64,000 nt of DNA from Oceaniovalibus sp. ACAM 378. GTDB taxonomy: Bacteria; Pseudomonadota; Alphaproteobacteria; Rhodobacterales; Rhodobacteraceae. The DNA lies in NCBI RefSeq assembly GCF_008085915.1, contig NZ_VSJK01000004.1:186001-250000 (forward strand). The letters run 5' to 3'. Shown here one piece after another: positions 1-64,000 of this stretch (positions within the stretch are counted from its first letter, which is position 1; each line of letters starts with the position of its first letter). The notes below the pieces were generated by a model. It searched no databases and was not told the origin of the DNA. It was given only the letters and a program-made list of their open reading frames with translations. A program made the translations under genes and the position numbers.

Positions 1-57
1 GTCATAGAAAGTCCAGTTGCGCCGCCGCCCCCGAAACTCCGCCGGAGAAGGCGTCAT
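1..57 (-). CDS. 5' end of an unidentified gene, cut by the window edge
   Basis: Reading the minus strand, an ATG at 57 opens a frame of 19 codons that runs off the left edge, beginning MTPSPAEFRGRRR and continuing NWTFYD. It starts 9 bases after the stop of the DUF2059-like gene on the same strand, so the two are probably co-transcribed. The Arg-rich start and following aromatic residues look like a real protein N-terminus, but the fragment is too short to assign to a family. Confidence 0.5.
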   Translation of the reverse strand, partial: MTPSPAEFRGRRRNWTFYD

Positions 58-66
58 CGCGCCCTG

Positions 67-891
67 CTACAGATCCTCGCCCAGAATGAACTGCGCAGCC
101 CCCTGCCCCAACCCGCGCGAGATGGTTTTATACATCTCGTCGAAGGCACCGAAAATTGCACGGTTCAGCGCGCGCCCGCCGTCGCTTGCCGAAATCGCCG
201 TGTATTCTTCGATCTCGGCATCGTCCAACGGCTGATAGGCCAGCGACAGATAGGACCAGACCCAATCGATGGTTTCGGCCCTGATATCGGCCTCCTGGCT
301 CCAGACATCGGTCAGGATCGATTCCTCGGTCACGTCGTTGCCGAAGGCCCCACCCTCCATCAAACCAAGGTAAAACGCATAGTTCGAATTCAGCGCTCCC
401 ACGACGTTCGAGTCGACCAGTTCGTTCGCCTCGATGAACCGGTCAAGCAGATCGAGCCGCGGCGCATCGTCATTGCGCATCTGTTTCACCCGGTCCTTCG
501 CCGCCTCTTCGATCGCATCGTCCATCATCGCACGACGGGCTTCCAGCTCCAGCCGAACGATCCGTTCGCCGTCCTGCGAGGTGAAAAATGCGATCAGCGG
601 TTCCAGCGCGACGCCCTGCATCTGCCGCTCGAATTCGGCCAGAACCAGATCGTCCATGGCTGCGGCGTCGTACAGCCTGTCGACAACCTGCGTCCAGGCC
701 GGTCCGCCGCGTCCGGGAAACAACTCGTCCCGCAGCTCGCTCCCATAGTCCCGCCCCTCGTCCTGCATGATTCCGATGACCTCGGACATTTCGAGCGCAT
801 CATAGAGAAGACGAACATCCCCACGCGTATCGGCCGCAGCGGGGATGGCTGCGGATGCAGCGACGGCAAAGGCAAGAAAGAAGCGGCGCAA
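67..891 (-). CDS. exported DUF2059-like protein
   Basis: Encodes 274 residues starting with a clear Sec signal peptide (MRRFFLAF, then an Ala-rich core ending near AAA-D). The mature part is mostly helical and rich in acidic residues, and its organisation resembles the DUF2059 proteins of Rhodobacteraceae, whose function is unknown. The frame is open up to an ATG at 951. However, a perfect Shine-Dalgarno (GGAGG, on the minus strand at about 894-900) sits just ahead of a TTG at 891, and the signal peptide begins exactly there, so TTG is the preferred start. Expected in the periplasm. No catalytic motif is visible. Confidence 0.75.
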   Translation of the reverse strand: MRRFFLAFAVAASAAIPAAADTRGDVRLLYDALEMSEVIGIMQDEGRDYGSELRDELFPGRGGPAWTQVVDRLYDAAAMDDLVLAEFERQMQGVALEPLIAFFTSQDGERIVRLELEARRAMMDDAIEEAAKDRVKQMRNDDAPRLDLLDRFIEANELVDSNVVGALNSNYAFYLGLMEGGAFGNDVTEESILTDVWSQEADIRAETIDWVWSYLSLAYQPLDDAEIEEYTAISASDGGRALNRAIFGAFDEMYKTISRGLGQGAAQFILGEDL

Positions 892-1078
892 GGAGACCTC
901 CGGTCGGTAGGAACATACGCCGCGTGCGGACAGTTGTCGGGCGCAGTGCAAACCTATGGCGCAGCTGCTGTGCTGCCAAGGGTCGCGATGTCACGTTCAT
1001 GCAATTATCCCGCAAAATCGCATGACAAACCGGTTGCAGACGGCGGCGAGCCGGATTAGAGCATCGAACGTCGATCGC

Positions 1079-1168
1079 GGAGAGATGCCGGAGTGGTCGA
1101 ACGGGGCGGTCTCGAAAACCGTTGAGCGTGCAAGCGTTCCCAGGGTTCGAATCCCTGTCTCTCCGCCA
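1079..1168 (+). tRNA. tRNA-Ser (anticodon CGA)
   Basis: A 90-nt cloverleaf can be drawn. The acceptor stem GGAGAGA pairs with TCTCTCC (1158-1164), followed by discriminator G and an encoded CCA. The anticodon loop CTCGAAA gives anticodon CGA, reading UCG serine codons. A long variable arm typical of class II tRNAs (around GAGCG/GCGTTC) precedes a T arm with CAGGG-TTCGAAT-CCCTG. It is a stand-alone gene. A weak promoter may lie near 1034-1062 (TTGCAG, then TTAGAG 17 bases later). Confidence 0.97.
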
Positions 1169-1975
1169 CTATCCCCCAGAAATTACTTGAAAAACTCCGC
1201 TATTTGGGGGAGCGCAGCGCCGCAATAGCTTCAAGGGCTCGGGTCAAACCTGTCATTCTATGGCACCGTTTTAGAGTTTGGGGGGTACCGACTATGCCCC
1301 TTCATGCCGCGCACCATGCCTCTTGCCCTTGCCGTCGGCAGAAAATAAGGACCCTACGTGAGCAGGGTCCCTTCGTTCGTTCCATTCGTGGTTGTGTCAC
1401 CGAAAGTTGTTGTCGCCGTCCGATTTTTCGTCGGAGAGATATTTGAGGTCTTGTTGCGCAAAGGCTGCTTGGGATTCACTGCATGAATCCAGTGTGGTAG
1501 TTTGGCGGGATGAGCATTCCCGCAAAAACGAAAGCGGAAATGCGAATACCATCCGATTTGCGCAAGAGGGCCGTAGGGGGAATATAACCTTCGCTTTAAT
1601 CAAAAGTTTTACGCGTCCTTCGATTTGATCGACGCTGCCGAACCGCACCGAGTGGACCAGGACAAGGGAATCCCGAATTACAACCCATGGTTGTGACGTC
1701 TGGCATGCTGAATACCGTCCACCGTTTCATTTCGACCGCTTTGATACCGACCTTTCCGATAAATCCACCTGCGCGACACGCCGGATCGGGCGCGATCACA
1801 CTGTATCCTGCGGCTGGATCGCTGCACGGCTGACATCTGGGGCAATTGCGGTACGGCGAGACTGACAGCGGATTTTTGCTGACGGAGCGAAAATATAAGA
1901 TTACCCTCAGAGACATTATATTTGAAGAATCGTTTAAAACTCGAAGTTTTGTTTATTGAATCTGGCGGTGTAGCT
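1169..1975. other. non-coding stretch after tRNA-Ser, with an IS remnant and hairpins
   Basis: No convincing gene over about 800 bases. It contains an inverted repeat just after the tRNA (TCCCCCA at 1172-1178 with TGGGGGA at 1205-1211), a hairpin GGACCCT/AGGGTCC at 1349-1370, and the probable insertion-sequence end at 1445-1533. The last 300 bases should carry the promoter of the type I secretion operon. Short open frames here lack ribosome binding sites and recognisable protein features. Confidence 0.6.
1445..1533 (+). mobile_element. probable truncated left end of an IS5-type insertion sequence
   Basis: The stretch begins GAGGTCTTGTTGCGCAAAG, holds a dyad GGATTCA-N5-TGAATCC (1472-1490), and then GCGGG and an ATG at 1510 opening with the codons MSIPAKTK. 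From recollection, this combination resembles the 5' end of IS5-family elements whose transposases begin MSIPA or MSKPA; no search was made. After about eight codons the similarity stops and the frame ends within 26 codons, so only a fragment remains. No right end or target duplication is visible. It lies about 280 bases downstream of a tRNA gene. Confidence 0.45.
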
Positions 1976-3718
1976 ATGTCTGACACTAAGATCCTGGGGC
2001 TTTCCGAGTTACGCGCGGCCCGCAGAGAGATGCGTTCACTATTCTGGGCCGCAGGCTTTTTCAGCATATTTGTCAATCTTCTCATGCTGACAGGACCGCT
2101 GTTCATGCTGCAGACCTATGATCGGGTGCTTGGGGCGCGATCCGAATCAACGCTTGTTGCGTTGTTTGCCGTCGTCGCCTTTCTTTATCTCATCATGGGC
2201 ATTGTAGACTGGGCCCGGGGGCGGCTGCTGACGCGGATGGGGGCCGGATTTCAGGCCCGGTTGGAACGTCGCGTGTTCGAGGCAATGATCAAGAAGGCTT
2301 CGACCGATCCACAACCCGACGACAACTCGACCATGGGCCACCAGTTGCGCGATTTGGACGCGCTCCAGCGGTTCTATGCCTCTTCTGTGTTTTCGGCGCT
2401 GTTCGATGCCCCCTGGGCGCCAATCTTCCTGTTCGGGATGATCCTGTTTCACCCTTGGCTGGGCGGATTGGCCATCTTTGGCGGCGGCGTGCTGATCCTC
2501 TCGGCGGTCCTCAATCAGGTGTTCACCAAGACCTCTTCGGTCAAGGCGGCGACTGCGGGCTATAAGTCCGAACGCTATTCAGACCAGCTCCAGAACGAGG
2601 CTGAAACGATCCGCAGCCTGGGAATGCAGACGCACGCCTTCGAGAAATGGTCGAAGACACGGCAAAGCGCGGCCCATCAATCGACGCGCGCCGCCGATAT
2701 GGGGGGCAGCTTTTCCGCCGTCTCCAAGACCTTCCGGCAGTTTCTGCAATCCGCCATGCTGGGCCTTGGCGCCTATCTGGTTTTGCGCGGCGAATTGACG
2801 CCGGGCGTCATGATCGCCGCCTCTATTCTGTTGTCGCGCGCCTTGGCCCCTGTCGAAATGGTGGTCAACCAATGGACCACTGTGCAGCGGGCCAAGCGGG
2901 GATGGGACGATCTGGTCACCCTGCTGTCCGAGGTGCGCGAAGACCCCAAGCCACTCGAATTGCCGCGTCCACAGGCAAGGCTGGAAGTCCAGCAGATCAC
3001 GGTCATTCCGCCCAAGGGCACACAGGCAACCCTGCGGTTGGTGAGTTTTTCAATCCTCCCCGGCGAGGCCGTGGGCGTGATCGGGCCGAGCGGTTCGGGC
3101 AAATCGACTTTGGCCCGCAGCCTGACCGGCATCTGGCCGCTGGCGGGTGGCAAGATCCGTCTGAACGGCGCACAACTGGATCAGTATCATCCTGAAAAGC
3201 TGGCGGGATATATCGGCTATTTGCCCCAGCGCGTCAGTCTGTTTGAGGGCACCATCGCCGAGAATATCGCACGCCTGTCGGGCGAGTTCGAGTCCGCCCG
3301 TGTTGTTGAGGCGGCGCAGCGGGCGGCAGCCCATGAAATGATCATGCGGTTGCCCCGTGGGTATAACACCCCGGTGCATACCATCGGCACCCAACTGTCG
3401 GGCGGGCAAATTCAGCGGATCGGACTGGCGCGCGCCCTCTACGGCGATCCCGTCCTGTTGGTGCTGGACGAGCCAAATTCCAGTCTGGACAACGAAGGAA
3501 CCATCGCGCTGAACCACGCCGTCACCGCGATGAAGGAGGCGGGCAATGCCGTGCTGATCATGGCGCACCGTCCCGCGGCGATCAAGGAATGCGACAAGCT
3601 GCTGGTGCTTGAGGACGGTATGCGCAAGGCATGGGGACCGCGCGATCAGGTCATGTCGGAAATGTTGTCCAATGTGCAGGTGATCCGCAAAACGAAGTCC
3701 ATAGGGGGGGTCGCCTGA
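1976..3718 (+). CDS. type I secretion ABC transporter/permease (PrtD-like)
   Basis: Encodes 580 residues. The N-terminal half is a membrane domain (about residues 25-300, five to six hydrophobic segments) and the C-terminal half an ABC ATPase. Catalytic motifs are all canonical: Walker A GPSGSGKS with Lys376, Q-loop GYLPQ, signature LSGGQ, Walker B VLLVLDEP, H-loop MAHRP. The length fits the PrtD/LapB-like inner-membrane component that energises one-step export of RTX proteins. The frame extends upstream to a TTG at 1922, but ATG 1976 preceded by GGCGGTG is the better start. The stop overlaps the ATG of the membrane fusion gene (TGATG), so they are translationally coupled. The likely substrate is the RTX protein at 5383. 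Confidence 0.93.
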   Translation: MSDTKILGLSELRAARREMRSLFWAAGFFSIFVNLLMLTGPLFMLQTYDRVLGARSESTLVALFAVVAFLYLIMGIVDWARGRLLTRMGAGFQARLERRVFEAMIKKASTDPQPDDNSTMGHQLRDLDALQRFYASSVFSALFDAPWAPIFLFGMILFHPWLGGLAIFGGGVLILSAVLNQVFTKTSSVKAATAGYKSERYSDQLQNEAETIRSLGMQTHAFEKWSKTRQSAAHQSTRAADMGGSFSAVSKTFRQFLQSAMLGLGAYLVLRGELTPGVMIAASILLSRALAPVEMVVNQWTTVQRAKRGWDDLVTLLSEVREDPKPLELPRPQARLEVQQITVIPPKGTQATLRLVSFSILPGEAVGVIGPSGSGKSTLARSLTGIWPLAGGKIRLNGAQLDQYHPEKLAGYIGYLPQRVSLFEGTIAENIARLSGEFESARVVEAAQRAAAHEMIMRLPRGYNTPVHTIGTQLSGGQIQRIGLARALYGDPVLLVLDEPNSSLDNEGTIALNHAVTAMKEAGNAVLIMAHRPAAIKECDKLLVLEDGMRKAWGPRDQVMSEMLSNVQVIRKTKSIGGVA

Positions 3719-5034
3719 TGTCCTCTGACTACTCCCCCAAAGTTGCATCGTCGTTTATCCCGATGCTGGTCGGCTTCGGCACGATCATCCTGTTGCTGGG
3801 CGGTTTTTCCACCTGGGCCATGACAGCACAGATCGATGGCGCCGTGGTCGCACCGGGGCGGATCATTCTGGAACTCAACCGTCAGGCGATCCAACATCCG
3901 ATCGGCGGAGTGGTCGAAAAAATCTACGTGCAGGAAGGCGACACAGTCACTGAGAATCAACTGCTGGTGAAACTCGACCCGACCGTCACCCAATCGGAAC
4001 TGACCATTGTCGAGGGCGAACTTTTCGAACTGATGGCCCGGCGCGGTCGTCTGGAGGCCGAGCGCAGCGACGCCGAGACCATCACCTTCGACCCGGAGTT
4101 GCTGGCCCAGGCCGAACACCACCCCAATGTTGCTGTGCAGGTCGAGGGCCAGACACGGCTGTTCGAAGCGCGTCTTGAAAGCATAGAAAAAGAAATCAGC
4201 CAGCTGCACAATCAGGCGCAGCAGCTTCAGAACCAGATCGTCGGGATCGACGCTCAGGCTTCGGCCATGAAGCGGCAGGTCGAATTGATCGACATGGAAA
4301 CCGAGACTCAGGAGAGTCTGCTGGCAAAGGGGCTGGCCCAAAAATCCCGCCTCATCGCATTGCAACGCGAAAGCGCACGGCTGGACGGCTCCATGGGAGA
4401 GTTGTCCGCGCGTCGTGCCCAGGTTGAAGAACGTGTTTCCGAGCTGACAATTCAGGAGTTGCGTCTGTTCACCAAGCGTCGCGAAGACGCCATCTCCATC
4501 CTGCGCGATCTCCAGTTCAGCGAAATGGAAGCCGCCGAACGCCGCCGCAATCTCTTGATTCAGCTTGACCGGATGGACATCCGCGCGCCGGTATCCGGGG
4601 TCCTCTATGATCTGCAGTTGTTCGGCCCGCGTTCCGTGATCCGCCCGGCCGACGCGCTGATGTATATCGTGCCACAGGACCGCGCACTTTTGATCGAGGC
4701 GCAGGTCGAACCGATAAACGTGGGTGATATATTTGTGGGTCAGGAAGTTGTCCTGCGGTTCAGCGCCTTCGACATGCGCGACACACCCGATCTTTTCGGC
4801 AAGGTGCAGCGGGTTTCGCCTGACGCCTTCGTCGACGCAAGCTCGGGGCGGTCGTATTACCGTGCGGAAATCATGCTGCCCGCATCCGAGATCGACAAGC
4901 TGGCCAAAGGTCAGATTCTCATTCCCGGCATGCCTGCCGATACATTTCTCAAGACGGGTAAACATACGCCGATGGCCTATTTGACCCAACCGCTGACCCG
5001 GTATTTCAGAACCGCAATGCGCGACGACGGCTGA
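3718..5034 (+). CDS. HlyD-family type I secretion membrane fusion protein
   Basis: Encodes 438 residues: a short cytoplasmic N-terminus, one membrane segment (about residues 17-37), a biotinyl-lipoyl half (GGVVEKIYVQEGDTV), a long alpha-helical coiled-coil hairpin rich in Gln and Glu (about 95-290), the second lipoyl half ([14 protein letters not shown]) and a beta-barrel end. This is the HlyD/PrtE layout that links the ABC transporter to an outer-membrane TolC-like channel; no TolC gene is present in the window. It overlaps the transporter gene by one base. It forms an operon with the transporter, with the exported substrate gene 348 bases downstream. Confidence 0.93.
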   Translation: MSSDYSPKVASSFIPMLVGFGTIILLLGGFSTWAMTAQIDGAVVAPGRIILELNRQAIQHPIGGVVEKIYVQEGDTVTENQLLVKLDPTVTQSELTIVEGELFELMARRGRLEAERSDAETITFDPELLAQAEHHPNVAVQVEGQTRLFEARLESIEKEISQLHNQAQQLQNQIVGIDAQASAMKRQVELIDMETETQESLLAKGLAQKSRLIALQRESARLDGSMGELSARRAQVEERVSELTIQELRLFTKRREDAISILRDLQFSEMEAAERRRNLLIQLDRMDIRAPVSGVLYDLQLFGPRSVIRPADALMYIVPQDRALLIEAQVEPINVGDIFVGQEVVLRFSAFDMRDTPDLFGKVQRVSPDAFVDASSGRSYYRAEIMLPASEIDKLAKGQILIPGMPADTFLKTGKHTPMAYLTQPLTRYFRTAMRDDG

Positions 5035-5382
5035 GGCCGCCGCAACTGCCAATCCCGGCGAAAACCGACTTCACTTTTGATTGCTGTGCGTCTTCCGATC
5101 CAGGGCCATCTTTGGTCTTGATCGGACGTGCCCGCGATCTATCGGCTATATTTCGCACGTTTAAGGCGACCGAGCCAATGCCAGATCAAACTGCGGCGGT
5201 AACATCAAAGAATCGCGAGATTTAAGCCGTCCTACCCCCAAATGAGGGTATTTTTAAGAGAAGTTAACGGCTGAAGTAGACACGCGGGGTGCATTCTCAC
5301 CTTGCATTTGTCGCAAAGCCGCCATGCCAAATTTCAAGGGCAAGCGGACTGATTAAACAAAGTTTATGAGGGGTATTTAGAA
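5035..5382. other. leader region of the RTX gene
   Basis: There are 348 bases without a gene. It holds a dyad TCCGATC (5094-5100) / GATCGGA (5120-5126), which may be a weak terminator for the upstream operon, a paired TTAA element at 5254-5268, and a small dyad TAAAC-AAA-GTTTA just before the RTX ribosome binding site GAGGGG (about 5368-5373). The layout suggests the RTX gene has its own promoter. Confidence 0.5.
5254..5268 (+). promoter_or_regulatory. candidate CtrA-like box upstream of the RTX gene
   Basis: TTAA, six bases, then TTAAC. The alphaproteobacterial response regulator CtrA binds paired TTAA elements usually spaced by seven bases, so the spacing is one base short. It lies about 115 bases upstream of the RTX start codon. 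CtrA control of motility and secretion genes is known in roseobacters. This is a single-site match by eye and could be chance. Confidence 0.25.
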
Positions 5383-7464
5383 ATGGGTAGCATGAAAACC
5401 AGAGCCGAAGCATGGGCGTTGATTGGTGGCGCACCTTGGCTTGGCGGAACACCCAATTCCGATAACGGGGATTTCAAAGATATCCCCGGAGTCAACAGAG
5501 GCCAAGGGCTTGGCGGCGACGATCACATTGCGGGCAACGCGAACGACAACGCGATCGAAGGCAACAACGGCGACGACTTCCTGCGTGGCGATGCCGGCAA
5601 CGATTATCTCTTCGGCGGCAACGGCAATGACGCGCTGCTGGGCGATGAATTGAGCGGCCCACAGGGAAATGACGAACTGTCCGGCGACGATGGCGACGAT
5701 GTAATGGCTGGCGGCGGCGGCGATGACAAGCTGGACGGCGGCAATGGCGACGACGTCATGATCGGCGGATCCGGCAATGACTGGATGAACGGCGGCACCG
5801 GCAATGACGCGATGCTCGGCGGATCCGGCAACGACACGATGGAAGGCGGCGCGGGCGACGATTGCATGGCGGGCCAAAGTGGTGACGACAGCATGGACGG
5901 CGGCGCTGGCAACGACAGGATGTCGGGTGGCACTGGTAACGACACCATGTACGGCGGAGCGGGGGATGACGTGCTCGCGGGCAATGCCGGTGACGACTAT
6001 ATCAACGGCGGGACCGGCAACGATCTGGCCTTTGGCGGGTCGGGCGAAGACACTCTGCGTGGCTATGACGGCAACGATACCCTGCTTGGCGGAGACGGCG
6101 ATGATGCCTTGCTCGGCCAGCGTGGCGAAGACGTTCTGATTGGCGGCTGGGGCAACGACAACCTTCAGGGTGGCGGCGACGACGACTACCTGTTCGGCGG
6201 CGCCGGCAATGACGTCATGGAAGGCAACGACAACGCCGACTGCCTCTCCGGCGGCGACGGCAATGATCTGATCTATGGCGACAACGCGGACCGCTCACCG
6301 GCCCTCGGAGAAGCCAGTGATTCGATCTCCGGCGGCAACGGTGACGACACGATCTATGGCGGCGAAGATGACGACGTGGTTACCGGCGATGCAGGTAACG
6401 ACAAGATTCACGGCGACGATGGCAACGATACCCTTGCCGGCAATGACGGCAATGACATCGTCAAAGGCGGAAGGGGTGACGACGACATTCACGGCAACGA
6501 CGGCAACGACCGCCTTTGGGGCAACTCCGGCAATGACGTGATCCAGGGCGACGCCGGCAACGACAAGATCCGCGGCGGCAACGGCGACGATTATCTTGAC
6601 GGCGGCGACGGCAAAGACCGGCTCTGGGGCAACAACGGTGCCGACACGCTCGATGGCGGTGACGGCAACGACATTCTCGATGGCGGAAAGGGTGACGACT
6701 TTCTCTATGGCAATGATGGGAACGATGTCCTTCACGGCGACAGGGGCCAGGCTGGCGGTGGAAGTGACACTCTGCTCGGCGGCGAAGGCAACGACATGCT
6801 CTATGGCGGCAAGGATGGCGATTGCCTGATTGCCGACGAGGGCAATGACACGCTGACTGGCGGGGCCGATGGTGACGATTTCGTCTTCGGTCATGGCGTC
6901 GATGCCAATGGCGACGGCGATTGCGACGATGAAGGCGACTATGCCAACACCAATATCGGCAGCAACGTCATCACCGACTTTGATGGCGATCAGGAAGACC
7001 GGATCGTCTTCCACACCGACTTCGAAGGCACGCTGTCTGCAACGATCGAAGGCGACGACGTCCGTGTCTCGTCTTCTCTGGGTGGTGACGTCCTGATCAA
7101 GGGGCTGGTGTCTGAACTTGAGGGCATCGATCCAACCGACCCCTTCTTCGATGAAACCAAACTGATCGATTATCTGACGAAGGAAGGGACTGACGGAGAC
7201 GGCAAGGGCATCATCTTCTTCGAAGACAAATGCGTCACCCTGCCTGACAACGAAGCTGATCAGGCCATGGTCTACTGTGATGAGCCCTATGTCTGGGTGA
7301 ATGACTGCCAGGTCGATCTGTCCGAAAGCCCGATCGGCGATACGTCCATCTCGACGACCGAACTGCAGATCGCTGATCTGTTCACTGAAAGAGACGCCAA
7401 CGTCTCGATCTCGGGCGGCGACCTGTATATCAACCTGCTGTCAGAAGGCATTGACCTAGCCTGA
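5383..7464 (+). CDS. RTX (hemolysin-type) calcium-binding repeat protein, predicted type I secretion substrate
   Basis: Encodes 693 residues with no N-terminal signal peptide. Residues about 43-500 are a near-continuous run of GGxGxDxx(hydrophobic)x nonapeptide repeats (GGSGNDWMN, GGTGNDAML, GGAGDDVLA and others) that fold into a calcium beta-roll. The C-terminal 190 residues are acidic, non-repetitive and end in the hydrophobic tail YINLLSEGIDLA, as expected for an uncleaved type I secretion signal. No enzymatic domain is visible, so a structural matrix or adhesin role is most likely. The transporter and fusion genes lie directly upstream. Seven cysteines are present, unusual for RTX proteins. 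GAGGGG precedes the ATG, and a strong terminator follows. Confidence 0.93.
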   Translation: MGSMKTRAEAWALIGGAPWLGGTPNSDNGDFKDIPGVNRGQGLGGDDHIAGNANDNAIEGNNGDDFLRGDAGNDYLFGGNGNDALLGDELSGPQGNDELSGDDGDDVMAGGGGDDKLDGGNGDDVMIGGSGNDWMNGGTGNDAMLGGSGNDTMEGGAGDDCMAGQSGDDSMDGGAGNDRMSGGTGNDTMYGGAGDDVLAGNAGDDYINGGTGNDLAFGGSGEDTLRGYDGNDTLLGGDGDDALLGQRGEDVLIGGWGNDNLQGGGDDDYLFGGAGNDVMEGNDNADCLSGGDGNDLIYGDNADRSPALGEASDSISGGNGDDTIYGGEDDDVVTGDAGNDKIHGDDGNDTLAGNDGNDIVKGGRGDDDIHGNDGNDRLWGNSGNDVIQGDAGNDKIRGGNGDDYLDGGDGKDRLWGNNGADTLDGGDGNDILDGGKGDDFLYGNDGNDVLHGDRGQAGGGSDTLLGGEGNDMLYGGKDGDCLIADEGNDTLTGGADGDDFVFGHGVDANGDGDCDDEGDYANTNIGSNVITDFDGDQEDRIVFHTDFEGTLSATIEGDDVRVSSSLGGDVLIKGLVSELEGIDPTDPFFDETKLIDYLTKEGTDGDGKGIIFFEDKCVTLPDNEADQAMVYCDEPYVWVNDCQVDLSESPIGDTSISTTELQIADLFTERDANVSISGGDLYINLLSEGIDLA
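5509..6884 (+). repeat. RTX nonapeptide repeat block (in-gene DNA repeat)
   Basis: An imperfect 27-base periodicity built from GGCGGC, AACGGC or GCCGGC and AATGAC or GACGAC units encodes the glycine/aspartate beta-roll of the RTX protein. A few units are broken (around residues 88-95 and 305-315), splitting the block into several beta-rolls. Confidence 0.9.
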
Positions 7465-7491
7465 CCGTATTCTTGATCACTGGTGAAACGG

Positions 7492-7523
7492 ACAAGCGCC
7501 CCCGCAACGGGGCGCTTGTTTTA
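7492..7523 (+). terminator. rho-independent terminator of the RTX gene
   Basis: A perfect 11-bp stem: ACAAGCGCCCC (7492-7502) pairs with GGGGCGCTTGT (7509-7519) across a six-base loop, followed by TTTTA. It starts 28 bases after the RTX stop codon. Confidence 0.9.
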
Positions 7524-7570
7524 TCTGACAACGACACGCTTGACGGTACGACATTCACGCTCAGTCAGAT

Positions 7571-7600
7571 GGCACCGCCCCTGAAAACGGGGGCGGTGCC
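7571..7600. terminator. second hairpin between convergent genes
   Basis: A perfect 11-bp stem GGCACCGCCCC (7571-7581) / GGGGCGGTGCC (7590-7600) with an eight-base loop and no T-run on either side. It lies between the RTX gene and the convergent LuxR-type gene and may act as a back-up or bidirectional terminator. Confidence 0.5.
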
Positions 7601-7685
7601 ATGCTTTCAGAACCGGTCACGCAAGTGCCAGCCTGAAACCATATGGAAATCTAGTGATTGTCTTTTCAGCCAGGTTTTTATGAAA

Positions 7686-8783
7686 TCAAATCGGGTGCTG
7701 CGCCTGAACCGACATGTTTTTGCCGGTATCAAGTGTCGCAGCCAAGTCAAGATTGGATGAGATCGGCAGGATCGACATGAAATAGAGCGATATGAGTTCA
7801 CCCTGCCGGTGGACCCCCGTTTTCGAGAAGACCTGCTTCATGTAACTGCGCACCGTTGCCAGAGAAAGGTTCATCGCCTCGGCGGTTTCCGATACAGATT
7901 TACCGCTCAGGATTTCGTGGGCGGTCAGCCTCTCGGATCGGGTCAGACGATAGGCGCTGAAGAACTGTTCGCGCAGGTTGAAGTGATCGACCTGCCGCCC
8001 CTCGCACAGGATCAACACCAGCGGCGGCTCGGACCCCGCGATCGGCGTGACGACAACCAGTTTCGCAACACCCGTATCGGCCAGGATCGGAATGATCGAG
8101 GTTCGCTTCGTCGCACCGGTCGCGACACGAACCGCCTCTTCCAGAACCGGTCTGTTTTGACTGTCGCGCAGAAACAATCTCCCGTTGCACACAGTCCATT
8201 CCGAGGCGGTCGGGGCGTTGAACTTGCCCATGCGACCGTCGAAACGGATCATGCATTGTGCCGTCACCACAAGAAATTCGATCGACAGCACCTGCAATGT
8301 CGTTTCAAGCAGACCCTCCGCCCAATGGGTCCGGGGTTTGGTGTCTTCTATCAGCTGCTGAGCCACATAGGTCACACCAATCTGCAAAAGCGCCTGTCGC
8401 GACGCCAGAGCGACTTCAGGCTCGGATTCAAATGCTGCGACGGGATAGACCGTCCCGACCGGTTCACCAATACCGATCAACGTCTTCTTTTCCGTCAGGA
8501 TAGGAATGGTGGTCCTCGCTTCATCCACCCTTGAACTGGCAATATCCGAAGACATCCGAATGGATGTGTGAACCGCCAATCGGCTTTCTGCCGTTCTGAT
8601 CAGCACGGCACTACGTTCGGAATCTGGCTCCGCATCTCCGCCAATCCATATTCTATGAAAGGATTGCTTGTCGGAATCGTAAAACCCCATCAGCACAATG
8701 GGAATGCCCGCACCCAGGCAAAATCGATTTGCAAATTCGCATCTTTGAGAATTAAACTGATCGCGATTCATATACTTTTGCAT
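7686..8783 (-). CDS. LuxR-type (FixJ/NarL fold) transcriptional regulator
   Basis: Encodes 365 residues. The C-terminal 60 residues form a LuxR helix-turn-helix (from about YRLTRSERLTAHEIL through SVSETAEAMNLSLATVRSYM to the KTGVHRQGELI end). The 290-residue N-terminus has no recognisable receiver or autoinducer domain; it could be two degenerate PAS/GAF-like sensory regions. The frame extends to a TTG at 8795, but GAGGGG ends five bases before the ATG at 8783, which is the better start. It converges on the RTX gene and may control the secretion module or the polysaccharide cluster to its right. Confidence 0.85.
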   Translation of the reverse strand: MQKYMNRDQFNSQRCEFANRFCLGAGIPIVLMGFYDSDKQSFHRIWIGGDAEPDSERSAVLIRTAESRLAVHTSIRMSSDIASSRVDEARTTIPILTEKKTLIGIGEPVGTVYPVAAFESEPEVALASRQALLQIGVTYVAQQLIEDTKPRTHWAEGLLETTLQVLSIEFLVVTAQCMIRFDGRMGKFNAPTASEWTVCNGRLFLRDSQNRPVLEEAVRVATGATKRTSIIPILADTGVAKLVVVTPIAGSEPPLVLILCEGRQVDHFNLREQFFSAYRLTRSERLTAHEILSGKSVSETAEAMNLSLATVRSYMKQVFSKTGVHRQGELISLYFMSILPISSNLDLAATLDTGKNMSVQAQHPI

Positions 8784-9221
8784 CTTACCCCTCAATCAGG
8801 GAATTCAATCGATAAATCCGACTGAAATTTAGCTTATATATTTTTTTACAATCTAATATTTCCATACTAATTTTAAAATGATCGCTGTCTGCAACCTATG
8901 TTAGGGACGCGTGAAAACTTACTATGAATTCGACTCACCTTTATACCATTACGGGCAAACGTCTTGAGCTAAACAGCCTTAGGTTGCAAATTGAATTCGA
9001 CCACATAGTAGAGATGTTGTTTCCAAGAGTTGGCAGAAGGAATTGATCTCAAGAAGCGAGGCACCCGACACAATAATCTGCCATTCCTGTTCGCGGGCGT
9101 GTCGTTTTTTTTAAACGACCGCCTGAACCCAGAAAAACACTCTAAAAACCGCGAGATAGGTTGGCCGCCGCCCGAATGCCTCATAAGATGCGCTCTGCAC
9201 CTGTCGTCCCGGAGACCTGCC
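8784..9221. other. divergent intergenic region between regulator and polysaccharide cluster
   Basis: There are 438 bases without a supported gene. The part near 8825-8890 is markedly AT-rich (runs of T and TATATA), unlike the flanking coding DNA, and is a likely place for the LuxR-type gene promoter and for the promoter of the glycosyltransferase operon. The glycosyltransferase frame is open back to 9030, but its ribosome binding site (GGAGACC) lies at 9211-9217. Confidence 0.5.
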
Positions 9222-10274
9222 ATGACCGATCCCGCCCCGCCCCTGTTGCGCCGCGTCGCGCGCAAGGCCGATCATGTGGCGCGGCGTTTGCAACTTCTGG
9301 CGTCGATTCGCCGGATCCATGGACCCCGGCGGTTCGAACTGGCGCCAGACGATGTGGTCGTCGTGTTATTGATGCGCAACAGCGCCTATTATCTCGAGCC
9401 GCTGTTTTCCCATTATCGCAACCTTGGCGTGTCGCATTTCGTCTGCGTCGACAACGGATCGGATGATGACACGATTGAGATCGCCGCCCGCCAACCCGGA
9501 ACGATCATCCTGCAATCGCACCTGAAAATCGCCGAATTCGAGGTTGAATTCCGCCGCCACGCCGCCGAAACCTATGCCCGGGACCATTGGGTAATGTTTG
9601 TCGATACCGATGAATTGCTGGACTTTGAGGGTGCCGCCACTCTGGGTCTGCCCGGTCTCGCGCGCCATCTGCGCGACCGGGGTCACACCGCTCTGATGGC
9701 CCCAATGCTGGAGATGTTCGCGCCGGGCCCAATCAACGCCCATGCCGCCACGCCGTTCGAAACGGCATTGGACACGCACCGGTTCTACGATCTGACGCGG
9801 GTCATGCGGTACGAATATTACGACACCGAGAATATTTCGTTCAACTGGCTCGCTCGGCAGAACACGCTGGCCAATCCCGCCATGTGTTTCATGTTTGGGG
9901 GTGTGAGGCTCAAGGTGTTCGGTGAAATGTGCTGTTTAACCAAGCATCCGTTGGTCTTTGTCGGTAACGGGGTGTGGCCCAATCCGCACCCCCATTGCCC
10001 TGCTTTTGTACGGGTCAGCGATGCCATGGGCGTTCTGAAACACTATAAGTTCACCAATGATCCGCTGCGTCGTGATCTGGAAACGGTTCGCGACGGGATC
10101 GTGCCCCATGGTGCGGACCGGCTGCGGGTCGAAACGGTGCGCGACAATCCCGACATATCCCTGTTCAGCCATGATGCGCGGGAATATCGTGATGTTGAGC
10201 AGTTGTACGATGATGGGTTCCTGCTGCGCTCAAACGCGCTGAGCGCCAGAGTTGCCAATGCCCGGACGGTCTGA
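9222..10274 (+). CDS. GT-A fold glycosyltransferase, family 2-like
   Basis: Encodes 350 residues. It contains a nucleotide-sugar binding start (DDVVVVLLMRNSAYYLEPLF), the DNGSDDDT signature, and the metal-binding FVDTDELLDF (DxD-like). This matches the Glyco_tranf_2_4 subgroup of family 2 glycosyltransferases, which often act in polysaccharide or surface glycan synthesis. It is a cytoplasmic enzyme without membrane segments. The start at 9222 has GGAGACC upstream; the longer frame from 9030 lacks one. It is the first gene of the polysaccharide cluster and overlaps the next gene by 17 bases. Donor and acceptor sugars cannot be read from sequence. Confidence 0.85.
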   Translation: MTDPAPPLLRRVARKADHVARRLQLLASIRRIHGPRRFELAPDDVVVVLLMRNSAYYLEPLFSHYRNLGVSHFVCVDNGSDDDTIEIAARQPGTIILQSHLKIAEFEVEFRRHAAETYARDHWVMFVDTDELLDFEGAATLGLPGLARHLRDRGHTALMAPMLEMFAPGPINAHAATPFETALDTHRFYDLTRVMRYEYYDTENISFNWLARQNTLANPAMCFMFGGVRLKVFGEMCCLTKHPLVFVGNGVWPNPHPHCPAFVRVSDAMGVLKHYKFTNDPLRRDLETVRDGIVPHGADRLRVETVRDNPDISLFSHDAREYRDVEQLYDDGFLLRSNALSARVANARTV

Positions 10275-11232
10275 AGTGTTGCGTGAGACCGCCATCGCCG
10301 CGGTCGTCATCGGGCGCAACGAAGGTGAGCGGCTGACGGAATGTCTTGCTTCATTGTCGGGGCGGGTGGCGCGGATCGTCTATGTCGATTCAGGATCGAC
10401 CGACGGCAGCATTGCGGCGGCCCGGGCGCAGGGGGCCGAGGTGGTGAGCCTTGATTTGAGCCGCCCGTTCACGGCCGCGCGGGCACGCAATGCGGGTCTG
10501 GCCCTGCTGGACGCGCAACAGACCCCACTGGTGCAACTGCTGGACGGCGACTGCGCCCTGCGGGAGGGTTGGCTGGATGCCGCGCGCGAATTTCTGACCG
10601 ATCATCCCGATGCCGCGGTTGTCTGTGGGCGGCGACGCGAAAGGTTTCCGCAAGTATCGGTCTATAACCGCATGGCGGACCGCGAATGGGACACTCCGGT
10701 CGGTCGCGCTCTGGCCTGTGGTGGCGACGCGATGATGCGGCTGGCGGCGGTGCAGGCTCTCGGTGGCTACCGCGAGGATCTGATCGCAGGCGAAGAGCCT
10801 GAACTTTGCCTGCGTTTGCGCCGTGCCGGGTGGCAGGTGCACCGGATCAATGCCGAAATGACGTGTCACGACGCCGCGATGACCCGTTTTGCCCAGTGGT
10901 GGACCCGCAGCCGCCGCGCCGGCCATGCCTTTGCCGAAGGTGCGGCGTTGCATGGTGGCCCGCCGGATCGTCATTGGGTCGCCGAGACGCGCCGCGCATT
11001 GATCTGGGGTGCAGTGTTGCCCGCGATTGCCGTGCTTGGCGCAGTCGTCACCCCATGGTCACTGGCCTTGCTGGCCGCCCTGCCCGCCCAGATCGTGCGG
11101 CTGACCCGGCGGATGGGATTTGAGGCGGCGTTCTTTACCGTGCTCGGAAAATTCCCCGAAGCGCAGGGCGTTCTGAGCTTTCATCTGAACCGCATTCTGG
11201 GTCGCAAACGCGGGTTGCTGGAATATCGCTGA
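10258..11232 (+). CDS. family 2 glycosyltransferase
   Basis: Encodes 324 residues. The catalytic GT-A domain is visible: AAVVIGRNEGERLTECLASL, VDSGSTDGS, a DxD-type site at LLDGDC, and the acceptor-region acidic motif GEEPELCLRLRRAGW (ED/EE-like). One or two hydrophobic segments lie near the C-terminus (about residues 245-275), so it is probably membrane-associated. The chosen ATG at 10258 overlaps the preceding gene; a TTG six bases earlier is an alternative. It is a likely sugar-adding enzyme for the repeat unit of the exopolysaccharide. Confidence 0.87.
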   Translation: MPGRSEVLRETAIAAVVIGRNEGERLTECLASLSGRVARIVYVDSGSTDGSIAAARAQGAEVVSLDLSRPFTAARARNAGLALLDAQQTPLVQLLDGDCALREGWLDAAREFLTDHPDAAVVCGRRRERFPQVSVYNRMADREWDTPVGRALACGGDAMMRLAAVQALGGYREDLIAGEEPELCLRLRRAGWQVHRINAEMTCHDAAMTRFAQWWTRSRRAGHAFAEGAALHGGPPDRHWVAETRRALIWGAVLPAIAVLGAVVTPWSLALLAALPAQIVRLTRRMGFEAAFFTVLGKFPEAQGVLSFHLNRILGRKRGLLEYR

Positions 11233-11233
11233 T

Positions 11234-11986
11234 TCAGCGGCGCCGCAGACGCAGGGCCGCCAAGACCTGCCCCGGCAGGATCGCCGCACTGGCCGCATAG
11301 CGCGGCACCATGCGCCGGGGTTCCTGTATCGTGCGCCAGAGCCATTCCAGCGCCACGGCCCGCATCCAGCGGGGTGCGCGCACCTGATGGCCAGAGAGAA
11401 AATCCAGCCCCGCACCGATAGACACAAAGCCAACGCGCGGCACCTCGCGGCGTCCGCGCGCCGCCAGTTGTTCCTGCTTGGGCGCGCCCAAAGCCAGGAA
11501 ACACAACTGCGCGCCTGACGCGTCCAGATCGGCCAGAATCGCCGCCGCCTCGGCGCCCGACGGATCGAACACGCCCGACGGCGCGTGGCGCATCACCATA
11601 TTCAAGCCCGGCACGCGCGCCATCAGCGCCCGTGTCGCAAGGTCCAGCGCCTCTTGCTTGCTGCCGATCATCGCCACCGACACCCCGGTTTCAACCGCCA
11701 GTTCGCACAGCGGCACGATCATGTCAGACCCCGGCATCAGTTCGACCGGCTGCCCCGCGAGACGCGACAGCCAGACGATCGGCCGTCCGTCGGCCACCAC
11801 CAGATCCTGACTGCAATAGGCATCGGTAAACGCGGTCGAGGCGCGCATCTTGACGATGTGATCAAGGTTGATCGTCGCCAGCGCGAATCCCCGGCCGGAA
11901 ACAAACCGTTGCCGGATCGTCTGCATCAGCCCGGCCCGGGTGGGCATATTGATCGTGATCCGGCGCCTGCCGAAGACAAAATGCAC
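11234..11986 (-). CDS. WecG/TagA/CpsF-family glycosyltransferase
   Basis: Encodes 250 residues with the family's hallmark segments: ATINLDHIVKMR, LVVADGRPIVWLSRL, LPGSD-like ELMPGSDMI, and FLALGAPKQEQ, ending in GAGLDFLSG and the RAPRWMRAVALEWLWR region. Members transfer N-acetyl-mannosaminyl or related residues to undecaprenyl-linked intermediates at the membrane. It is convergent with the preceding glycosyltransferase (one base between stops) and divergent from the polymerase-like gene. The length is as usual for the family. Confidence 0.92.
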   Translation of the reverse strand: MHFVFGRRRITINMPTRAGLMQTIRQRFVSGRGFALATINLDHIVKMRASTAFTDAYCSQDLVVADGRPIVWLSRLAGQPVELMPGSDMIVPLCELAVETGVSVAMIGSKQEALDLATRALMARVPGLNMVMRHAPSGVFDPSGAEAAAILADLDASGAQLCFLALGAPKQEQLAARGRREVPRVGFVSIGAGLDFLSGHQVRAPRWMRAVALEWLWRTIQEPRRMVPRYAASAAILPGQVLAALRLRRR

Positions 11987-12197
11987 AGGATTTCCCCAAT
12001 CTTGCCAGCGGCTTGGTCAAATCGTCCCAACCGCGTCCATTTCGTTCAGTCCGGGCGCGGCACAATTTCCGGCCCGTGTTGCAGCGGTGCCAACATGCAA
12101 CAGTCAGACGCCAATCAAAACGGCTATGACGGCGACAGCCACGCGTCAGCCTGTTAGTGTTGCGCGATCACAACCACCAAGGCCAGTCCGACACCCC

Positions 12198-13652
12198 ATG
12201 CCCAATCCGCTTGCCTATCTGATGCTGGCCATCTGGCCGCTGGTCACACTGCTTATGTTTCGTCGGATGTCTGTCGAACGGGCACTGATCTGGAGCATTC
12301 TGGGCGGGTATCTGTTTCTTCCGCCGCTTGCAGAATTCAACCTGCCGCTGGTGCCATCAATGGACAAGACATCGATCCCGGCGCTGTCTGCGGCGCTGGT
12401 CCTGGTGTTTGCGATGGGCAAGCGGTTCGCGCTGTTACCACAGGCCAAGGTGGCGCGGCTGCTGGTTCTGGTCTTTGTGCTGGGCGCGATACCGACGGTT
12501 TTGACCAACCGCGACCCATTGTTTTTTGAGGTTCTGCAAAATTCCGATCCGGTTCAGTTCGTCACCGGATTTCTGCCCGGGCTGAACATCCGTGACATCG
12601 GGTCCGTCCTGATCGGTCAGGCCATCACCCTGCTGCCGTTCCTTCTGGCGCGGCAGTTTCTGGCGACGGCGACGGGGCTGCGCGAAATGCTGGTGGCGCT
12701 TGTGATCGGCGGGTTGATCTACTCGGTCCCCTCACTGATCGAAATTCGCGTGTCACCGCAGATCAACATCTGGGTTTACGGTTTTTTCCAGCACAGTTTC
12801 GAACAGATGATGCGCGACGGCGGGTTCCGACCCATCGTGTTTCTGCCCCACGGGTTGTGGCTGGCGCTGTTCGTGCTGATGACGTTGGTGGCCGCCGCCG
12901 CGCTGTTCCGTCAGGCCGAGGGGCAACAACGGGTGCGCCTGATGATGGTAACGGGCTATCTCGCCGTGCTTTTGGTGCTGTGTAAAAGCCTCGCGTCGAT
13001 GATGTACGGTGTTGCTCTGGTTCCACTGGTCCTGTTCGCATCGCCCAAGGCACAGATTCGCGTGGCGCTGGTTTTTGCCCTGATCGCCGTCACCTATCCA
13101 ATGCTGCGCAATTTCCAACTTGTCCCGCTGGACTGGATCCTCGCTCAGGCCGAGTCATACAGCCCCGATCGGGCGCAATCGCTGGGCTTTCGGTTCAACA
13201 ATGAGCAGATATTGCTGGAGCGTGCCGCCGAAAAAGATCTGTTCGGCTGGGGCGGCTGGGGGCGCAATCTGATCCGCCACTCGGAAACCGGCCAAATCCT
13301 GTCGATCCCTGACGGGCGCTGGATCATTGTGTTCGGCACCTTTGGCTGGGTCGGTTATATCGCCGAATTCGGACTTCTGGCTCTGCCGGTCTTCTTGTTG
13401 TCGCGGTATATGCGCGCAGATCTGGCCGGGCGGATCTCACCTCATGCCGTTCCGCTGACGTTGATGCTGGCCATCACTTTGATCGATATGCTGTTGAATG
13501 CGACGCTGATTCCATTCACCTGGATGCTGGCGGGTGCGGTCCTGGGCCACCTTGAGAAAGTGCGCGCCGGCGATCCTTTGCGCGCCCCCCTGACCCACCC
13601 GCCGGTGATCGGCTCCGCCCCTGTTGCGACAGGGCGCCGCACCATCCTGTGA
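12198..13652 (+). CDS. multi-spanning membrane protein, O-antigen polymerase/ligase-like
   Basis: Encodes 484 residues with about eleven hydrophobic segments spread over the full length and a larger polar loop (about residues 310-370, containing GWGGWGRN) between late segments. That layout is typical of Wzy/O-antigen ligase-type proteins of polysaccharide clusters, although sequence conservation in these is low. The open frame reaches back to 11868; the ATG at 12198 fits the start of the first membrane helix (MPNPLAYLMLAIWPL). Probable role: polymerising lipid-linked repeat units on the periplasmic face. A different multi-spanning function cannot be excluded. Confidence 0.7.
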   Translation: MPNPLAYLMLAIWPLVTLLMFRRMSVERALIWSILGGYLFLPPLAEFNLPLVPSMDKTSIPALSAALVLVFAMGKRFALLPQAKVARLLVLVFVLGAIPTVLTNRDPLFFEVLQNSDPVQFVTGFLPGLNIRDIGSVLIGQAITLLPFLLARQFLATATGLREMLVALVIGGLIYSVPSLIEIRVSPQINIWVYGFFQHSFEQMMRDGGFRPIVFLPHGLWLALFVLMTLVAAAALFRQAEGQQRVRLMMVTGYLAVLLVLCKSLASMMYGVALVPLVLFASPKAQIRVALVFALIAVTYPMLRNFQLVPLDWILAQAESYSPDRAQSLGFRFNNEQILLERAAEKDLFGWGGWGRNLIRHSETGQILSIPDGRWIIVFGTFGWVGYIAEFGLLALPVFLLSRYMRADLAGRISPHAVPLTLMLAITLIDMLLNATLIPFTWMLAGAVLGHLEKVRAGDPLRAPLTHPPVIGSAPVATGRRTIL

Positions 13653-13986
13653 TTCTACCTGCAAACCGGCCTGTGCTATGGGCTTTTTTGCCAAACAGCG
13701 CCGGTCGTTCTTGTTGAACCCCGGTTCGCGGCTTAAACTGTTGCCAACCGGGAAACGGTGCGCTCTGAACTGGTGAAATGGGCGGTCTATCACGGCATCT
13801 CCATAAAATTGCCGCGTTCGCAAGTTAGCCTGGCAGCAAAGATGCGCCCGTCGCCGCCCGACCAGACGTCGGCGGGGGCCTGTCCCGATCTGCGGGCAGA
13901 TTGTTGAGACCGTTGCGAGAACCCGCCGGGCGATTGTGCCGTCGCGCCAAGGACAAGAACACGAGCGGAACAGGGGGCCGCGGGAC
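13653..13986. other. intergenic region upstream of the PKS
   Basis: There are 334 bases without a gene and no strong hairpin followed by T-run. It probably contains the promoter for the PKS-led operon. The PKS frame is open back to 13936, but no better start is visible there. Confidence 0.4.
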
Positions 13987-16900
13987 ATGACCACACCCAA
14001 ACGTCAAACCGGCGAAGACATCGCAATCGTCGGCATGGCCCTGACTGTGCCCGGCGCGGATTCGCCCGATGCGTTCTGGTCGAACCTGTCAGCCGGGGTC
14101 GAATCGATCCGCCGCCTGTCCGAGGACGAACTGCTTGCCGCAGGCGAATCCCCCGACCGGATGCGCCGCAAGAATTATGTCCCCGCGGCTGCCGTTCTGG
14201 ACGGGTTGGCCGACTTCGATGCCGATTTCTTTGGCTTCTCGCCGAAAGAGGCGGCGATCCTTGATCCGCAGCACCGCAAGTTCATGGAAACCGCATGGGC
14301 CGCGATGGAGCACGCCGGGCACCCTCCGGCCACACTGGGCGGACGGGTCGGCGTCTTTGCAGGCTGCGGCATGGGCAGCTATTTCTACTTCAACATCTGC
14401 TCGAACCCCGATCTGGTGAACGACACCGGCATGTTCCTGCTGCGCCACACCGGCAACGACAAGGATTTCCTGTCGACCCGGGTGTCGCATTTGTTCGATC
14501 TGAACGGCCCGTCGATCAATCTTCAGACCGCCTGCTCTACATCGCTGGTTGCCGTGCATTATGCCTGCAAGGCGCTGAACGACGGCGATTGCGACATGGC
14601 GCTGGCGGGCGGCGTGACGATCGAACTGCCACACGGGCGGGGCTATGAATTCAAGGAGAACGAAATCCTGTCGCCCGATGGTCACTGCCACGCCTTTGAC
14701 CACCGCGCGCAGGGCACTGTATTCGGGTCCGGCGCCGGCACCGTCGCCCTGCGCCGCTTGTCAGATGCTCTGCGCGACGGCGATCACATCTGGGCGGTGA
14801 TCAAGGGCAGCGCGGTCAACAACGACGGTGCGGCCAAGGCCGGATATCTGGCACCCTCCGTCGATGGTCAGGCGTCCGCGATCCGGCAGGCGTTGGAGCG
14901 TTCCGGCGTTCCGGCAGAAACTCTGGGCTATGTGGAATGCCACGGCACCGGCACCTTTCTTGGCGACCCGATCGAAGTGACTGCCCTGACCGAGGCCTGG
15001 CGCAGCCAGACCGACGCGACCGCCTTTGCCCGCATCGGCAGTGTCAAAACCAATATCGGCCACCTTGATACCGCCGCCGGCGTTGCCGGGCTGATCAAGA
15101 CCGCGCTGGCGTTGCACCACGGGCAAATTCCACCATCGCTGGGCTATGAATCCCCGAACCCTGCGATTGATTTCGACAACTCTCCATTCCAGGTGGCCGA
15201 CCGGCTGACCGACTGGCCGATTGCCGGAACACGCCGCGCTGCGGTCAACGCCCTGGGTGTCGGTGGCACCAATGCCCATGCGATTCTGGAACAGGCACCG
15301 ACCCGCGCCGCATCGGAAGACTCGGATTTTCCGTTCCAGATCCTGACGCTTTCGGCCAAATCCAAAGCCGCGCTGGACGCCAACGCGCAGGCCTTGGCCG
15401 ACCACCTTCGCACCCACCCCGAACAGCCGCTTGCCGATATCGCCTTCACCCTGAAAGAGGGGCGCGCGGGCTTCGACAAGCGGCGCGTTCTGGTGGCGGA
15501 AACCCATGAACAGGCGATCGCCCTGCTTGAATCCGGCGATACCCGCCGCGTGTTCACCCATGACAAGGTGGCCGACAATCCCGGGGTGGTTTTCATGTTC
15601 CCGGGCGGCGGCGCGCAATATCCTGATATGGCGCGCGATCTGTACGAGACTGAACCGGTGTTTGCCGAGTGGATGGATCGCGGTCTGGATCACCTTGCGC
15701 CCCAGCTCGACTATGACATCCGCGCATTGTGGCTGCCCGAAGCCGGACAATCCGAAGCCGCCGCGAAGGCGCTGCAAAAGCCGTCCGTCCAGCTGCCGCT
15801 GATCATGATCGTCGAATATGCACTGGCGCAGCTGTGGATTTCATGGGGCGTCAAACCAACAGCGCTTGTCGGGCATTCCATGGGCGAAAACGTCGCCGCC
15901 TGTCTGGCCGGTGTCATCGGGTTTGAAGATTGCATTGACCTGATCCTGCTGCGCGGTCGCCTGTTCGATACCGTGCCCGCCGGTGGCATGTTGTCGATAT
16001 CCCTGTCGCCCGTCGCTCTGGCCCCCCTGCTGAATGACGACATCGACATCGCATCGACCAACGCACCGGGCCTGACCGCCGTTTCCGGGCCGCAGGATGC
16101 GCTGGACCGGCTGGCCGAAGTGCTGCGGGAAAAGGACATCGAGTTTCAGCGGATCGCAATCGACATCGCCGCCCATTCCCGCATGCTCGACCCGATCCTG
16201 AGCGATTATCGTGCGTTTCTGGCCGGGATTGAACTGTCGGCGCCGATGCTGCCGGTGATCTCGAACCGTACCGGGCAACCGCTGAGTGATGAACAGGCGA
16301 CCGATCCCGACTATTGGGTCGGGCAGTTGCGCAACACCGTGCGGTTTTCGGACTGTATCGACTATCTGACGCGGGAGCCTCGCCGCGTGTATCTGGAATG
16401 TGGTCCGGGCAAGGCCCTGTCATCGCTGACCCAGATGTGCGGTGCTTCGCCGGGTCAGGTGCTGTCATCGCTGCGCCATCCAGATCAGGATATGGCCGAT
16501 GATGCGTTCCATTTTCAGACACTGGGGCGGCTCTGGGCCACTGGGGTTTCCATCGACTGGCCGCAGATCTGGGGCGAGGCGCGGCGCAATCGTGTGCCCC
16601 TGCCAACCTATCAATTCCAGCGGGCACGGTATTTCATCGAGCCGGGCAAGGCGGTTGCCGGGGCAGAAAGCGCACCCTTGCGACGGGCGGATGACATTGC
16701 CGACTGGGGATGGTCCACCGTCTGGCGACCGCGCCTTGCCGGACTTGATGCAGAGCTTGAAGATACGCTTATAACACCATTGAAATGGCTTATTTTTCTA
16801 GATGATTCCGGCACCGGCCGGGCCGTCGCATCACGCCTGACCGAAGCGGGCCATATGGTTAGCACGGTCCGTTCGGGCGATACATTTGCACGGCTGGCTG

Positions 16901-19900
16901 ACGGCGATTACACCCTTGCACCCGAACGCGGGCGTGACGGTTATGACAGCCTGTTCGCCGATCTCGCCGACACGGGACGTCTGCCAGACCGTATCGCCCA
17001 TTTTTGGCTGGTCACCGGGGCCGAAAAGTTTCGTCCCGGCAGCAGTTTTTTCGACCGAAATCAGGAACATGGCTTTTACAGCCTGATGTTCATGGCTCAG
17101 GCGATGGCGGATCACGAGATCGGCCCGGTGCATGTCACGGTGATGACCAACGGCGCGGCTCAGGTGGCCGACGAACCGTTGCTCTATCCCGAAAAGACAA
17201 TGATTTCAGGCCCCTGCGGGGTTATCCCGCGCGAACTTCCGGGGCTGACCCTTTCCAGTCTCGACATTGATCTGCCGGTGAAACGGCGCGGCGGCGATGA
17301 CATGCTGGCCGACCGCCTGCTGACCGAACTTCTGTCCCCCGCAAGCGCGGAAACCGCCGCCCTGCGCGGTGCGCACCGGTTTGCCCAAACCCTGCGCGCA
17401 ACACCCCTCCCCGACGCGCCACCAACATTCAAGACGGGCTCTACATGGTTGATAACCGGCGGTTTTGGCGGAATCGGATTGGCCATGGCCGAACATCTGA
17501 TCGACAGCTGCGACGCCAACATAGTGCTGGTGACACGTCGCGCCCTGCCATCCCGTGCGGATTGGCCACGCCATCTGCGCACCCATGCACCTCAGGACGC
17601 GACGTCCCGCGCCATCACCGCGCTGCAACACCTTGAAGCGAAAAGCGAAAATGTAATGGTAGCGACCGCCGATGTGGTCGATGTGGACGGGATGCGCGCC
17701 GTCGCCGATGCCGCCCGCGCCCGTTTTGGCAGGATAACAGGCGTGATCCACGCCGCCGGAGCAATCGACGACGGCCCGTTCCTGACCAAAGACGTGTTGA
17801 GCGTAGAGGCCGTATTTGCACCAAAGATCAACGGCTTGCGGGTTCTGGATGCTCTGTTCCCGGATGGCACACTGGACACTCTGGTGCTGTTTTCATCCAC
17901 CTCAACGACGATCCGCGCCGCCGGACAAATCGATTATGTTGCCGCCAACGCCTATCTCAACGGGTTTGCCAAGGCGCGCAAAGGTGGCAAGACACGGGTG
18001 ATTTCGGTCAATTGGGGGGTCTGGGCGGACGTCGGCATGGCCGCCAACGCCACGCAAGAGCCTGTCATTGCGGAACAAACCGCCACTGCACAACCGCTGC
18101 TCGATACTGCCGGTTTCGATGCAGATGGTGCGCGGGTGTTTGAGAGCCGTTTCACCGCCTCTGAGCGCTGGGTGCTGGACCAGCATCGGACCAAGGCGGG
18201 CGACGCCCTGATGCCCGGCACCGGGTTCATCGAAATGATCGCCGAGGCGCTGGCCGCACAGGAACACGACGGCCCCTATGAAATCGCCGACCTGTATTTT
18301 CTACGCGCGCTGGACGTGGGCGAAGTGCCCCGCCGGGTGCAGGTGCGGCTGGCCGCAAATGAAGACGGGCTGTCGATTGTCCTGTGCAGTGCGGTCGACC
18401 ATGACGGGCGCACCGGGTTCCTGACCCATGCCGAGGCAACGGTTCTTCCCTTGAACGACGACGCGCAACCGCTTGATATCGCCGGTATCCGCGCCCGTTG
18501 CCGCAACATCCGCACATCCGACACCCGGCTGCAATCACCGCAAGAGGCGCAGTTGCAATTCGGCCCCCGCTGGCATGTGTTGCAAACCATGGCGTTTGGC
18601 GAGGGCGAAGGTCTGGCCGATCTGGCCCTGCCTGACGCGCTGAAGGATGACATCGATCAAGGCTACCGGCTGCATCCCGGGTTGATGGATCTTGCGACCG
18701 GCTGGGCGATCGAACTGATCCCCGAATACGCGCCCGATCACTTGTGGGTGCCGATGTCCTTTGGCGCGATCCGGGTGCACCGCCCGCTGCCCGCCCGGGT
18801 GGTCAGTTGGATGCGGCTGGCCCCTGGCGATCAGATGGACGGTTTCGCAGCTTTCGACATCACGATCACCGATGCAGATGGCAATATCTGTGTCGAGGTC
18901 TTCGACTTCGCAATGAAACGGCTGGCCACCAGCGCCGGTTTTGCCCGTGGCACTCCCGTGGCCGCGTCGGACCTGAGCTTTGACGCCCCGCGCACCCTGT
19001 CGGCGGATGAGGAACGGCTTGCCGATACTGTGGCCATGGGGATCCGCCCTGCCGAAGGTCCGGTTGCTTTGGACCGGGCGCTGACGCTTGCCTCCAAAAA
19101 AGGGTTGTCGCAGATCACCGTTTCGTCCCTGCCGCTTCCGGCGTTGATTCAGGCGGCTGACCGGGCCGTCACTGTCACCGATACGCCGGGCCAGACCTTT
19201 GATCGCCCGCAACTCGACAGCGATTACGTCGCGCCGCGCAATGCGGTCGAGCAAACACTGGCCGGATTCTGGCAGGCGCTTCTGGGTGTCGGTCAGGTCG
19301 GGGTGAACGACAGTTTCTTCGATCTTGGCGGGCATTCCCTGATCGCGGTTCGGTTGTTCGCGCAGATAAACAAGGCATTCGGTGTGCAGTTTCCAATCTC
19401 GGCGCTGTTTGAATCGCCCACCATAGCCACGATTTCCGAACGGATCGGCGCGCAGGTGGGCCATGTGACCGGCGGCGCGGCGGATGCGGGATCGACCACA
19501 CCCGCGACGGATCGGTACGACCATCTGGTCGCGCTGCATCAGGGCAACGGTGGGCCAAAGACGCCGATGTTCATTGTGGCAGGGATGTTCGGCAACGTGA
19601 TGAACCTGCGCCATCTCGGTCTGTCGCTGGGACAGGACCGGCCGGTTTACGGGCTGCAGGCGCGCGGGCTGACCGGCAATGCCGAGCCGCACCGCACCAT
19701 CCATGAGGCAGCGGCGGCCTATATCGCCGAGTTGCGGCGGATTCAGCCCGAGGGACCGTATCTTCTGGGCGGGTTTTCCGGCGGCGGAATCACCGCATGG
19801 GACATGGCGCGGCAGCTGCGCGCAGCAGGTGACGAGGTGGCGGTACTGGCGCTGCTCGACACGCCTCTGCCTGTCCGCCCCAGCCTGACGCGGCAGGACA

Positions 19901-20370
19901 AGGTATTGATAAAAATGCAAGAGTTCCGTCGCAAAGGGCTGTCATATCTGGGCGAATGGGCAAAGAACCGGGTGCAGTGGGAGATTGAGAAGCGCCGCGC
20001 GCTCGGACCGCAAGCCGAAGAAGCCGCCTTTGACAACGCCGGGATCGAGGCGGCGTTTCGCACTGCCGTCGCGCAATATGATCTGTCCCATTGGGACGGC
20101 CCGCTAACGCTGTTCCGCCCGCCTCTGGACCGGCGCTGGCAGGTGTCGGATGGCGCATGGGTCAGTGCCGCGCGGGAATATGTGCTGCCCGACAATGATC
20201 TGACCCGCTTTGCCCCGCAAACCGAGGTGATCGAGGTGCCCGGCGATCATGACAGCATGGTTCTGGTGCCCAATGTAAACGTATTGGCGGCGCGGCTGAA
20301 ATCGGTGATCCGCGCGGCGGAACGGGCGCGCCGATCGCCCCGGACCCAAAACCGGACGGCCGCAGAATGA
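13987..20370 (+). CDS. single-module type I polyketide synthase, KS-AT-KR-DH-ACP-TE
   Basis: Encodes 2127 residues. Domains in order: ketosynthase (about 10-435; Cys183 in TACSTS, His319 in ECHGTGT, His359 in NIGHLDT); acyltransferase (about 535-830; Ser631 in GHSMGE, with AAHS where HAFH or YASH usually marks the substrate); ketoreductase (Rossmann TGGFGGIG at Thr1157, Tyr in DYVAAN); dehydratase (about 1385-1650; His1400 and the HPGLMD aspartate); acyl carrier (Ser1784 in DLGGHSL); thioesterase (Ser1931 in GGFSGGG). All catalytic residues are present. KR before DH is not the usual order. No enoylreductase or methyltransferase is seen. One malonyl-type extension, reduction, dehydration and release are predicted. 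Its stop overlaps the next gene (ATGA). Confidence 0.95.
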   Translation: MTTPKRQTGEDIAIVGMALTVPGADSPDAFWSNLSAGVESIRRLSEDELLAAGESPDRMRRKNYVPAAAVLDGLADFDADFFGFSPKEAAILDPQHRKFMETAWAAMEHAGHPPATLGGRVGVFAGCGMGSYFYFNICSNPDLVNDTGMFLLRHTGNDKDFLSTRVSHLFDLNGPSINLQTACSTSLVAVHYACKALNDGDCDMALAGGVTIELPHGRGYEFKENEILSPDGHCHAFDHRAQGTVFGSGAGTVALRRLSDALRDGDHIWAVIKGSAVNNDGAAKAGYLAPSVDGQASAIRQALERSGVPAETLGYVECHGTGTFLGDPIEVTALTEAWRSQTDATAFARIGSVKTNIGHLDTAAGVAGLIKTALALHHGQIPPSLGYESPNPAIDFDNSPFQVADRLTDWPIAGTRRAAVNALGVGGTNAHAILEQAPTRAASEDSDFPFQILTLSAKSKAALDANAQALADHLRTHPEQPLADIAFTLKEGRAGFDKRRVLVAETHEQAIALLESGDTRRVFTHDKVADNPGVVFMFPGGGAQYPDMARDLYETEPVFAEWMDRGLDHLAPQLDYDIRALWLPEAGQSEAAAKALQKPSVQLPLIMIVEYALAQLWISWGVKPTALVGHSMGENVAACLAGVIGFEDCIDLILLRGRLFDTVPAGGMLSISLSPVALAPLLNDDIDIASTNAPGLTAVSGPQDALDRLAEVLREKDIEFQRIAIDIAAHSRMLDPILSDYRAFLAGIELSAPMLPVISNRTGQPLSDEQATDPDYWVGQLRNTVRFSDCIDYLTREPRRVYLECGPGKALSSLTQMCGASPGQVLSSLRHPDQDMADDAFHFQTLGRLWATGVSIDWPQIWGEARRNRVPLPTYQFQRARYFIEPGKAVAGAESAPLRRADDIADWGWSTVWRPRLAGLDAELEDTLITPLKWLIFLDDSGTGRAVASRLTEAGHMVSTVRSGDTFARLADGDYTLAPERGRDGYDSLFADLADTGRLPDRIAHFWLVTGAEKFRPGSSFFDRNQEHGFYSLMFMAQAMADHEIGPVHVTVMTNGAAQVADEPLLYPEKTMISGPCGVIPRELPGLTLSSLDIDLPVKRRGGDDMLADRLLTELLSPASAETAALRGAHRFAQTLRATPLPDAPPTFKTGSTWLITGGFGGIGLAMAEHLIDSCDANIVLVTRRALPSRADWPRHLRTHAPQDATSRAITALQHLEAKSENVMVATADVVDVDGMRAVADAARARFGRITGVIHAAGAIDDGPFLTKDVLSVEAVFAPKINGLRVLDALFPDGTLDTLVLFSSTSTTIRAAGQIDYVAANAYLNGFAKARKGGKTRVISVNWGVWADVGMAANATQEPVIAEQTATAQPLLDTAGFDADGARVFESRFTASERWVLDQHRTKAGDALMPGTGFIEMIAEALAAQEHDGPYEIADLYFLRALDVGEVPRRVQVRLAANEDGLSIVLCSAVDHDGRTGFLTHAEATVLPLNDDAQPLDIAGIRARCRNIRTSDTRLQSPQEAQLQFGPRWHVLQTMAFGEGEGLADLALPDALKDDIDQGYRLHPGLMDLATGWAIELIPEYAPDHLWVPMSFGAIRVHRPLPARVVSWMRLAPGDQMDGFAAFDITITDADGNICVEVFDFAMKRLATSAGFARGTPVAASDLSFDAPRTLSADEERLADTVAMGIRPAEGPVALDRALTLASKKGLSQITVSSLPLPALIQAADRAVTVTDTPGQTFDRPQLDSDYVAPRNAVEQTLAGFWQALLGVGQVGVNDSFFDLGGHSLIAVRLFAQINKAFGVQFPISALFESPTIATISERIGAQVGHVTGGAADAGSTTPATDRYDHLVALHQGNGGPKTPMFIVAGMFGNVMNLRHLGLSLGQDRPVYGLQARGLTGNAEPHRTIHEAAAAYIAELRRIQPEGPYLLGGFSGGGITAWDMARQLRAAGDEVAVLALLDTPLPVRPSLTRQDKVLIKMQEFRRKGLSYLGEWAKNRVQWEIEKRRALGPQAEEAAFDNAGIEAAFRTAVAQYDLSHWDGPLTLFRPPLDRRWQVSDGAWVSAAREYVLPDNDLTRFAPQTEVIEVPGDHDSMVLVPNVNVLAARLKSVIRAAERARRSPRTQNRTAAE

Positions 20371-21362
20371 GCGCGCCGCGTCTGTTGTGTGTGCTGCTGA
20401 ACTGGCGCACGCCCGGCATGACCCTGCGCGCGGCAGCAGCGGCGCTGCGCGACATGGCCGGGATCGCGGGCGAGCTGGTGATCGTCGACAACGATTCCGA
20501 CGATGGGTCGTTTGAACGGTTAACGGCCGAAGTGGCGTCCCGGAACTGGCCTGTGCGGGTGCTGCAATCCGGACGCAACGGTGGATTTGGGGCGGGCAAT
20601 AATTTCGGCATCCGCGCCGGAATGTCCGACGGCTTGGCGCCCGATTATATCTATGTGCTGAATTCCGACGCCTTTCCCGATCCGGGCTGCATCCCGGCCT
20701 TGCTGGGGTTTCTCGAGAACCACCCGAAGGCCGGGTTTGCAGGCAGCCATGTGCGGGGCGAAGACGGGGTGGACCATTGCACCTGCTTCCGCTTCCCGTC
20801 AGTCACCGGCGAATTCGAGGGCGCGGTGCGCACTGGTATCGTGTCGCGCCTGTTGAAAAACTCCATCGTGCCGCTGGCGCTTCCAACCCGTGCCACCCGG
20901 GTCGATTGGGTGGCGGGGGCCAGCCTGATGATGCGCCGCGCGGCGCTGGATGACATCGGCTTGTTCGACGAGACGTTCTTTCTTTATTTTGAGGAAACCG
21001 ATCTGGCTCTACGCGCCGCCCGCGCCGGGTGGCAGACATGGTATGTGCCGGAAAGCCGGATCGTCCATGTGGGGTCGGTCAGCACCGGCATGAAAACATG
21101 GGAGCGGATGCCGCAATACTGGTTCGACTCCCGCCGCCGCTATTTTACGAAAAATCATGGCCGCGCCTATGCCGGTGCCGCAACACTGTCACTGATTGCC
21201 GGGTCGGCGCTGTGGCGGCTGCGCTGCGCGCTGAGCAGGCGCGATGTGCGCGACCCAAAGGCTTTCCTGCGCGACCTGATTGCGTTCTCTCTGCGCCGCG
21301 ATACAAGCCCGAAACCGACAGCTCTGCCGACTGAACGCCGTCTTACCGAGGATCCGAAATGA
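20367..21362 (+). CDS. family 2 glycosyltransferase (rhamnosyltransferase-like)
   Basis: Encodes 331 residues. The GT-A motifs are LLCVLLNWRTPGMTL, VIVDNDSDDGS, GGFGAGNNFGI, the metal site VLNSDAFPD, and the catalytic-region motif FLYFEETDLALRARAG-like FFLYFEETDLALRA. This is the WcaA/RfbF-like subgroup that often adds deoxysugars. The start codon overlaps the PKS stop (ATGA), and its stop overlaps the NRPS start (ATGA). The enzyme is therefore translated in a chain with both megasynthases and is a good candidate for glycosylating their product, or for building the glycan to which the product is joined. Confidence 0.9.
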   Translation: MSAPRLLCVLLNWRTPGMTLRAAAAALRDMAGIAGELVIVDNDSDDGSFERLTAEVASRNWPVRVLQSGRNGGFGAGNNFGIRAGMSDGLAPDYIYVLNSDAFPDPGCIPALLGFLENHPKAGFAGSHVRGEDGVDHCTCFRFPSVTGEFEGAVRTGIVSRLLKNSIVPLALPTRATRVDWVAGASLMMRRAALDDIGLFDETFFLYFEETDLALRAARAGWQTWYVPESRIVHVGSVSTGMKTWERMPQYWFDSRRRYFTKNHGRAYAGAATLSLIAGSALWRLRCALSRRDVRDPKAFLRDLIAFSLRRDTSPKPTALPTERRLTEDPK

Positions 21363-24300
21363 CCCAGTTTTCCGCTGTTCTGATCGGGGGTGAATCCCTG
21401 TTGATCGCTTGTGGCGACATGCTGCTTTCCCGGGGGCACCGGATTGCCGCCGTGGTCTCCCGCGACGCCGATATCGCCGGTTGGGCCGAAAAGCACGCGA
21501 TCGCCTGTGTGCGACGCCCCGCCGACCTGACGGATGCGATTGGCCCTTTCGACTGGTTGCTGTCCATCGCCAACCTGTCGCTTATTCCCGGTGCGGTGCT
21601 GGCGATGCCGGCAAAGGGCGCGGTGAACTTCCACGATGGCCCGCTTCCTGCCATGGCCGGGCTGAACACCCCGGCATGGGCGCGGATGCTGGGCCACGGG
21701 CAGCACGGCGTGACCTGGCACGTGATCGAGGGTGGTATCGACGAAGGCGATATCCTTGAGCAGCGTGAGTTTGACATTGCGCCCGAGGACACGGCGTTTT
21801 CACTGAACTCCAAGGCCTATGCGGCAGCGATGGAGTCTTTTCCCGCGCTGGTCGCTCAGTTGGAAACCGGGCTGAACCGCCAGCCGCAGGATCTGACCAC
21901 CCGCCGATATTTCGCCCGTGATGATCGTCCGGCGGGGGGCGGCTTTATCGATCCCGCAGGGTCTGTGATGGATGCGGTCGCGTTGATCCGCGGGCTGGAT
22001 TTCGGCGGCTATCGCAATCCGCTGACCCGGGCGAAACTCGCCACGCCACGCCTGCCGCTGCTGATCGGATCGGTCGCGGACTCAACGGAGACCGGCACGC
22101 CCGGAACCGTCATGTCCAACGCTGATGGCACGATCACTCTTGCCTTCGCCGATGGAGCGCTGGTGCTTTCGGGGCTGACCGGTCCGCTGGGCGAAACGGT
22201 GGACATCGCGTCCCTTGTAAAGGTGGGCGACAGACTGTCCGCACCTGACGTGCAAAGCGCCGCAACGCTGGCGAGTCTGGCCTCGGGCGATGGATATTGG
22301 CGCGGCAGGCTGGTCGCGGCGAATCCGCTGCCGATGCCGCTGGCCGGGCGGCTTGGCACCCCCGACTGGACCAACCGCCCGCTGTCCCTGCCGGCACTTT
22401 CCGCCGTTGAAACGATCGCCGTGGTCGGGCAATGGGCGCTGCTGTCCAGCGGCGAGGCCTCGGGTGATATCGGCTATTCCAGCGCCGCGCTGGCCGCCCA
22501 TGTAAAGGCCGCGCCGGGCCTGATCGCCACCACCGCGTTTCTGAGGGTAACGCGCGGCGATCTCCCCGCCACGATTACCGCAATCGAACCGCAGCTTGAT
22601 CGGATCGCCAAGACCCCCGGCTTTGCGCGCGATCTGTTCACCCGTGACCCCGACATCGCCTTCAATCGCCCGGGCGTGGCAATCAGCGAGGTGGGCCCGG
22701 TGTACGGCACGCCGCTGACGCTGACGCTGGGCGATACGCCCACCCTGCACTGGGATCGTGATCGGCTGTCCGATGACGCCGCCGCCCTGCTGGCCACACG
22801 TCTGGAACATCTGGCGGTCGAACTCGCCGCCGGTCGCCCGTCTGCCCTGCCCGCCAGTGAAACCGCGCTGTTCGATGGTTGGAACGCGACGCAAACGGAT
22901 CATGACCGCGCCCTGACCATCCATGCCGCGTTCGAAGCGCAGGTGGCGAAAACCCCGGACGCGACCGCGCTGGTGTTTGAATCCGAAATCCTGAGTTATG
23001 CTGCCCTGAACACTGCCGCCAACCGCATGGCCCATGTGTTGCGCGACATGGGGGTCGGCCCGGGGTCGAATGTCGGGATCTGCGTGCGACGCTCGCCCGA
23101 CCTGTTGATCGGCACGCTGGCGATCCTCAAGGCCGGGGGGGCCTATGTGCCGCTTGACCCCGCCTATCCCGCCGACCGTATCGCGCATTTTGTGCAGGAC
23201 AGCGGTGCACAGGTCATCGTCGCCCAGCCCGAACTGATCACAGCCCTGCCCGCCTCCAACGCCAAGGTGCTTGCCACCAATGATCCGCGCATCGCCGGGG
23301 CCGACGCCAGCAACCCCACGGGTGGCGCTGCGCCGGAAGACCTTGCCTATCTGATCTATACCTCGGGCTCGACAGGTCTGCCCAAGGGCGTGATGATCGA
23401 GCACCGCAACGTTGCGAACTTCTTCACCGGTATGGATCAGCGGATCGATCACACGGCGGGTGCCGTCTGGCTTGGCGTGACATCTCTGTCCTTCGACATT
23501 TCGGTTCTGGAGCTGTTCTGGACACTGGCGCGGGGCTTCAAGCTGATCCTGTCCTCGGACGAAAACCGCGCCTTGATCGCCGGAGACACCCCCGCCGTCA
23601 GCGACCGGCATATCGATTTCAACCTGTTTTATTGGGGCAATGACGACGGTGTCGGGCCGAAAAAATACGAACTGCTGCTTGAAGGCGCCAAGTTTGCCGA
23701 TACCCATGGGTTCAACGCCGTCTGGACGCCCGAGCGGCACTTTCACGCTTTTGGCGGCCCCTATCCCAACCCTTCGGTCACCGGGGCCGCCGTGGCGGCG
23801 GTGACGCAGAACCTGTCTGTGCGCGCCGGATCCTGCGTTGCGCCATTGCACCATCCGGCCCGGATCGCCGAAGAATGGGCGGTGATCGACAACCTGACCA
23901 ACGGGCGCACCGGTCTTGCCATCGCCAGCGGCTGGCAGCCTGACGACTTTGTGCTGATGCCCGAAAACACGCCCCCCGCCAATAAACCCGCGATGTTCGC
24001 CGCCATCGAGACCCTGCGCAAACTCTGGCGCGGCGAAGCGGTGGAGTTTCCCCGCGCCGACGGCACGCCCTTGGCCGTGGTGACGCAACCCCGCCCGGTC
24101 TCCGCCGTACTGCCGATCTGGGTGACAACGGCCGGTAACCCCGACACATGGCGCGAGGCGGGCAGCATTGGTGCCAATGTGCTGACCCATCTGTTGGGTC
24201 AAAGCGTGGATGAGGTTGCGGGCAAGATCACCCTCTATCACGAGGCCCTGCGCGCAGCGGGCCATGACCCGGCGGACCACAAAGTCACACTGATGCTGCA

Positions 24301-25888
24301 CACCTATCTGGCCGAAACCCGTGATCTGGCGCGCGACATCGCCCGCGAACCGATGAAGGATTACCTGCGCAGCGCGGCGGGCCTGATCAAGCAATACGCC
24401 TGGGCCTTTCCCGCCTTCAAACGTCCCGCAGGCGTGACCAACCCGTTTGAGGTGGATCTGGGCGGATTGGCCGAGGAGGAGCTGGAGGCGATCCTTGATT
24501 TCGCATTTCAGCGGTATTTCGACGACTCAGGAATGTTTGGCACCGTGGATGATGCGGTAGCCCGGGCGGAACAGTTGAAAAAGATCGGCGTGGATGAAAT
24601 CGCCTGTCTGATCGACTATGGCATCGCGCCGGGTGTCGTGATGGAGGGTTTGAAACCGCTGGCCGAGGCGTTGAAGCGCGCCAATGCCGGATGGACCCCT
24701 GCCGAGGATGATTTTTCCATCGCCGCACAGATCCGCCGCCACGGGGTCACACATCTGCAATGCACGCCGTCGATGGCGCGGATGATCGCGATGAACGACG
24801 ACGCGCGCAGCGCATTGTCGCGGGTGCAAACGCTAATGGTCGGCGGCGAAGCTCTGTCCGGCGATCTGGTGAAATCGCTGCAATCCGCGTCTGGCGCGAC
24901 GATCCTGAACATGTATGGCCCCACCGAAACGACCATCTGGTCCACTGTGCAGCCCGTCACTGATGCCGCGCCCGATGTGCAATCCATTGGCACGCCGATC
25001 GCGAACACGCGGGTATATGTGCTGGATTCCGAGAGAAATCCGGTGCCCCTCGGGGTTGCAGGCGAGTTGGTGATCGCGGGCGAAGGCGTCGCGCGCGGGT
25101 ACTGGCAGCAGGATGCAATGACCGCAGAGCGTTTTGCGCCAGACCCGTTCGGCAGTGGCCGCATGTACCGCACCGGCGATCTGGTCCGCTGGCGGATCGA
25201 CGGCAGTCTGGATTTTCTCGGCCGCACCGATCATCAGGTCAAAATTCGCGGGCACCGGATTGAACTGGGCGAAATCGAAGCCCGGCTGGCCGAACATCCG
25301 GCGGTCAAACAGGCGGTGGTCATTTCGAGGAATATGGGCGGCGATACACGGCTGGTGGCCTATGTCATCGCCGATCCGGCGCTGTCGGACAAAGCCATGC
25401 GCGCGCAGCTTTCTTCCCTGCCTGACATCATGATCCCCGCGCATCTGGTGGTGCTGGACCGTTTCCCCCTGACCCCGAACAAGAAGGTAGATCGCAACGC
25501 CCTGCCCGAGCCGAAATCGCCGCGATCCGTCCGGGCTGCCAATATTGCCGCCGCGCCTGCGAATGAAACAGAAACAGCGATCGCCGCATTGTGGCAGCGG
25601 ATTCTCGGGGTCGGCGACATCCGTCCCGACGACAACTTCTTTACCCTTGGCGGTCACTCCCTGCTGGCAGTTCAGGCGCACCGCGAGTTGAAAGAGGCAC
25701 TGGCAGCACCGCGCCTGTCGATCACCGACATCTTCCGCTTTCCCACCCTCTCGGCGCTGGCCGCCCATGTGGACGCAGGCAAGGGGCGCGAAACGCCACC
25801 GGTTGACGCCACCGCCCCCGAGGGCGACACAAGGGCCGACACCATGTCGCGCCGGCGCGCGATGCGGGCTGAACGCGGAGCACGCTGA
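21359..25888 (+). CDS. NRPS initiation-type protein: formyltransferase, adenylation domain with inserted luciferase-like monooxygenase, PCP
   Basis: Encodes 1509 residues. Residues 1-210 are a formyltransferase fold with the catalytic triad Asn90, His92 (NFHDGPLP) and Asp128 (GIDEGD), followed by an FMT-C-like segment to about 310. Residues 330-500 resemble a worn condensation-domain remnant without HHxxxDG. The adenylation domain begins near 520 (core YTSGSTGLPKGV). After the FDISVLELFW region it is interrupted at about 750-1110 by a luciferase-like FMN monooxygenase (DGVGPKKYELLLEGAKFAD, GFNAVWTPERHFHAFGG), then resumes (HGVTHLQCTPSM, NMYGPTETT, YRTGD, K in NKKVDRN). A carrier domain ends it (Ser1434 in LGGHSL). 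The insert fits the MupA/Atu3671-type family. No thioesterase. Confidence 0.93.
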   Translation: MTQFSAVLIGGESLLIACGDMLLSRGHRIAAVVSRDADIAGWAEKHAIACVRRPADLTDAIGPFDWLLSIANLSLIPGAVLAMPAKGAVNFHDGPLPAMAGLNTPAWARMLGHGQHGVTWHVIEGGIDEGDILEQREFDIAPEDTAFSLNSKAYAAAMESFPALVAQLETGLNRQPQDLTTRRYFARDDRPAGGGFIDPAGSVMDAVALIRGLDFGGYRNPLTRAKLATPRLPLLIGSVADSTETGTPGTVMSNADGTITLAFADGALVLSGLTGPLGETVDIASLVKVGDRLSAPDVQSAATLASLASGDGYWRGRLVAANPLPMPLAGRLGTPDWTNRPLSLPALSAVETIAVVGQWALLSSGEASGDIGYSSAALAAHVKAAPGLIATTAFLRVTRGDLPATITAIEPQLDRIAKTPGFARDLFTRDPDIAFNRPGVAISEVGPVYGTPLTLTLGDTPTLHWDRDRLSDDAAALLATRLEHLAVELAAGRPSALPASETALFDGWNATQTDHDRALTIHAAFEAQVAKTPDATALVFESEILSYAALNTAANRMAHVLRDMGVGPGSNVGICVRRSPDLLIGTLAILKAGGAYVPLDPAYPADRIAHFVQDSGAQVIVAQPELITALPASNAKVLATNDPRIAGADASNPTGGAAPEDLAYLIYTSGSTGLPKGVMIEHRNVANFFTGMDQRIDHTAGAVWLGVTSLSFDISVLELFWTLARGFKLILSSDENRALIAGDTPAVSDRHIDFNLFYWGNDDGVGPKKYELLLEGAKFADTHGFNAVWTPERHFHAFGGPYPNPSVTGAAVAAVTQNLSVRAGSCVAPLHHPARIAEEWAVIDNLTNGRTGLAIASGWQPDDFVLMPENTPPANKPAMFAAIETLRKLWRGEAVEFPRADGTPLAVVTQPRPVSAVLPIWVTTAGNPDTWREAGSIGANVLTHLLGQSVDEVAGKITLYHEALRAAGHDPADHKVTLMLHTYLAETRDLARDIAREPMKDYLRSAAGLIKQYAWAFPAFKRPAGVTNPFEVDLGGLAEEELEAILDFAFQRYFDDSGMFGTVDDAVARAEQLKKIGVDEIACLIDYGIAPGVVMEGLKPLAEALKRANAGWTPAEDDFSIAAQIRRHGVTHLQCTPSMARMIAMNDDARSALSRVQTLMVGGEALSGDLVKSLQSASGATILNMYGPTETTIWSTVQPVTDAAPDVQSIGTPIANTRVYVLDSERNPVPLGVAGELVIAGEGVARGYWQQDAMTAERFAPDPFGSGRMYRTGDLVRWRIDGSLDFLGRTDHQVKIRGHRIELGEIEARLAEHPAVKQAVVISRNMGGDTRLVAYVIADPALSDKAMRAQLSSLPDIMIPAHLVVLDRFPLTPNKKVDRNALPEPKSPRSVRAANIAAAPANETETAIAALWQRILGVGDIRPDDNFFTLGGHSLLAVQAHRELKEALAAPRLSITDIFRFPTLSALAAHVDAGKGRETPPVDATAPEGDTRADTMSRRRAMRAERGAR

Positions 25889-25892
25889 CCAT

Positions 25893-26615
25893 ATGATCCC
25901 AATGTCGAAAATTGCCGCCCACGAGGGCCCGGTATCGGGTGCCATGGTCGATCCCCATGCGCGTGGCTTGTTCGATGCCGATATCGCGCTGGCGCTGTGT
26001 GATCCCCGTGCGCCATTGGGCGGGTTGCTCAGCCCCGAACGGGCCGGCATGGGCCGCATGGTCGACAAGCGGCAGCGCGAATTCACCGCCGGGCGGGTGG
26101 CGGCACACCGGGCGATGGCCGAGCTGGGCTATCCGGCGCAACCGGTTCTACCGGGTGCCGACCGCGCGCCGATCTGGCCCGACGGCCTGATGGGCAGCCT
26201 GTCGCACTGTGATTCCCTGTGTATCTGCGCCATGGGCCGGTCGCGCGATGTGCAATCGCTGGGTGTTGACGTCGAAGAGGACGCGCCGCTGGACGCCGAG
26301 TTGTTCGATGCCATCCTTACCCCGCCCGAACGCAATTGGCTGGATAATCAGCCCGCCGACGAGATGGGCCGGTTGGCGCGTCTGCTGTTCAGCGCGAAAG
26401 AGACGGCCTACAAGGCGCAATACCCCCTGAGCCGGACCGTGTTGGACTTTGAGTCCATTTCCATCGAACTTGTCCTTGAAACAGGGCGTTACGATGCGAT
26501 CTTCATGCACTCCGTCGGCCCTTTCGCAACCGGAACACGGCTGTCGGGGCGGTTCGTTCGTGCGCAGGGCCTGATCCTGACCGGGATCACCCTGCGCCGT
26601 CGTCCCGGCGGCTGA
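25893..26615 (+). CDS. 4'-phosphopantetheinyl transferase (EntD/Sfp superfamily)
   Basis: Encodes 240 residues. Diagnostic motifs are GSLSHCDSLC, SLGVDVEEDAPL (magnesium-binding Asp) and FSAKETAYKAQYP (W/FxxKE..K). It transfers phosphopantetheine from CoA to carrier-protein serines, here most likely Ser1784 of the PKS and Ser1434 of the NRPS. ATG 25893 begins four bases after the NRPS stop; the longer frame from 25767 would overlap the NRPS gene heavily and is unlikely. The EntD-like form with the SHC motif is common in siderophore and natural-product clusters of proteobacteria. Confidence 0.93.
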   Translation: MIPMSKIAAHEGPVSGAMVDPHARGLFDADIALALCDPRAPLGGLLSPERAGMGRMVDKRQREFTAGRVAAHRAMAELGYPAQPVLPGADRAPIWPDGLMGSLSHCDSLCICAMGRSRDVQSLGVDVEEDAPLDAELFDAILTPPERNWLDNQPADEMGRLARLLFSAKETAYKAQYPLSRTVLDFESISIELVLETGRYDAIFMHSVGPFATGTRLSGRFVRAQGLILTGITLRRRPGG

Positions 26616-26623
26616 GAACCGCG

Positions 26624-27601
26624 ATGTTTCACCTCACTCGTCGCGCGGCACTGGGGTTGACGGGCGCAGCCAGCCTTGCCGCTGCCGGGGTTGTCGCCGG
26701 ATTTGCCACCGCGCCGCGCCTGCCCTCGGCGGGCCGGATTGCCGCCGCCTATGCCACACCCTTATCGCCGCCCAAGGCCCCGATGGCGGTGTTCCATCTG
26801 GGTCACAGTCTGGTCGGGCGCGACATGCCCGCAATGCTGGCGCAACTGGCCACGGCGGCGTTCGGCGGTGGTTCGGGCCACAGGTATGACAGTCAGTTGG
26901 GCTGGGGCACTTCGCTGCGCGAACATTGGGACCCCGCGCTGCCGGTCAACGGATTCACCAGCGAAAACGCCCACAACCGGTTTCGCCCCGCCCGCGATGC
27001 CATCGGCTCGGGCGGGTATGACGCGGTGATCCTGACCGAGATGATAGAACTTCTGGACGCGGTGAAATATCACGACAGCGGCGAATACCTGCACCGGTGG
27101 GCCGATCTGGCGCGACGGGCAAACCCTGCAACCCGGGTGTATCTGTACGAAACCTGGCACCCTTTGGACGATCCCGCCGGGTTTCTTGCGCGGTTGGACG
27201 CCGATCTGCCGAACCTCTGGGAAGGTCGCTTGCTGGCCGCAGATCTGGCGCGGCAAACTGAGCGCCCGATTCACGTGATCCCTGCCGGTCAGGTGCTGGC
27301 CCGCGTTGTGCGGCGGGCCGAGTCCGCGCCGCTGCCCGGGTTGGCGCGCCGCGAAGATCTGTTCGCCGTTGCCCCAGACGGCACCCGCGATCCGATCCAT
27401 CTGAACGATCTGGGGGCCTATCTGGTGGCGTTGACCCATTTTGCCGTGCTGTATCATCGCCCGCCGAGTGGCCTGCCGCACCGCCTGTTGCGGGCTGACG
27501 GATCACCTGCCGATGCCCCGTCTGGCGCGGCGGCGGCGCTGATGCAGGCGGCGGTCTGGGAGACGGTCATCGCCTATCCGAAAACCGGGGTGAGGGCATG
27601 A
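26624..27601 (+). CDS. exported SGNH-hydrolase-like protein (Tat-type signal)
   Basis: Encodes 325 residues. The N-terminus MFHLTRRAALGLTG with an Ala/Val-rich core looks like a twin-arginine signal. The body opens with VFHLGHSLVGRDMP, where GHS replaces the GDS nucleophile block of SGNH hydrolases, and ends with DPIHLNDLGAY, a good DxxH catalytic block. Related enzymes remove or transfer acyl groups on carbohydrates, so a periplasmic polysaccharide O-acyl esterase or transferase is plausible. It begins eight bases after the PPTase stop and overlaps the following paralogue by four bases (ATGA). Confidence 0.7.
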   Translation: MFHLTRRAALGLTGAASLAAAGVVAGFATAPRLPSAGRIAAAYATPLSPPKAPMAVFHLGHSLVGRDMPAMLAQLATAAFGGGSGHRYDSQLGWGTSLREHWDPALPVNGFTSENAHNRFRPARDAIGSGGYDAVILTEMIELLDAVKYHDSGEYLHRWADLARRANPATRVYLYETWHPLDDPAGFLARLDADLPNLWEGRLLAADLARQTERPIHVIPAGQVLARVVRRAESAPLPGLARREDLFAVAPDGTRDPIHLNDLGAYLVALTHFAVLYHRPPSGLPHRLLRADGSPADAPSGAAAALMQAAVWETVIAYPKTGVRA

Positions 27602-30006
27602 GCTGGCTGTCTGCGCTGACTGGCGTGCTGATGGTCGGTCATTCGCTGATCGGGCCGGACCAGCCCGAAATGCTGGAACAGATGCTGGCGGCGGGCGGAC
27701 ACCCTGTCAGCGTCGAGGCACAGATCATCAACGGCGCGCCGCTGCAATGGAACTGGTCCCATGGCCCCGAGGCTGAAGGTGTCGACGCCCGTGCGCGGCT
27801 GGCCCGTGGCGGGATCGGCGCGCTGATCCTGACCGAGGCCGTGCCACTGGCCAACCACCTGCAGTGGAGCGACAGCGCCGGTCAAATTGCCCTGTGGGGT
27901 GATGCGGCGCGTATGGAAAACCCGGATGTGCGGGTGTTCGTGCTGGAGACATGGCACAGTCTGGACAGTGGCACCGGTGCGCCCGTGGCCTATGACGACG
28001 GTGCCGGGGTGCCTTGGCGTCAGCGGCTGAACGATGACCTGCCCGCATGGCAGGCGCTGGCGGGGGATGCGGTTCTGATCCCCGCCGGGCAGGCCATGGG
28101 GCGGCTTTCAGACGCGATCATTGCCGGAACGGTGCCCGGCCTGTCAGACATCAGTGATCTGTTCGCCGATGACATCCACCCGAACGCCATCGGGCATTAT
28201 TTCGTCGCGCTGGTCAGCTATGCCGCGCTGACCGAACAGTCGCCTGTCGGCCTGCCCTTGACGTTGAAAGACCGCTATGGCGGGGCGTTCCCTGCGCCGG
28301 ACGCGGGGTTTGGCCAGCGTTTGCAAGAGATCGCCGGTGAGGTTGTCGCTGATCTGTCGGGCGTAACATTTGCCCCGGTCGCGGACCGATTGCCCGCCAA
28401 CGCCCCGCTAGCAGCCGCAACGCCCACGCCCCCCCGCGCAACGTCGATTCCTGCGATGCCGAACGGCATAGCCATCGGGCTGGCCGGGGTCGACGACTGG
28501 TCGACACAGCAGCCGTTTCTTGACGTGATGAAAACCGCCCGCCCGTGGATCGGCCATCTGCCGGGCCAATGGGGCGGGGTTGAATACTCGGACCTGCTCG
28601 CGCGCGGCCTGCTTGACGATGACGGCTGGCCAAAGGAAAAGCCCGGCGACCTGAGCGCGATCGGCACCGTGATCCTGACCGATCTGCCCGCCGGGGCCAC
28701 ATCGACCGCCGGGCAATATCGCCTGCGTTTTGACGGCAACGGCATTGTCGAGCCGAAGGGCCGCGCCACCAACATCCGGTACGGACGCAACGAGGTCACA
28801 TTCAGTTTTACCCCCGGCCCCGGTCTGGTCGACCTCCGCATCCAACGCTCTGACCCGGCGGATCCGGTCCGCAACATCACCGTCGTGCAACAGGATCACG
28901 CCGCCGCATTCGACGCGGGCGCGGTCTTCAACCCCGACTGGATCGCGCGGCTGGACGGGTTCGCCGTGGTGCGGTTCATGGATTGGATGGCGACGAACGG
29001 TTCGCACCAATCCGCCTGGGCCGACCGACCCCGCCCCGGCGATTTCAGCTTTGCGATCAAGGGCGTGCCCGTCGAAGTGATGCTGGAACTGGCCAACACC
29101 CTGAACGCCGATCCCTGGTTCAACATGCCGCATCTGGCCGATGACGCCTATGTCACCGGTTTTGCCGAAATGGTCCGCGACGGGCTGCCCCCCGGACGGC
29201 GGGCCTTTGTCGAGTTCAGCAACGAAGTGTGGAACTGGCAGTTTGAACAGGCGGCATGGGCCGATGCCATGGCGCAGGAACGCTGGGGCGCGCGGGATGC
29301 TTGGGTTCAGTTTTACGCCCTGCGCGCCGCCGAGGTTGCCGCGCTGTGGTCGGACGTGTTGCCCCGCGACCGGCTGATCAATGTGCTAGGCACCCAGACC
29401 GGCTGGCTCGGGCTTGAGGATGTGATCCTGAACGCGCCGCTGTATATGGCCGAGAACCCGGCGAACCTGCGCCCGGCCGAGGCCTTTGAGGCCTATGCGG
29501 TCACCGGATACTTCGGCGGCTTTCTGGGCACATCCGAGCGGGCGGATATGGTGCAGGAATGGCTGGCGCAAAGCCGTGCGCGCGATCCGGGCCGCCCCTT
29601 TGCCCATGCCATCGCGCTGGCCGCACAGGAACTTTTGGACGGAAGCGTCAATGGGCAGGCCGAAGATACGCTTGCCGATCTTCTGAACCGTGTCCTGCCG
29701 TATCACGCGCGGATCGCCCGGGAAAACGGGCTGGCGCTTGTGATGTACGAGGGTGGAACCCATGCGGTCGGCATCGGCCCGATGGTGGACGACGAGGCCC
29801 TGTCGGAGTTTCTGATCGCCCTGAACTATTCCGATGAAATGGGCGCGCTTTACAGCAGGCTGATCGATGGGTGGCGCGATTTGGGCGGTGAGCTGTTCAA
29901 TGCCTTTGTCGATGTGCAGGCACCGACAAAATGGGGCAGTTGGGGCGCGCTGAGGCATCTGGACGACGAAAATCCACGCTGGAACGCACTGTTGGCCGGA
30001 CAATGA
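27598..30006 (+). CDS. two-domain protein: SGNH-hydrolase-like N-terminus fused to glycoside-hydrolase-like C-terminus
   Basis: Encodes 802 residues. The first 240 residues are a paralogue of the preceding gene product (LMVGHSLIGPDQPEM; DDIHPNAIGHYF). After a Pro/Ala linker (about 265-290) comes a domain with clan GH-A traits: an acid/base-type Asn542-Glu543 in FSNEVWNW and a candidate nucleophile Glu718 in VMYEGGTH, about 175 residues later. This suggests a retaining glycosidase acting on the exopolysaccharide, coupled to deacylation. A clear signal peptide is not obvious; the first 12 residues are only weakly hydrophobic. It overlaps both neighbours by four bases. A non-catalytic glycan-binding role is an alternative. 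Confidence 0.65.
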   Translation: MSWLSALTGVLMVGHSLIGPDQPEMLEQMLAAGGHPVSVEAQIINGAPLQWNWSHGPEAEGVDARARLARGGIGALILTEAVPLANHLQWSDSAGQIALWGDAARMENPDVRVFVLETWHSLDSGTGAPVAYDDGAGVPWRQRLNDDLPAWQALAGDAVLIPAGQAMGRLSDAIIAGTVPGLSDISDLFADDIHPNAIGHYFVALVSYAALTEQSPVGLPLTLKDRYGGAFPAPDAGFGQRLQEIAGEVVADLSGVTFAPVADRLPANAPLAAATPTPPRATSIPAMPNGIAIGLAGVDDWSTQQPFLDVMKTARPWIGHLPGQWGGVEYSDLLARGLLDDDGWPKEKPGDLSAIGTVILTDLPAGATSTAGQYRLRFDGNGIVEPKGRATNIRYGRNEVTFSFTPGPGLVDLRIQRSDPADPVRNITVVQQDHAAAFDAGAVFNPDWIARLDGFAVVRFMDWMATNGSHQSAWADRPRPGDFSFAIKGVPVEVMLELANTLNADPWFNMPHLADDAYVTGFAEMVRDGLPPGRRAFVEFSNEVWNWQFEQAAWADAMAQERWGARDAWVQFYALRAAEVAALWSDVLPRDRLINVLGTQTGWLGLEDVILNAPLYMAENPANLRPAEAFEAYAVTGYFGGFLGTSERADMVQEWLAQSRARDPGRPFAHAIALAAQELLDGSVNGQAEDTLADLLNRVLPYHARIARENGLALVMYEGGTHAVGIGPMVDDEALSEFLIALNYSDEMGALYSRLIDGWRDLGGELFNAFVDVQAPTKWGSWGALRHLDDENPRWNALLAGQ

Positions 30007-30830
30007 GCGTCAGCGTCATTCTGCCCGCCCATAACGAGGCCGAGTGGATTGGCGGGTGTCTGGATGCGTTGCTGGCGTCGGACCACCCGCAGGTGCAGGT
30101 GATCGTGGTCGCCAACGGCTGCACCGATGACACCGCCGATCTGGCGCGCGCCCGGATCGACGCGGCAGCGACCAAGGGTTGGGAGCTGAGCGTTATCGAC
30201 ACGGCCACTGGCGGCAAGCTCTCTGCGCTCAACATCGGCGACGCGGCCGCGACCGGGGCGATCCGGGTTTATCTGGACGCCGATGTGGTGATTTCGCCGG
30301 CTTTGCTGGGTCAGATCGCCGGCGCGCTGGACGGGCCCGAGCCGCGCTATGCTACGGGAACACCCCGGGTGGTGCGGGCCCAAACGGCGGTGACCCGTGC
30401 CTATGCCCGGCTGTGGGTCACCCTGCCCTTTGTCACCCGTGACGCGCCCGGTTTCGGGCTGTTCGCGGTGAACGAAGCGGGGCGGAAACGCTGGGGCGAT
30501 TGGCCGGATATCATATCAGACGACACCTTCGCCCGGCTGCACTTTGCCCCGGCGGAGCGGCTGCGCCTGCCCGCCGCCTATGACTGGCCGATGGTCGAGG
30601 GCTTCGCCAATCTGGTGCGGGTGCGGCGGCGGCAGAACGCCGGTGTGGCCGAATTTGCGCGGCGTCATCCCGAACTGCTGGCCAATGACGCCACACCGGG
30701 CGTCGGGGCGATTGGCGCGCTACGCCGTCTGTTGAGCGACCCTTTGGGGTTTGCCACCTATGCAGCGGTTACGCTGGCGGTGAAGACGCCGCTGTTCAAC
30801 AGCCGCAATCGCTGGGTGCGCGGACGCTGA
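30003..30830 (+). CDS. family 2 glycosyltransferase
   Basis: Encodes 275 residues: MSVSVILPAHNEAEWIGGCL opening, VVANGCTDDTAD, the metal site YLDADVVI, and ISDDTFARL in the acceptor region. It is short, without the C-terminal membrane helices seen in processive synthases, so it probably adds a single residue. ATG 30003 overlaps the stop of the SGNH-GH gene (ATGA). It is the last gene of the rightward operon, converging on the GT4 gene with 13 bases between stops. Confidence 0.88.
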   Translation: MSVSVILPAHNEAEWIGGCLDALLASDHPQVQVIVVANGCTDDTADLARARIDAAATKGWELSVIDTATGGKLSALNIGDAAATGAIRVYLDADVVISPALLGQIAGALDGPEPRYATGTPRVVRAQTAVTRAYARLWVTLPFVTRDAPGFGLFAVNEAGRKRWGDWPDIISDDTFARLHFAPAERLRLPAAYDWPMVEGFANLVRVRRRQNAGVAEFARRHPELLANDATPGVGAIGALRRLLSDPLGFATYAAVTLAVKTPLFNSRNRWVRGR

Positions 30831-30843
30831 ACGCGTCGCGCGA

Positions 30844-32055
30844 TCAGGCCCGGGCGGCCACCGCATCGCGGATATGAGCGGCCAGTTTTGCCGCCTCGGT
30901 GTCGATGTTGTGGCGGGCGAGCACCCGGGCACGTCCGGCCTGCCCCATGGCAATGCGCGTGACGCGGGGCGTTTCGTCAAGTTCTGCGATGGCATCGGCC
31001 AAGGCCGCCACATCGCCTGCGGGCACCAGCCATCCGGCATCGGGAGTCAACAGTTCCGGCGTGCCCGCGATATAGGTTGCGATGACCGGACGACCGGCGG
31101 CCATCGATTCCATCACCACCATGGGCAGACCTTCGGCAAAGCTCGGCATCACCAAGGCATGTGCCGCCGCCAATTCGCCATTCACCCGGTCCTCGTCTAC
31201 CCAGCCGGTCAGGGTGATCCGGTCCTGCAATCGATGGGTTTCAATCGCGCGTTCCAGATCGCCGCGCATGGGTCCGTCGCCCAGAAGGGTCAGATGCAGG
31301 TCGGGGTGACTGTCCCTTAGCCGCGCCATCGCCAGAACCAGCACCATCTGGCCCTTCTGCTCGACAAACCGTCCGATCGCCGCGATCCGGGTCGGGCCAT
31401 TGGGCACCGGTGTCGGATCGGCAAAGGCGGCGGGTTCAATACCGCAATGAATGACCTTGATCTTGTCCCAGTCGCGAAAGGCCGCCCAGCGTGACAGTTG
31501 ACTGCGCCCGAACTGGCTGATCGCGACGGCAAAGGCGGAATGCTCTACTTTCGCCGCCAGAGACAGAGCGCGGGGTTCGTCGAATTCTTCCGGGCCATGG
31601 GTGGTGAAACTGTATTGCGGCGCCCCAAGGGCATGGGCCAGCATTGCGACCTCGGTTGCATTGGTGCCAAAATGACTGTGAATGTGACATAAGCCCGCCG
31701 TGGCGCACAGATCGGCCACATGCGCCGCCTCGGCGAGATAGGCGAGCCGGCGCAGCGGGTTGCCCCCCGCGTTGCGCGCCATCCGCCATGCCAGCCGCGC
31801 CGCCGACAGAGTGGCCCGCGGTTTGCGAACCGCCCGCCCGATCAGCCCCGCAAACAATGCCGCCAACCCGCGATCAAGGACATAGCTAGTGCGCTCTTGC
31901 TCGTCGCGATTTCGCGGATCGTCCAGCGCCATCTCAGGCCGTCGCATGGCCAGCCGCGTGACCTGAAATCCCGCCCGTTCAAGCGCCTGCACCTCGCGCC
32001 GGATAAAACTGTGCGACGGCATCGGATAGGTGTTCAGGACATAAGCGATCTTCAC
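30844..32055 (-). CDS. family 4 glycosyltransferase (GT-B fold)
   Basis: Encodes 403 residues. The N-terminal acceptor domain begins MKIAYVLNTYPMPSHSFIRREVQ, as in GumH/RfaB-type enzymes. The donor domain has RIAAIGRFVEQKGQ, LTLLGDGPMRGDLE and the E-x7-E motif PSFAEGLPMVVMESMAAG. It is cytoplasmic, adding a sugar to the lipid-linked repeat unit. It is divergent from the flippase gene (177 bases between starts). Confidence 0.93.
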   Translation of the reverse strand: MKIAYVLNTYPMPSHSFIRREVQALERAGFQVTRLAMRRPEMALDDPRNRDEQERTSYVLDRGLAALFAGLIGRAVRKPRATLSAARLAWRMARNAGGNPLRRLAYLAEAAHVADLCATAGLCHIHSHFGTNATEVAMLAHALGAPQYSFTTHGPEEFDEPRALSLAAKVEHSAFAVAISQFGRSQLSRWAAFRDWDKIKVIHCGIEPAAFADPTPVPNGPTRIAAIGRFVEQKGQMVLVLAMARLRDSHPDLHLTLLGDGPMRGDLERAIETHRLQDRITLTGWVDEDRVNGELAAAHALVMPSFAEGLPMVVMESMAAGRPVIATYIAGTPELLTPDAGWLVPAGDVAALADAIAELDETPRVTRIAMGQAGRARVLARHNIDTEAAKLAAHIRDAVAARA

Positions 32056-32232
32056 CGGGGGCTCCTGTTACAGCGCCCGTTCCGGGCTGCGATGTGGTCC
32101 GGTCTGGCATGCCACAATGCGCAAGGCGAGGCGCAACTGTGGCGCTGCGGGGAAATTCTGCTGCGGCCACTGGCATTCCTTCGATATGTCCCGCAGAACA
32201 CTGTGCAGGGCGGCAGACAGGAACCAGATGGC

Positions 32233-33594
32233 ATGAATTCTATGATGGCGGCATTCCGGGGCTCGCGTCTGCGCTCGCGCGCGTTGCGCAGTGCGTCCTG
32301 GATCCTGATCGGATACTCTGGCAGCCAAGGCATGCGGCTGGCGGCAAACCTGATCCTGACCCGTCTGCTGTTTCCCGAAGCGTTCGGGATGATGGCTCTG
32401 GTCGGGGTCGTGACCGTGGGTCTGGCGATGTTTTCCGATGTCGGGATCAGCCCGTCGATTTCGCAAAGCCCACGCGGCGAAGACCCGGATTTCCTCAACA
32501 CGGCATGGACGATTCAGGTGATCCGTGGGGTGGCTTTGTGGCTCACCTCATGTGTGTTGGCATGGCCGGTGGCGTGGTTTTACGACGCGCCGGACCTGGC
32601 GCTGTACCTGCCGGTCGCCGGTCTGTCGCTGCTGATTGCCGGATTCAACCCGACGCGGATTGAAACGGCGCAGCGACGGCTGCTGGTTGGACGGCTGACC
32701 CTGCTGGATCTGGCCGGTCAGGCCGTCGCGATCATTGCGATGGTGGTTCTGGCCTGGGTGTTCCAGTCGGTCTGGGCGCTGGTGGTTGGCACAGTGATCG
32801 GCGCGCTGGCGACGCTGCTGCTGACCCACATGGGGTTGCCGGGGCTGGTCAACCGGTTTCGCTGGGAAACGGCGGCGGCGGACGAGTTGATCCGGTTCGG
32901 CAAATGGATATTTCTGTCCACGGCATTCTGGTTCCTCAGCTCTCAGGGGGACAAGGCGATCCTTGGCAAATTCCTGAGCCTTGAGACGCTTGGGGTTTAC
33001 AACATCGGTTACTTTCTGGCGGCCTTTCCCCTCGCGTTGGCCCATGCGGTATCGGGCAAGGTGCTGATCCCGATCTACCGCGAGGCCCCGCCAAAGGATT
33101 CGCCCGCCAATGCGGCAAAGCTGCGGCGTCTGCGCCATGCCCTTGGGCTGTCGATTCTGGCGCTTTTGCTGGTGGCGGCACTGCTGGGGCCGGCGATTGT
33201 CGATCTGCTGTATGATGCGCGCTATACCCATTCCGGCGCGATGCTGGTTTTGCTGGCGGTGGCGCAGATTTCACAGGTTGCCGGTCTGACCTATGATCAG
33301 GCGGCCTTGGCGGCGGGGGATTCGCGGCGATTTTTCGTATTTTCCTGCCTGCGCGCGATTTTGCAGGTCGGGCTGCTGCTGATCGGAGTCACCCTGTTCG
33401 GGCTGATCGGCGCGCTGGTTGCCACGGGGATCGCGATGCTTGCCACCCATCCGATTGCCATCTGGCTGGCGCGGCGTCACGGGGTCTGGGATCCGCTGCA
33501 TGACGCATTGATTTTCGGCATCGGCGGCATCGGTGCCGCGCTGGCGCTCTGGCTGCATTGGGGTGCGATACTGGCAATGGCCGCCGCAACCTGA
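32233..33594 (+). CDS. lipopolysaccharide/exopolysaccharide flippase (MOP superfamily, Wzx/ExoT-like)
   Basis: Encodes 453 residues with 11-12 hydrophobic segments throughout. The N-terminal signature SASWILIGYSGSQGMRLAANLILTR is cut here to its core (GYSGSQGMRLAAN and LILTRLLFPEAFG), typical of polysaccharide-biosynthesis flippases that move undecaprenyl-linked repeat units across the inner membrane. The frame is open back to 31720 over the GT4 gene; ATG 32233 is the first start that leaves a normal leader before the first membrane helix. An ATG 12 bases later (MMAAF) is an alternative. Confidence 0.88.
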   Translation: MNSMMAAFRGSRLRSRALRSASWILIGYSGSQGMRLAANLILTRLLFPEAFGMMALVGVVTVGLAMFSDVGISPSISQSPRGEDPDFLNTAWTIQVIRGVALWLTSCVLAWPVAWFYDAPDLALYLPVAGLSLLIAGFNPTRIETAQRRLLVGRLTLLDLAGQAVAIIAMVVLAWVFQSVWALVVGTVIGALATLLLTHMGLPGLVNRFRWETAAADELIRFGKWIFLSTAFWFLSSQGDKAILGKFLSLETLGVYNIGYFLAAFPLALAHAVSGKVLIPIYREAPPKDSPANAAKLRRLRHALGLSILALLLVAALLGPAIVDLLYDARYTHSGAMLVLLAVAQISQVAGLTYDQAALAAGDSRRFFVFSCLRAILQVGLLLIGVTLFGLIGALVATGIAMLATHPIAIWLARRHGVWDPLHDALIFGIGGIGAALALWLHWGAILAMAAAT

Positions 33595-33608
33595 CCGCAA
33601 ATGATCGG

Positions 33609-33631
33609 TGACCGGGTGCCCGCCCCGGTCA
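33609..33631. terminator. hairpin between convergent flippase and chain-length genes
   Basis: TGACCGGG (33609-33616) pairs perfectly with CCCGGTCA (33624-33631) over a seven-base loop. It lies 15 bases after the flippase stop and overlaps the stop codon of the convergent Wzz-like gene, so it could serve both strands. There is no T-run. Confidence 0.45.
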
Positions 33632-34927
33632 GTCCCGCGGGCTGGGGCTGGCGGTGGGGCGCATGCCGATCAGCCGGTAGAATGCACCACGCAGCCTGAC
33701 CGAAAGCGGTCTGCGCACCGGTCGGGCCGCCAGATAGGGAATTGACACGACAGGCATGATCCCCACTTCGCGTTTCATCTGTGCGGCGGTCCGGATCACG
33801 CCGCTGCGCCAGTCAAGCACAAAGGCAATCCCCAGCGCCCCCAGAACGCTGGCGAGCGCCCCCATCAGAGCCAGCTTCTTCTTGCTTGAGGTATAGGGAT
33901 AGTCGGGCAGCGACGCGGCCTCGATCACCGTCATGGACTCGGCGTTGTGCTGCGCCTCCAACCGCACGCCGACCTCGGCTTCGGCGCGGCGGGTCGCGGC
34001 CACGTCCATCTGGCTTTGGAACTGTTGCAACTGACGCTCAAAGGCGGCCAGTTCACGCTCAACCGCTGGATTCGTCTCGATGATATCGGAGAGTTGCGCC
34101 GCCCGGTCGACCAGCAGAGCGCGCTGTTGGTCCAGCGATCCAAGCTGCGAATTCAGTTCGGCAGTTTCGCGTTCGACGGTTGCGCGCCTGCCGTTGCTGT
34201 CGACGCGCTCCAACTGTCGCTGAACGGTGATCCGTGTGCGGTCGATCTCGAGGATGGCCTGATTGATCGTCGCCACCTCGGCCCGGCGGACTTCGAGCGT
34301 TCCGGGGTTGGCAAGATCGTTCTCAGCGCGGAACACTTCGATCCGTTCTTCCAGAGCGCTGATCTCGGCGATCAGCGCCGCTTCGCGCCGGGCGAAGAAT
34401 TCCAATGTCGCGCGGGTCTGTTCGACGCGTGAATCGATGCTGAGTGCGATTGTGCGGTCGGAAAACTCTTGCGCCACGGCCTGCGCCTGTTCGGCGGTGG
34501 GCATCTCGGCACTGATCGTCAGAACGGCCACCGTGCCGTCATCGCCGTACCCCTCGCGCACCGCAGCCACGCCTTCGATGCGCACCGACTGGCGCAGGCG
34601 GTTGACCTTTTCCGTCAACGTCGCCTCGGGCGTGTCCTTATAAAGTGCGAATTTCTCGATGATGCTTTGCAGGCTGGCACGCGCCATGATCTGCTGTTCG
34701 ATCAGTTGCAGCCGCCGCGCCGTCGATCCTGCGACGGTGGACGGGGCAAGTTCATTGGCGATGCGCGGGCGTTCGATCTGGATCACCTCGGACGCCCGGA
34801 ACATGTGTTGCTTTTTCTGCGCATGGATCAACGACACGAAACAGCCCAGCAGGACAAGCCCGACGATTAAGCGAAAATGCCGCCTGAGCATATCGACCAA
34901 ATCGTCGAGGGAATGGATCGGTCCCAT
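33629..34927 (-). CDS. Wzz/Wzc-type chain-length determinant, polysaccharide co-polymerase
   Basis: Encodes 432 residues from ATG 34927 (a GTG at 34936 is also possible). It has an N-terminal membrane helix (about 19-38, LIVGLVLLGCFVSLIHA), a long periplasmic region with coiled-coil heptads (about 165-330), and a C-terminal helix preceded by the proline motif region ASLPDYPYTSSKKKL (about 350-385). This is the PCP-2a-like layout without the kinase domain, which is encoded by the next gene. It controls polymer length and probably export with the CpsD-like partner. Confidence 0.88.
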   Translation of the reverse strand: MGPIHSLDDLVDMLRRHFRLIVGLVLLGCFVSLIHAQKKQHMFRASEVIQIERPRIANELAPSTVAGSTARRLQLIEQQIMARASLQSIIEKFALYKDTPEATLTEKVNRLRQSVRIEGVAAVREGYGDDGTVAVLTISAEMPTAEQAQAVAQEFSDRTIALSIDSRVEQTRATLEFFARREAALIAEISALEERIEVFRAENDLANPGTLEVRRAEVATINQAILEIDRTRITVQRQLERVDSNGRRATVERETAELNSQLGSLDQQRALLVDRAAQLSDIIETNPAVERELAAFERQLQQFQSQMDVAATRRAEAEVGVRLEAQHNAESMTVIEAASLPDYPYTSSKKKLALMGALASVLGALGIAFVLDWRSGVIRTAAQMKREVGIMPVVSIPYLAARPVRRPLSVRLRGAFYRLIGMRPTASPSPRD

Positions 34928-35045
34928 GGGAATCACTCACTTTTCGGTATGCGCCGTGTATCAGGGCGGACGGGTCGAGGTCTGTCGAACTGGGTGTCGG
35001 GTCGGGGTCGGTCGGCGGGAGCAGCGTCAGGGTTGGTCGGAACGT

Positions 35046-36095
35046 CTAGCGGTCATTGCGTTTCAGTATGGGCTGGCGCGCCCGGTTCAGGATCACCCCC
35101 AGCAGGGGGCACTGATCGGCCAGCATCCTTTCGCAATCGGTAATCTGTCGGGCCGTGGTGCGGGTGCCGTCCGCAATCAGCAGCACCCCGTCGACCTGCG
35201 GCAGGAACGCGCCCAGATCATCGTGGTCCAGAACCGAAGGCATGTCATATAGCACCACATCGGGCACCAGTCGCGCCTGCATGTCATCCAGCACCTGTCC
35301 GGTGCGGCGGTCGTGCAAAACCTCGGCTGAATCGCGAAAAGGTTCCGCCGTCAGCCCCAGTGCCAAAGTATCGCTGTAACGTTGCAGATAATCCGCCAGC
35401 GGCACCTGAGCGGTCAGGAAATTCCGGATCTCGCCGTTGGTTTGCAGATCCAGTGCCTCGGCAATCCCCGGATCGCGCTGGTTCATGTCGATCAGGATTG
35501 TCCGGGTGCCGGGCACCCGGGCGAGCGACATGGCCAGATTGACCGCGGTGAACGTGCTGCCGCAGCCCCGCACGGGCGACGCGATCGCAATGCGCGACCA
35601 GCCATTTTTGCGGATCGTATGGACAAGCCGGGTGCGCAACAGATCAAAGGCATCGGCCACTTTCGTGTCGCGATAATGGTCGATCAACGGCGCGGCCCCG
35701 GGTGCGCGGCGTTTTGCACGCGGCATCACCGGGGTCAGTTGCCCCCAAGCCTCCGTGCGCGCAGGCTGTTCGATCTCGACGGGTTCGTGAAACAGCGACC
35801 GCAGCGCAATATCACGGGACCGCGAACGTCTTTCAGGCGGGTGCTGCGCTGGATGACCCCCGGTAAAGGGCGAAATCAGGTGATGCGAGACGGGCTGCGC
35901 AACTGCTTCAGGTGGCGCGGCCTGTGCAACCATCCCGGCCAGCGCGCGTGCCCAAGGGCTGTCGCGGGTCAGACGCGGCTTGGACTCCGGCGCGGATTTG
36001 CGCGGATCGTTCATCTGACGCTCGCTGTCGAAATCATCGCTTTCCCCTTGCACGCGCGTGCCAAACGGATCGCACCGTAAAGACAAATCGTTCAT
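35046..36095 (-). CDS. CpsD/CapB-like BY-kinase domain protein with altered Walker A
   Basis: Encodes 349 residues. A 165-residue Pro/Arg-rich, probably disordered N-terminus leads into a MinD/BY-kinase-type domain: DAFDLLRTRLVHTIRKNG, IAIASPVRGCGSTFTAVNLA, ILIDMNQRDPGI (Walker A'), VVLYDMPSVLDHDDL (Walker B). The P-loop has Ser180 where the nucleotide-binding Lys normally sits (GCGST instead of GxGKT). No Tyr-rich tail is present. It pairs with the Wzz-like protein encoded just downstream to regulate polymer synthesis. The start is uncertain: 36095 or 36014 (MNDPRK). Confidence 0.8.
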   Translation of the reverse strand: MNDLSLRCDPFGTRVQGESDDFDSERQMNDPRKSAPESKPRLTRDSPWARALAGMVAQAAPPEAVAQPVSHHLISPFTGGHPAQHPPERRSRSRDIALRSLFHEPVEIEQPARTEAWGQLTPVMPRAKRRAPGAAPLIDHYRDTKVADAFDLLRTRLVHTIRKNGWSRIAIASPVRGCGSTFTAVNLAMSLARVPGTRTILIDMNQRDPGIAEALDLQTNGEIRNFLTAQVPLADYLQRYSDTLALGLTAEPFRDSAEVLHDRRTGQVLDDMQARLVPDVVLYDMPSVLDHDDLGAFLPQVDGVLLIADGTRTTARQITDCERMLADQCPLLGVILNRARQPILKRNDR

Positions 36096-36297
36096 ATCGT
36101 GACCAATCCCGTGCGGTGCACACCCTGCCCTGCCCCGGCCCGGGCGGCCCATTGGCGCCCCCGACCCTGTTCGCGACACCGACTGTGCCCGACATCGGTT
36201 GTTTACCAACAAAACGGCGATCGTATGGCGTATCCGGGACCGGTGTCCGGTCACCGCAGACAGATGGGGCGCGGTCGTTGCGATTCAAGCCGGGCCT

Positions 36298-37071
36298 TCA
36301 GTATCCCGTTTGCCGCATCATGACCCCCACGGTACGCATCATCACCCCCAGATCGCCCAGCAACGACAGCGACCGATTGTATTGCGCATCGATCTCGGCG
36401 CGGAAGGAAAAGTGGTTCTCATTGCGCGCCGACACCTGCCAGAACCCTGTGATTCCCGGGCGCAGGGCAAAATAATTCTGCGGATCGCCATACATGCTCA
36501 ATTGATCGGGCATCATCGGACGCGGGCCAACCAGGCTCATCTCGCCGGTCAGGACGTTCCAGAACTGCGGCAACTCATCCAGCGAGGTCTTGCGCAAAAG
36601 ATTTCCCACAGCGGTGACGCGCGGATCTTTTTTCAGTTTCTGGGTCGTGGCCCATTCGTGCGCCAAGGCCGGATCGCTGTCCAGATAGCGCTGCAGCACG
36701 GTGTCTGCATCGCGCACCATTGTTCGCAGCTTGAGGATCGAGAACCGTTCGCCACGTGCGCCCAGACGGATCTGGCGATAGAACGGCTGCCCGCCTTCAA
36801 ACAACAGGGCCAAGGCGCACAGTCCGACAATCACCACGGTCAGCGGCAGGCTCAGCAGTACCAGAAAAACATCGAGAAGCCGCTTGCCGATATGACGATA
36901 CAGCCATGGCAACTTGCCCGACGGCAGGGTCTCGGCCTTCTTCGGGTTGGACGGGGGCGAGTTTCCTTGGTGTCCCGAGCCAAACAGCGACATCACCAAC
37001 CCATTATGGTCAGCGATAACGCCATCGCTCAGGGAGGCGATGTTTGCGTCTTCGTACAATTGGTCTTTCAC
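36298..37071 (-). CDS. undecaprenyl-phosphate sugar-phosphate transferase (WbaP/ExoY-type)
   Basis: Encodes about 257 residues. After a variable head, a membrane helix ([20 protein letters not shown]) is followed by the polyprenyl-phosphate hexose-1-phosphate transferase core: [52 protein letters not shown] and [14 protein letters not shown]. This enzyme starts repeat-unit assembly on the lipid carrier. GTG 37071 is chosen because GGGAG lies nine bases upstream; ATG 36993 and a start at 37200 are also in frame. It is transcribed leftward from the long gap before the acidic repeat gene. Confidence 0.93.
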
Positions 37072-38134
37072 CCCAAGACACTCCCAAATTCTACGTGGCA
37101 GCCCCAAGGGCACATCACGGGTGCGTCGCAGCGCAATACGCGCCCGGGTTTCCGCCGCACCACGCGGAACTCCGGTCATTTCGGGCAGCCCCCCGTGCAA
37201 GCAGCAGGGTCATCCGGAAAAGACGGCCGTCAGGTCGCCCTTGATCATGTATGTGGCCAACCCTCGGGCTTTTTCAGCAAATTCGACGAAAACAGATTGT
37301 TTCCGCCCTATTAGCACCAATGAACCCAATAAACCTATTGGAAGGTAAGCATTTAATCTATTCCGGCAACAATCCCTTAAGAGGATCCACCGGCTGTTTC
37401 CAATTCAAATCGGCCCCGTCAGAAAGGTGACGGAACCACCCCGCCTACTCGGTCTATTCTGTCGGACCGACACCTTGGCGAGACGTACAATGTGTTTCCC
37501 AGATCTACAACGTGGCGGTTAAAAGGCCAACTGCGGAACACGGTCCAAGGCCTCAGATGACGCTGCGGAACTGTGGTGAAAAACCTGCCGTTTCGCGCCC
37601 CCCGATCCCACCAGAACTAGTGTATTTGGTCAGGCTTCAGTGAAACAACCAGTCAGATCAGATGGCGCGCTAACGGTGCAAAAATGGATCGCCGGCAGAA
37701 AGGACAATCTTCCTGACGCATTCGACTCAGCGGCGGCAGAACTGGACAGTTGGACGTCGCGAAAGGTTTCAAGACGCGATTACGGGTCGTTCACAACCGA
37801 CTGTTTAATTTAGATTTTTTCTGTCAAGTGCGGATTTCCCGCCGTCAGATTCAGGTGCAAAAACCCACTCGATCCTTGACACAACGTTGACCAAAGGCGC
37901 AGGTTAGAGCCGTCATTTACCAGTATCGACCGACCGCTTTTTTCAGCGACGCACTCGGCCGTACTTTTTTTAATACGAAAATTTTTCTGGGATCGGCCCA
38001 GTGAGGCGATGATCTGCCCGATACGCCCCGGTTACGGGGATGCAGAGACACCGGCCTCCTCCACTCCCTCATTTTCATAGCAACAGAATTGCGTGGCGCG
38101 ACGATGTCACGCTTTCCGGAAAAGGAATTTTCAA
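37072..38134. other. long intergenic region before the acidic repeat gene
   Basis: About one kilobase without a supportable gene, divergent between the sugar-phosphate transferase and the acidic repeat protein. Base composition becomes noticeably AT-rich toward 37790-38000, with T-runs and a GTAC-T7-AATAC stretch. A TTGACA sequence at 37876-37881 is a possible -35 element, but no convincing -10 follows at the right distance. Room exists for complex regulation or a small RNA, but none can be recognised. Confidence 0.45.
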
Positions 38135-40240
38135 ATGACTTCCCGACTCATCCCCGACTCCATCCATTTTGAAACCATCCTCGACGCGGCGCTTTCCGCC
38201 GTTCTGGACCATGGCAGCCTGACCGCGCCGGTCAGCTTTGCCCCCAATGACGAAGGCAACGAAGGCGACGAAGGTAACGAGGGCAACGAAGGCGACGAGC
38301 GCGGCGCCGACGAAGGCAACGAGGGCAATGAAGGCAACGAAAGTGACGAAGGCAACGAAGGTGGCCTGGATGAAGGCAATGAGGGCAATGAATCCGGCCC
38401 GAACGACGAAGGCAACGAAAGCGACGAAGGTAATGAGGGCAACGAAGGCGACGAACGCGGCGTAGATGAAGGCAACGAAGGTAACGAAGGCAACGAAGGT
38501 AACGAGGGCAATGAGGGCGGCCTGGATGAAGGCAACGAAGGTAACGAAGGCCAGGAAGGCAATGAGGGCGACGAAGGCAACGAAGACGACGAAGGAGACG
38601 AGAACGACGAAGGCGATGAAGGTGACGAACTGGACGAGGGCGACGAAGGTAACGAGGGCGACGAAGGCAACGAAGGCGACGAAGCCAATGAGGGCAACGA
38701 GCTAGACGAAGGTAACGAAGGCAACGAGGCCGACGAAGGCGACGAAAACAACGAAGGCACCGAGGGCGACGAAGGTAACGAAGGCGACGAAGGCAACGAG
38801 GGATTCGAGAACGACGAAGGCAACGAGGCCGACGAAGACGACGAAGGTAACGAAGGCAACGAGACCAACTCGGAGTTCAACGGCGCCGACGACGAAGGTG
38901 ACGAAGGTCAGGAAGGCAGCGAAGGCGACGAAGAATTCGCAATCTCTGACGAAGACGACGAAGGCAATGAAGGCGACGAAGCCAACGAGGGCAATGAAGA
39001 CGACGAAGCCAACGAAGGTGACGAAGGCAACGAAGGCCAAGAGGGCGACGAAGGCCAGGAGGGTGACGAGGGCAACGAAGGCGATGAGATCCCCGACGTG
39101 ATCTTCGAAATCGGCGCCGACGAAGGCAATGAAGGCGATGAGGGCGACGAAGGTAACGAGGGTGACGAAGGCGACGAAGGTAACGAGAACGACGAAGGCA
39201 ACGAAGCCGACGAAGCCAACGAAGGTGATGAAAACGACGAGTTGAACGACGGCGACGAAGGCAACGAGAACAACGAAGGCGACGAAGGTAACGAGGGCGG
39301 CGAAGGCAACGAAGGCGACGAAGACAACGAAGGCTTCGAAGGCGACGAAGGTGACGAGGGTAACGAAGGTAACGAAGGCGTCGAAGGCGACGAAAACGAC
39401 GAGAACAACGAAGGTAACGAAGGCAACGAATCCGCCACCCAATACGTCGATGACGTCGTCGGAAACGGCTTCGAAGGCGACGAAGGCGACGAAAACGACG
39501 AAGGTAACGAAGGCACTGAAGGCGACGAAGGCAACGAGAACGACGAAGGTAACGAAGGCGACGAGATCCCCGACATCATTATCGAAATCGGCGGCGATGA
39601 AGGCAATGAAGGCAACGAAGGAGATGAAGGCAACGAGGGTGACGAAGCCAACGAAGGCAACGAGAACGATGAAGGCAATGAGAACGATGAAGGCAACGAA
39701 GGCAACGAAGTGATCATCGACCTCGACACCTTTGGCTTCAACGAAGGCGACGAAGGCAACGAAAACAACGAAGGAAACGAAGGCGACGAGTTCGACGAAG
39801 GCGACGAAAACAACGAAGGAAATGAAGGCAACGAAGGCGACGAAGGCGACGAGAACGACGAAGGAAATGAAGGAGACGAAGACAATCAGGGCAATGAAGG
39901 CGACGAAGGAAACGAATTCTTCCCGACCATCGGTGACGAAGGCGATGAAGGCAACGAGAACAACGAGAACGACGAAGGCGATGAAGGGAACGAAGGAGAC
40001 GAGGGCGTAGAAGGTAACGAAGCCAACGAAAACAACGAAGACAATGAAGGCGACGAAAACGACGAAGCCAACGAGAACGACGAAGGCGACGAAGGTGACG
40101 AAGCCGACGAAGGCGATGAAGGAGAGGAAGGCGACGAGAGCAACGAAGGTGACGAAAACGACGAGAACGACGAAGGTGACGAAGACAACGAAAACGATGA
40201 AGGAGATGAGGGAGACGAGGGTGATGAAGGCTACGATTGA
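38135..40240 (+). CDS. extremely acidic Asx-Glu-Gly triplet-repeat protein
   Basis: Encodes 701 residues, family unrecognised. Residues 1-38 are ordinary (MTSRLIPDSIHFETILDAAL and on) without a Sec signal. From residue 39 to the end nearly every triplet is Asp/Asn-Glu-Gly, with Glu almost invariant at position two and Gly, Ala, Asn, Asp or Gln at three. The repeats are interrupted by short hydrophobic islands, two of them similar (IPDVIFEIG and IPDIIIEIG), plus VIIDLDTFGF, ATQYVDDVVGNGF and FFPTIG. No Lys, Cys or Trp is present, and only three Arg. It should be disordered or calcium-folded and hugely negative. AAAGGA precedes the ATG, and a terminator follows the stop. Export by the nearby type I system is an inference. 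Confidence 0.85.
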   Translation: MTSRLIPDSIHFETILDAALSAVLDHGSLTAPVSFAPNDEGNEGDEGNEGNEGDERGADEGNEGNEGNESDEGNEGGLDEGNEGNESGPNDEGNESDEGNEGNEGDERGVDEGNEGNEGNEGNEGNEGGLDEGNEGNEGQEGNEGDEGNEDDEGDENDEGDEGDELDEGDEGNEGDEGNEGDEANEGNELDEGNEGNEADEGDENNEGTEGDEGNEGDEGNEGFENDEGNEADEDDEGNEGNETNSEFNGADDEGDEGQEGSEGDEEFAISDEDDEGNEGDEANEGNEDDEANEGDEGNEGQEGDEGQEGDEGNEGDEIPDVIFEIGADEGNEGDEGDEGNEGDEGDEGNENDEGNEADEANEGDENDELNDGDEGNENNEGDEGNEGGEGNEGDEDNEGFEGDEGDEGNEGNEGVEGDENDENNEGNEGNESATQYVDDVVGNGFEGDEGDENDEGNEGTEGDEGNENDEGNEGDEIPDIIIEIGGDEGNEGNEGDEGNEGDEANEGNENDEGNENDEGNEGNEVIIDLDTFGFNEGDEGNENNEGNEGDEFDEGDENNEGNEGNEGDEGDENDEGNEGDEDNQGNEGDEGNEFFPTIGDEGDEGNENNENDEGDEGNEGDEGVEGNEANENNEDNEGDENDEANENDEGDEGDEADEGDEGEEGDESNEGDENDENDEGDEDNENDEGDEGDEGDEGYD
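38249..40237 (+). repeat. 9-base periodic repeat encoding Asx-Glu-Gly triplets
   Basis: The unit is GAC/AAC-GAA/GAG-GGC/GGT with synonymous drift, running for almost 2 kb with a few non-repeat islands. It is coding: the frame is open throughout and third positions vary. It is not a CRISPR array, because there are no constant repeats with unique spacers. Confidence 0.9.
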
Positions 40241-40281
40241 TGCCTTGATCCTGTCCTGATCCGATTGTGATCGTGACATCT

Positions 40282-40308
40282 GGCCGCGCCTCAGGGCGCG
40301 GCCATTTT
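40282..40308 (+). terminator. rho-independent terminator of the acidic repeat gene
   Basis: Stem GGCCGCGCC (40282-40290) / GGCGCGGCC (40295-40303), four-base loop, then ATTTTA. It lies 42 bases after the stop, so the acidic repeat gene is probably a single-gene transcript. Confidence 0.88.
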
Positions 40309-40379
40309 ACGTTACCCCATGATTTTCTTGAACTTACCCATCCGGCACCGCATCCGGCGCGCTGTACCGGTGATTCAGG

Positions 40380-41069
40380 TCAGCCCTTGTCCGACAGGAT
40401 CGCCACAAGTTCAGCTGTTGAAATCCGCCCCGAAAACAGATCGTCAATCTGCACCGCGCCGGGATGCGTGGCGGCCGATCGGGCGAGACTCCGCGCAAAG
40501 GGATAATTGACGTCATAGTCATAGGCGGCGCGTTCGGGCGTACGCAGGCGGTCCAGCCACATTGCGCCGTCGGATTGGACCGCCCCCTCTGGCGGCAGGC
40601 CCGCCATACAGTGGATTTCGGCCAGAAAGGCACAGGTTTCACGCAGGATCGGCGGCATGAAACGGCCCTCACTTGCCACCAGCTGCCATGCGTGGCCGAA
40701 TTCATGGGCCAGTGCGCGCTGGTCGGCCACCCTTCCCCGCCAGACAACAGACACGAACGGTCGCCCGTCGCCAATGTCGGCAATCGTGAAGGGGCGGGGA
40801 TATTTCACCGGATCGGGATCAAACCGGGTCAGGGTGCGTGCGGTGGTGGCGCGGATCGTCGCGGCGCAATCGGGTTGCCAGCGACACAGGGCCTCGGCAA
40901 TCGCGGCCCAGTTGCAGTCTGGCCCCTTCCCCACCGCAGGAAGTGCCACGGCATTCGCGCCGTCCCGCCCCGGTTTCAGGTCAAGGATCGCGCGGCAGAT
41001 CGGCGGCGTGATGCCATGCAGGTCCAGCCACGCGGACAGCATCGTGCCGGTCGCCCCGCCCTCGCTCAA
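40380..41069 (-). CDS. HExxH zinc metallopeptidase-like protein
   Basis: Encodes 229 residues. The zinc-binding helix is ALAHEFGHAWQ (HEFGH), with a possible downstream third ligand in the ETCAFLAEIH region. There is no clear signal peptide from the TTG start that overlaps the upstream gene (TTGA); an internal ATG at 41042 is also possible. It is translationally coupled to the second HExxH protein, suggesting a functional pair. The family is not recognised further. Its position next to the acidic repeat protein (convergent, 70 bases after that gene's terminator) makes a processing role thinkable but unproven. Confidence 0.65.
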   Translation of the reverse strand: MSEGGATGTMLSAWLDLHGITPPICRAILDLKPGRDGANAVALPAVGKGPDCNWAAIAEALCRWQPDCAATIRATTARTLTRFDPDPVKYPRPFTIADIGDGRPFVSVVWRGRVADQRALAHEFGHAWQLVASEGRFMPPILRETCAFLAEIHCMAGLPPEGAVQSDGAMWLDRLRTPERAAYDYDVNYPFARSLARSAATHPGAVQIDDLFSGRISTAELVAILSDKG

Positions 41070-41860
41070 GGACAGGCAAACGGATCAGAAACGGAATGAA
41101 CAAGCGGGCGGTCCACCGGCAACAGCCCGGCAACATATTCGATACGATGAGGCACCGCATTGCGCGTTGCCGCTGTATCGGCGGGCGGAAAGCGATCGGG
41201 GTGATGCAGGAGGGCAAAGGCAAACAGCGCGGTTTCGGCGAGGTCCTCACGCTCGGGGGAATTTTGGCCATATTCGGTCAGGAACATCCCGTCCGCCTGT
41301 TGCGCCGCAATCCATCCCGCGGACAGCCGATAATCGGCATCCCAGGACGCATGAACCGCTTCGTGAAACAGCGATTCTTCAAGGTGATCATAGTCCAGCC
41401 GGTTGTCAGTGGTTTCGGCATAGACGACGATCTGTCCGGTTCCGGCATGAAATCCCGCGCGCCCGGCATGAACACTGAACCTGTCGATCCCTTCGCGCAG
41501 TGGTGTGGGCAATTGGCCAAGGGGTGCGGCGTACCGCTCGGCCTCGGCCAAAGCTGCGTCGCCGAACTCGGGATTGATCGCGATTTCGATGTTCGTGCCG
41601 TCGGAATAATGCGCGTCGAACAGAAAGGCATCGATCACCGGTTCGTCCTCGATACGTTTATCCCAGATCTGACGCTCTCCCCGTCCGGAGGGGACCAGAC
41701 AGGTCAAGGTCGTCGGATCACTGGTGCGGATGATGTCAAATACGGTTCCCGCCGTATCGCTGAACGGCGGATCTGATTGCCCATTTTGTGAAGCCGCGAT
41801 CTGTGGCGCGGCTAGCACAACAAGCGCTGTGGCAATTCGGCAAAGACTGTTGGACATCAT
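41066..41860 (-). CDS. exported HExxH metallopeptidase-like protein
   Basis: Encodes 264 residues beginning MMSNSLCRIATALVVLAAPQ, a Sec signal peptide with likely cleavage after IAAS or nearby. The mature part contains LEESLFHEAVHASWD (HEAVH zinc-binding helix) followed by ETALFAFALLHHPDRF, which may supply the third ligand. No known family is assigned with certainty. The longer frame from 41998 would prepend an unlikely Gly/Pro-rich stretch. First gene of a two-gene operon with the other HExxH protein; its stop overlaps that start. Predicted periplasmic or secreted. Confidence 0.7.
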   Translation of the reverse strand: MMSNSLCRIATALVVLAAPQIAASQNGQSDPPFSDTAGTVFDIIRTSDPTTLTCLVPSGRGERQIWDKRIEDEPVIDAFLFDAHYSDGTNIEIAINPEFGDAALAEAERYAAPLGQLPTPLREGIDRFSVHAGRAGFHAGTGQIVVYAETTDNRLDYDHLEESLFHEAVHASWDADYRLSAGWIAAQQADGMFLTEYGQNSPEREDLAETALFAFALLHHPDRFPPADTAATRNAVPHRIEYVAGLLPVDRPLVHSVSDPFACP

Positions 41861-42216
41861 GCAATCCGCTTCGGTCAAATGGGTTGGTGCGCCAGCCCGA
41901 GACGCATCCGATCGGCCCGGCGCGTTAAGAATGCTGTATGGTGCCCCGCCCGACCCTGCCTGCCAAGGAATTTCTGGCGCCCCTGACCCACCCGGCAATC
42001 GCTTGCCGCCATTACATTCACACCGTCCTTAAACGCAGCGGCGAATCACCATTCACAAAGTTCTGACGCAGTCAAGTCATGTCAGAAATACTTGTGAGAT
42101 TACGTGGGGGAATGTTACCCTTAACCCATTGTTAGAGGATTTTGTTCGTCAACAGTCATTTCGCGTAGCGGGTAAGGCCGCCGTCAGGACGCGCTGTTTC
42201 ATAAGAAGGAAAAGCC
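41861..42216. other. divergent promoter region between peptidase operon and oxygenase gene
   Basis: There are 356 bases without a gene. It holds an operator-like dyad at 42061-42087 and an AT-richer part around 42090-42150, where promoters for both directions may lie. Confidence 0.5.
42061..42087. promoter_or_regulatory. operator-like dyad TTCTGAC-N13-GTCAGAA
   Basis: A perfect seven-base inverted repeat with arms at 42061-42067 and 42081-42087. It is located 130 bases upstream of the oxygenase start and 200 bases upstream of the divergent peptidase start. The spacing would suit a dimeric regulator. No regulator can be named. Confidence 0.35.
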
Positions 42217-42861
42217 ATGGGATCCGAGGATTTCAAGTTCACCCGACGCACCTATTTTCCCACCACGATCTTCCAGATCGATGTCCCCGAGCCAGAGCCG
42301 TTGAACGAGGCACTCCTGTCCAACATCTATGCCGAGCGCGAGCGGGACAGTAAGGGGATCAGCCGGTCCAATTTCACCGAGCTAGGCGGCTGGCACAGCC
42401 ATAACAACCTGCACAAAGATAAGGAATATTCCGATCTGACCAAGCTGATCGGTGACGCCACTGCCCGGATGAGCGAGGACATGGGATATGCCAGTTCCCA
42501 CAAGATCACCATCGGCACCATGTGGTCGATCATCAACCCACCCGGCAGTGCGAACCGTGCCCATGTTCACCCCGGCTGCCTGTGGAGCGGCGTCTATTAT
42601 ATTCAGGCGCCCGAAGGCGCTGGCAACATCGAGTTCGTCGAACCGCGCACGATGAATCTGATGAACCAACCCAGATTCAAGCCCAACTCGAAACGGCAAA
42701 AAGAATACTGGACCAAGGTGCGGTTCACCCCGATGGCGGGCCGGATGCTGGTTTTTCCAAGCTGGCTGTACCATGCGGTCGATCCGAACATCACCAAGAA
42801 AACCGGCGACGCGGCCAACCGGATCATCGTCAGTTTCAATCTGAACCAGGTCAAAGCCTGA
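42217..42861 (+). CDS. 2OG-Fe(II) oxygenase-like protein (TIGR02466-type)
   Basis: Encodes 214 residues. Visible signature: SIINPPGSANRAHVHPGCLWSG-type core (AHVHPG, then WSGVYYIQAPEGAG), and later MLVFPSWLYHAVDPN with Arg in NRIIVSFN, giving His, His and Arg positions of the jelly-roll iron/2-oxoglutarate fold. Family members are uncharacterised or presumed hydroxylases. ATG 42217 is preceded by AAGGAAAAG. It lies 154 bases ahead of the second type I secretion pair in the same direction, so it may modify an exported substrate before secretion. Hydroxylation of Asp/Asn or Pro is possible by analogy only. Confidence 0.8.
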   Translation: MGSEDFKFTRRTYFPTTIFQIDVPEPEPLNEALLSNIYAERERDSKGISRSNFTELGGWHSHNNLHKDKEYSDLTKLIGDATARMSEDMGYASSHKITIGTMWSIINPPGSANRAHVHPGCLWSGVYYIQAPEGAGNIEFVEPRTMNLMNQPRFKPNSKRQKEYWTKVRFTPMAGRMLVFPSWLYHAVDPNITKKTGDAANRIIVSFNLNQVKA

Positions 42862-43015
42862 CCGGATCCTGACCCGACGCGCCCCCGTGCGCGCAGCATT
42901 CGGACGGGTGAAATCCATCGACGATGGAAATGCCGGAACAATCGTTTGGTCCGCCGCACCGCTGGCGCACCGCGACCCGGCCCAAGCAAACCCGTAAACG
43001 GGTGAAAGCGAGCAC

Positions 43016-44800
43016 ATGATGGCCAAAGGCGACCTGAGCGGATCGGCCCGGCTGGCGATGCGGCAGGGCGGGATGATCCTGTCGTCCACATTCGTGCTCA
43101 GTTTCGTGGTGAATGCGCTGCGGTTGGCCGGGCCGATGTTCATGATCCTGATCTATGACCGGGTTCTGACGTCGCGGTCGCAGGAAACGCTGGTGTCGCT
43201 ATTTGTCATGGTCGCCACACTGATGCTGGTGCTGGGGATGCTCGAATACACCCGCAAACGGCTGATCGCCCGGTTTGCCGCGCAATTTCAAGAGCGTATG
43301 GAAGGCACGATCCTGCGTTCGGCGTCGCAGAACGACATGTTCGCCACCGGCAAGGCGAAACCTGCAACCGGCCTTGACGAAGTCGATTCCCTGCGCGGGT
43401 TCATTCACTCCGGCTCGCTTCTGGCGGTGTTCGATTTCATCTGGGCGCCAATGTTCATCGCGGTCGTGTTCATCCTGCATCCGGTACTGGGCTGGATCTG
43501 CCTTGGCGGCATGGCGATCATGCTGTTGCTCGTGACGATCCGCATGACCTTCATGGGTGGGCGCGAAGAACGTGCCACAGCCGCAGGCGGAGCAATCGCC
43601 GAGATGAAGAACATGGTCGTCGCATCGCGCGATGTCGTGCGATCGCAGGAAATGAACGCAGGGTTCAAGCAACGCTGGATATCCCGCCGCAGCACCTCCC
43701 GGGACGAAGCGATTGCACTGCGCGACTGGACCGGCTGGTTCGATGGGATGTCGTCGACCATGGTGATGCTGGTGCGCTATTCCGTACTGGCCGCCGGGGC
43801 CTATCTGACGCTGCAAGGGCAGTTGACGGTGGGGGCGATGGTGGCCTGCACGTTTCTGGTGACCCGGGTTTTAAGCCCGGTGAGCCGGTTCCTGAATGAA
43901 ATCCCCAATATCCGCAAGGCAATGGACAACTGGGCCCGGCTGAACCGCATTCTGGCCTCGCGCGACGCCGTGACCGCTGATGTTTTCCCCGACGAGATCG
44001 GCAAGGCGCGCGCGCGGCTGGATCTGTCGAAGGTTGCCGTGCGTTCGCCGATCACCGGCAGTTCGATCCTCAAGACGGTTGATCTGACGATGGCCCCGGG
44101 CACGATGGTTGAAATCCTCGGGAACAGCGGCAAGGGCAAGACAGTGCTGGCCGAAACCATCCTCGGGATCTGGAAACGCAGCGCCGGCGCGGTTCTGGTC
44201 GACGGGGTGAACGTCGCCCGCATGAGCGATGAACAGACCGCCGGAATCTTTGGCTATGCGCCTGAGAATGCGACATTCATTGCGGGCACACTGGCCGAAA
44301 ACATATCGCGCCTCGACCCTGAGATAACGCCCGAAAAGGTGATATCGGCCACCAAACGCGCCTGCCTGCACGGCATCATCACCGCCTTGCCCGATGGCTA
44401 TGACACCGTGATCGACAGCGCCGCAAGCTGTCTGTCACGCGGGCAGCGCCACCAACTGTCGATGGCCCGGGCAATCTATAACGATCCGCTTGTTCTGGTG
44501 GTGGATGAACCCGACACAATGCTGCTGGACCGTCTGCCAAAGACGATCGAAGCCACCTTCAACGGTATTCTTGACCGCGGCGGCGTGATTGTTCTGATGG
44601 CGCGCAAGCCACTGAACCTGCCGCAGGCCCGGGTGCAGATGAAACTGGCCAATGGTGTCCTGACCCAGATCGGCAAGATTTCGGCAAGGGAGGCAGCCGG
44701 CAGAAAAACCATCTCGGACAAGGTGACCGTGCTGAACGGAAATTCCACAGGCTCACCTCATAAAACCGGCACCCTTCAGCAGAATGCAGCGAGGGGTTAG
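43016..44800 (+). CDS. divergent type I secretion ABC transporter/permease
   Basis: Encodes 594 residues with the same layout as the transporter at 1976: membrane domain (about 20-300), then ABC domain. Walker A is intact (GNSGKGKT, Lys375) and Walker B keeps VLVVDEPD. Several motifs are changed: Q-loop GYAPE instead of GYLPQ, signature LSRGQ instead of LSGGQ, H-loop MARKP with Arg530 in place of the switch His, and an altered D-loop (TMLLD). The C-terminus carries about 40 extra polar residues. It may hydrolyse ATP slowly or work with a different partner. The membrane fusion gene follows after three bases. Confidence 0.9.
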   Translation: MMAKGDLSGSARLAMRQGGMILSSTFVLSFVVNALRLAGPMFMILIYDRVLTSRSQETLVSLFVMVATLMLVLGMLEYTRKRLIARFAAQFQERMEGTILRSASQNDMFATGKAKPATGLDEVDSLRGFIHSGSLLAVFDFIWAPMFIAVVFILHPVLGWICLGGMAIMLLLVTIRMTFMGGREERATAAGGAIAEMKNMVVASRDVVRSQEMNAGFKQRWISRRSTSRDEAIALRDWTGWFDGMSSTMVMLVRYSVLAAGAYLTLQGQLTVGAMVACTFLVTRVLSPVSRFLNEIPNIRKAMDNWARLNRILASRDAVTADVFPDEIGKARARLDLSKVAVRSPITGSSILKTVDLTMAPGTMVEILGNSGKGKTVLAETILGIWKRSAGAVLVDGVNVARMSDEQTAGIFGYAPENATFIAGTLAENISRLDPEITPEKVISATKRACLHGIITALPDGYDTVIDSAASCLSRGQRHQLSMARAIYNDPLVLVVDEPDTMLLDRLPKTIEATFNGILDRGGVIVLMARKPLNLPQARVQMKLANGVLTQIGKISAREAAGRKTISDKVTVLNGNSTGSPHKTGTLQQNAARG

Positions 44801-44803
44801 GCG

Positions 44804-46117
44804 ATGGCACCGCAGAACCGAAATCGCCGCACCTGGAGCAACCACCGACCGATGACCGTCGGCCTGTTGTCCGCGCTGCTGCTGATCGGCGGGCTGGCCG
44901 TCTGGTCGGTCAAAGCCAATATCTCGGGCGCGGTGATCGGCAAGGGCGCGATCGAGATGTCGACGGTAATGACAACCTTGCAACACCCCATCGGCGGTGT
45001 GGTCAAAGAGATCATCGCCGACAGCGGAGACAGGGTTGCGGCGGGCGATATCGTCGTGCGGCTGGACGACTGGCAATTGCTTTCTGATTTGAAAGTCGTC
45101 GAGGGTGACCTGTTCGAAGCATTGGCCAATATCGCCCGGCTGACGGCGGTGATTGATGAACGCACAAAGCTGGAATTGCATCCGCTGCTGGCCGAAGCTG
45201 CGGCGACGCGCCCGGCCATAGCGGCGATTGTGGGTCGCAATACCCGACAACTGGCGGCCCATTACGACACTCTGGAAACCGAACGGCGGCTGCTGGACGA
45301 GCAGAAAAAACAAATCGAATCGCAACTTGCCGGACTTCAGTCGCAACTTGCCGCCAAACAGGACGAAAAGCTGGTTCTCGGGCAGGAACTGACCAAGGCG
45401 CGGGGGCTTGAAAAAAAGCGTCTCATCAAAGCGTCCGAGATGTTTTCTCTGGAAAAGCAGGATGTTGCGGTCAGGGGCGAATTGGGGAAACTGAAGGCAA
45501 ACATGGCCGAACTGCGCGGCAAGATCAGCGAACTCGAGTTGAAACGCCACCTTGTCGTCCCCAACGCCCTTGAGGAAGCGGTCGAGGAACTGAGCAAATT
45601 GCGCCCCGAACGCACCCGCCAACTGGAACGCCGGGCCAGCTTGCTCGACAGTCTTGGAAAACTGGACATCCGCGCGCCGGTCAGCGGCAAGATCCACGAC
45701 TCACGAGTGCAGGGCCTGCGCAGCGTTGTTGTGGCGGCCAGCCCGCTGATGATGATCGTTCCCGACGGAGAGCCGGTCATCGTCAACGTGCGGATCTTTT
45801 CGACCGATATCGATCAGGTGCACGTCGGGCAGGATGCATCGCTGAAATTCTCGGCCTTCAACCGGCGGCGCATCCCGATTATTCTGGGTCAGGTGTCGCA
45901 GATTTCTGCCGACGCATTTTTGGACCCCACGACACGAAAAAGTTACTATGACGTTGAAATCATCCTTATGGACAACGAAATGGAGAAACTGGGCGGTCGT
46001 GACCTGTTGCCCGGAATGCCGGTCGAAGCGTTTCTTTCCACCGAGAGCCGCACCCCGCTGAACTATGTCCTGAAACCGCTGATGAGCTATTTTGATCGCG
46101 CGTTCCGCGACGCCTGA
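44804..46117 (+). CDS. HlyD-family membrane fusion protein, second type I system
   Basis: Encodes 437 residues: a basic head ([12 protein letters not shown]), one membrane segment (about 20-38, [16 protein letters not shown]), lipoyl half ([15 protein letters not shown]), long coiled coil (about 90-290), second lipoyl half ([14 protein letters not shown]) and a beta-barrel region ending [14 protein letters not shown], as in PrtE-type proteins. It pairs with the divergent transporter directly upstream; no outer-membrane channel gene is nearby. Paralogous to the protein encoded at 3718. Confidence 0.92.
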
Positions 46118-46241
46118 GCAGGCAAGCGTTGGCATCATTTCGGGCGGCTTCCTGCCCATGGCGCGAAACTTGGCGACGACAGGCAAATTCCGCTGTTCGG
46201 CCCCCCTTGCGACTCGGGCGGGCACGGGCCACAACCGGCAT

Positions 46242-47288
46242 ATGGCAACAGGCACACTTCATATCGATCTCGACGCGTTGGTCGCCAATTGGCGGGCGCT
46301 GAATGCATTGTCCGGACCGGGCGTCGAAACCGCCGCGGTGGTCAAGGCTGACGGTTACGGATTGGGCGCGGGCCGTGTCGCGCGCGCCCTGTCACGCGCC
46401 GGGGTGCGGCGCTTTTTTGTCGCCGTCGCCGAAGAGGGCGCGGCACTGCGGCAGGAATTGGGACCAGACCCCGAAATCTGCGTCTTTTCCGGCCATATGC
46501 CGGGCGACGGTGACATCCTGCACGATCTGACCCTGACGCCCATGTTGAACTCGATCGAACAGCTGACGCGGCACTTTGAATCCCTGCCCGGTCACCGGTT
46601 CGGCGTACAGCTGGACACCGGGATGAATCGGCTCGGGCTGGAACCGACAGAATGGGAAGCAGCCTGCCCGATCGTCATGGCCCAGGCGCCCCGCCTGCTG
46701 ATCAGTCATTTGGCCTGTGCCGACGACCCCGAAGATCCGATGAACGGCGCGCAGCTGAACGCATTCCGCGACATGACCGACGGGTTGAACGTGCCGCGTT
46801 CCCTGTCCGGAACGGGCGGTATCCTGTTGGGGCCTGAGTATCATTTCGACGTGACCCGTCCGGGCATCGGAATGTATGGCGGCGCCCCGTTCACCGATGC
46901 GACTCCCGTGGTCCGCCTGTCGATTCCGGTGATTCAGACGCGTGATGTGGCTCCGGGCGAAACCGTCGGTTATGGCGCGTCCTGGACTGCCGAGGACGCG
47001 TCGGTGATCGCCACTCTGTCCGCCGGATATGCCGACGGACTGATCCGCGCCATGGGCGACGACGCGGTCCTGTTCGCCGAAGAGACCCCCTGCCCTCTGG
47101 CCGGGCGGGTTTCGATGGATCTTTTGACCGTCGATATCAGTCATCTGACCCGTGTGCCCGCGCAGCTTGATATCCTGTGCAATCAACAGACCATCGACGA
47201 TCTGGCGGCGGCGGCAGGCACCATCGGTTACGAAATTCTGACCTCTCTTGGCACGCGTTATAACCGGCGTTATGCGGGCAGCGCCTGA
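46242..47288 (+). CDS. alr: alanine racemase
   Basis: Encodes 348 residues. The pyridoxal-phosphate lysine is in [10 protein letters not shown] (about residue 34), with family segments [33 protein letters not shown] and [12 protein letters not shown], and the catalytic Tyr in VGYGASW. It makes D-alanine for peptidoglycan in the cytoplasm. ATG 46242 starts the conserved region directly ([13 protein letters not shown]); the frame from 46092 extends into the secretion gene and is rejected. It marks the return to core chromosome after the accessory block. Confidence 0.96.
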
Positions 47289-47434
47289 GCGATTTGATCG
47301 CCGCGCGGTGCGAAACAGTCAGACCGATTTTCTCTCACTTTCGACCAATAACTGCCTTATTCTGCTGATAATTTCCGTCTAACTTGACACACTGACCACA
47401 GGCCGCTGTTTTTGGACTGGGTCAGTATGGGTGC

Positions 47435-48280
47435 ATGTGGATGGGTAAGAGTATGGATCGATTGACGCTGCCGCCGTTTTCCGGCGTTGGGATGGTTGGG
47501 ATGATTGCGCAGTCTGTTGCACTGGCTGCGATTGCGGTGCTTGGGGCTGTGATGGGCGGGGTGACGCTTTTATCGCTGACCGGCGTTCTTCCCTGGCTGG
47601 AAATCGAGGCTGGTTTTGGCGGCGTGTCCCTGCCTTGGGCCGGGATTGCATTGCAGTCAATATTTACAGTGTTTTGTATCAGCCTGTGCTTTTTCCTGCC
47701 GGCAAATCGCAGGATTCTCAAACTCGAACAAAGCCACCGCGACTTTCACGTCAACATGGAAGACGTGGCGCGCGCCTATCGCGTCAGCCACGCTGCCGAC
47801 CGGACCGGGCTGTTTCGCGCGGCGTCGGAATTCGATTCGGTGCGCGAGCGGATCAACCACCTGCGCAACCATCCCGACCTTGGCGCGCTGGAACCCGGCG
47901 TGATGGAGGTGGCCGCACAGATGAGCCACGAGGCCCGCGAACTGGCCGGGGTCTATTCTGACGACAAGGTCCAGCGGGCCCGCGAATTCCTGCGCCACAG
48001 GCAGGAAGAGGCGGCGCGGATGCAAGAAACCATCGGTTTGGCGCGCGACACTTGCAGCCAGTTGCAGCACTGGCTGCTTGAGGTCCAGACGGAAGAAGCG
48101 CTGGTCAAACGGCACCTGTCGCGGCTTGAGAAAGACCTGCTGGAACTGATGCCCAAGCTGGGTTTCGAAATGTCGATCGAGGACCAGCCGCGCGGCGACA
48201 CCGTGGTTCCGCTGAACCGGCCGAGGAGCGAACAGGCGACGCGCCAGTTGGCCCCGCCCCGCCCGGTCAACGAAAGCTGA
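47435..48280 (+). CDS. membrane-anchored coiled-coil protein of unknown function
   Basis: Encodes 281 residues. Two hydrophobic segments lie at about 22-48 and 66-90 (the second FTVFCISLCFFLPA), then a soluble, helix-rich, charged region (about 95-245) with coiled-coil character (REFLRHRQEEAARMQE) and a Pro-rich tail. No enzyme motif. It sits between alr and radA, a position where Rhodobacterales often carry a conserved hypothetical. Starts at 47441 or 47453 are equally possible. Confidence 0.7.
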   Translation: MWMGKSMDRLTLPPFSGVGMVGMIAQSVALAAIAVLGAVMGGVTLLSLTGVLPWLEIEAGFGGVSLPWAGIALQSIFTVFCISLCFFLPANRRILKLEQSHRDFHVNMEDVARAYRVSHAADRTGLFRAASEFDSVRERINHLRNHPDLGALEPGVMEVAAQMSHEARELAGVYSDDKVQRAREFLRHRQEEAARMQETIGLARDTCSQLQHWLLEVQTEEALVKRHLSRLEKDLLELMPKLGFEMSIEDQPRGDTVVPLNRPRSEQATRQLAPPRPVNES

Positions 48281-48523
48281 ATCGCACTCGGCCCCCGAAC
48301 TGCCTTTGATACGGATCTTGCAACATCGATCCCGAATCGCGTCGCTGTCAGGTGCCAGTTCAGGCCGGCAAGGCTCGGCGCGACGTCGTGTTCGATCTGA
48401 CGCACAGCTTTCGGCCCCTCGGTTCAGCCGGAAACGCTGCGGCAATGTCCCATCAAGCCTCGCGATCATGCCGACCGCACAACCCGGCCTTGCGCCCGCG
48501 CGCGGCGGACGGCAAAAGGCGGC

Positions 48524-49888
48524 ATGGCGAAGACTCCTTCATTCTCATGCAATGCCTGCGGCGCGGTCCATAACAAATGGTCCGGGCGCTGTGATGCTTG
48601 TGGCGCATGGAATTCGATCGTCGAAGACGTGCCGATTTCCACTGGCCCGACCGCTCAGTCACTAGGCGCGAAAAAGGGCCGTCGCATCGCGTTGAGCGAT
48701 CTGGCAGGCGAAGAAGCTCCGCCGCCACGCAAAGCCAGCGGGATCGGCGAACTTGACCGGGTGCTCGGCGGTGGTCTGGTGCCCGCCTCGGCGATCCTTG
48801 TGGGCGGTGACCCCGGTATCGGCAAATCGACGCTGTTGTTGCAGGCTGCGGCCAGTTTTGCGCGCGCCGGTCTGTCCGCAGTCTATGTCAGCGGCGAAGA
48901 AGCCACGGCGCAGGTGCGGATGCGCGCGCAGCGGTTGGAGCTGACGGATGCGCCGGTGCGGCTGGCAGCGGAAACCAACCTGCGTGACATCCTGACGATG
49001 CTTGAGGCGGAAAAGCCCGATGTCGCAATCATCGATTCAATTCAGACCATGTGGAGCGACCAGGTGAGCAGCGCGCCGGGATCGGTCAGTCAGGTGCGCG
49101 CGGCAGCCCATGAGTTGACGACATTCGCCAAACGCCATGGAGTCGCGGTGATTCTTGTGGGCCATGTGACGAAGGACGGCCAGATTGCCGGGCCGCGCGT
49201 GGTGGAACACATGGTCGACACCGTACTGTATTTCGAGGGCGAGCGCGGCCACCAGTTCCGCATTCTGCGCGCCGTCAAGAACCGGTTCGGTCCGGCAGAT
49301 GAGATCGGCGTGTTCGAGATGACCGGCGAAGGTCTGGCCGAGGTGACGAACCCTTCGGCCCTGTTCCTGTCGGACCGTGAAGATCCGGCGCCGGGATCCG
49401 TGGTGTTCGCGGGGATCGAGGGCACCCGCCCGGTTCTGTGCGAATTTCAGGCGCTGGTCGCCCCCACCCCCCATTCGCAACCCCGCCGCTCGACCGTCGG
49501 TTGGGACGGGGGCAGGCTGGCGATGATTCTGGCCGTTCTCGAAGCGCGCTGTGCCGTGCCCTTTGCCGGGATGGATGTGTATCTGAATGTGGCTGGTGGG
49601 CTGCGGGTAAGCGAACCTGCCGCCGATCTTGCCGTTGCGATGGCCCTGCTCAGCGCGCGCGAAGATATCGCTCTGCCGCCGCAATCGGTGGTTTTCGGGG
49701 AAATAAGTCTCAGTGGTGCCCTGCGTCCGGTCAGTCAGACCGAAAACAGGTTGAAAGAGGCGCAGAAACTTGGTTTCACCGCAGCCATCGCGCCCGAGCG
49801 CAGCAAAATGACAACAACCGCCGGTCTGGCGATGCGGCAGTACCGCGATCTGACCGGTCTGGTGGGCGATATGTTCGGAGCGGGCTGA
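48524..49888 (+). CDS. radA: DNA repair protein RadA/Sms
   Basis: Encodes 454 residues, standard length. N-terminal four-cysteine zinc finger (CNACGAVHNKWSGRCDACG), RecA-like ATPase with Walker A GGDPGIGKST and Walker B VAIIDSIQTM, the RadA-specific KNRFG motif, and a C-terminal Lon-protease-like domain with the conserved GGLRVSEPAADLAVA segment. It helps process recombination intermediates and branch migration. ATG 48524 precedes the zinc finger directly. Confidence 0.98.
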   Translation: MAKTPSFSCNACGAVHNKWSGRCDACGAWNSIVEDVPISTGPTAQSLGAKKGRRIALSDLAGEEAPPPRKASGIGELDRVLGGGLVPASAILVGGDPGIGKSTLLLQAAASFARAGLSAVYVSGEEATAQVRMRAQRLELTDAPVRLAAETNLRDILTMLEAEKPDVAIIDSIQTMWSDQVSSAPGSVSQVRAAAHELTTFAKRHGVAVILVGHVTKDGQIAGPRVVEHMVDTVLYFEGERGHQFRILRAVKNRFGPADEIGVFEMTGEGLAEVTNPSALFLSDREDPAPGSVVFAGIEGTRPVLCEFQALVAPTPHSQPRRSTVGWDGGRLAMILAVLEARCAVPFAGMDVYLNVAGGLRVSEPAADLAVAMALLSAREDIALPPQSVVFGEISLSGALRPVSQTENRLKEAQKLGFTAAIAPERSKMTTTAGLAMRQYRDLTGLVGDMFGAG

Positions 49889-49912
49889 GACAGTCTCGGA
49901 AAGGCGTGGGGT

Positions 49913-50467
49913 ATGGAAGGTTTTACGATCATCGACGGGGTCGTCGCTGGTGTCATCGTCATCTCGGCGATACTGGCCTATTCGCGAGGTTTCGTCCGCG
50001 AGGCGATGGCCATTGTCGGCTGGATTGCGGCCGCCGTGCTGGCGTTCATCTTTGCGCCACAGGTCGAACCTCTGGTGCGCGAGATCCCGGTCTTGGGCGA
50101 TTTTCTGGGCGACAGTTGCGAGTTGGCGATCATCGCCGCCTTTGCCACCGTCTTCGCGGTGGCCTTGGTGCTGGCATCGATTTTTACCCCGCTGTTTGCC
50201 GGGGCGGTCCAGCGCTCGGCGCTTGGCGGGGTCGATCAGGGGATCGGCTTTCTGTTTGGCGTGGCACGGGGTGTGCTGTTGGTGGCCGTGGCGATGGTGG
50301 TCTATGACCGCGTGGTGACGACCGAGGCGATCCCGATGGTTGACGACAGCCGCACGGCAAAGATTTTCGCCCGCGCACAGGTCAGCATCGACGAACAGAT
50401 CCCGACCGATGCCCCCGGCTGGATCGTTTCGCGCTATGAACAACTGGTCGGCGACTGCGGGTCCTGA
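49913..50467 (+). CDS. cvpA: CvpA-family membrane protein
   Basis: Encodes 184 residues with four hydrophobic segments in the first 150 (starting FTIIDGVVAGVIVISAILAYSRG, given here as GVVAGVIVISAILAYSRG and GWIAAAVLAFIFAP), the GxxRGxxRE-like SRGFVREAM segment and a VDQGIGFLFGVARG loop typical of the family. CvpA proteins are inner-membrane proteins linked to colicin V production and stress tolerance and are usually found with purF. Here purF lies 1.9 kb downstream, separated by an insert. Confidence 0.92.
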   Translation: MEGFTIIDGVVAGVIVISAILAYSRGFVREAMAIVGWIAAAVLAFIFAPQVEPLVREIPVLGDFLGDSCELAIIAAFATVFAVALVLASIFTPLFAGAVQRSALGGVDQGIGFLFGVARGVLLVAVAMVVYDRVVTTEAIPMVDDSRTAKIFARAQVSIDEQIPTDAPGWIVSRYEQLVGDCGS

Positions 50468-50528
50468 CCTGCGGCCAGATGCGCCCTGCACGTCATTGAC
50501 AGAAGCGATTTACAGAAACTGAACGATT

Positions 50529-50556
50529 TTCCGGCCCGAATGCACACGGGCCGGAA
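50529..50556 (+). terminator. hairpin after cvpA
   Basis: Perfect ten-base stem TTCCGGCCCG (50529-50538) / CGGGCCGGAA (50547-50556), eight-base loop, no T-run. It lies 61 bases after the cvpA stop and 54 bases before the next gene, so it is probably a terminator or attenuator. Confidence 0.55.
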
Positions 50557-50610
50557 CCGTGACCCGCACCCTTTCGTTGACTCAGTGAAGCAAACGAAAG
50601 GACCACTCCC

Positions 50611-50841
50611 ATGGCCGAACGTAAAAGATCCCACGACGGAACCCGCGAGACCGATGAATTCATCGACGACGAAGCAACCCCGTCGCAGCAAGGCCGCTCT
50701 CAGGGCGGGCTAGAACGCGCGGTTGGCACACGTGATGAACTGGCCAATGCCAAACAAGGCAAGGCAACAACCCGCGTTACAAAGTCGGATGAAAAGGGCC
50801 AGGGCGACCTTGGCGGACGCCACGGCACGGGGGAAAAGTGA
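50611..50841 (+). CDS. small hydrophilic protein, unknown function
   Basis: Encodes 76 residues, strongly charged and Gly/Gln/Thr-rich without hydrophobic core (MAERKRSHDGTRE, ending LGGRHGTGEK), so probably disordered. GAAAGGA lies nine bases before the ATG. One base separates it from the host-attachment-like gene, implying an operon. Such small hydrophilic proteins are often stress-induced; no family can be named. Confidence 0.7.
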   Translation: MAERKRSHDGTRETDEFIDDEATPSQQGRSQGGLERAVGTRDELANAKQGKATTRVTKSDEKGQGDLGGRHGTGEK

Positions 50842-50842
50842 T

Positions 50843-51313
50843 ATGACGCGGCTTACCAATGGCACTTGGGTGCTGATCGCTGATGGCGAAAAGGCGATGT
50901 TTCTTGAAAACGTCACCGATGGCGAAGATCCGCACCTGCAGGTGCGACGCATCGAACAGCAGGACAATCCAAAGGACATTGACCAGTCCGCCAATCGCCC
51001 CGGCCGCATGCAAGAGGGTCGCCCGGGCGGTGACAGCTCTGGCCCCCGCTCTGCATTTCAGGACACGGATTGGCATCAACTGGCCAAGGACCGGTTTGCC
51101 GACGATCTGGCGGCATTGCTGTTCCGGCAGGTGCATCGCGGCGATTTTGACGCAATCGTCATCGTTGCCGCCCCCGGTGTGCTGGGCGAGTTGCGCAAGG
51201 AAATGCACAAAGAGGTTTTGGCCAAGGTGGTCGCTGAAATTCCGAAAACCCTGACCAATCACTCGTTGCAGGATATCGAAAAACTGGTGAAGGCCGAACT
51301 GGCCGCGGCCTGA
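50843..51313 (+). CDS. host attachment-like protein (Host_attach family)
   Basis: Encodes 156 residues: GTWVLIADGEKAMFLEN opening, a Gly/Arg-rich linker (about 55-72), then AKDRFADDLAALLFRQVHRGDFDAIV-type core (KDRFADDLAALL, IVIVAAPGVLGELRKEM) and a C-terminal DIEKLV. This matches the Host_attach family first linked to plant attachment in Agrobacterium, now seen widely and resembling eRF1/baeRF-type folds. It is cytoplasmic. GGGGAAAAG lies ahead of the ATG within the end of the 76-aa gene. Confidence 0.88.
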   Translation: MTRLTNGTWVLIADGEKAMFLENVTDGEDPHLQVRRIEQQDNPKDIDQSANRPGRMQEGRPGGDSSGPRSAFQDTDWHQLAKDRFADDLAALLFRQVHRGDFDAIVIVAAPGVLGELRKEMHKEVLAKVVAEIPKTLTNHSLQDIEKLVKAELAAA

Positions 51314-51320
51314 CATGAAA

Positions 51321-51351
51321 GCGGTGTCCGCCCAGTCTGGACGGACACCGC
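51321..51351. terminator. hairpin between convergent genes
   Basis: Stem GCGGTGTCCG (51321-51330) / CGGACACCGC (51342-51351) with an 11-base loop. It lies eight bases after the host-attachment-like stop and 40 bases from the convergent L,D-transpeptidase stop. No T-run; probably a bidirectional terminator. Confidence 0.6.
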
Positions 51352-51390
51352 ATCTCGTTCAGTCATCACCGGCCGCAGATCGCGCGGACC

Positions 51391-51966
51391 TCAGATCAGG
51401 CGGACTTGCGCGCCGACCGGAACCAATTGGAACAGTTCGGCAATCTGCCGATTGTAAAGCCCGATACAACCCGACGACGAACGGCGGCCGATCTTGCGCG
51501 TGTCGTGTGTGCCGTGGATCAGGTAAGCGGGCCACGACAGATACAACGCGTGGGTGCCCAGCGGATTGTCTTCGCCAGCGGGCATGAAGGTCGGCAGGGT
51601 GGGATCACGCTCGCGCATGCTCGACGTCGGAGTCCAGGTCGGACCCTCTTTCTTGCGCACAACCTCGGTATATCCCAGACGGGTCAGCTCTTCGTTCAGC
51701 GGCACCGAGGTGGGGTACATCCGGTAATCGCTGCCATCCGCTGCCCAGTAATGCAGGGCGCGCGACGTGGTATCGGCAACAATCGTTACCTTACCCAGCG
51801 TGTCAAAGTGATCCTGCCAGGCTTGGGTCTGGAACGATGACGCATTGCGGCGCGCGTTCTCGCCCGAACGCTCGTTGTCATTCAGGCCCTGCGCCCGCAG
51901 GATTGATGGCGTGGCCAGCGTGGCGGTGGTGATCGCCAACATGTGGCGACGGGAAAATCTGTTCAT
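51391..51966 (-). CDS. L,D-transpeptidase (YkuD domain), exported
   Basis: Encodes 191 residues. It begins MNRFSRRHMLAITTATLATP, with a twin-arginine-like signal, then a YkuD catalytic domain ending in HGTHDTRKIGRRSSSGCIGLYN-type active site (HGTHDT and SSSGCIGL with the nucleophilic Cys). It forms 3-3 peptidoglycan cross-links or attaches proteins to the wall in the periplasm. AAGGAG lies eight bases before ATG 51966; the frame from 52035 is rejected for lacking this. Confidence 0.93.
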   Translation of the reverse strand: MNRFSRRHMLAITTATLATPSILRAQGLNDNERSGENARRNASSFQTQAWQDHFDTLGKVTIVADTTSRALHYWAADGSDYRMYPTSVPLNEELTRLGYTEVVRKKEGPTWTPTSSMRERDPTLPTFMPAGEDNPLGTHALYLSWPAYLIHGTHDTRKIGRRSSSGCIGLYNRQIAELFQLVPVGAQVRLI

Positions 51967-52350
51967 CTTACGCTCCTTCGTTATCCGTGGCCCGGTAGCA
52001 TCCAACGCCCGGATCGTCCCAACAGTTCCTGTCATAAAACCCGATCATAGCCAAGCGTCACCCTGCTCTGTCACGGCTTTGTCACTGACCGTGTCATGCG
52101 TGCAAAACTGTGTGGGCCCCGATTGCGGCACGATGGTGATCGGACCAAGTTGCGGCAGCGGTCCCGGAACCTCCGGAACCAAGTTCTTACAGGATCTGCG
52201 GTCGGCGTAATCGTTCCTGCTCAGAAACTGGCGCGCCGGTGATCCCCCGATTCGCGGCGTCGTGACGCAGTCATGGTGATCGTTTCGTGACACTGGCGGC
52301 CCGACACTCTATGTCACAACCCATCTGCCACAGGATTCGGAGCGTCAGCA
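51967..52350. other. divergent region between L,D-transpeptidase and purF
   Basis: There are 384 bases with no supported gene. A small dyad GTGACA (52287-52292) / TGTCAC (52312-52317) lies 34 bases ahead of the purF start and might be an operator. Promoters for both genes should be here. Confidence 0.4.
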
Positions 52351-53814
52351 ATGCGCGACCTGCCCCCAGCCAACCCATTCGACGATGACAAGCTGAAAGA
52401 AGAATGCGGCGTCTTCGGCGTCACCGGCGTGGTCGATGCCGCCAATTTCGTGGCACTCGGCCTGCACGCACTGCAACACCGCGGACAAGAGGCCGGCGGA
52501 ATCGTCAGCCACGATTCGGTACAGGGTTTCAACTCGGCCCGGCGATTCGGGTATGTGCGCGACAATTTCACCAAACAGTCACTGATGGACACTCTGCCCG
52601 GGCCACTGGCCATCGGGCATGTCCGCTATTCCACCTCCGGCTCCAAAGGCCACACCCAGATGCGCGACGTGCAGCCATTCTTTGGTGAATTCTCCCTGGG
52701 TGGCGCAGCAATCGCCCACAATGGTAACATCACCAACGCCGATGCGCTGCGCCGCGAATTGATTGGCGCCGGTTCGATCTTTCAGTCGTCATCCGACAGC
52801 GAATGTATCATCCACCTGATGGCCCGGTCCCTGCAAAGGAAAGTGCCAGAACGGATGCAGGACGCCCTGCGCCGGGTCGAAGGCGCGTTTTCGATTGTCG
52901 CGATGACCCGGACCAAACTGATCGGTGTGCGCGATCCGCTTGGCGTGCGGCCGCTGGTGCTCGGGCGTTTGGGTGACGGCTGGGTGCTCAGCTCGGAAAC
53001 CTGCGCGCTCGACATCATCGGCGCGCGCTTCGAACGTGACGTCGAACCGGGCGAAATGGTGGTGATCGAAGACGGCGAATGCCAAAGCCATCGCCCCTTC
53101 CCGCCGCAGAAATCGCGGTTCTGCATCTTTGAACACGTGTATTTCTCCCGCCCCGATTCCATCCTCGGCGGGCGGTCGGTCTATGAGACCCGCCGCCAGA
53201 TCGGTGTGGAGCTGGCACGCGAGGCTCCGGTTGAGGCCGATCTGGTTTGCCCGGTCCCCGACAGCGGCACCCCCGCAGCGATCGGCTATGCAGCCGAGTC
53301 CGGCATTCCCTATGGTATGGGCATCATCCGCAACCAGTATATGGGCCGGACCTTCATCGAACCCACCGAACAGATCCGCAACATGGGCGTGCGTCTCAAG
53401 CTGAACGTCAACCGCGCGCTGATCCGCGGCAAACGGGTGGTGCTGGTCGACGATTCCGTGGTGCGTGGCACGACGTCGATCAAGATCCGTGAGATGATCC
53501 TCGATGCCGGTGCCGCTGAAGTGCACTTTCGCATCGCCTCCCCGCCCACCGCCTGGCCCTGCTTTTACGGCGTCGACACCCCCGAGCGGGACAAGCTGTT
53601 GGCCGCCTCCATGTCGGAGGAAGAAATGCGCGACCACCTCAACGTGGACTCCCTGCGCTTCGTTTCGCTCGACGGTCTTTATCGCGCCGTCGGCGAAGTG
53701 AAGGGTCGCAATCCCGATCAACCACAGTATTGCGACGCATGTTTTTCCGGCGATTATCCCATCGTTCCCGCCGATATGATCGATAAGGGCTTTCACATGA
53801 AGGCTGCCGAATAG
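52351..53814 (+). CDS. purF: amidophosphoribosyltransferase
   Basis: Encodes 487 residues. A short propeptide ends just before Cys19 (KEECGVFGVTG), the N-terminal glutaminase nucleophile. Further family segments: IGHVRYSTSGS, AHNGNITNA, SDSECIIHL, DPLGVRPLVLG, and the PRPP-binding VVLVDDSVVRGTTS. It catalyses the first committed step of purine synthesis. The ATG at 52351 fits the family start. The SDR gene follows after 172 bases. Confidence 0.98.
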   Translation: MRDLPPANPFDDDKLKEECGVFGVTGVVDAANFVALGLHALQHRGQEAGGIVSHDSVQGFNSARRFGYVRDNFTKQSLMDTLPGPLAIGHVRYSTSGSKGHTQMRDVQPFFGEFSLGGAAIAHNGNITNADALRRELIGAGSIFQSSSDSECIIHLMARSLQRKVPERMQDALRRVEGAFSIVAMTRTKLIGVRDPLGVRPLVLGRLGDGWVLSSETCALDIIGARFERDVEPGEMVVIEDGECQSHRPFPPQKSRFCIFEHVYFSRPDSILGGRSVYETRRQIGVELAREAPVEADLVCPVPDSGTPAAIGYAAESGIPYGMGIIRNQYMGRTFIEPTEQIRNMGVRLKLNVNRALIRGKRVVLVDDSVVRGTTSIKIREMILDAGAAEVHFRIASPPTAWPCFYGVDTPERDKLLAASMSEEEMRDHLNVDSLRFVSLDGLYRAVGEVKGRNPDQPQYCDACFSGDYPIVPADMIDKGFHMKAAE

Positions 53815-53986
53815 CCCAAGATACCCTTACCGGGAAACCGCCGGATCGAAATCCGGCCAATCCCGGGAAGGATGTCGAGTGCATTCAAAACCATCCTGCG
53901 CCAACCACCGGCTTCTTCTTTGCATAAATACTCCCGCCGGAGGCTCCGACGCCGCCACCCCCACTCCCCCGAGGCAGATCACCCAA

Positions 53987-54631
53987 ATGACAAAAATCGC
54001 CCTGATCACCGGCGCATCGCGCGGCCTTGGCGCCGCATTGGCCAAAGCGCTGGCCCCGACCCATCATATCGTCGCCGTTGCCCGCACCGTCGGCGCGCTC
54101 GAAGAGCTTGACGATGCGATCAAGGAACTTGGAGGCACCACGACGCTTGCACCAATGGATGTCGCCAATGCCGACGCGATGGCACATCTGTGTCGGTCGA
54201 TCCATGATCGCTGGGGATCTGTCGACCTCTGGGCGCATACTGCGATCCATGCCGCACCGCTGACCCCTGCCGCGCATCTTGACGCCCGGGACTGGACGAA
54301 ATCCGTGACGCTGAACGCAACCGTCACAGCGACACTGATCCCCATGGTCGCGCCCTTGCTGGGAACCACGGGGCGCGCGTTGTTTTTTGACGATGCACGG
54401 GGCGGAACAAAGTTTTTCGCCGCTTACGGGGCCAGCAAGGCCGCGCAGATCGCGCTGGCGCAGAGTTGGCAAGCGGATTCCTGCCGCACCGGCCCCGCCG
54501 TTCACATCCTGTCGCCCGAACCGATGCCCACCGCGACCCGGGCGCGGTTCTTTCCCGGTGAAGACCGCGCCGCACTTACCCCCTGCGAAGACGAGGCGGC
54601 GCGGCTTCTGGCATTGCTGGACCAGCTCTGA
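53987..54631 (+). CDS. short-chain dehydrogenase/reductase
   Basis: Encodes 214 residues: TKIALITGASRGLGAALAKAL (TGASRGLG nucleotide-binding), a modest central sheet, and the catalytic YGASK (Tyr-x3-Lys) followed by the LSPEPMPT substrate-side segment. The usual Asn-Ala-Gly (NAG) motif after strand four is replaced by AHTAIH, so it is a divergent member. It follows purF, the usual place of such an SDR in Rhodobacterales. GAGGCAG precedes ATG 53987. Substrate unknown. Confidence 0.9.
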   Translation: MTKIALITGASRGLGAALAKALAPTHHIVAVARTVGALEELDDAIKELGGTTTLAPMDVANADAMAHLCRSIHDRWGSVDLWAHTAIHAAPLTPAAHLDARDWTKSVTLNATVTATLIPMVAPLLGTTGRALFFDDARGGTKFFAAYGASKAAQIALAQSWQADSCRTGPAVHILSPEPMPTATRARFFPGEDRAALTPCEDEAARLLALLDQL

Positions 54632-54703
54632 ACTTTCCACCCCTTCTGCCGCTTGCCGCCCGCCCGTCGCTCCCCTATTGAGGGGGGCAGCAGGAAAGGC
54701 GAA

Positions 54704-55489
54704 ATGTTGCGCATTCTCATTACAAACGACGACGGGATCGATGCCCCCGGGCTAAAGATCCTGACCGAAATCGCGACCGAAATCGCCGGTCCGCAGGGCG
54801 AGGTCTGGACGGTCGCACCCGCGTTCGAACAATCGGGCGTGGGCCATTGCATCAGCTATACCCACCCGTTCATGGCGACGGAACTTTCGCCGCGGCGGAT
54901 CGCTGCCGAAGGGTCGCCCGCTGACTGCGTTCTGGTCGCGCTACATGACGTCATGCCCCACCGTCCCGATCTGGTGCTGTCCGGGATCAACCGTGGCAAC
55001 AATTCGGCCGAGAACACGCTGTATTCCGGCACCATCGGCGCCGCTATGGAAGCGGCGTTGCAGGGGCTGCCTGCCATCGCGCTCTCACAATATATGGGCC
55101 CGGTCACCCGCACGCTGGACAATCCGTTTGAAGCGGCAGCAGCCCATGGTGTCGCCACCGTGCGCGCTCTGCTGGAGCGTGGACTGTGGGAAAACGAAGA
55201 TTACCGACTGTTTTACAACGTCAATTTTCCGCCCGTCGCCGCAGCGGATGTCAAAGGCATCCGCGTGGCACCACAGGGGTTCCGGCGCGGCACAGCCTTT
55301 GGGCTGGAACCGCACATGTCGCCCTCGGGGCGCAGGTTCCTATGGGTGCGTGGCGGTCGCCAGGACATCGACACGGAACCCGGCAGCGACGGCAACGTCA
55401 ACCTTGTCGGATACACCTCGGTGACCCCGATGCGCGCCGATCTGACGGCGCATGACAGTTTGGATGCACTGAAAGCCGCGTTGGAATGA
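54704..55489 (+). CDS. surE: 5'/3'-nucleotidase SurE
   Basis: Encodes 261 residues: [17 protein letters not shown] with the metal-binding Asp pair, [34 protein letters not shown] and [11 protein letters not shown], all SurE hallmarks. It dephosphorylates nucleoside monophosphates in stress survival. It overlaps pcm by four bases (ATGA), starting the classical surE-pcm-nlpD operon. AGGCGAA precedes ATG 54704; the upstream extension to 54653 is rejected. Confidence 0.97.
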
Positions 55490-56127
55490 CATTTGACCCG
55501 GAACGCAAGATGCAGTTCCTGTTTGCCCTGCGATCCAAGGGTGTCACTGACAAGCGCGTGCTGGAAGCGATGGAGCGTATTGACCGGGGGATCTTTGTGC
55601 GCGGCATCTTTGCCGAGCGCGCCTATGAAGATATGCCCCTGCCCATCGCCTGTGGCCAGACGATCAGCCAGCCTTCGGTTGTCGGGTTGATGACCCAGGC
55701 GCTGGACGTGCAACCGCGCCACAAGGTGCTGGAGATCGGCACCGGGTCGGGATATCAGGCGGCGGTTCTGTCGATGCTGGCCCGGCGGATCTATACCGTT
55801 GACCGGCACAAGCGGCTGGTCCAAGAGGCGCGCATCATCTTCGACCGGCTGAACCTTACCAATATCACCGCTTTTGCCGCCGACGGCAGCCGCGGTCTTC
55901 CCGAACAGGCGCCCTTTGACCGCATCCTTGTCACAGCCGCGGCCGAAGATCCGCCCGGCCCCCTCTTGGCGGAATTGCGCATTGGCGGTATCATGGTTCT
56001 GCCGGTCGGTCAGTCGGACGCGGTGCAAAGCCTGATCAAGGTGACGCGCCACGAAACGGGGTTCGACTATCAAGAACTGCGTCCGGTGCGTTTTGTCCCT
56101 CTTCTGGAAGGGTTGGGGCAGGATTGA
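55486..56127 (+). CDS. pcm: protein-L-isoaspartate O-methyltransferase
   Basis: Encodes 213 residues: [14 protein letters not shown] substrate-side motif, SAM-binding [15 protein letters not shown], and the post motifs [15 protein letters not shown]. It repairs isoaspartyl residues in ageing proteins. Its ATG overlaps the surE stop, and it lies 100 bases upstream of the nlpD-like gene. Isoaspartate forms fastest at Asn-Gly and Asp-Gly. Confidence 0.97.
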
Positions 56128-56227
56128 TCCCATGCCGCCGGCCCTTCCCATGGGCGAAACCACAGGCGGAACCACACGCGGAACGCGCGCGTCCACAGAA
56201 GACGCCGCAAAGTTGAGGACGACAGAA

Positions 56228-57424
56228 ATGACCCAAACGACCGGTGCCCGGCAACGCACCTTGCTGACCGGCGCAGCGGCGCTCCTTGCGCTTGGCGCCT
56301 GTGCCAATTCGGGCTACGACCTCGACTTGCGTGGCAATTTTGGCGATGCCTTCCACACCAAGACGGCAGTGCAGAACGTACCGACCGAACCGCGGCCACG
56401 GCCCGACAATCGCGGGTTGATTTCCTATCCGGGATATCAGGTGGCAGTGGCGCGCACCGGGGACACCGTGGGTGACGTCGCCGGACGTGTGGGTCTTTCG
56501 GCCGACGAACTTGCAACTTACAATGGAATTCCGCGCGGGCAGAAATTGCGGCGCGGCGAAATCATCGCCCTGCCCCGCCGGGTTTCCGAACCCTCGCCTG
56601 CCACCGGGTCTGCGGTAACCGGGCCGATCATACCGATCACGTCCCCCGCGATCCGCACGCCCGAGACGGTATCGGTGGTGCCGCTCGACTCGGCTTCGTC
56701 GTCAGCCACATCCGCAAACGCGGCCAATACTGCCGCCCCAAGCGGTCAGGAACCCGCGCGCCACAAGGTCAAGCGTGGCGAGACCGCATATTCCATCGCG
56801 CGGCTGTTCGGCGTGCCGGTGAAATCACTTGCCGAATGGAACGGGTTGACCGGCGAATTGGCCATCCGCGAAGGGCAGTATCTGCTGATTCCGGTGGCCG
56901 TTCCGGGCGCTGTGCCGGTGATCGATGCAGCCACAAAACCCGGCAGCGGCACCGTGGCACCCGTGCCGCCCAGTGCGGCCAGCCCGCTGCCCGACAAGAA
57001 TGAAACCGCCGACAAGCCGAAGGAAACTCCGCCGTCACCGAATCTGGCCGGAACGCAGACCAGCGCCAGCGATACCGCCCGTTTCGCACTGCCGGCATCG
57101 GGTCCGATCATCCGGACCTTCTCCAAGGGCAAGAACGACGGCATCGACATTTCGGCCGCGGCCGGATCGCCGGTGCGTGCCGCGCAAACCGGCACCGTCG
57201 CCGCAATCACCCGCGATACCGACCGGGTTCCGATTATCGTGCTGCGCCACTCTGGCAACATTCTGACCGTCTATGCCGGGGTTGAAGACGTGACCGTCGA
57301 AAAGGGCGAAACGGTCAAGCGCGGTCAGGCAATCGCCAAGATTCGCGCCTCGGCCTCTCCCGGTCTGCATTTCGAAGTGCGCGAGGGCTTCGACAGCGTC
57401 GATCCCGAACCCTATCTGAAATAG
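56228..57424 (+). CDS. nlpD: NlpD-like lipoprotein with two LysM domains and a degenerate LytM/M23 domain
   Basis: Encodes 398 residues. A lipoprotein signal ends in LLALGAC (lipobox). Two LysM peptidoglycan-binding domains follow (about 75-120, VARTGDTVGDVAGRVGLS; about 180-222, KVKRGETAYSIARLFGVP), then a Pro/Ser-rich linker and a C-terminal LytM domain (about 285-398). The zinc site is missing: NDGIDI instead of HxGxD and GLHFEVR without the first His, as in NlpD/EnvC activators. It likely activates a cell-division amidase at the outer membrane. Third gene of the surE operon. Confidence 0.9.
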   Translation: MTQTTGARQRTLLTGAAALLALGACANSGYDLDLRGNFGDAFHTKTAVQNVPTEPRPRPDNRGLISYPGYQVAVARTGDTVGDVAGRVGLSADELATYNGIPRGQKLRRGEIIALPRRVSEPSPATGSAVTGPIIPITSPAIRTPETVSVVPLDSASSSATSANAANTAAPSGQEPARHKVKRGETAYSIARLFGVPVKSLAEWNGLTGELAIREGQYLLIPVAVPGAVPVIDAATKPGSGTVAPVPPSAASPLPDKNETADKPKETPPSPNLAGTQTSASDTARFALPASGPIIRTFSKGKNDGIDISAAAGSPVRAAQTGTVAAITRDTDRVPIIVLRHSGNILTVYAGVEDVTVEKGETVKRGQAIAKIRASASPGLHFEVREGFDSVDPEPYLK

Positions 57425-57504
57425 CCTGCCGAGCGCGGTTGCACTGCTGAATGCGGATGCGCCGCGCCGGACCACACTGATCCGACCGATTCAGGCAGGC
57501 GGCC

Positions 57505-58326
57505 CTATCTGTCGCCTGCAGGATCGATGCGACCCTCGGCATCTTGCCGCTCGGTCGCCGCGTCACTGTCCGGTCCCGAGTCTTTGCCCGGCTCGTGATC
57601 GGTTTCGTCCGGCACTTGCGCAGCGGCGGGGGCTTCCACCGCTCTGGCCCAGATCGGCAGGTGGTCCGATGCCAGCGCCGTCATCGGCGTATGCATCACC
57701 CCCATGTCGCGCAGATCCAGCAGGCCATTGGTGACGAACCTGTCCAGCGCCACAAAGGGCTTGCGGGCGTGAAATGTTCGCCCCGGCATGTGTAGGGTGA
57801 ACTGGCGCGAAAGCCTCCCAAGTCCGACCGTGTTGGAAAACTCGTTGAAATCGCCGGTAATTATTGTAGGTCTGGGTGGCAGATCGGCCAGACATCCAAT
57901 CAATCGCGTCAATTGAAGACGTCTGGAGCGCCGCAAAAGACCCAAATGCACACCTGCCACACGGATGGGCCCGGTCGCGGTATCCAGATCGGCAACCAGC
58001 GCGCCACGCGGTTCAAGCCCCGGCAGATCCACATGGACGATCCGCACCACCTGTGTCGTCGGGCGGATCAGGATCGCGATCCCGTGCCACCCGAGACTGA
58101 CGGGGCTGCGGGCCACCTCTACTGGCACCAATCCGGTTTGCGCGGTTATCAACGCGGCGGACAGCGCGGCAGGCCGCGCACCAAGCCGCAGGTCCGCCTC
58201 TTGCAACACCGTGACATCGGCGTCCAACGCGGCGATGACGGATGCGATCCGCTCGGGGTCGCGGCGGCGGTCAGTTCCCAGCGCTTTGCGGATGTTGTAA
58301 CTTGCAATGCGGATATCCAGTGTCAC
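57505..58326 (-). CDS. endonuclease/exonuclease/phosphatase-family protein
   Basis: Encodes 273 residues from GTG 58326. Family motifs: RIASYNIRKALG (Asn), VTVLQEADLRLG (Glu metal ligand), RVAGVHLGLL, PTIITGDFNEFSN (GDFN) and the C-terminal SDHLPIWAR (SDH). The last 40 residues are acidic and disordered. Members hydrolyse phosphodiesters or lipid headgroups. The frame is open to 58482, but the conserved first strand begins at the chosen GTG. Convergent with nlpD. Confidence 0.88.
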   Translation of the reverse strand: MTLDIRIASYNIRKALGTDRRRDPERIASVIAALDADVTVLQEADLRLGARPAALSAALITAQTGLVPVEVARSPVSLGWHGIAILIRPTTQVVRIVHVDLPGLEPRGALVADLDTATGPIRVAGVHLGLLRRSRRLQLTRLIGCLADLPPRPTIITGDFNEFSNTVGLGRLSRQFTLHMPGRTFHARKPFVALDRFVTNGLLDLRDMGVMHTPMTALASDHLPIWARAVEAPAAAQVPDETDHEPGKDSGPDSDAATERQDAEGRIDPAGDR

Positions 58327-59192
58327 GGCGTCGGCCCTCCTGGCCCGAAAGTTTCTTTGGTCGATCTCCCGGCCATTCGTCGCAGCGGGCCGGTCAGCAA
58401 CACCAGCTTGGCCGCACACGCCCACAGCACCGGTTCGGGGCCGAAAAGCAAGGTTCGGGCGCGAAACATTCCGAACCCTCACAGGTGGTTTTCGTGCCCG
58501 TTGCCATTCGCGCTCTGACTCCGGCGCCGATCAACCGGACGATCGACACCCCGTCACACCGCAAGTGACCGCAAGTGACCGCAAGTGACCGCAGACAACG
58601 ACATAGGGCTGACCGTGCCACCATTCAAACCGGTTTCGTGGACGGCAGGCCCGATTTTATCCGTCTCCCCGGTTCAGGCGGAGGCGCCCTGACATTGGGC
58701 TGCCCCGGTTTTGTAGACGTCTACTTGGTGATTTTAGAACAAGCGAGCCACGGATACCAATATTGGAGTCGGCTTTTCAGGCCGATTGAAGACGCTGGTG
58801 CGCAGATTGTTGAGCGTGACATTGCGTTCGGCGTATTGGCCGGGCCGCTCAGCGGCATTTTTCGGACTCAGGGAAAGCGCAATCAGGCGGCAACGAGAGT
58901 GGCTGACCGAATATGCCGCCGCCCGTATCCCTTGACCGGAAAGTCCCCGCATCGCGAAATCCCGGGAGCGGTGAATTTGCGAGCGGAGTCCATCGCCTTA
59001 CGTCCAAAAGCCCGGATCAAGGCCAAGCAGGTCGATTGACAGCCAAGACGAGCAGTTGCTTTTAACTCTGGGTCGCGCTGCACTGATGAAAAAAGAAAGC
59101 CTTCGCAACAAAACTGCCGATTTCACTCAATGGCGTATTCTTTGTTCATTCTGCATATGTTACGCACTTAATTGACATATGGAGTTTACGAC
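58327..59192. other. non-coding or decayed stretch
   Basis: Over 850 bases without a convincing gene. Frames here (for example plus strand 58575-59039) have no ribosome binding site, no domain and unusual composition. It contains the tandem decamer at 58561-58593 and, near 59150-59180, two CATATG sequences flanking the likely promoter of the small secreted protein gene. A decayed gene is possible. Confidence 0.5.
58561..58593. repeat. tandem decamer GCAAGTGACC, 3.3 copies
   Basis: Three exact consecutive copies of GCAAGTGACC at 58561-58590 followed by GCA. The repeat lies in a gene-free region upstream of the endonuclease/exonuclease/phosphatase gene start (minus strand). It may be a slippage tract or clustered binding sites. 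Confidence 0.85.
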
Positions 59193-59528
59193 ATGAAATC
59201 AATTCTTGCCGCCAGCCTGCTTTTCGCAACAACCCTTACCGCGCCCGCCTTGGCCGAGACCCGCATCGCGATCGATGTCGCAAGAGATCGTGATGCTTGT
59301 CACGGCATGGAAGTTGTTCAGGCCCGTTTCGAGCCCGGCAACCGTCTTGTCGTGACGTGCGGGACTAACCCTGCCGCGCTTCCAGCTGCGGCAGGTGTGG
59401 CTGCAATCGTCCCTGCCACCAACGTCGTGCCTTTGCTTGGCGGACTGGCCCCGGTTATCGGCGTCGGTGTCGTGGTAGCCGGTGTCGCTGCAGCTGCCGG
59501 CGGATCGTCGACCTCGGACACTCAGTAA
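59193..59528 (+). CDS. small exported protein with Gly/Ala/Val-rich C-terminus
   Basis: Encodes 111 residues. Signal peptide MKSILAASLLFATTLTAPALA, then about 40 residues containing two Cys (DACHGMEVV and VVTCGTN) that could form a disulphide, then a long hydrophobic Ala/Gly/Val stretch (about 66-103) and a polar tail SSTSDTQ. The hydrophobic part could sit in a membrane or self-assemble. GGAG lies eight bases before ATG 59193. Family unknown. Confidence 0.75.
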   Translation: MKSILAASLLFATTLTAPALAETRIAIDVARDRDACHGMEVVQARFEPGNRLVVTCGTNPAALPAAAGVAAIVPATNVVPLLGGLAPVIGVGVVVAGVAAAAGGSSTSDTQ

Positions 59529-59546
59529 CCGAAAATACCCGGCGAA

Positions 59547-60005
59547 TCAGCACTGTGCGATTCCCATGCGGATCAACTGGACACCGGATACCTTATAGTA
59601 TCCGGTGATCCGGTGTCGGGCCGTCGTCATGAACCAGTTTTTCAACTGAGTCGGATAGTGATCGGCGATGACTTCGCTCCAGTATTCGAAATCGGCGTGC
59701 GTCAGTGGGCGGCCATAGGACGATGGGCCGTGAAAGCCCAAGGTCGCATTCGGATCGACACAGACATCCCCTGCCCCCAAGTACATCGTACAGGATGACA
59801 GACAGATCGGTCCCCGAATTTCGACCCTTTGTCTGAGGGCGCGAATCCTGTTGATTGCATCGGCGCGCTGTCCGATCACCCCACCCCTGTCATTTCGAAC
59901 GACGATGTTCGTTTGCTGCGCGGCCGCAGGCACAGATGTCACCAAGATGCCTCCAAAGACCAAGAGACCACACAGCCGTATTGCTCGCGCGAAAGCCCGC
60001 ATCAT
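59547..60005 (-). CDS. exported ClpP/crotonase-fold-like protein, function unknown
   Basis: Encodes 152 residues. An N-terminal signal (MMRAFARAIRLCGLLVFGGI, cleavage near AAAQQ) is followed by VEIRGPICLSSCTMYLGAG and VCVDPNATLGFHGPSS, which resembles the serine-containing turn and following histidine of periplasmic SDH/ClpP-like proteins (COG3904-like). The SSC and GFHGP motifs are suggestive, not proof, of catalysis. GAGGAG precedes the ATG at 60005. Convergent with the 111-aa gene. Confidence 0.75.
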   Translation of the reverse strand: MMRAFARAIRLCGLLVFGGILVTSVPAAAQQTNIVVRNDRGGVIGQRADAINRIRALRQRVEIRGPICLSSCTMYLGAGDVCVDPNATLGFHGPSSYGRPLTHADFEYWSEVIADHYPTQLKNWFMTTARHRITGYYKVSGVQLIRMGIAQC

Positions 60006-60428
60006 TCCACTCCTCTACCCCTAATACCCCTGCCAAAGCTGTCAGGGGCCCCATGCCCGAGCATGATGCAAAAAGGTTGCAAGAGCGTTCACGGCACTCT
60101 GGGCGTGGCGAGGGAAATCAGTGGATGGAACTTTTGATTACCGCAGCACCGCTCAGACCGTGACGCAGATTTCGAAAGAGGGAGCGGAGGGGTCGCATCT
60201 ATCCGGAATTTTGTCGGCTTGGCCAAGACCGCATCCGTGTGCGGTTTGGCGCTGCCTGGGTCATCTGGATCGCGCATCTACATCGGCGGCATTTCATAAA
60301 CCGGCACCCGGCGCGGTTATACGATTGGGCGGCATTCCGCCGCTGCACGTCCCTGTGAAAGCCGTACAGGGAACGTCTTTGCGAGGCGTTCGTTTGTCTG
60401 ATGTCTGACGTTACAAACGGAGTACAAA
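60006..60428. other. intergenic region upstream of the CHRD gene
   Basis: There are 423 bases with no supported gene, divergent between the exported protein at 59547 and the CHRD gene. The notable element is the dyad immediately before the CHRD ribosome binding site. Confidence 0.45.
60391..60419 (+). promoter_or_regulatory. dyad CGTTTGT-N15-ACAAACG abutting the CHRD gene start
   Basis: Perfect seven-base arms at 60391-60397 and 60413-60419, directly followed by the Shine-Dalgarno GGAG and the ATG at 60429. It could be an operator or an mRNA hairpin whose 3' arm touches the ribosome binding site and so tunes translation. Confidence 0.4.
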
Positions 60429-60857
60429 ATGTTCATTTCCACTGTAAAATACACGGCTGCATCGATCGCCGCCTGCGCAATGCTCGCTCTGCCGGCCTTT
60501 GCGGAAGAGATGAAATTTACCGCAGATCTCACCGCGGGGGCCGAAGTTCCTCCGACTGAAAGTGCCGCGACCGGCACCGCCGATGTTACGGTCGACACTG
60601 AAGCAAAGACGGTGTCCTGGGTCGTCACTGTCGAAGGTCTGACAGGTGACGCAACAGCGGCACATATTCACGGCCCCGCCGCGATGGACGAAAATGCGGG
60701 CCCGGCGATTGACATGTCCGACGCTATCATGGAGGGCAGCGCCGACATCACCGATGAGCAGATCGGCGAGCTTGGCGACGGGAAATACTATGTGAACGTG
60801 CACACAGAAGAGTATCCGGATGGGGAAATTCGCGGACAGCTGACGGCCGCTGAATAA
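60429..60857 (+). CDS. exported CHRD-domain protein
   Basis: Encodes 142 residues. Signal peptide MFISTVKYTAASIAACAMLA, cleaved near AFA-E. The rest is one CHRD domain: FTADLTAGAEVPP, TAHIHGPA-type AAHIHGPAAM, and YYVNVHTEEYPDGEIRGQL at the end, with the conserved His and Glu residues. CHRD domains occur in chordin and many bacterial secreted proteins of unknown role. GGAG lies six bases before the ATG. Confidence 0.92.
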   Translation: MFISTVKYTAASIAACAMLALPAFAEEMKFTADLTAGAEVPPTESAATGTADVTVDTEAKTVSWVVTVEGLTGDATAAHIHGPAAMDENAGPAIDMSDAIMEGSADITDEQIGELGDGKYYVNVHTEEYPDGEIRGQLTAAE

Positions 60858-60889
60858 CCTCTGCCGCCACTCTAGGTAGATCAAAGTTG

Positions 60890-60920
60890 AACGGGCGGGG
60901 ATGGTTCATTCCCGCCCGTT
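60890..60920. terminator. terminator between CHRD gene and histidine kinase gene
   Basis: Stem AACGGGCGGG (60890-60899) / CCCGCCCGTT (60911-60920) with an 11-base loop, followed by TCGTT. It lies 32 bases after the CHRD stop and ten bases beyond the end of the convergent kinase gene, so it can work for both. Confidence 0.75.
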
Positions 60921-60930
60921 TCGTTCGGCT

Positions 60931-63828
60931 TCAGGCTTGTTCGCGCAGTGAGGATACCATCGTTCCAATCGCGTCCTGAAGGTCAACGTCGCGAAACGGC
61001 TTGCCCAGCACTTTGCAGTTGCCCAGACCGGCGGCCGATGGAACATTGATACCGCCCGTCGCAAAGATCACCGGCAGGTCCGGGATCAGGTGCCGGGCGT
61101 CCTGCGCCAATTCCTCACCTGTCCGATCCGGGAGTCCGACATCGGTGACCAGCAGATCGACCGCCTCGGACTTCAATATGTCGAGAGCCTTCTGGGCGCT
61201 TCCGGCCTCCAGCACCGTACATCCGGCATCGCGCAATCCGTCAGCGATATCCGTTCGGATCAATATGTCATCCTCGCAGACCAGAATGCGCAACCCGTCG
61301 AATTGCAGTGTTTTGGGCTGAGTGCAGTGGTGTGGCAGGGGTGCGGTGTTTGTGTTGGGCGACAGGACCGGCACACCGTTACCACCGAGAACCGCGCGGA
61401 TTTTCTGCGCCAGATCCGACTGCCCGTAGGGCTTGCTGAGCAGTTGGATCCCCTCGTCCAGACGCCCATTGTGCACGATGGAATCCTGCACATAGCCCGA
61501 GGTGAAAAGCACGGGCACTCCGGGCCTTAATCTGTGCATCTGTTCTGCCAACGCGTGACTGGTGATTTCCCCCGGCATCACCACATCGGTGAACAGAAGG
61601 TCCAGCTGTTGGCCGCTTTCCACGATGCTCAGCGCATGTTTGGCGTCAGAGGACGGGAGAACCGTATACCCGAGATCCGTCAACATGTGGAAAGTGGTTT
61701 GGCGGACTTCATCATCATCCTCGACCAGTAGAATTGTCTCGGATCCACCCGACAGCCCGCGCGCCTCGGCCGGCTGCATATCCTGCACGTCCTCAAAGGA
61801 CCGCGGCAAATAGATTGTGATCGTCGTCCCAGCGCCCGGAACACTTTCAATGATGACGTGCCCGCCGGATTGCTTGGCAAAGCCATAGACCATCGACAGG
61901 CCGAGCCCGGTGCCATGACCGTCTTCCTTGGTGGTAAAGAACGGCTCGAATATCCGCGCGACTGTCTCGGGCTGCATCCCGCATCCGGTATCGGTAACGG
62001 CGAGCGCCACATATTGCCCGGCCGCCACGTCCGGATGAGAGTGGGCGTAAGCCTCGGTGAAATCAGCGTTGCCAATATCAATCGACAGTGTGCCCATTCC
62101 GTCCATCGCATCCCGCGCGTTGATCGCCAGATTCAGAAGGGCATTCTCCATGTTATTGGGATCGACGTTGGTATTCCAAAGCGCGTCTTCGTACCGGGTC
62201 ACCAGCTCCACGCCCTCGCCTATGGCGCTGCGCAGGATCTCGGTCGTGTCGCCCAGAAGTCGGCTCAGGTTGGTGACCACCGGTGCCAGCGGCTGTTTGC
62301 GCGCGAAAGACAACAGCTGCGACGCGAGGGTCGCACCGCGCATGACGCTTTTCATCGCCTGATCAATGCGCACCTGCCCGGGCGAGTCCTGTGGAATCTC
62401 ACGGGCTGCCAGTTGCAGATTGCCGGTGATGACCTGCAGCAGGTTATTGAAATCATGCGCGATACCGCCTGCGAGACCGCCGATCGCTTCCATCTTCTGG
62501 CTTTGGCGCAGGGTTTCATGCAGCTCTTGCAGGTCCTGATTGCGCTTTGCCACACGGGTTTCCAGCGTCGCATTCAACTGGGCAATCTGGGCTTCGGTAT
62601 TCTTGCGATCCTCGATATCGGTGTTGGTTCCGACCCAACCGGTCAATAACCCATTGTCCGCCCTCAGAGGTGACGCGCGCACCAGATGCCAGCGAAAACT
62701 GCCATCCGCCTTGCGAATGCGGAATTCGTGCTCATAGGTAACGCCCTGCGCAATCGCATCGGCCCATTTTTCCACTGTCGCTTCAAGGTCGTCGGGATGA
62801 ACCACGCGTTCCCAATTGCCCCCGTACAACTCACCTTCGCGGTATCCGGTAAAGTTATAGGTACGGTCATTCAACCAGGTCAGGCCACCGTCCTGATCGG
62901 CAGTCCAGACCTGATTTGGCATGGTCTGCGCCATCGTTCTGAACTTTTCGCGGGTCGCCGTCAGCGTAGCTTCGGCAATTCCCTGCCCTGTTACATCATG
63001 CCCCTGAACAAACACCCCGATTGAAGCACCCGTGTCGTCCTTCAGCGGATGAGCGAAGAAATCAACGAACCGTTGCTCTAATTGTCCATCGGGCGTTGGT
63101 TGGATCAGCGCGGACATGCCCTTCATCGACACCGCTTCACCTGATGCGTAAACCTGATCGAGCAGTTCAAAATAGCCCTGTTGGGCGAGTTCGGGCAGTG
63201 CTTCGCGCACCGGCAGGCCAATGACATCCCGGCCGCCAATCAGATCTGTATAGGACTGGTTGGTGATCTGAAAAATATGCTGCGGCCCATTCAAGATCGC
63301 AATAAAGCTCGGTGCCTGATCGAAAGCCGACTGGAAGAACCCCATCATCGTTCCAAGCGCCAGATTTTCGGTTGCGACGGCTTCCGCCCGCTGCACCATA
63401 GCCGCGCGCTGCGGAAGATCATCTGTGATCGCGCCCGCCTCACCCCGATAAAGCCCGGTCACATCCATCGTGTTTTGCAGGATGAACTCCACCTGTCCCT
63501 CTGCATTCAGGATCGGGGTGTGTGTCGCGCTCCAGACGCGTTCTTCGATCTCGCCGTCGGCAGTCTCGATGGGATAGGGAATCAACGGCAGGTGATCGGT
63601 TTGACCGGTCGCAAGCACCCTGCGGAACGAGGCGCGCAACATTTGATCGGACACGGAATCCGGCGGGGCCGGAAATTCCTCGGTCATGAGCCGCCCGATC
63701 AATGTGTCCCGTTCGCGGCCGGTCACTTTGATATAGGCGTCATTGGCCCAGACCATCCGCAAATCCGGATCAAGAAGGACATAGGGCGAAGGCGATGCGG
63801 CAAAAAGCGCGTCAAGATCGATCCGCAT
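60931..63828 (-). CDS. hybrid sensor histidine kinase: three PAS regions, kinase core, two receiver domains
   Basis: Encodes 965 residues from ATG 63828 (TTG 63834 also possible). No membrane segment, so a cytoplasmic sensor. PAS-like regions at about 10-125, 160-280 and 290-410 (the last with MPNQVWTADQDGGLTWLNDR). HisKA with GGIAHDFNNLLQ at about 450, HATPase with N box NLAINARDAM, DTGCGM and GTGLGLSMVYG. Receiver domains follow: LDLLFTDVVMPG (about 690-810) and VDLLVTDVGLPDRTG (about 845-960), both with the phospho-acceptor Asp. The GGIAHDFNN-type core marks the HWE-unlike, family 4 kinases. No separate response regulator lies adjacent in the window. The input signal is unknown. Confidence 0.93.
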   Translation of the reverse strand: MRIDLDALFAASPSPYVLLDPDLRMVWANDAYIKVTGRERDTLIGRLMTEEFPAPPDSVSDQMLRASFRRVLATGQTDHLPLIPYPIETADGEIEERVWSATHTPILNAEGQVEFILQNTMDVTGLYRGEAGAITDDLPQRAAMVQRAEAVATENLALGTMMGFFQSAFDQAPSFIAILNGPQHIFQITNQSYTDLIGGRDVIGLPVREALPELAQQGYFELLDQVYASGEAVSMKGMSALIQPTPDGQLEQRFVDFFAHPLKDDTGASIGVFVQGHDVTGQGIAEATLTATREKFRTMAQTMPNQVWTADQDGGLTWLNDRTYNFTGYREGELYGGNWERVVHPDDLEATVEKWADAIAQGVTYEHEFRIRKADGSFRWHLVRASPLRADNGLLTGWVGTNTDIEDRKNTEAQIAQLNATLETRVAKRNQDLQELHETLRQSQKMEAIGGLAGGIAHDFNNLLQVITGNLQLAAREIPQDSPGQVRIDQAMKSVMRGATLASQLLSFARKQPLAPVVTNLSRLLGDTTEILRSAIGEGVELVTRYEDALWNTNVDPNNMENALLNLAINARDAMDGMGTLSIDIGNADFTEAYAHSHPDVAAGQYVALAVTDTGCGMQPETVARIFEPFFTTKEDGHGTGLGLSMVYGFAKQSGGHVIIESVPGAGTTITIYLPRSFEDVQDMQPAEARGLSGGSETILLVEDDDEVRQTTFHMLTDLGYTVLPSSDAKHALSIVESGQQLDLLFTDVVMPGEITSHALAEQMHRLRPGVPVLFTSGYVQDSIVHNGRLDEGIQLLSKPYGQSDLAQKIRAVLGGNGVPVLSPNTNTAPLPHHCTQPKTLQFDGLRILVCEDDILIRTDIADGLRDAGCTVLEAGSAQKALDILKSEAVDLLVTDVGLPDRTGEELAQDARHLIPDLPVIFATGGINVPSAAGLGNCKVLGKPFRDVDLQDAIGTMVSSLREQA

Positions 63829-64000
63829 GGTCAAGGTCTCAGCTTTCGTTCATGTTGGCATTTTCACAAAGCAATGCGTAATAAAAGTGTTGCTGTAAAG
63901 CGTTGGAAAGTGGCGCGCTTAAAGACACCTTTGGGTAACTTCACTTGTGGTAGTTTTCTGTTGAGCTGTTTCAACTGTAGATTGAAACAGGGAGGTCTTG
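63829..64000. promoter_or_regulatory. leader of the histidine kinase and start region of a rightward gene
   Basis: The last 172 bases hold the promoter side of the kinase gene and a perfect palindrome (63966-63990). The window ends in GGAGGTCTTG, a strong Shine-Dalgarno that suggests a rightward gene starting at or just beyond the edge. Confidence 0.5.
63966..63990. promoter_or_regulatory. perfect palindrome CTGTTTCAA-N7-TTGAAACAG
   Basis: Nine-base arms at 63966-63974 and 63982-63990 with a seven-base centre, immediately before GGAGG at the window end. Size and symmetry suit a dimeric repressor of the TetR or similar type controlling the gene to the right, and perhaps the divergent kinase gene as well. 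Confidence 0.6.

Follow-up and report, generated by a model that had tools for sequence, protein, structure and literature searches.

A candidate precursor of a secreted, enzymatically modified Asx-Glu-X polyanion encoded beside a TIGR02466 oxygenase in Oceaniovalibus sp. ACAM 378

Collagen is a secreted triplet-repeat polymer that is paired with a hydroxylase, prolyl hydroxylase, and AspH carries out the beta-hydroxylation of Asp and Asn in EGF domains. Among RiPPs, alpha-ketoglutarate-dependent HExxH hydroxylases such as ChlB and PosC/PflC are described in PMC12636437; RiPP pathways thus include HExxH enzymes with hydroxylating instead of cleaving activity. The same paper reports the hydroxylation of runs of consecutive identical residues as well as oxidative backbone cleavage by HExxH enzymes of other RiPP clusters (PMC12636437). 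Here, we analyzed a stretch of 64,000 nucleotides of Oceaniovalibus sp. ACAM 378 (contig NZ_VSJK01000004.1, positions 186,001 to 250,000; the whole stretch is referred to as the window) and compared the Asx-Glu-X triplet-repeat protein encoded in it, together with its neighbors (Table 1), with these systems. Judged from sequence comparison, the ORF appears to encode a RiPP-like polyanion precursor whose product is modified by enzymes and secreted, with type I export probably preceded by hydroxylation of the Asx residues.

Table 1 Coordinates of the repeat gene, its parts, and its neighbors, numbered from the first nucleotide of the window.
Feature	Coordinates	Strand	Remarks
Non-repeat head, residues 1-37	38135..38245	+	Candidate leader, end ...LTAPVSFAPN
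Asx-Glu-X triplet-repeat protein gene	38135..40240	+	701 aa; ATG at 38135, TGA ends 40240
Hydrophobic island IPDVIFEIG	39089..39115	+	Read from translation
Hydrophobic island IPDIIIEIG	39566..39592	+	Read from translation
Terminator-like hairpin	40281..40304	+	10 pairs (9 G-C), then TTTTACGTTA; shortly 3' of stop codon
pepB, HEFGH protein	40380..41069	-	Cut-down M3/oligoendopeptidase-F-like domain
pepA, HEAVH protein	41066..41860	-	Signal-peptide-like N-terminus (by eye)
OG, 2OG-Fe(II) oxygenase family protein	42217..42861	+	TIGR02466, PF13759
Type I secretion ABC permease/ATPase, PrtD-like	43016..44800	+	374.3 bits, below curated cut-off 510.15
HlyD-type periplasmic adaptor, TIGR01843	44804..46117	+	306.9 bits, cut-off 208.65

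The reading frame of the repeat gene has no internal stops, and a Shine-Dalgarno-like AAAGGA was seen by eye 5' of its ATG. A first-pass annotation had described the product as a polyanionic Asx-Glu-Gly triplet protein without Lys, Cys, and Trp and with only three Arg, in which Glu is the nearly invariant residue. The composition count bears this out (E 202, G 154, D 117, N 115, R 3, and zero Lys, Cys, and Trp), and the chain carries about 320 carboxylates and a net charge of some -316. Successive Glu residues are spaced by three in 180 of 201 intervals. Asp or Asn precedes Glu in 182 of the 202 cases, while Gly follows in 137, and the complete Asx-Glu-Gly is found in 124 triplets. Asx-Glu-X is therefore the better description of the motif. 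The two hydrophobic islands named in the annotation are present; such islands are low in number and irregularly placed, and a relative (L007) has comparable ones (LDFIFEIG, LDFIVEIG). Tandem Repeats Finder detected periods of 9 and 18 bp with just 64-65% matches, indicating that the gene is not a DNA-level microsatellite.

A search of genome contigs with the repeat protein retrieved 38 loci, whereas the annotation had known of no family like it; it remains that no curated family fits the protein in scans of Pfam and NCBIfam. The majority of these loci are labelled Rhodobacteraceae or genera thereof, and the remaining ones include Mesorhizobium, Shinella, Sphingomicrobium, unplaced proteobacteria, and one planctomycete; a query of a plasmid collection gave no match. 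Together with the window protein, the loci form a set of 39 proteins with 8401 in-register Glu residues. The residue before these is Asp in 56% and Asn in 41% (together 97%), and Glu, Gln, or Ser takes the place of Asx in at most 0.5% each. Gly follows in 62%. A site with Glu at both -3 and +3 is itself Glu in 97.3% of 7315 cases, and the third codon base of such flanked Glu sites is unconstrained (A 4628, G 2491). Asx-Glu is thus the most conserved part of the triplet and Gly its least fixed position. Because Glu is fixed while the third bases are free, selection acts at the protein level on the Asx-Glu pair. The lengths of the relatives vary widely, from for instance 487 aa (L014) to 2465 aa (L021), both counted from stop to stop, as a neutral expansion of the repeat with no dedicated function would allow. 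This reading is already contradicted, and we regard it as very improbable, by the strong constraint on Glu and Asx next to free third codon bases, as well as by a head pattern and a set of neighbors that are conserved across Rhodobacteraceae, Mesorhizobium, and Shinella.

The comparison with collagen holds for the triplet polymer, for its probable secretion, and for a partner enzyme of a hydroxylase family. At the sequence level, the Pfam model PF01391 (Collagen), which has a cut-off of 27.2 bits, gives the repeat protein 84.8 bits, and NCBIfam Scl/Lcl models give matches that stay under the respective cut-offs; a collagen-like triple-helical protein could in principle be deduced from these scores. 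However, collagen is Pro-rich with an invariant Gly, whereas here Glu after Asx is invariant and Pro is almost absent (7 of 701 residues, 3 of these in the head). The longest unbroken run with Gly at every third position is 8, and with only 62% conservation in the family, Gly speaks against a Gly-based helix. A collagen identity was therefore rejected; being already contradicted by the sequence, it is the least credible of the readings weighed here, and the PF01391 match looks like a low-complexity effect. The annotation had rightly called the likeness superficial. It had also asked whether the head might belong to a known family; when the whole protein was scanned, only collagen-type models matched, and they did so inside the repeat. 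Automatic annotation will nevertheless label such Asx-Glu-X proteins collagen-like.

We found the repeat in three precursor architectures, of which types A and B were seen first and type C was found later. Type A, to which the window protein belongs, consists of a short head ending in [AS]x[VIL]SF followed by triplets to the C-terminus. This ending is present in 16 of 16 type-A heads (the window and 15 loci, a set chosen by eye) and missing from the head of L122, a type-A relative found later. Type B combines a GG-motif head (e.g. ITGGMPVPDPAQ) with triplets and a Cys-containing tail (CGADACAIDAGG...GADLAGG...). In type C, the triplets are embedded in larger proteins: two in L123 that combine internal triplets with a C-terminal part rich in DxDxDG-like stretches, one in L120 in which the repeat is short, and one in L124 with triplets after a putative Ig domain (Pfam He_PIG). 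Cultured relatives with the cluster include Pseudoponticoccus marisrubri for type A and Sedimentitalea arenosa for type B.

The first-pass annotation had overlooked the neighboring genes, chiefly the 2OG-Fe(II) oxygenase. The latter (OG) scores 240.6 bits on TIGR02466 (cut-off 62.5) and 81.3 bits on PF13759 (cut-off 27). Among the 38 repeat loci, many of which are truncated where the contig or the 6-kb flank ends, OG recurs in 17, the ABC protein in 12, pepB in 12, HlyD in 11, and pepA in 8. In L009 and L013, OG lies immediately beyond the fetched flank, and by coordinates the same applies to L029; many type-B precursors are distant from any OG. pepB was detected in type A except for L122, and in L123 it is part of a larger ORF with an HlyC domain. 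Type-B neighborhoods comprise a weakly CPBP-like protein (under the cut-off), a radical SAM/SPASM protein, the precursor, a C39 peptidase protein, and OG, in addition to an HlyD-like protein (by eye; no Pfam match) and another conserved protein. The PrtD/HlyD pair of the window was not detected near the repeat in types B and C and in L038. The neighboring genes suggest a product that would be chemically modified and exported, and the adjacent type I exporter genes are consistent with the extracellular role that the annotation had proposed.

To what extent oxygenase and repeat belong together was assessed across genomes. Of the 27 repeat-bearing genomes searched, 26 carry TIGR02466, housekeeping copies counted, versus 2 of 14 controls. 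Many repeat genomes also hold such a housekeeping copy, and cluster-type enzymes were separated by a profile of the cluster oxygenases. In a sample of 394 genomes of the host family, nearly one per genus, the profile scores were bimodal, with 19 genomes at 229-411 bits and the rest at or below 112. The repeat protein as query matched 18 of the 394 genomes, 11 strongly (E ≤ 1e-18, identity ≥ 60%) and 7 more weakly. All 11 strong-repeat genomes lie within the 19 cluster-OG genomes (hypergeometric 1e-16, kinship uncorrected), with thresholds of 229 bits and 1e-18 that were set after the scores were seen; one genome (G081; 8.5e-18, 52% identity, His-Glu-Gly repeat) falls just outside the 1e-18 line. 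The 7 genomes with weaker matches all lack a cluster-type OG. These matches were set aside: the repeats are His-Glu-Gly in G081, G130, and G404 and Pro-Thr-Glu in G265, G072 has a GPEGPEG stretch, a short run of Asp-Glu-Ala occurs in G121, and no triplet repeat was seen in G058. As His-for-Asx Glu-Gly triplets occur without the oxygenase, the Glu-Gly triplet alone does not bring it along. On the Asx side, G121 with its Asp-Glu-Ala run makes a minor exception to the link.

Repeat and OG are also close to each other, being at most 20 kb apart in 10 of the 11 strong-repeat genomes (the window, L022, which is G037 by matching coordinates, L068, L069, L073, L074, L122, L123, L124, and L125); the short, type-B-like repeat of L069 is spread across more than one reading frame. 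In G286, the repeats are away from OG. In G203, an OG-positive genome beyond the 11, OG and a short repeat are separated by about 1 kb. The 7 of 19 OG-positive genomes without a repeat comprise two incomplete MAGs (G251 and G151, 75-78% complete), one with a contig of 10 kb (G411), one with an apparently decayed cluster (G246), one with a split OG reading frame (G343), and the two with the most divergent OGs (G099 and G348). Outside the sample of 394, two genomes count against a universal link: that of L035, the one miss among the 27, has no TIGR02466, and that of L036 lacks a repeat up to about 9 kb from OG.

In a phylogenetic tree, cluster OGs and housekeeping paralogues are split by one branch (support 98/94), with L118 on a long branch. 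We counted 29 cluster-clade OGs, of which 28 are distinct, and 19 housekeeping paralogues; the housekeeping row of L134, a 2-residue extraction artefact, was excluded from tree and counts but still entered the means and a rank test. The net charge is positive in 27 of the 29 cluster-clade enzymes (+2 to +11), including all 23 with a repeat at the same locus (+2 to +9), and ranges from -4 to -20 in the housekeeping paralogues. Four positive OGs (L070, L071, L075, and L117; +4 to +11) have no repeat in the fetched stretch, although the genome of L070 carries repeats elsewhere. The fetched stretches of the deepest members of the clade, L118 and L121, likewise lack a repeat, and the charges of these two OGs are -4 and 0. 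A basic enzyme is expected for a substrate chain as negatively charged as the repeat protein. The positive charge of OG is as expected and would thus lend independent support to a polyanion-handling enzyme. His116, His118, His186, and Arg202 of OG are invariant in 16 alignment rows, and the same HxH, His, and Arg pattern is found in the solved, uncharacterised relatives 3bvc and 2rg4. Because the motif is HxH instead of HxD/E, the use of iron and 2OG by OG is assumed from the family name only. A literature search by title listings found no function assigned to TIGR02466/PF13759.

The acidic, Gly-rich repeats and the adjacent PrtD/HlyD exporter genes of the window resemble RTX systems. The RTX unit is a nonapeptide, whereas the unit here has three residues (Asx-Glu-X), and the RTX model PF00353 did not match the repeat protein at E ≤ 1 in Pfam; on this ground, an RTX identity was rejected. 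The protein might still be an RTX-like type I substrate that is exported unmodified, unfolded in the low-calcium cytoplasm and calcium-bound outside, with the oxygenase acting elsewhere in the pathway. The adjoining PrtD-like ABC and HlyD genes and the DxDxDG-like stretches of the L123 repeat proteins would agree with such a route. However, we consider it unlikely, given that the oxygenase accompanies the repeat in each of the three architectures, even where PrtD/HlyD were not detected nearby, and that its positive charge parallels the polyanionic substrate. We therefore favor a precursor that is modified before its export.

The two HExxH proteins of the cluster were characterized by profile and structure searches. 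The stop codon of pepA and the start of pepB overlap by 4 bases, the pepA ORF is open upstream to 41998, and inspection by eye revealed no apparent signal peptide in pepB. For pepB, the AlphaFold2 model is confident (pLDDT 88.6). In Foldseek, M3 peptidases lead (E 0.02-0.04), interspersed with many ACE2 entries, the alphaKG-dependent HExxH domain 8s5f is weaker (E 0.1), and there was no match at E ≤ 0.001. The M3 model TIGR02290 is touched by 11 of 13 pepB members (best 9.9e-8); pepB of the window itself reaches 0.011 on this model and 0.0037 on pepF, and the best match in a PDB profile search was 3ce2 (8e-5). This makes a cut-down M3 peptidase the likeliest identity of pepB, perhaps with the head as its substrate; such a role would fit the absence of pepB from clusters with a C39 peptidase. 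For pepA, profile searches gave no family match; the model is weaker (pLDDT 69.5), and the fold search gave no convincing match. Among the type-B clusters, pepA adjoins OG in L069-L075, and in all 8 other genomes with a strong pepA relative, this relative lies beside a cluster OG. Neither a cluster-type oxygenase nor a repeat was found alongside the distant pepA relatives L076-L087 (12 of 14 fetched), although a housekeeping-type oxygenase paralogue is present in L082. A further distant relative, in G070, sits just beyond the HlyD gene of a type-A cluster (L125). By analogy with hydroxylating HExxH enzymes of RiPP pathways, pepA or pepB might also have a hydroxylase role.

The presence of two HExxH proteins, together with the oxidative backbone cleavage described for such enzymes of other RiPP clusters in PMC12636437, also brings up a polyprotein that is chopped into many short acidic peptides as the product. 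This could proceed oxidatively, with the oxygenase hydroxylating the backbone or Gly, or proteolytically, with pepA or pepB cutting at the hydrophobic islands. Yet within the triplet, conservation is lowest at Gly and highest at Asx-Glu, and the islands are few and irregular, which makes chopping quite improbable. The conservation pattern rather points to a chain that is modified at Asx: since Asp and Asn swap freely and hardly any Glu, Gln, or Ser occurs in their place, Asx is the candidate hydroxylation site. AspH likewise accepts both Asp and Asn at one position; it differs in acting on EGF domains, a fold that is excluded here by the lack of Cys.

Taken together, we propose the following course. 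The precursor consists of a head of about 37 residues and about 200 Asx-Glu-X triplets. The adjacent 2OG-Fe(II) oxygenase would modify the repeat in the cytoplasm, as its association with the repeat suggests, perhaps with the head as its recognition element; the likeliest chemistry is Asp/Asn side-chain hydroxylation, where the modified residue is a guess. The M3-like pepB may trim the head, and pepA, as an exported HExxH protein, may act outside the cytoplasm. Judging from the genes present, export of the chain would fall to the PrtD-like ABC protein and HlyD, presumably via a TolC-type channel encoded elsewhere. Outside the cell, its carboxylates and possibly many hydroxyls could make it a soluble or matrix-bound ligand for metal ions or calcium.

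With the RiPPs that are modified by alphaKG-dependent hydroxylases, the system shares an encoded precursor with a leader-like head and linked oxygenase-family, peptidase-like, and export genes. It differs from them by the size of this kind of precursor, with hundreds to thousands of residues and about 200 candidate sites, by an oxygenase of the TIGR02466 family, and, in type A, by an additional type I secretion pair. A leader-like head ([AS]x[VIL]SF in type A, GG in type B) and linked genes for modifying enzymes, as used to define RiPPs, were both found. By analogy, the product of the window would work like a RiPP, and its membership hinges on the putative modification. The type-B clusters, in which the Cys-tailed precursor has a related radical SAM protein as a neighbor, resemble the TIGR04463 radical SAM/SPASM system. 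Membership in this system was rejected: against TIGR04463, the 7 radical SAM proteins of type B that were scanned all reach 476-486 bits, short of the cut-off of 525, and no radical SAM family was found among the nine window neighbors scanned (36298-49885).

More tentatively, the system might represent a new class of genetically encoded polyelectrolytes, with chains from several hundred to more than two thousand residues, in which Asx residues are hydroxylated by the hundred and the exported chain serves as a multidentate Fe(III)/Ca(II) ligand. Such a polyelectrolyte and its dedicated, positively charged TIGR02466 oxygenase would be a bacterial analogue of the pairing of collagen and prolyl hydroxylase. 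If true, TIGR02466/PF13759 would gain a substrate and, as far as literature searches show, TIGR02466 its first function, and a secreted, enzymatically decorated acidic biopolymer would be revealed. Its spread would be patchy within the Rhodobacteraceae, where 19 of the 394 genomes sampled hold the oxygenase clade, and would extend to Mesorhizobium, Shinella, and a planctomycete. No literature on an Asx-Glu-X system was found, judged by title listings, and it is a possibility that the system forms a class of its own among ribosomal, modified, and exported polypeptides.

Two minor observations concern the surroundings of the repeat gene. The hairpin downstream of it is one of 9 terminator-like sites found in the region, compared to 9.6 expected from shuffles. 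Opposite the repeat gene, the ORF list contains minus-strand ORFs of, for example, 249, 525, and 325 aa; long ORFs in other frames are shadows of the repeat.

Type-B clusters, whose precursors combine a GG-type head, triplets and a Cys-containing tail, encode two further proteins (fetched locus L019:8474-13123 and equivalents). One, of 600 residues, contains a C39 peptidase domain, while an ABC domain was not recognised in it; the other, of 535 residues, appears HlyD-like by eye and gave no match in Pfam. Together they possibly constitute an unusual exporter. Some type-B precursors (L004, L010, L023 and L026) additionally carry an N-terminal region starting with MQFID, which in L010 yielded nothing above cut-off in Pfam.

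Triplet runs of other composition were also observed. Two PAP2-superfamily proteins (L002:1279-2268, which belongs to the window's own genome, C34 near 301475; and L003:853-1854) contain an Asn-Arg-Gly run immediately preceded by SPLSF / SGLSF, a motif similar to the type-A head of the Asx-Glu-X precursors. These proteins possibly represent a related modified-repeat system. In L002, a gene that looks subtilase-like by eye lies next to the PAP2-superfamily gene. His-Glu-Gly repeats occur at L098, L101 and L103, adjoined in L098 and L103 by metal-binding-like YTCPMHPE stretches; the corresponding genomes (G081, G130 and G404) are without the TIGR02466 oxygenase of the cluster type.

At L123:9045-19499, two Asx-Glu-Gly repeat proteins have C-terminal parts in common that are rich in DxDxDG. 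Between the two lies an ORF (13009-14568) in which a stretch resembling the M3-peptidase-like PepB is fused to an HlyC acyltransferase-family domain.

Within the window, the PKS group encodes a 2144-aa PKS, a glycosyltransferase, a phosphopantetheinyl transferase and a 1509-aa protein that combines formyltransferase, AMP-binding and luciferase-like monooxygenase domains; polysaccharide-type genes follow further along.

Additional features of the window
Feature	Position	Details
RTX protein	5383-7464	693 residues; 18 nonapeptide-repeat stretches
PKS gene group	13936-26615	
Perfect 10-bp tandem repeat	58558-58593	ACCGCAAGTG, 3.6 copies
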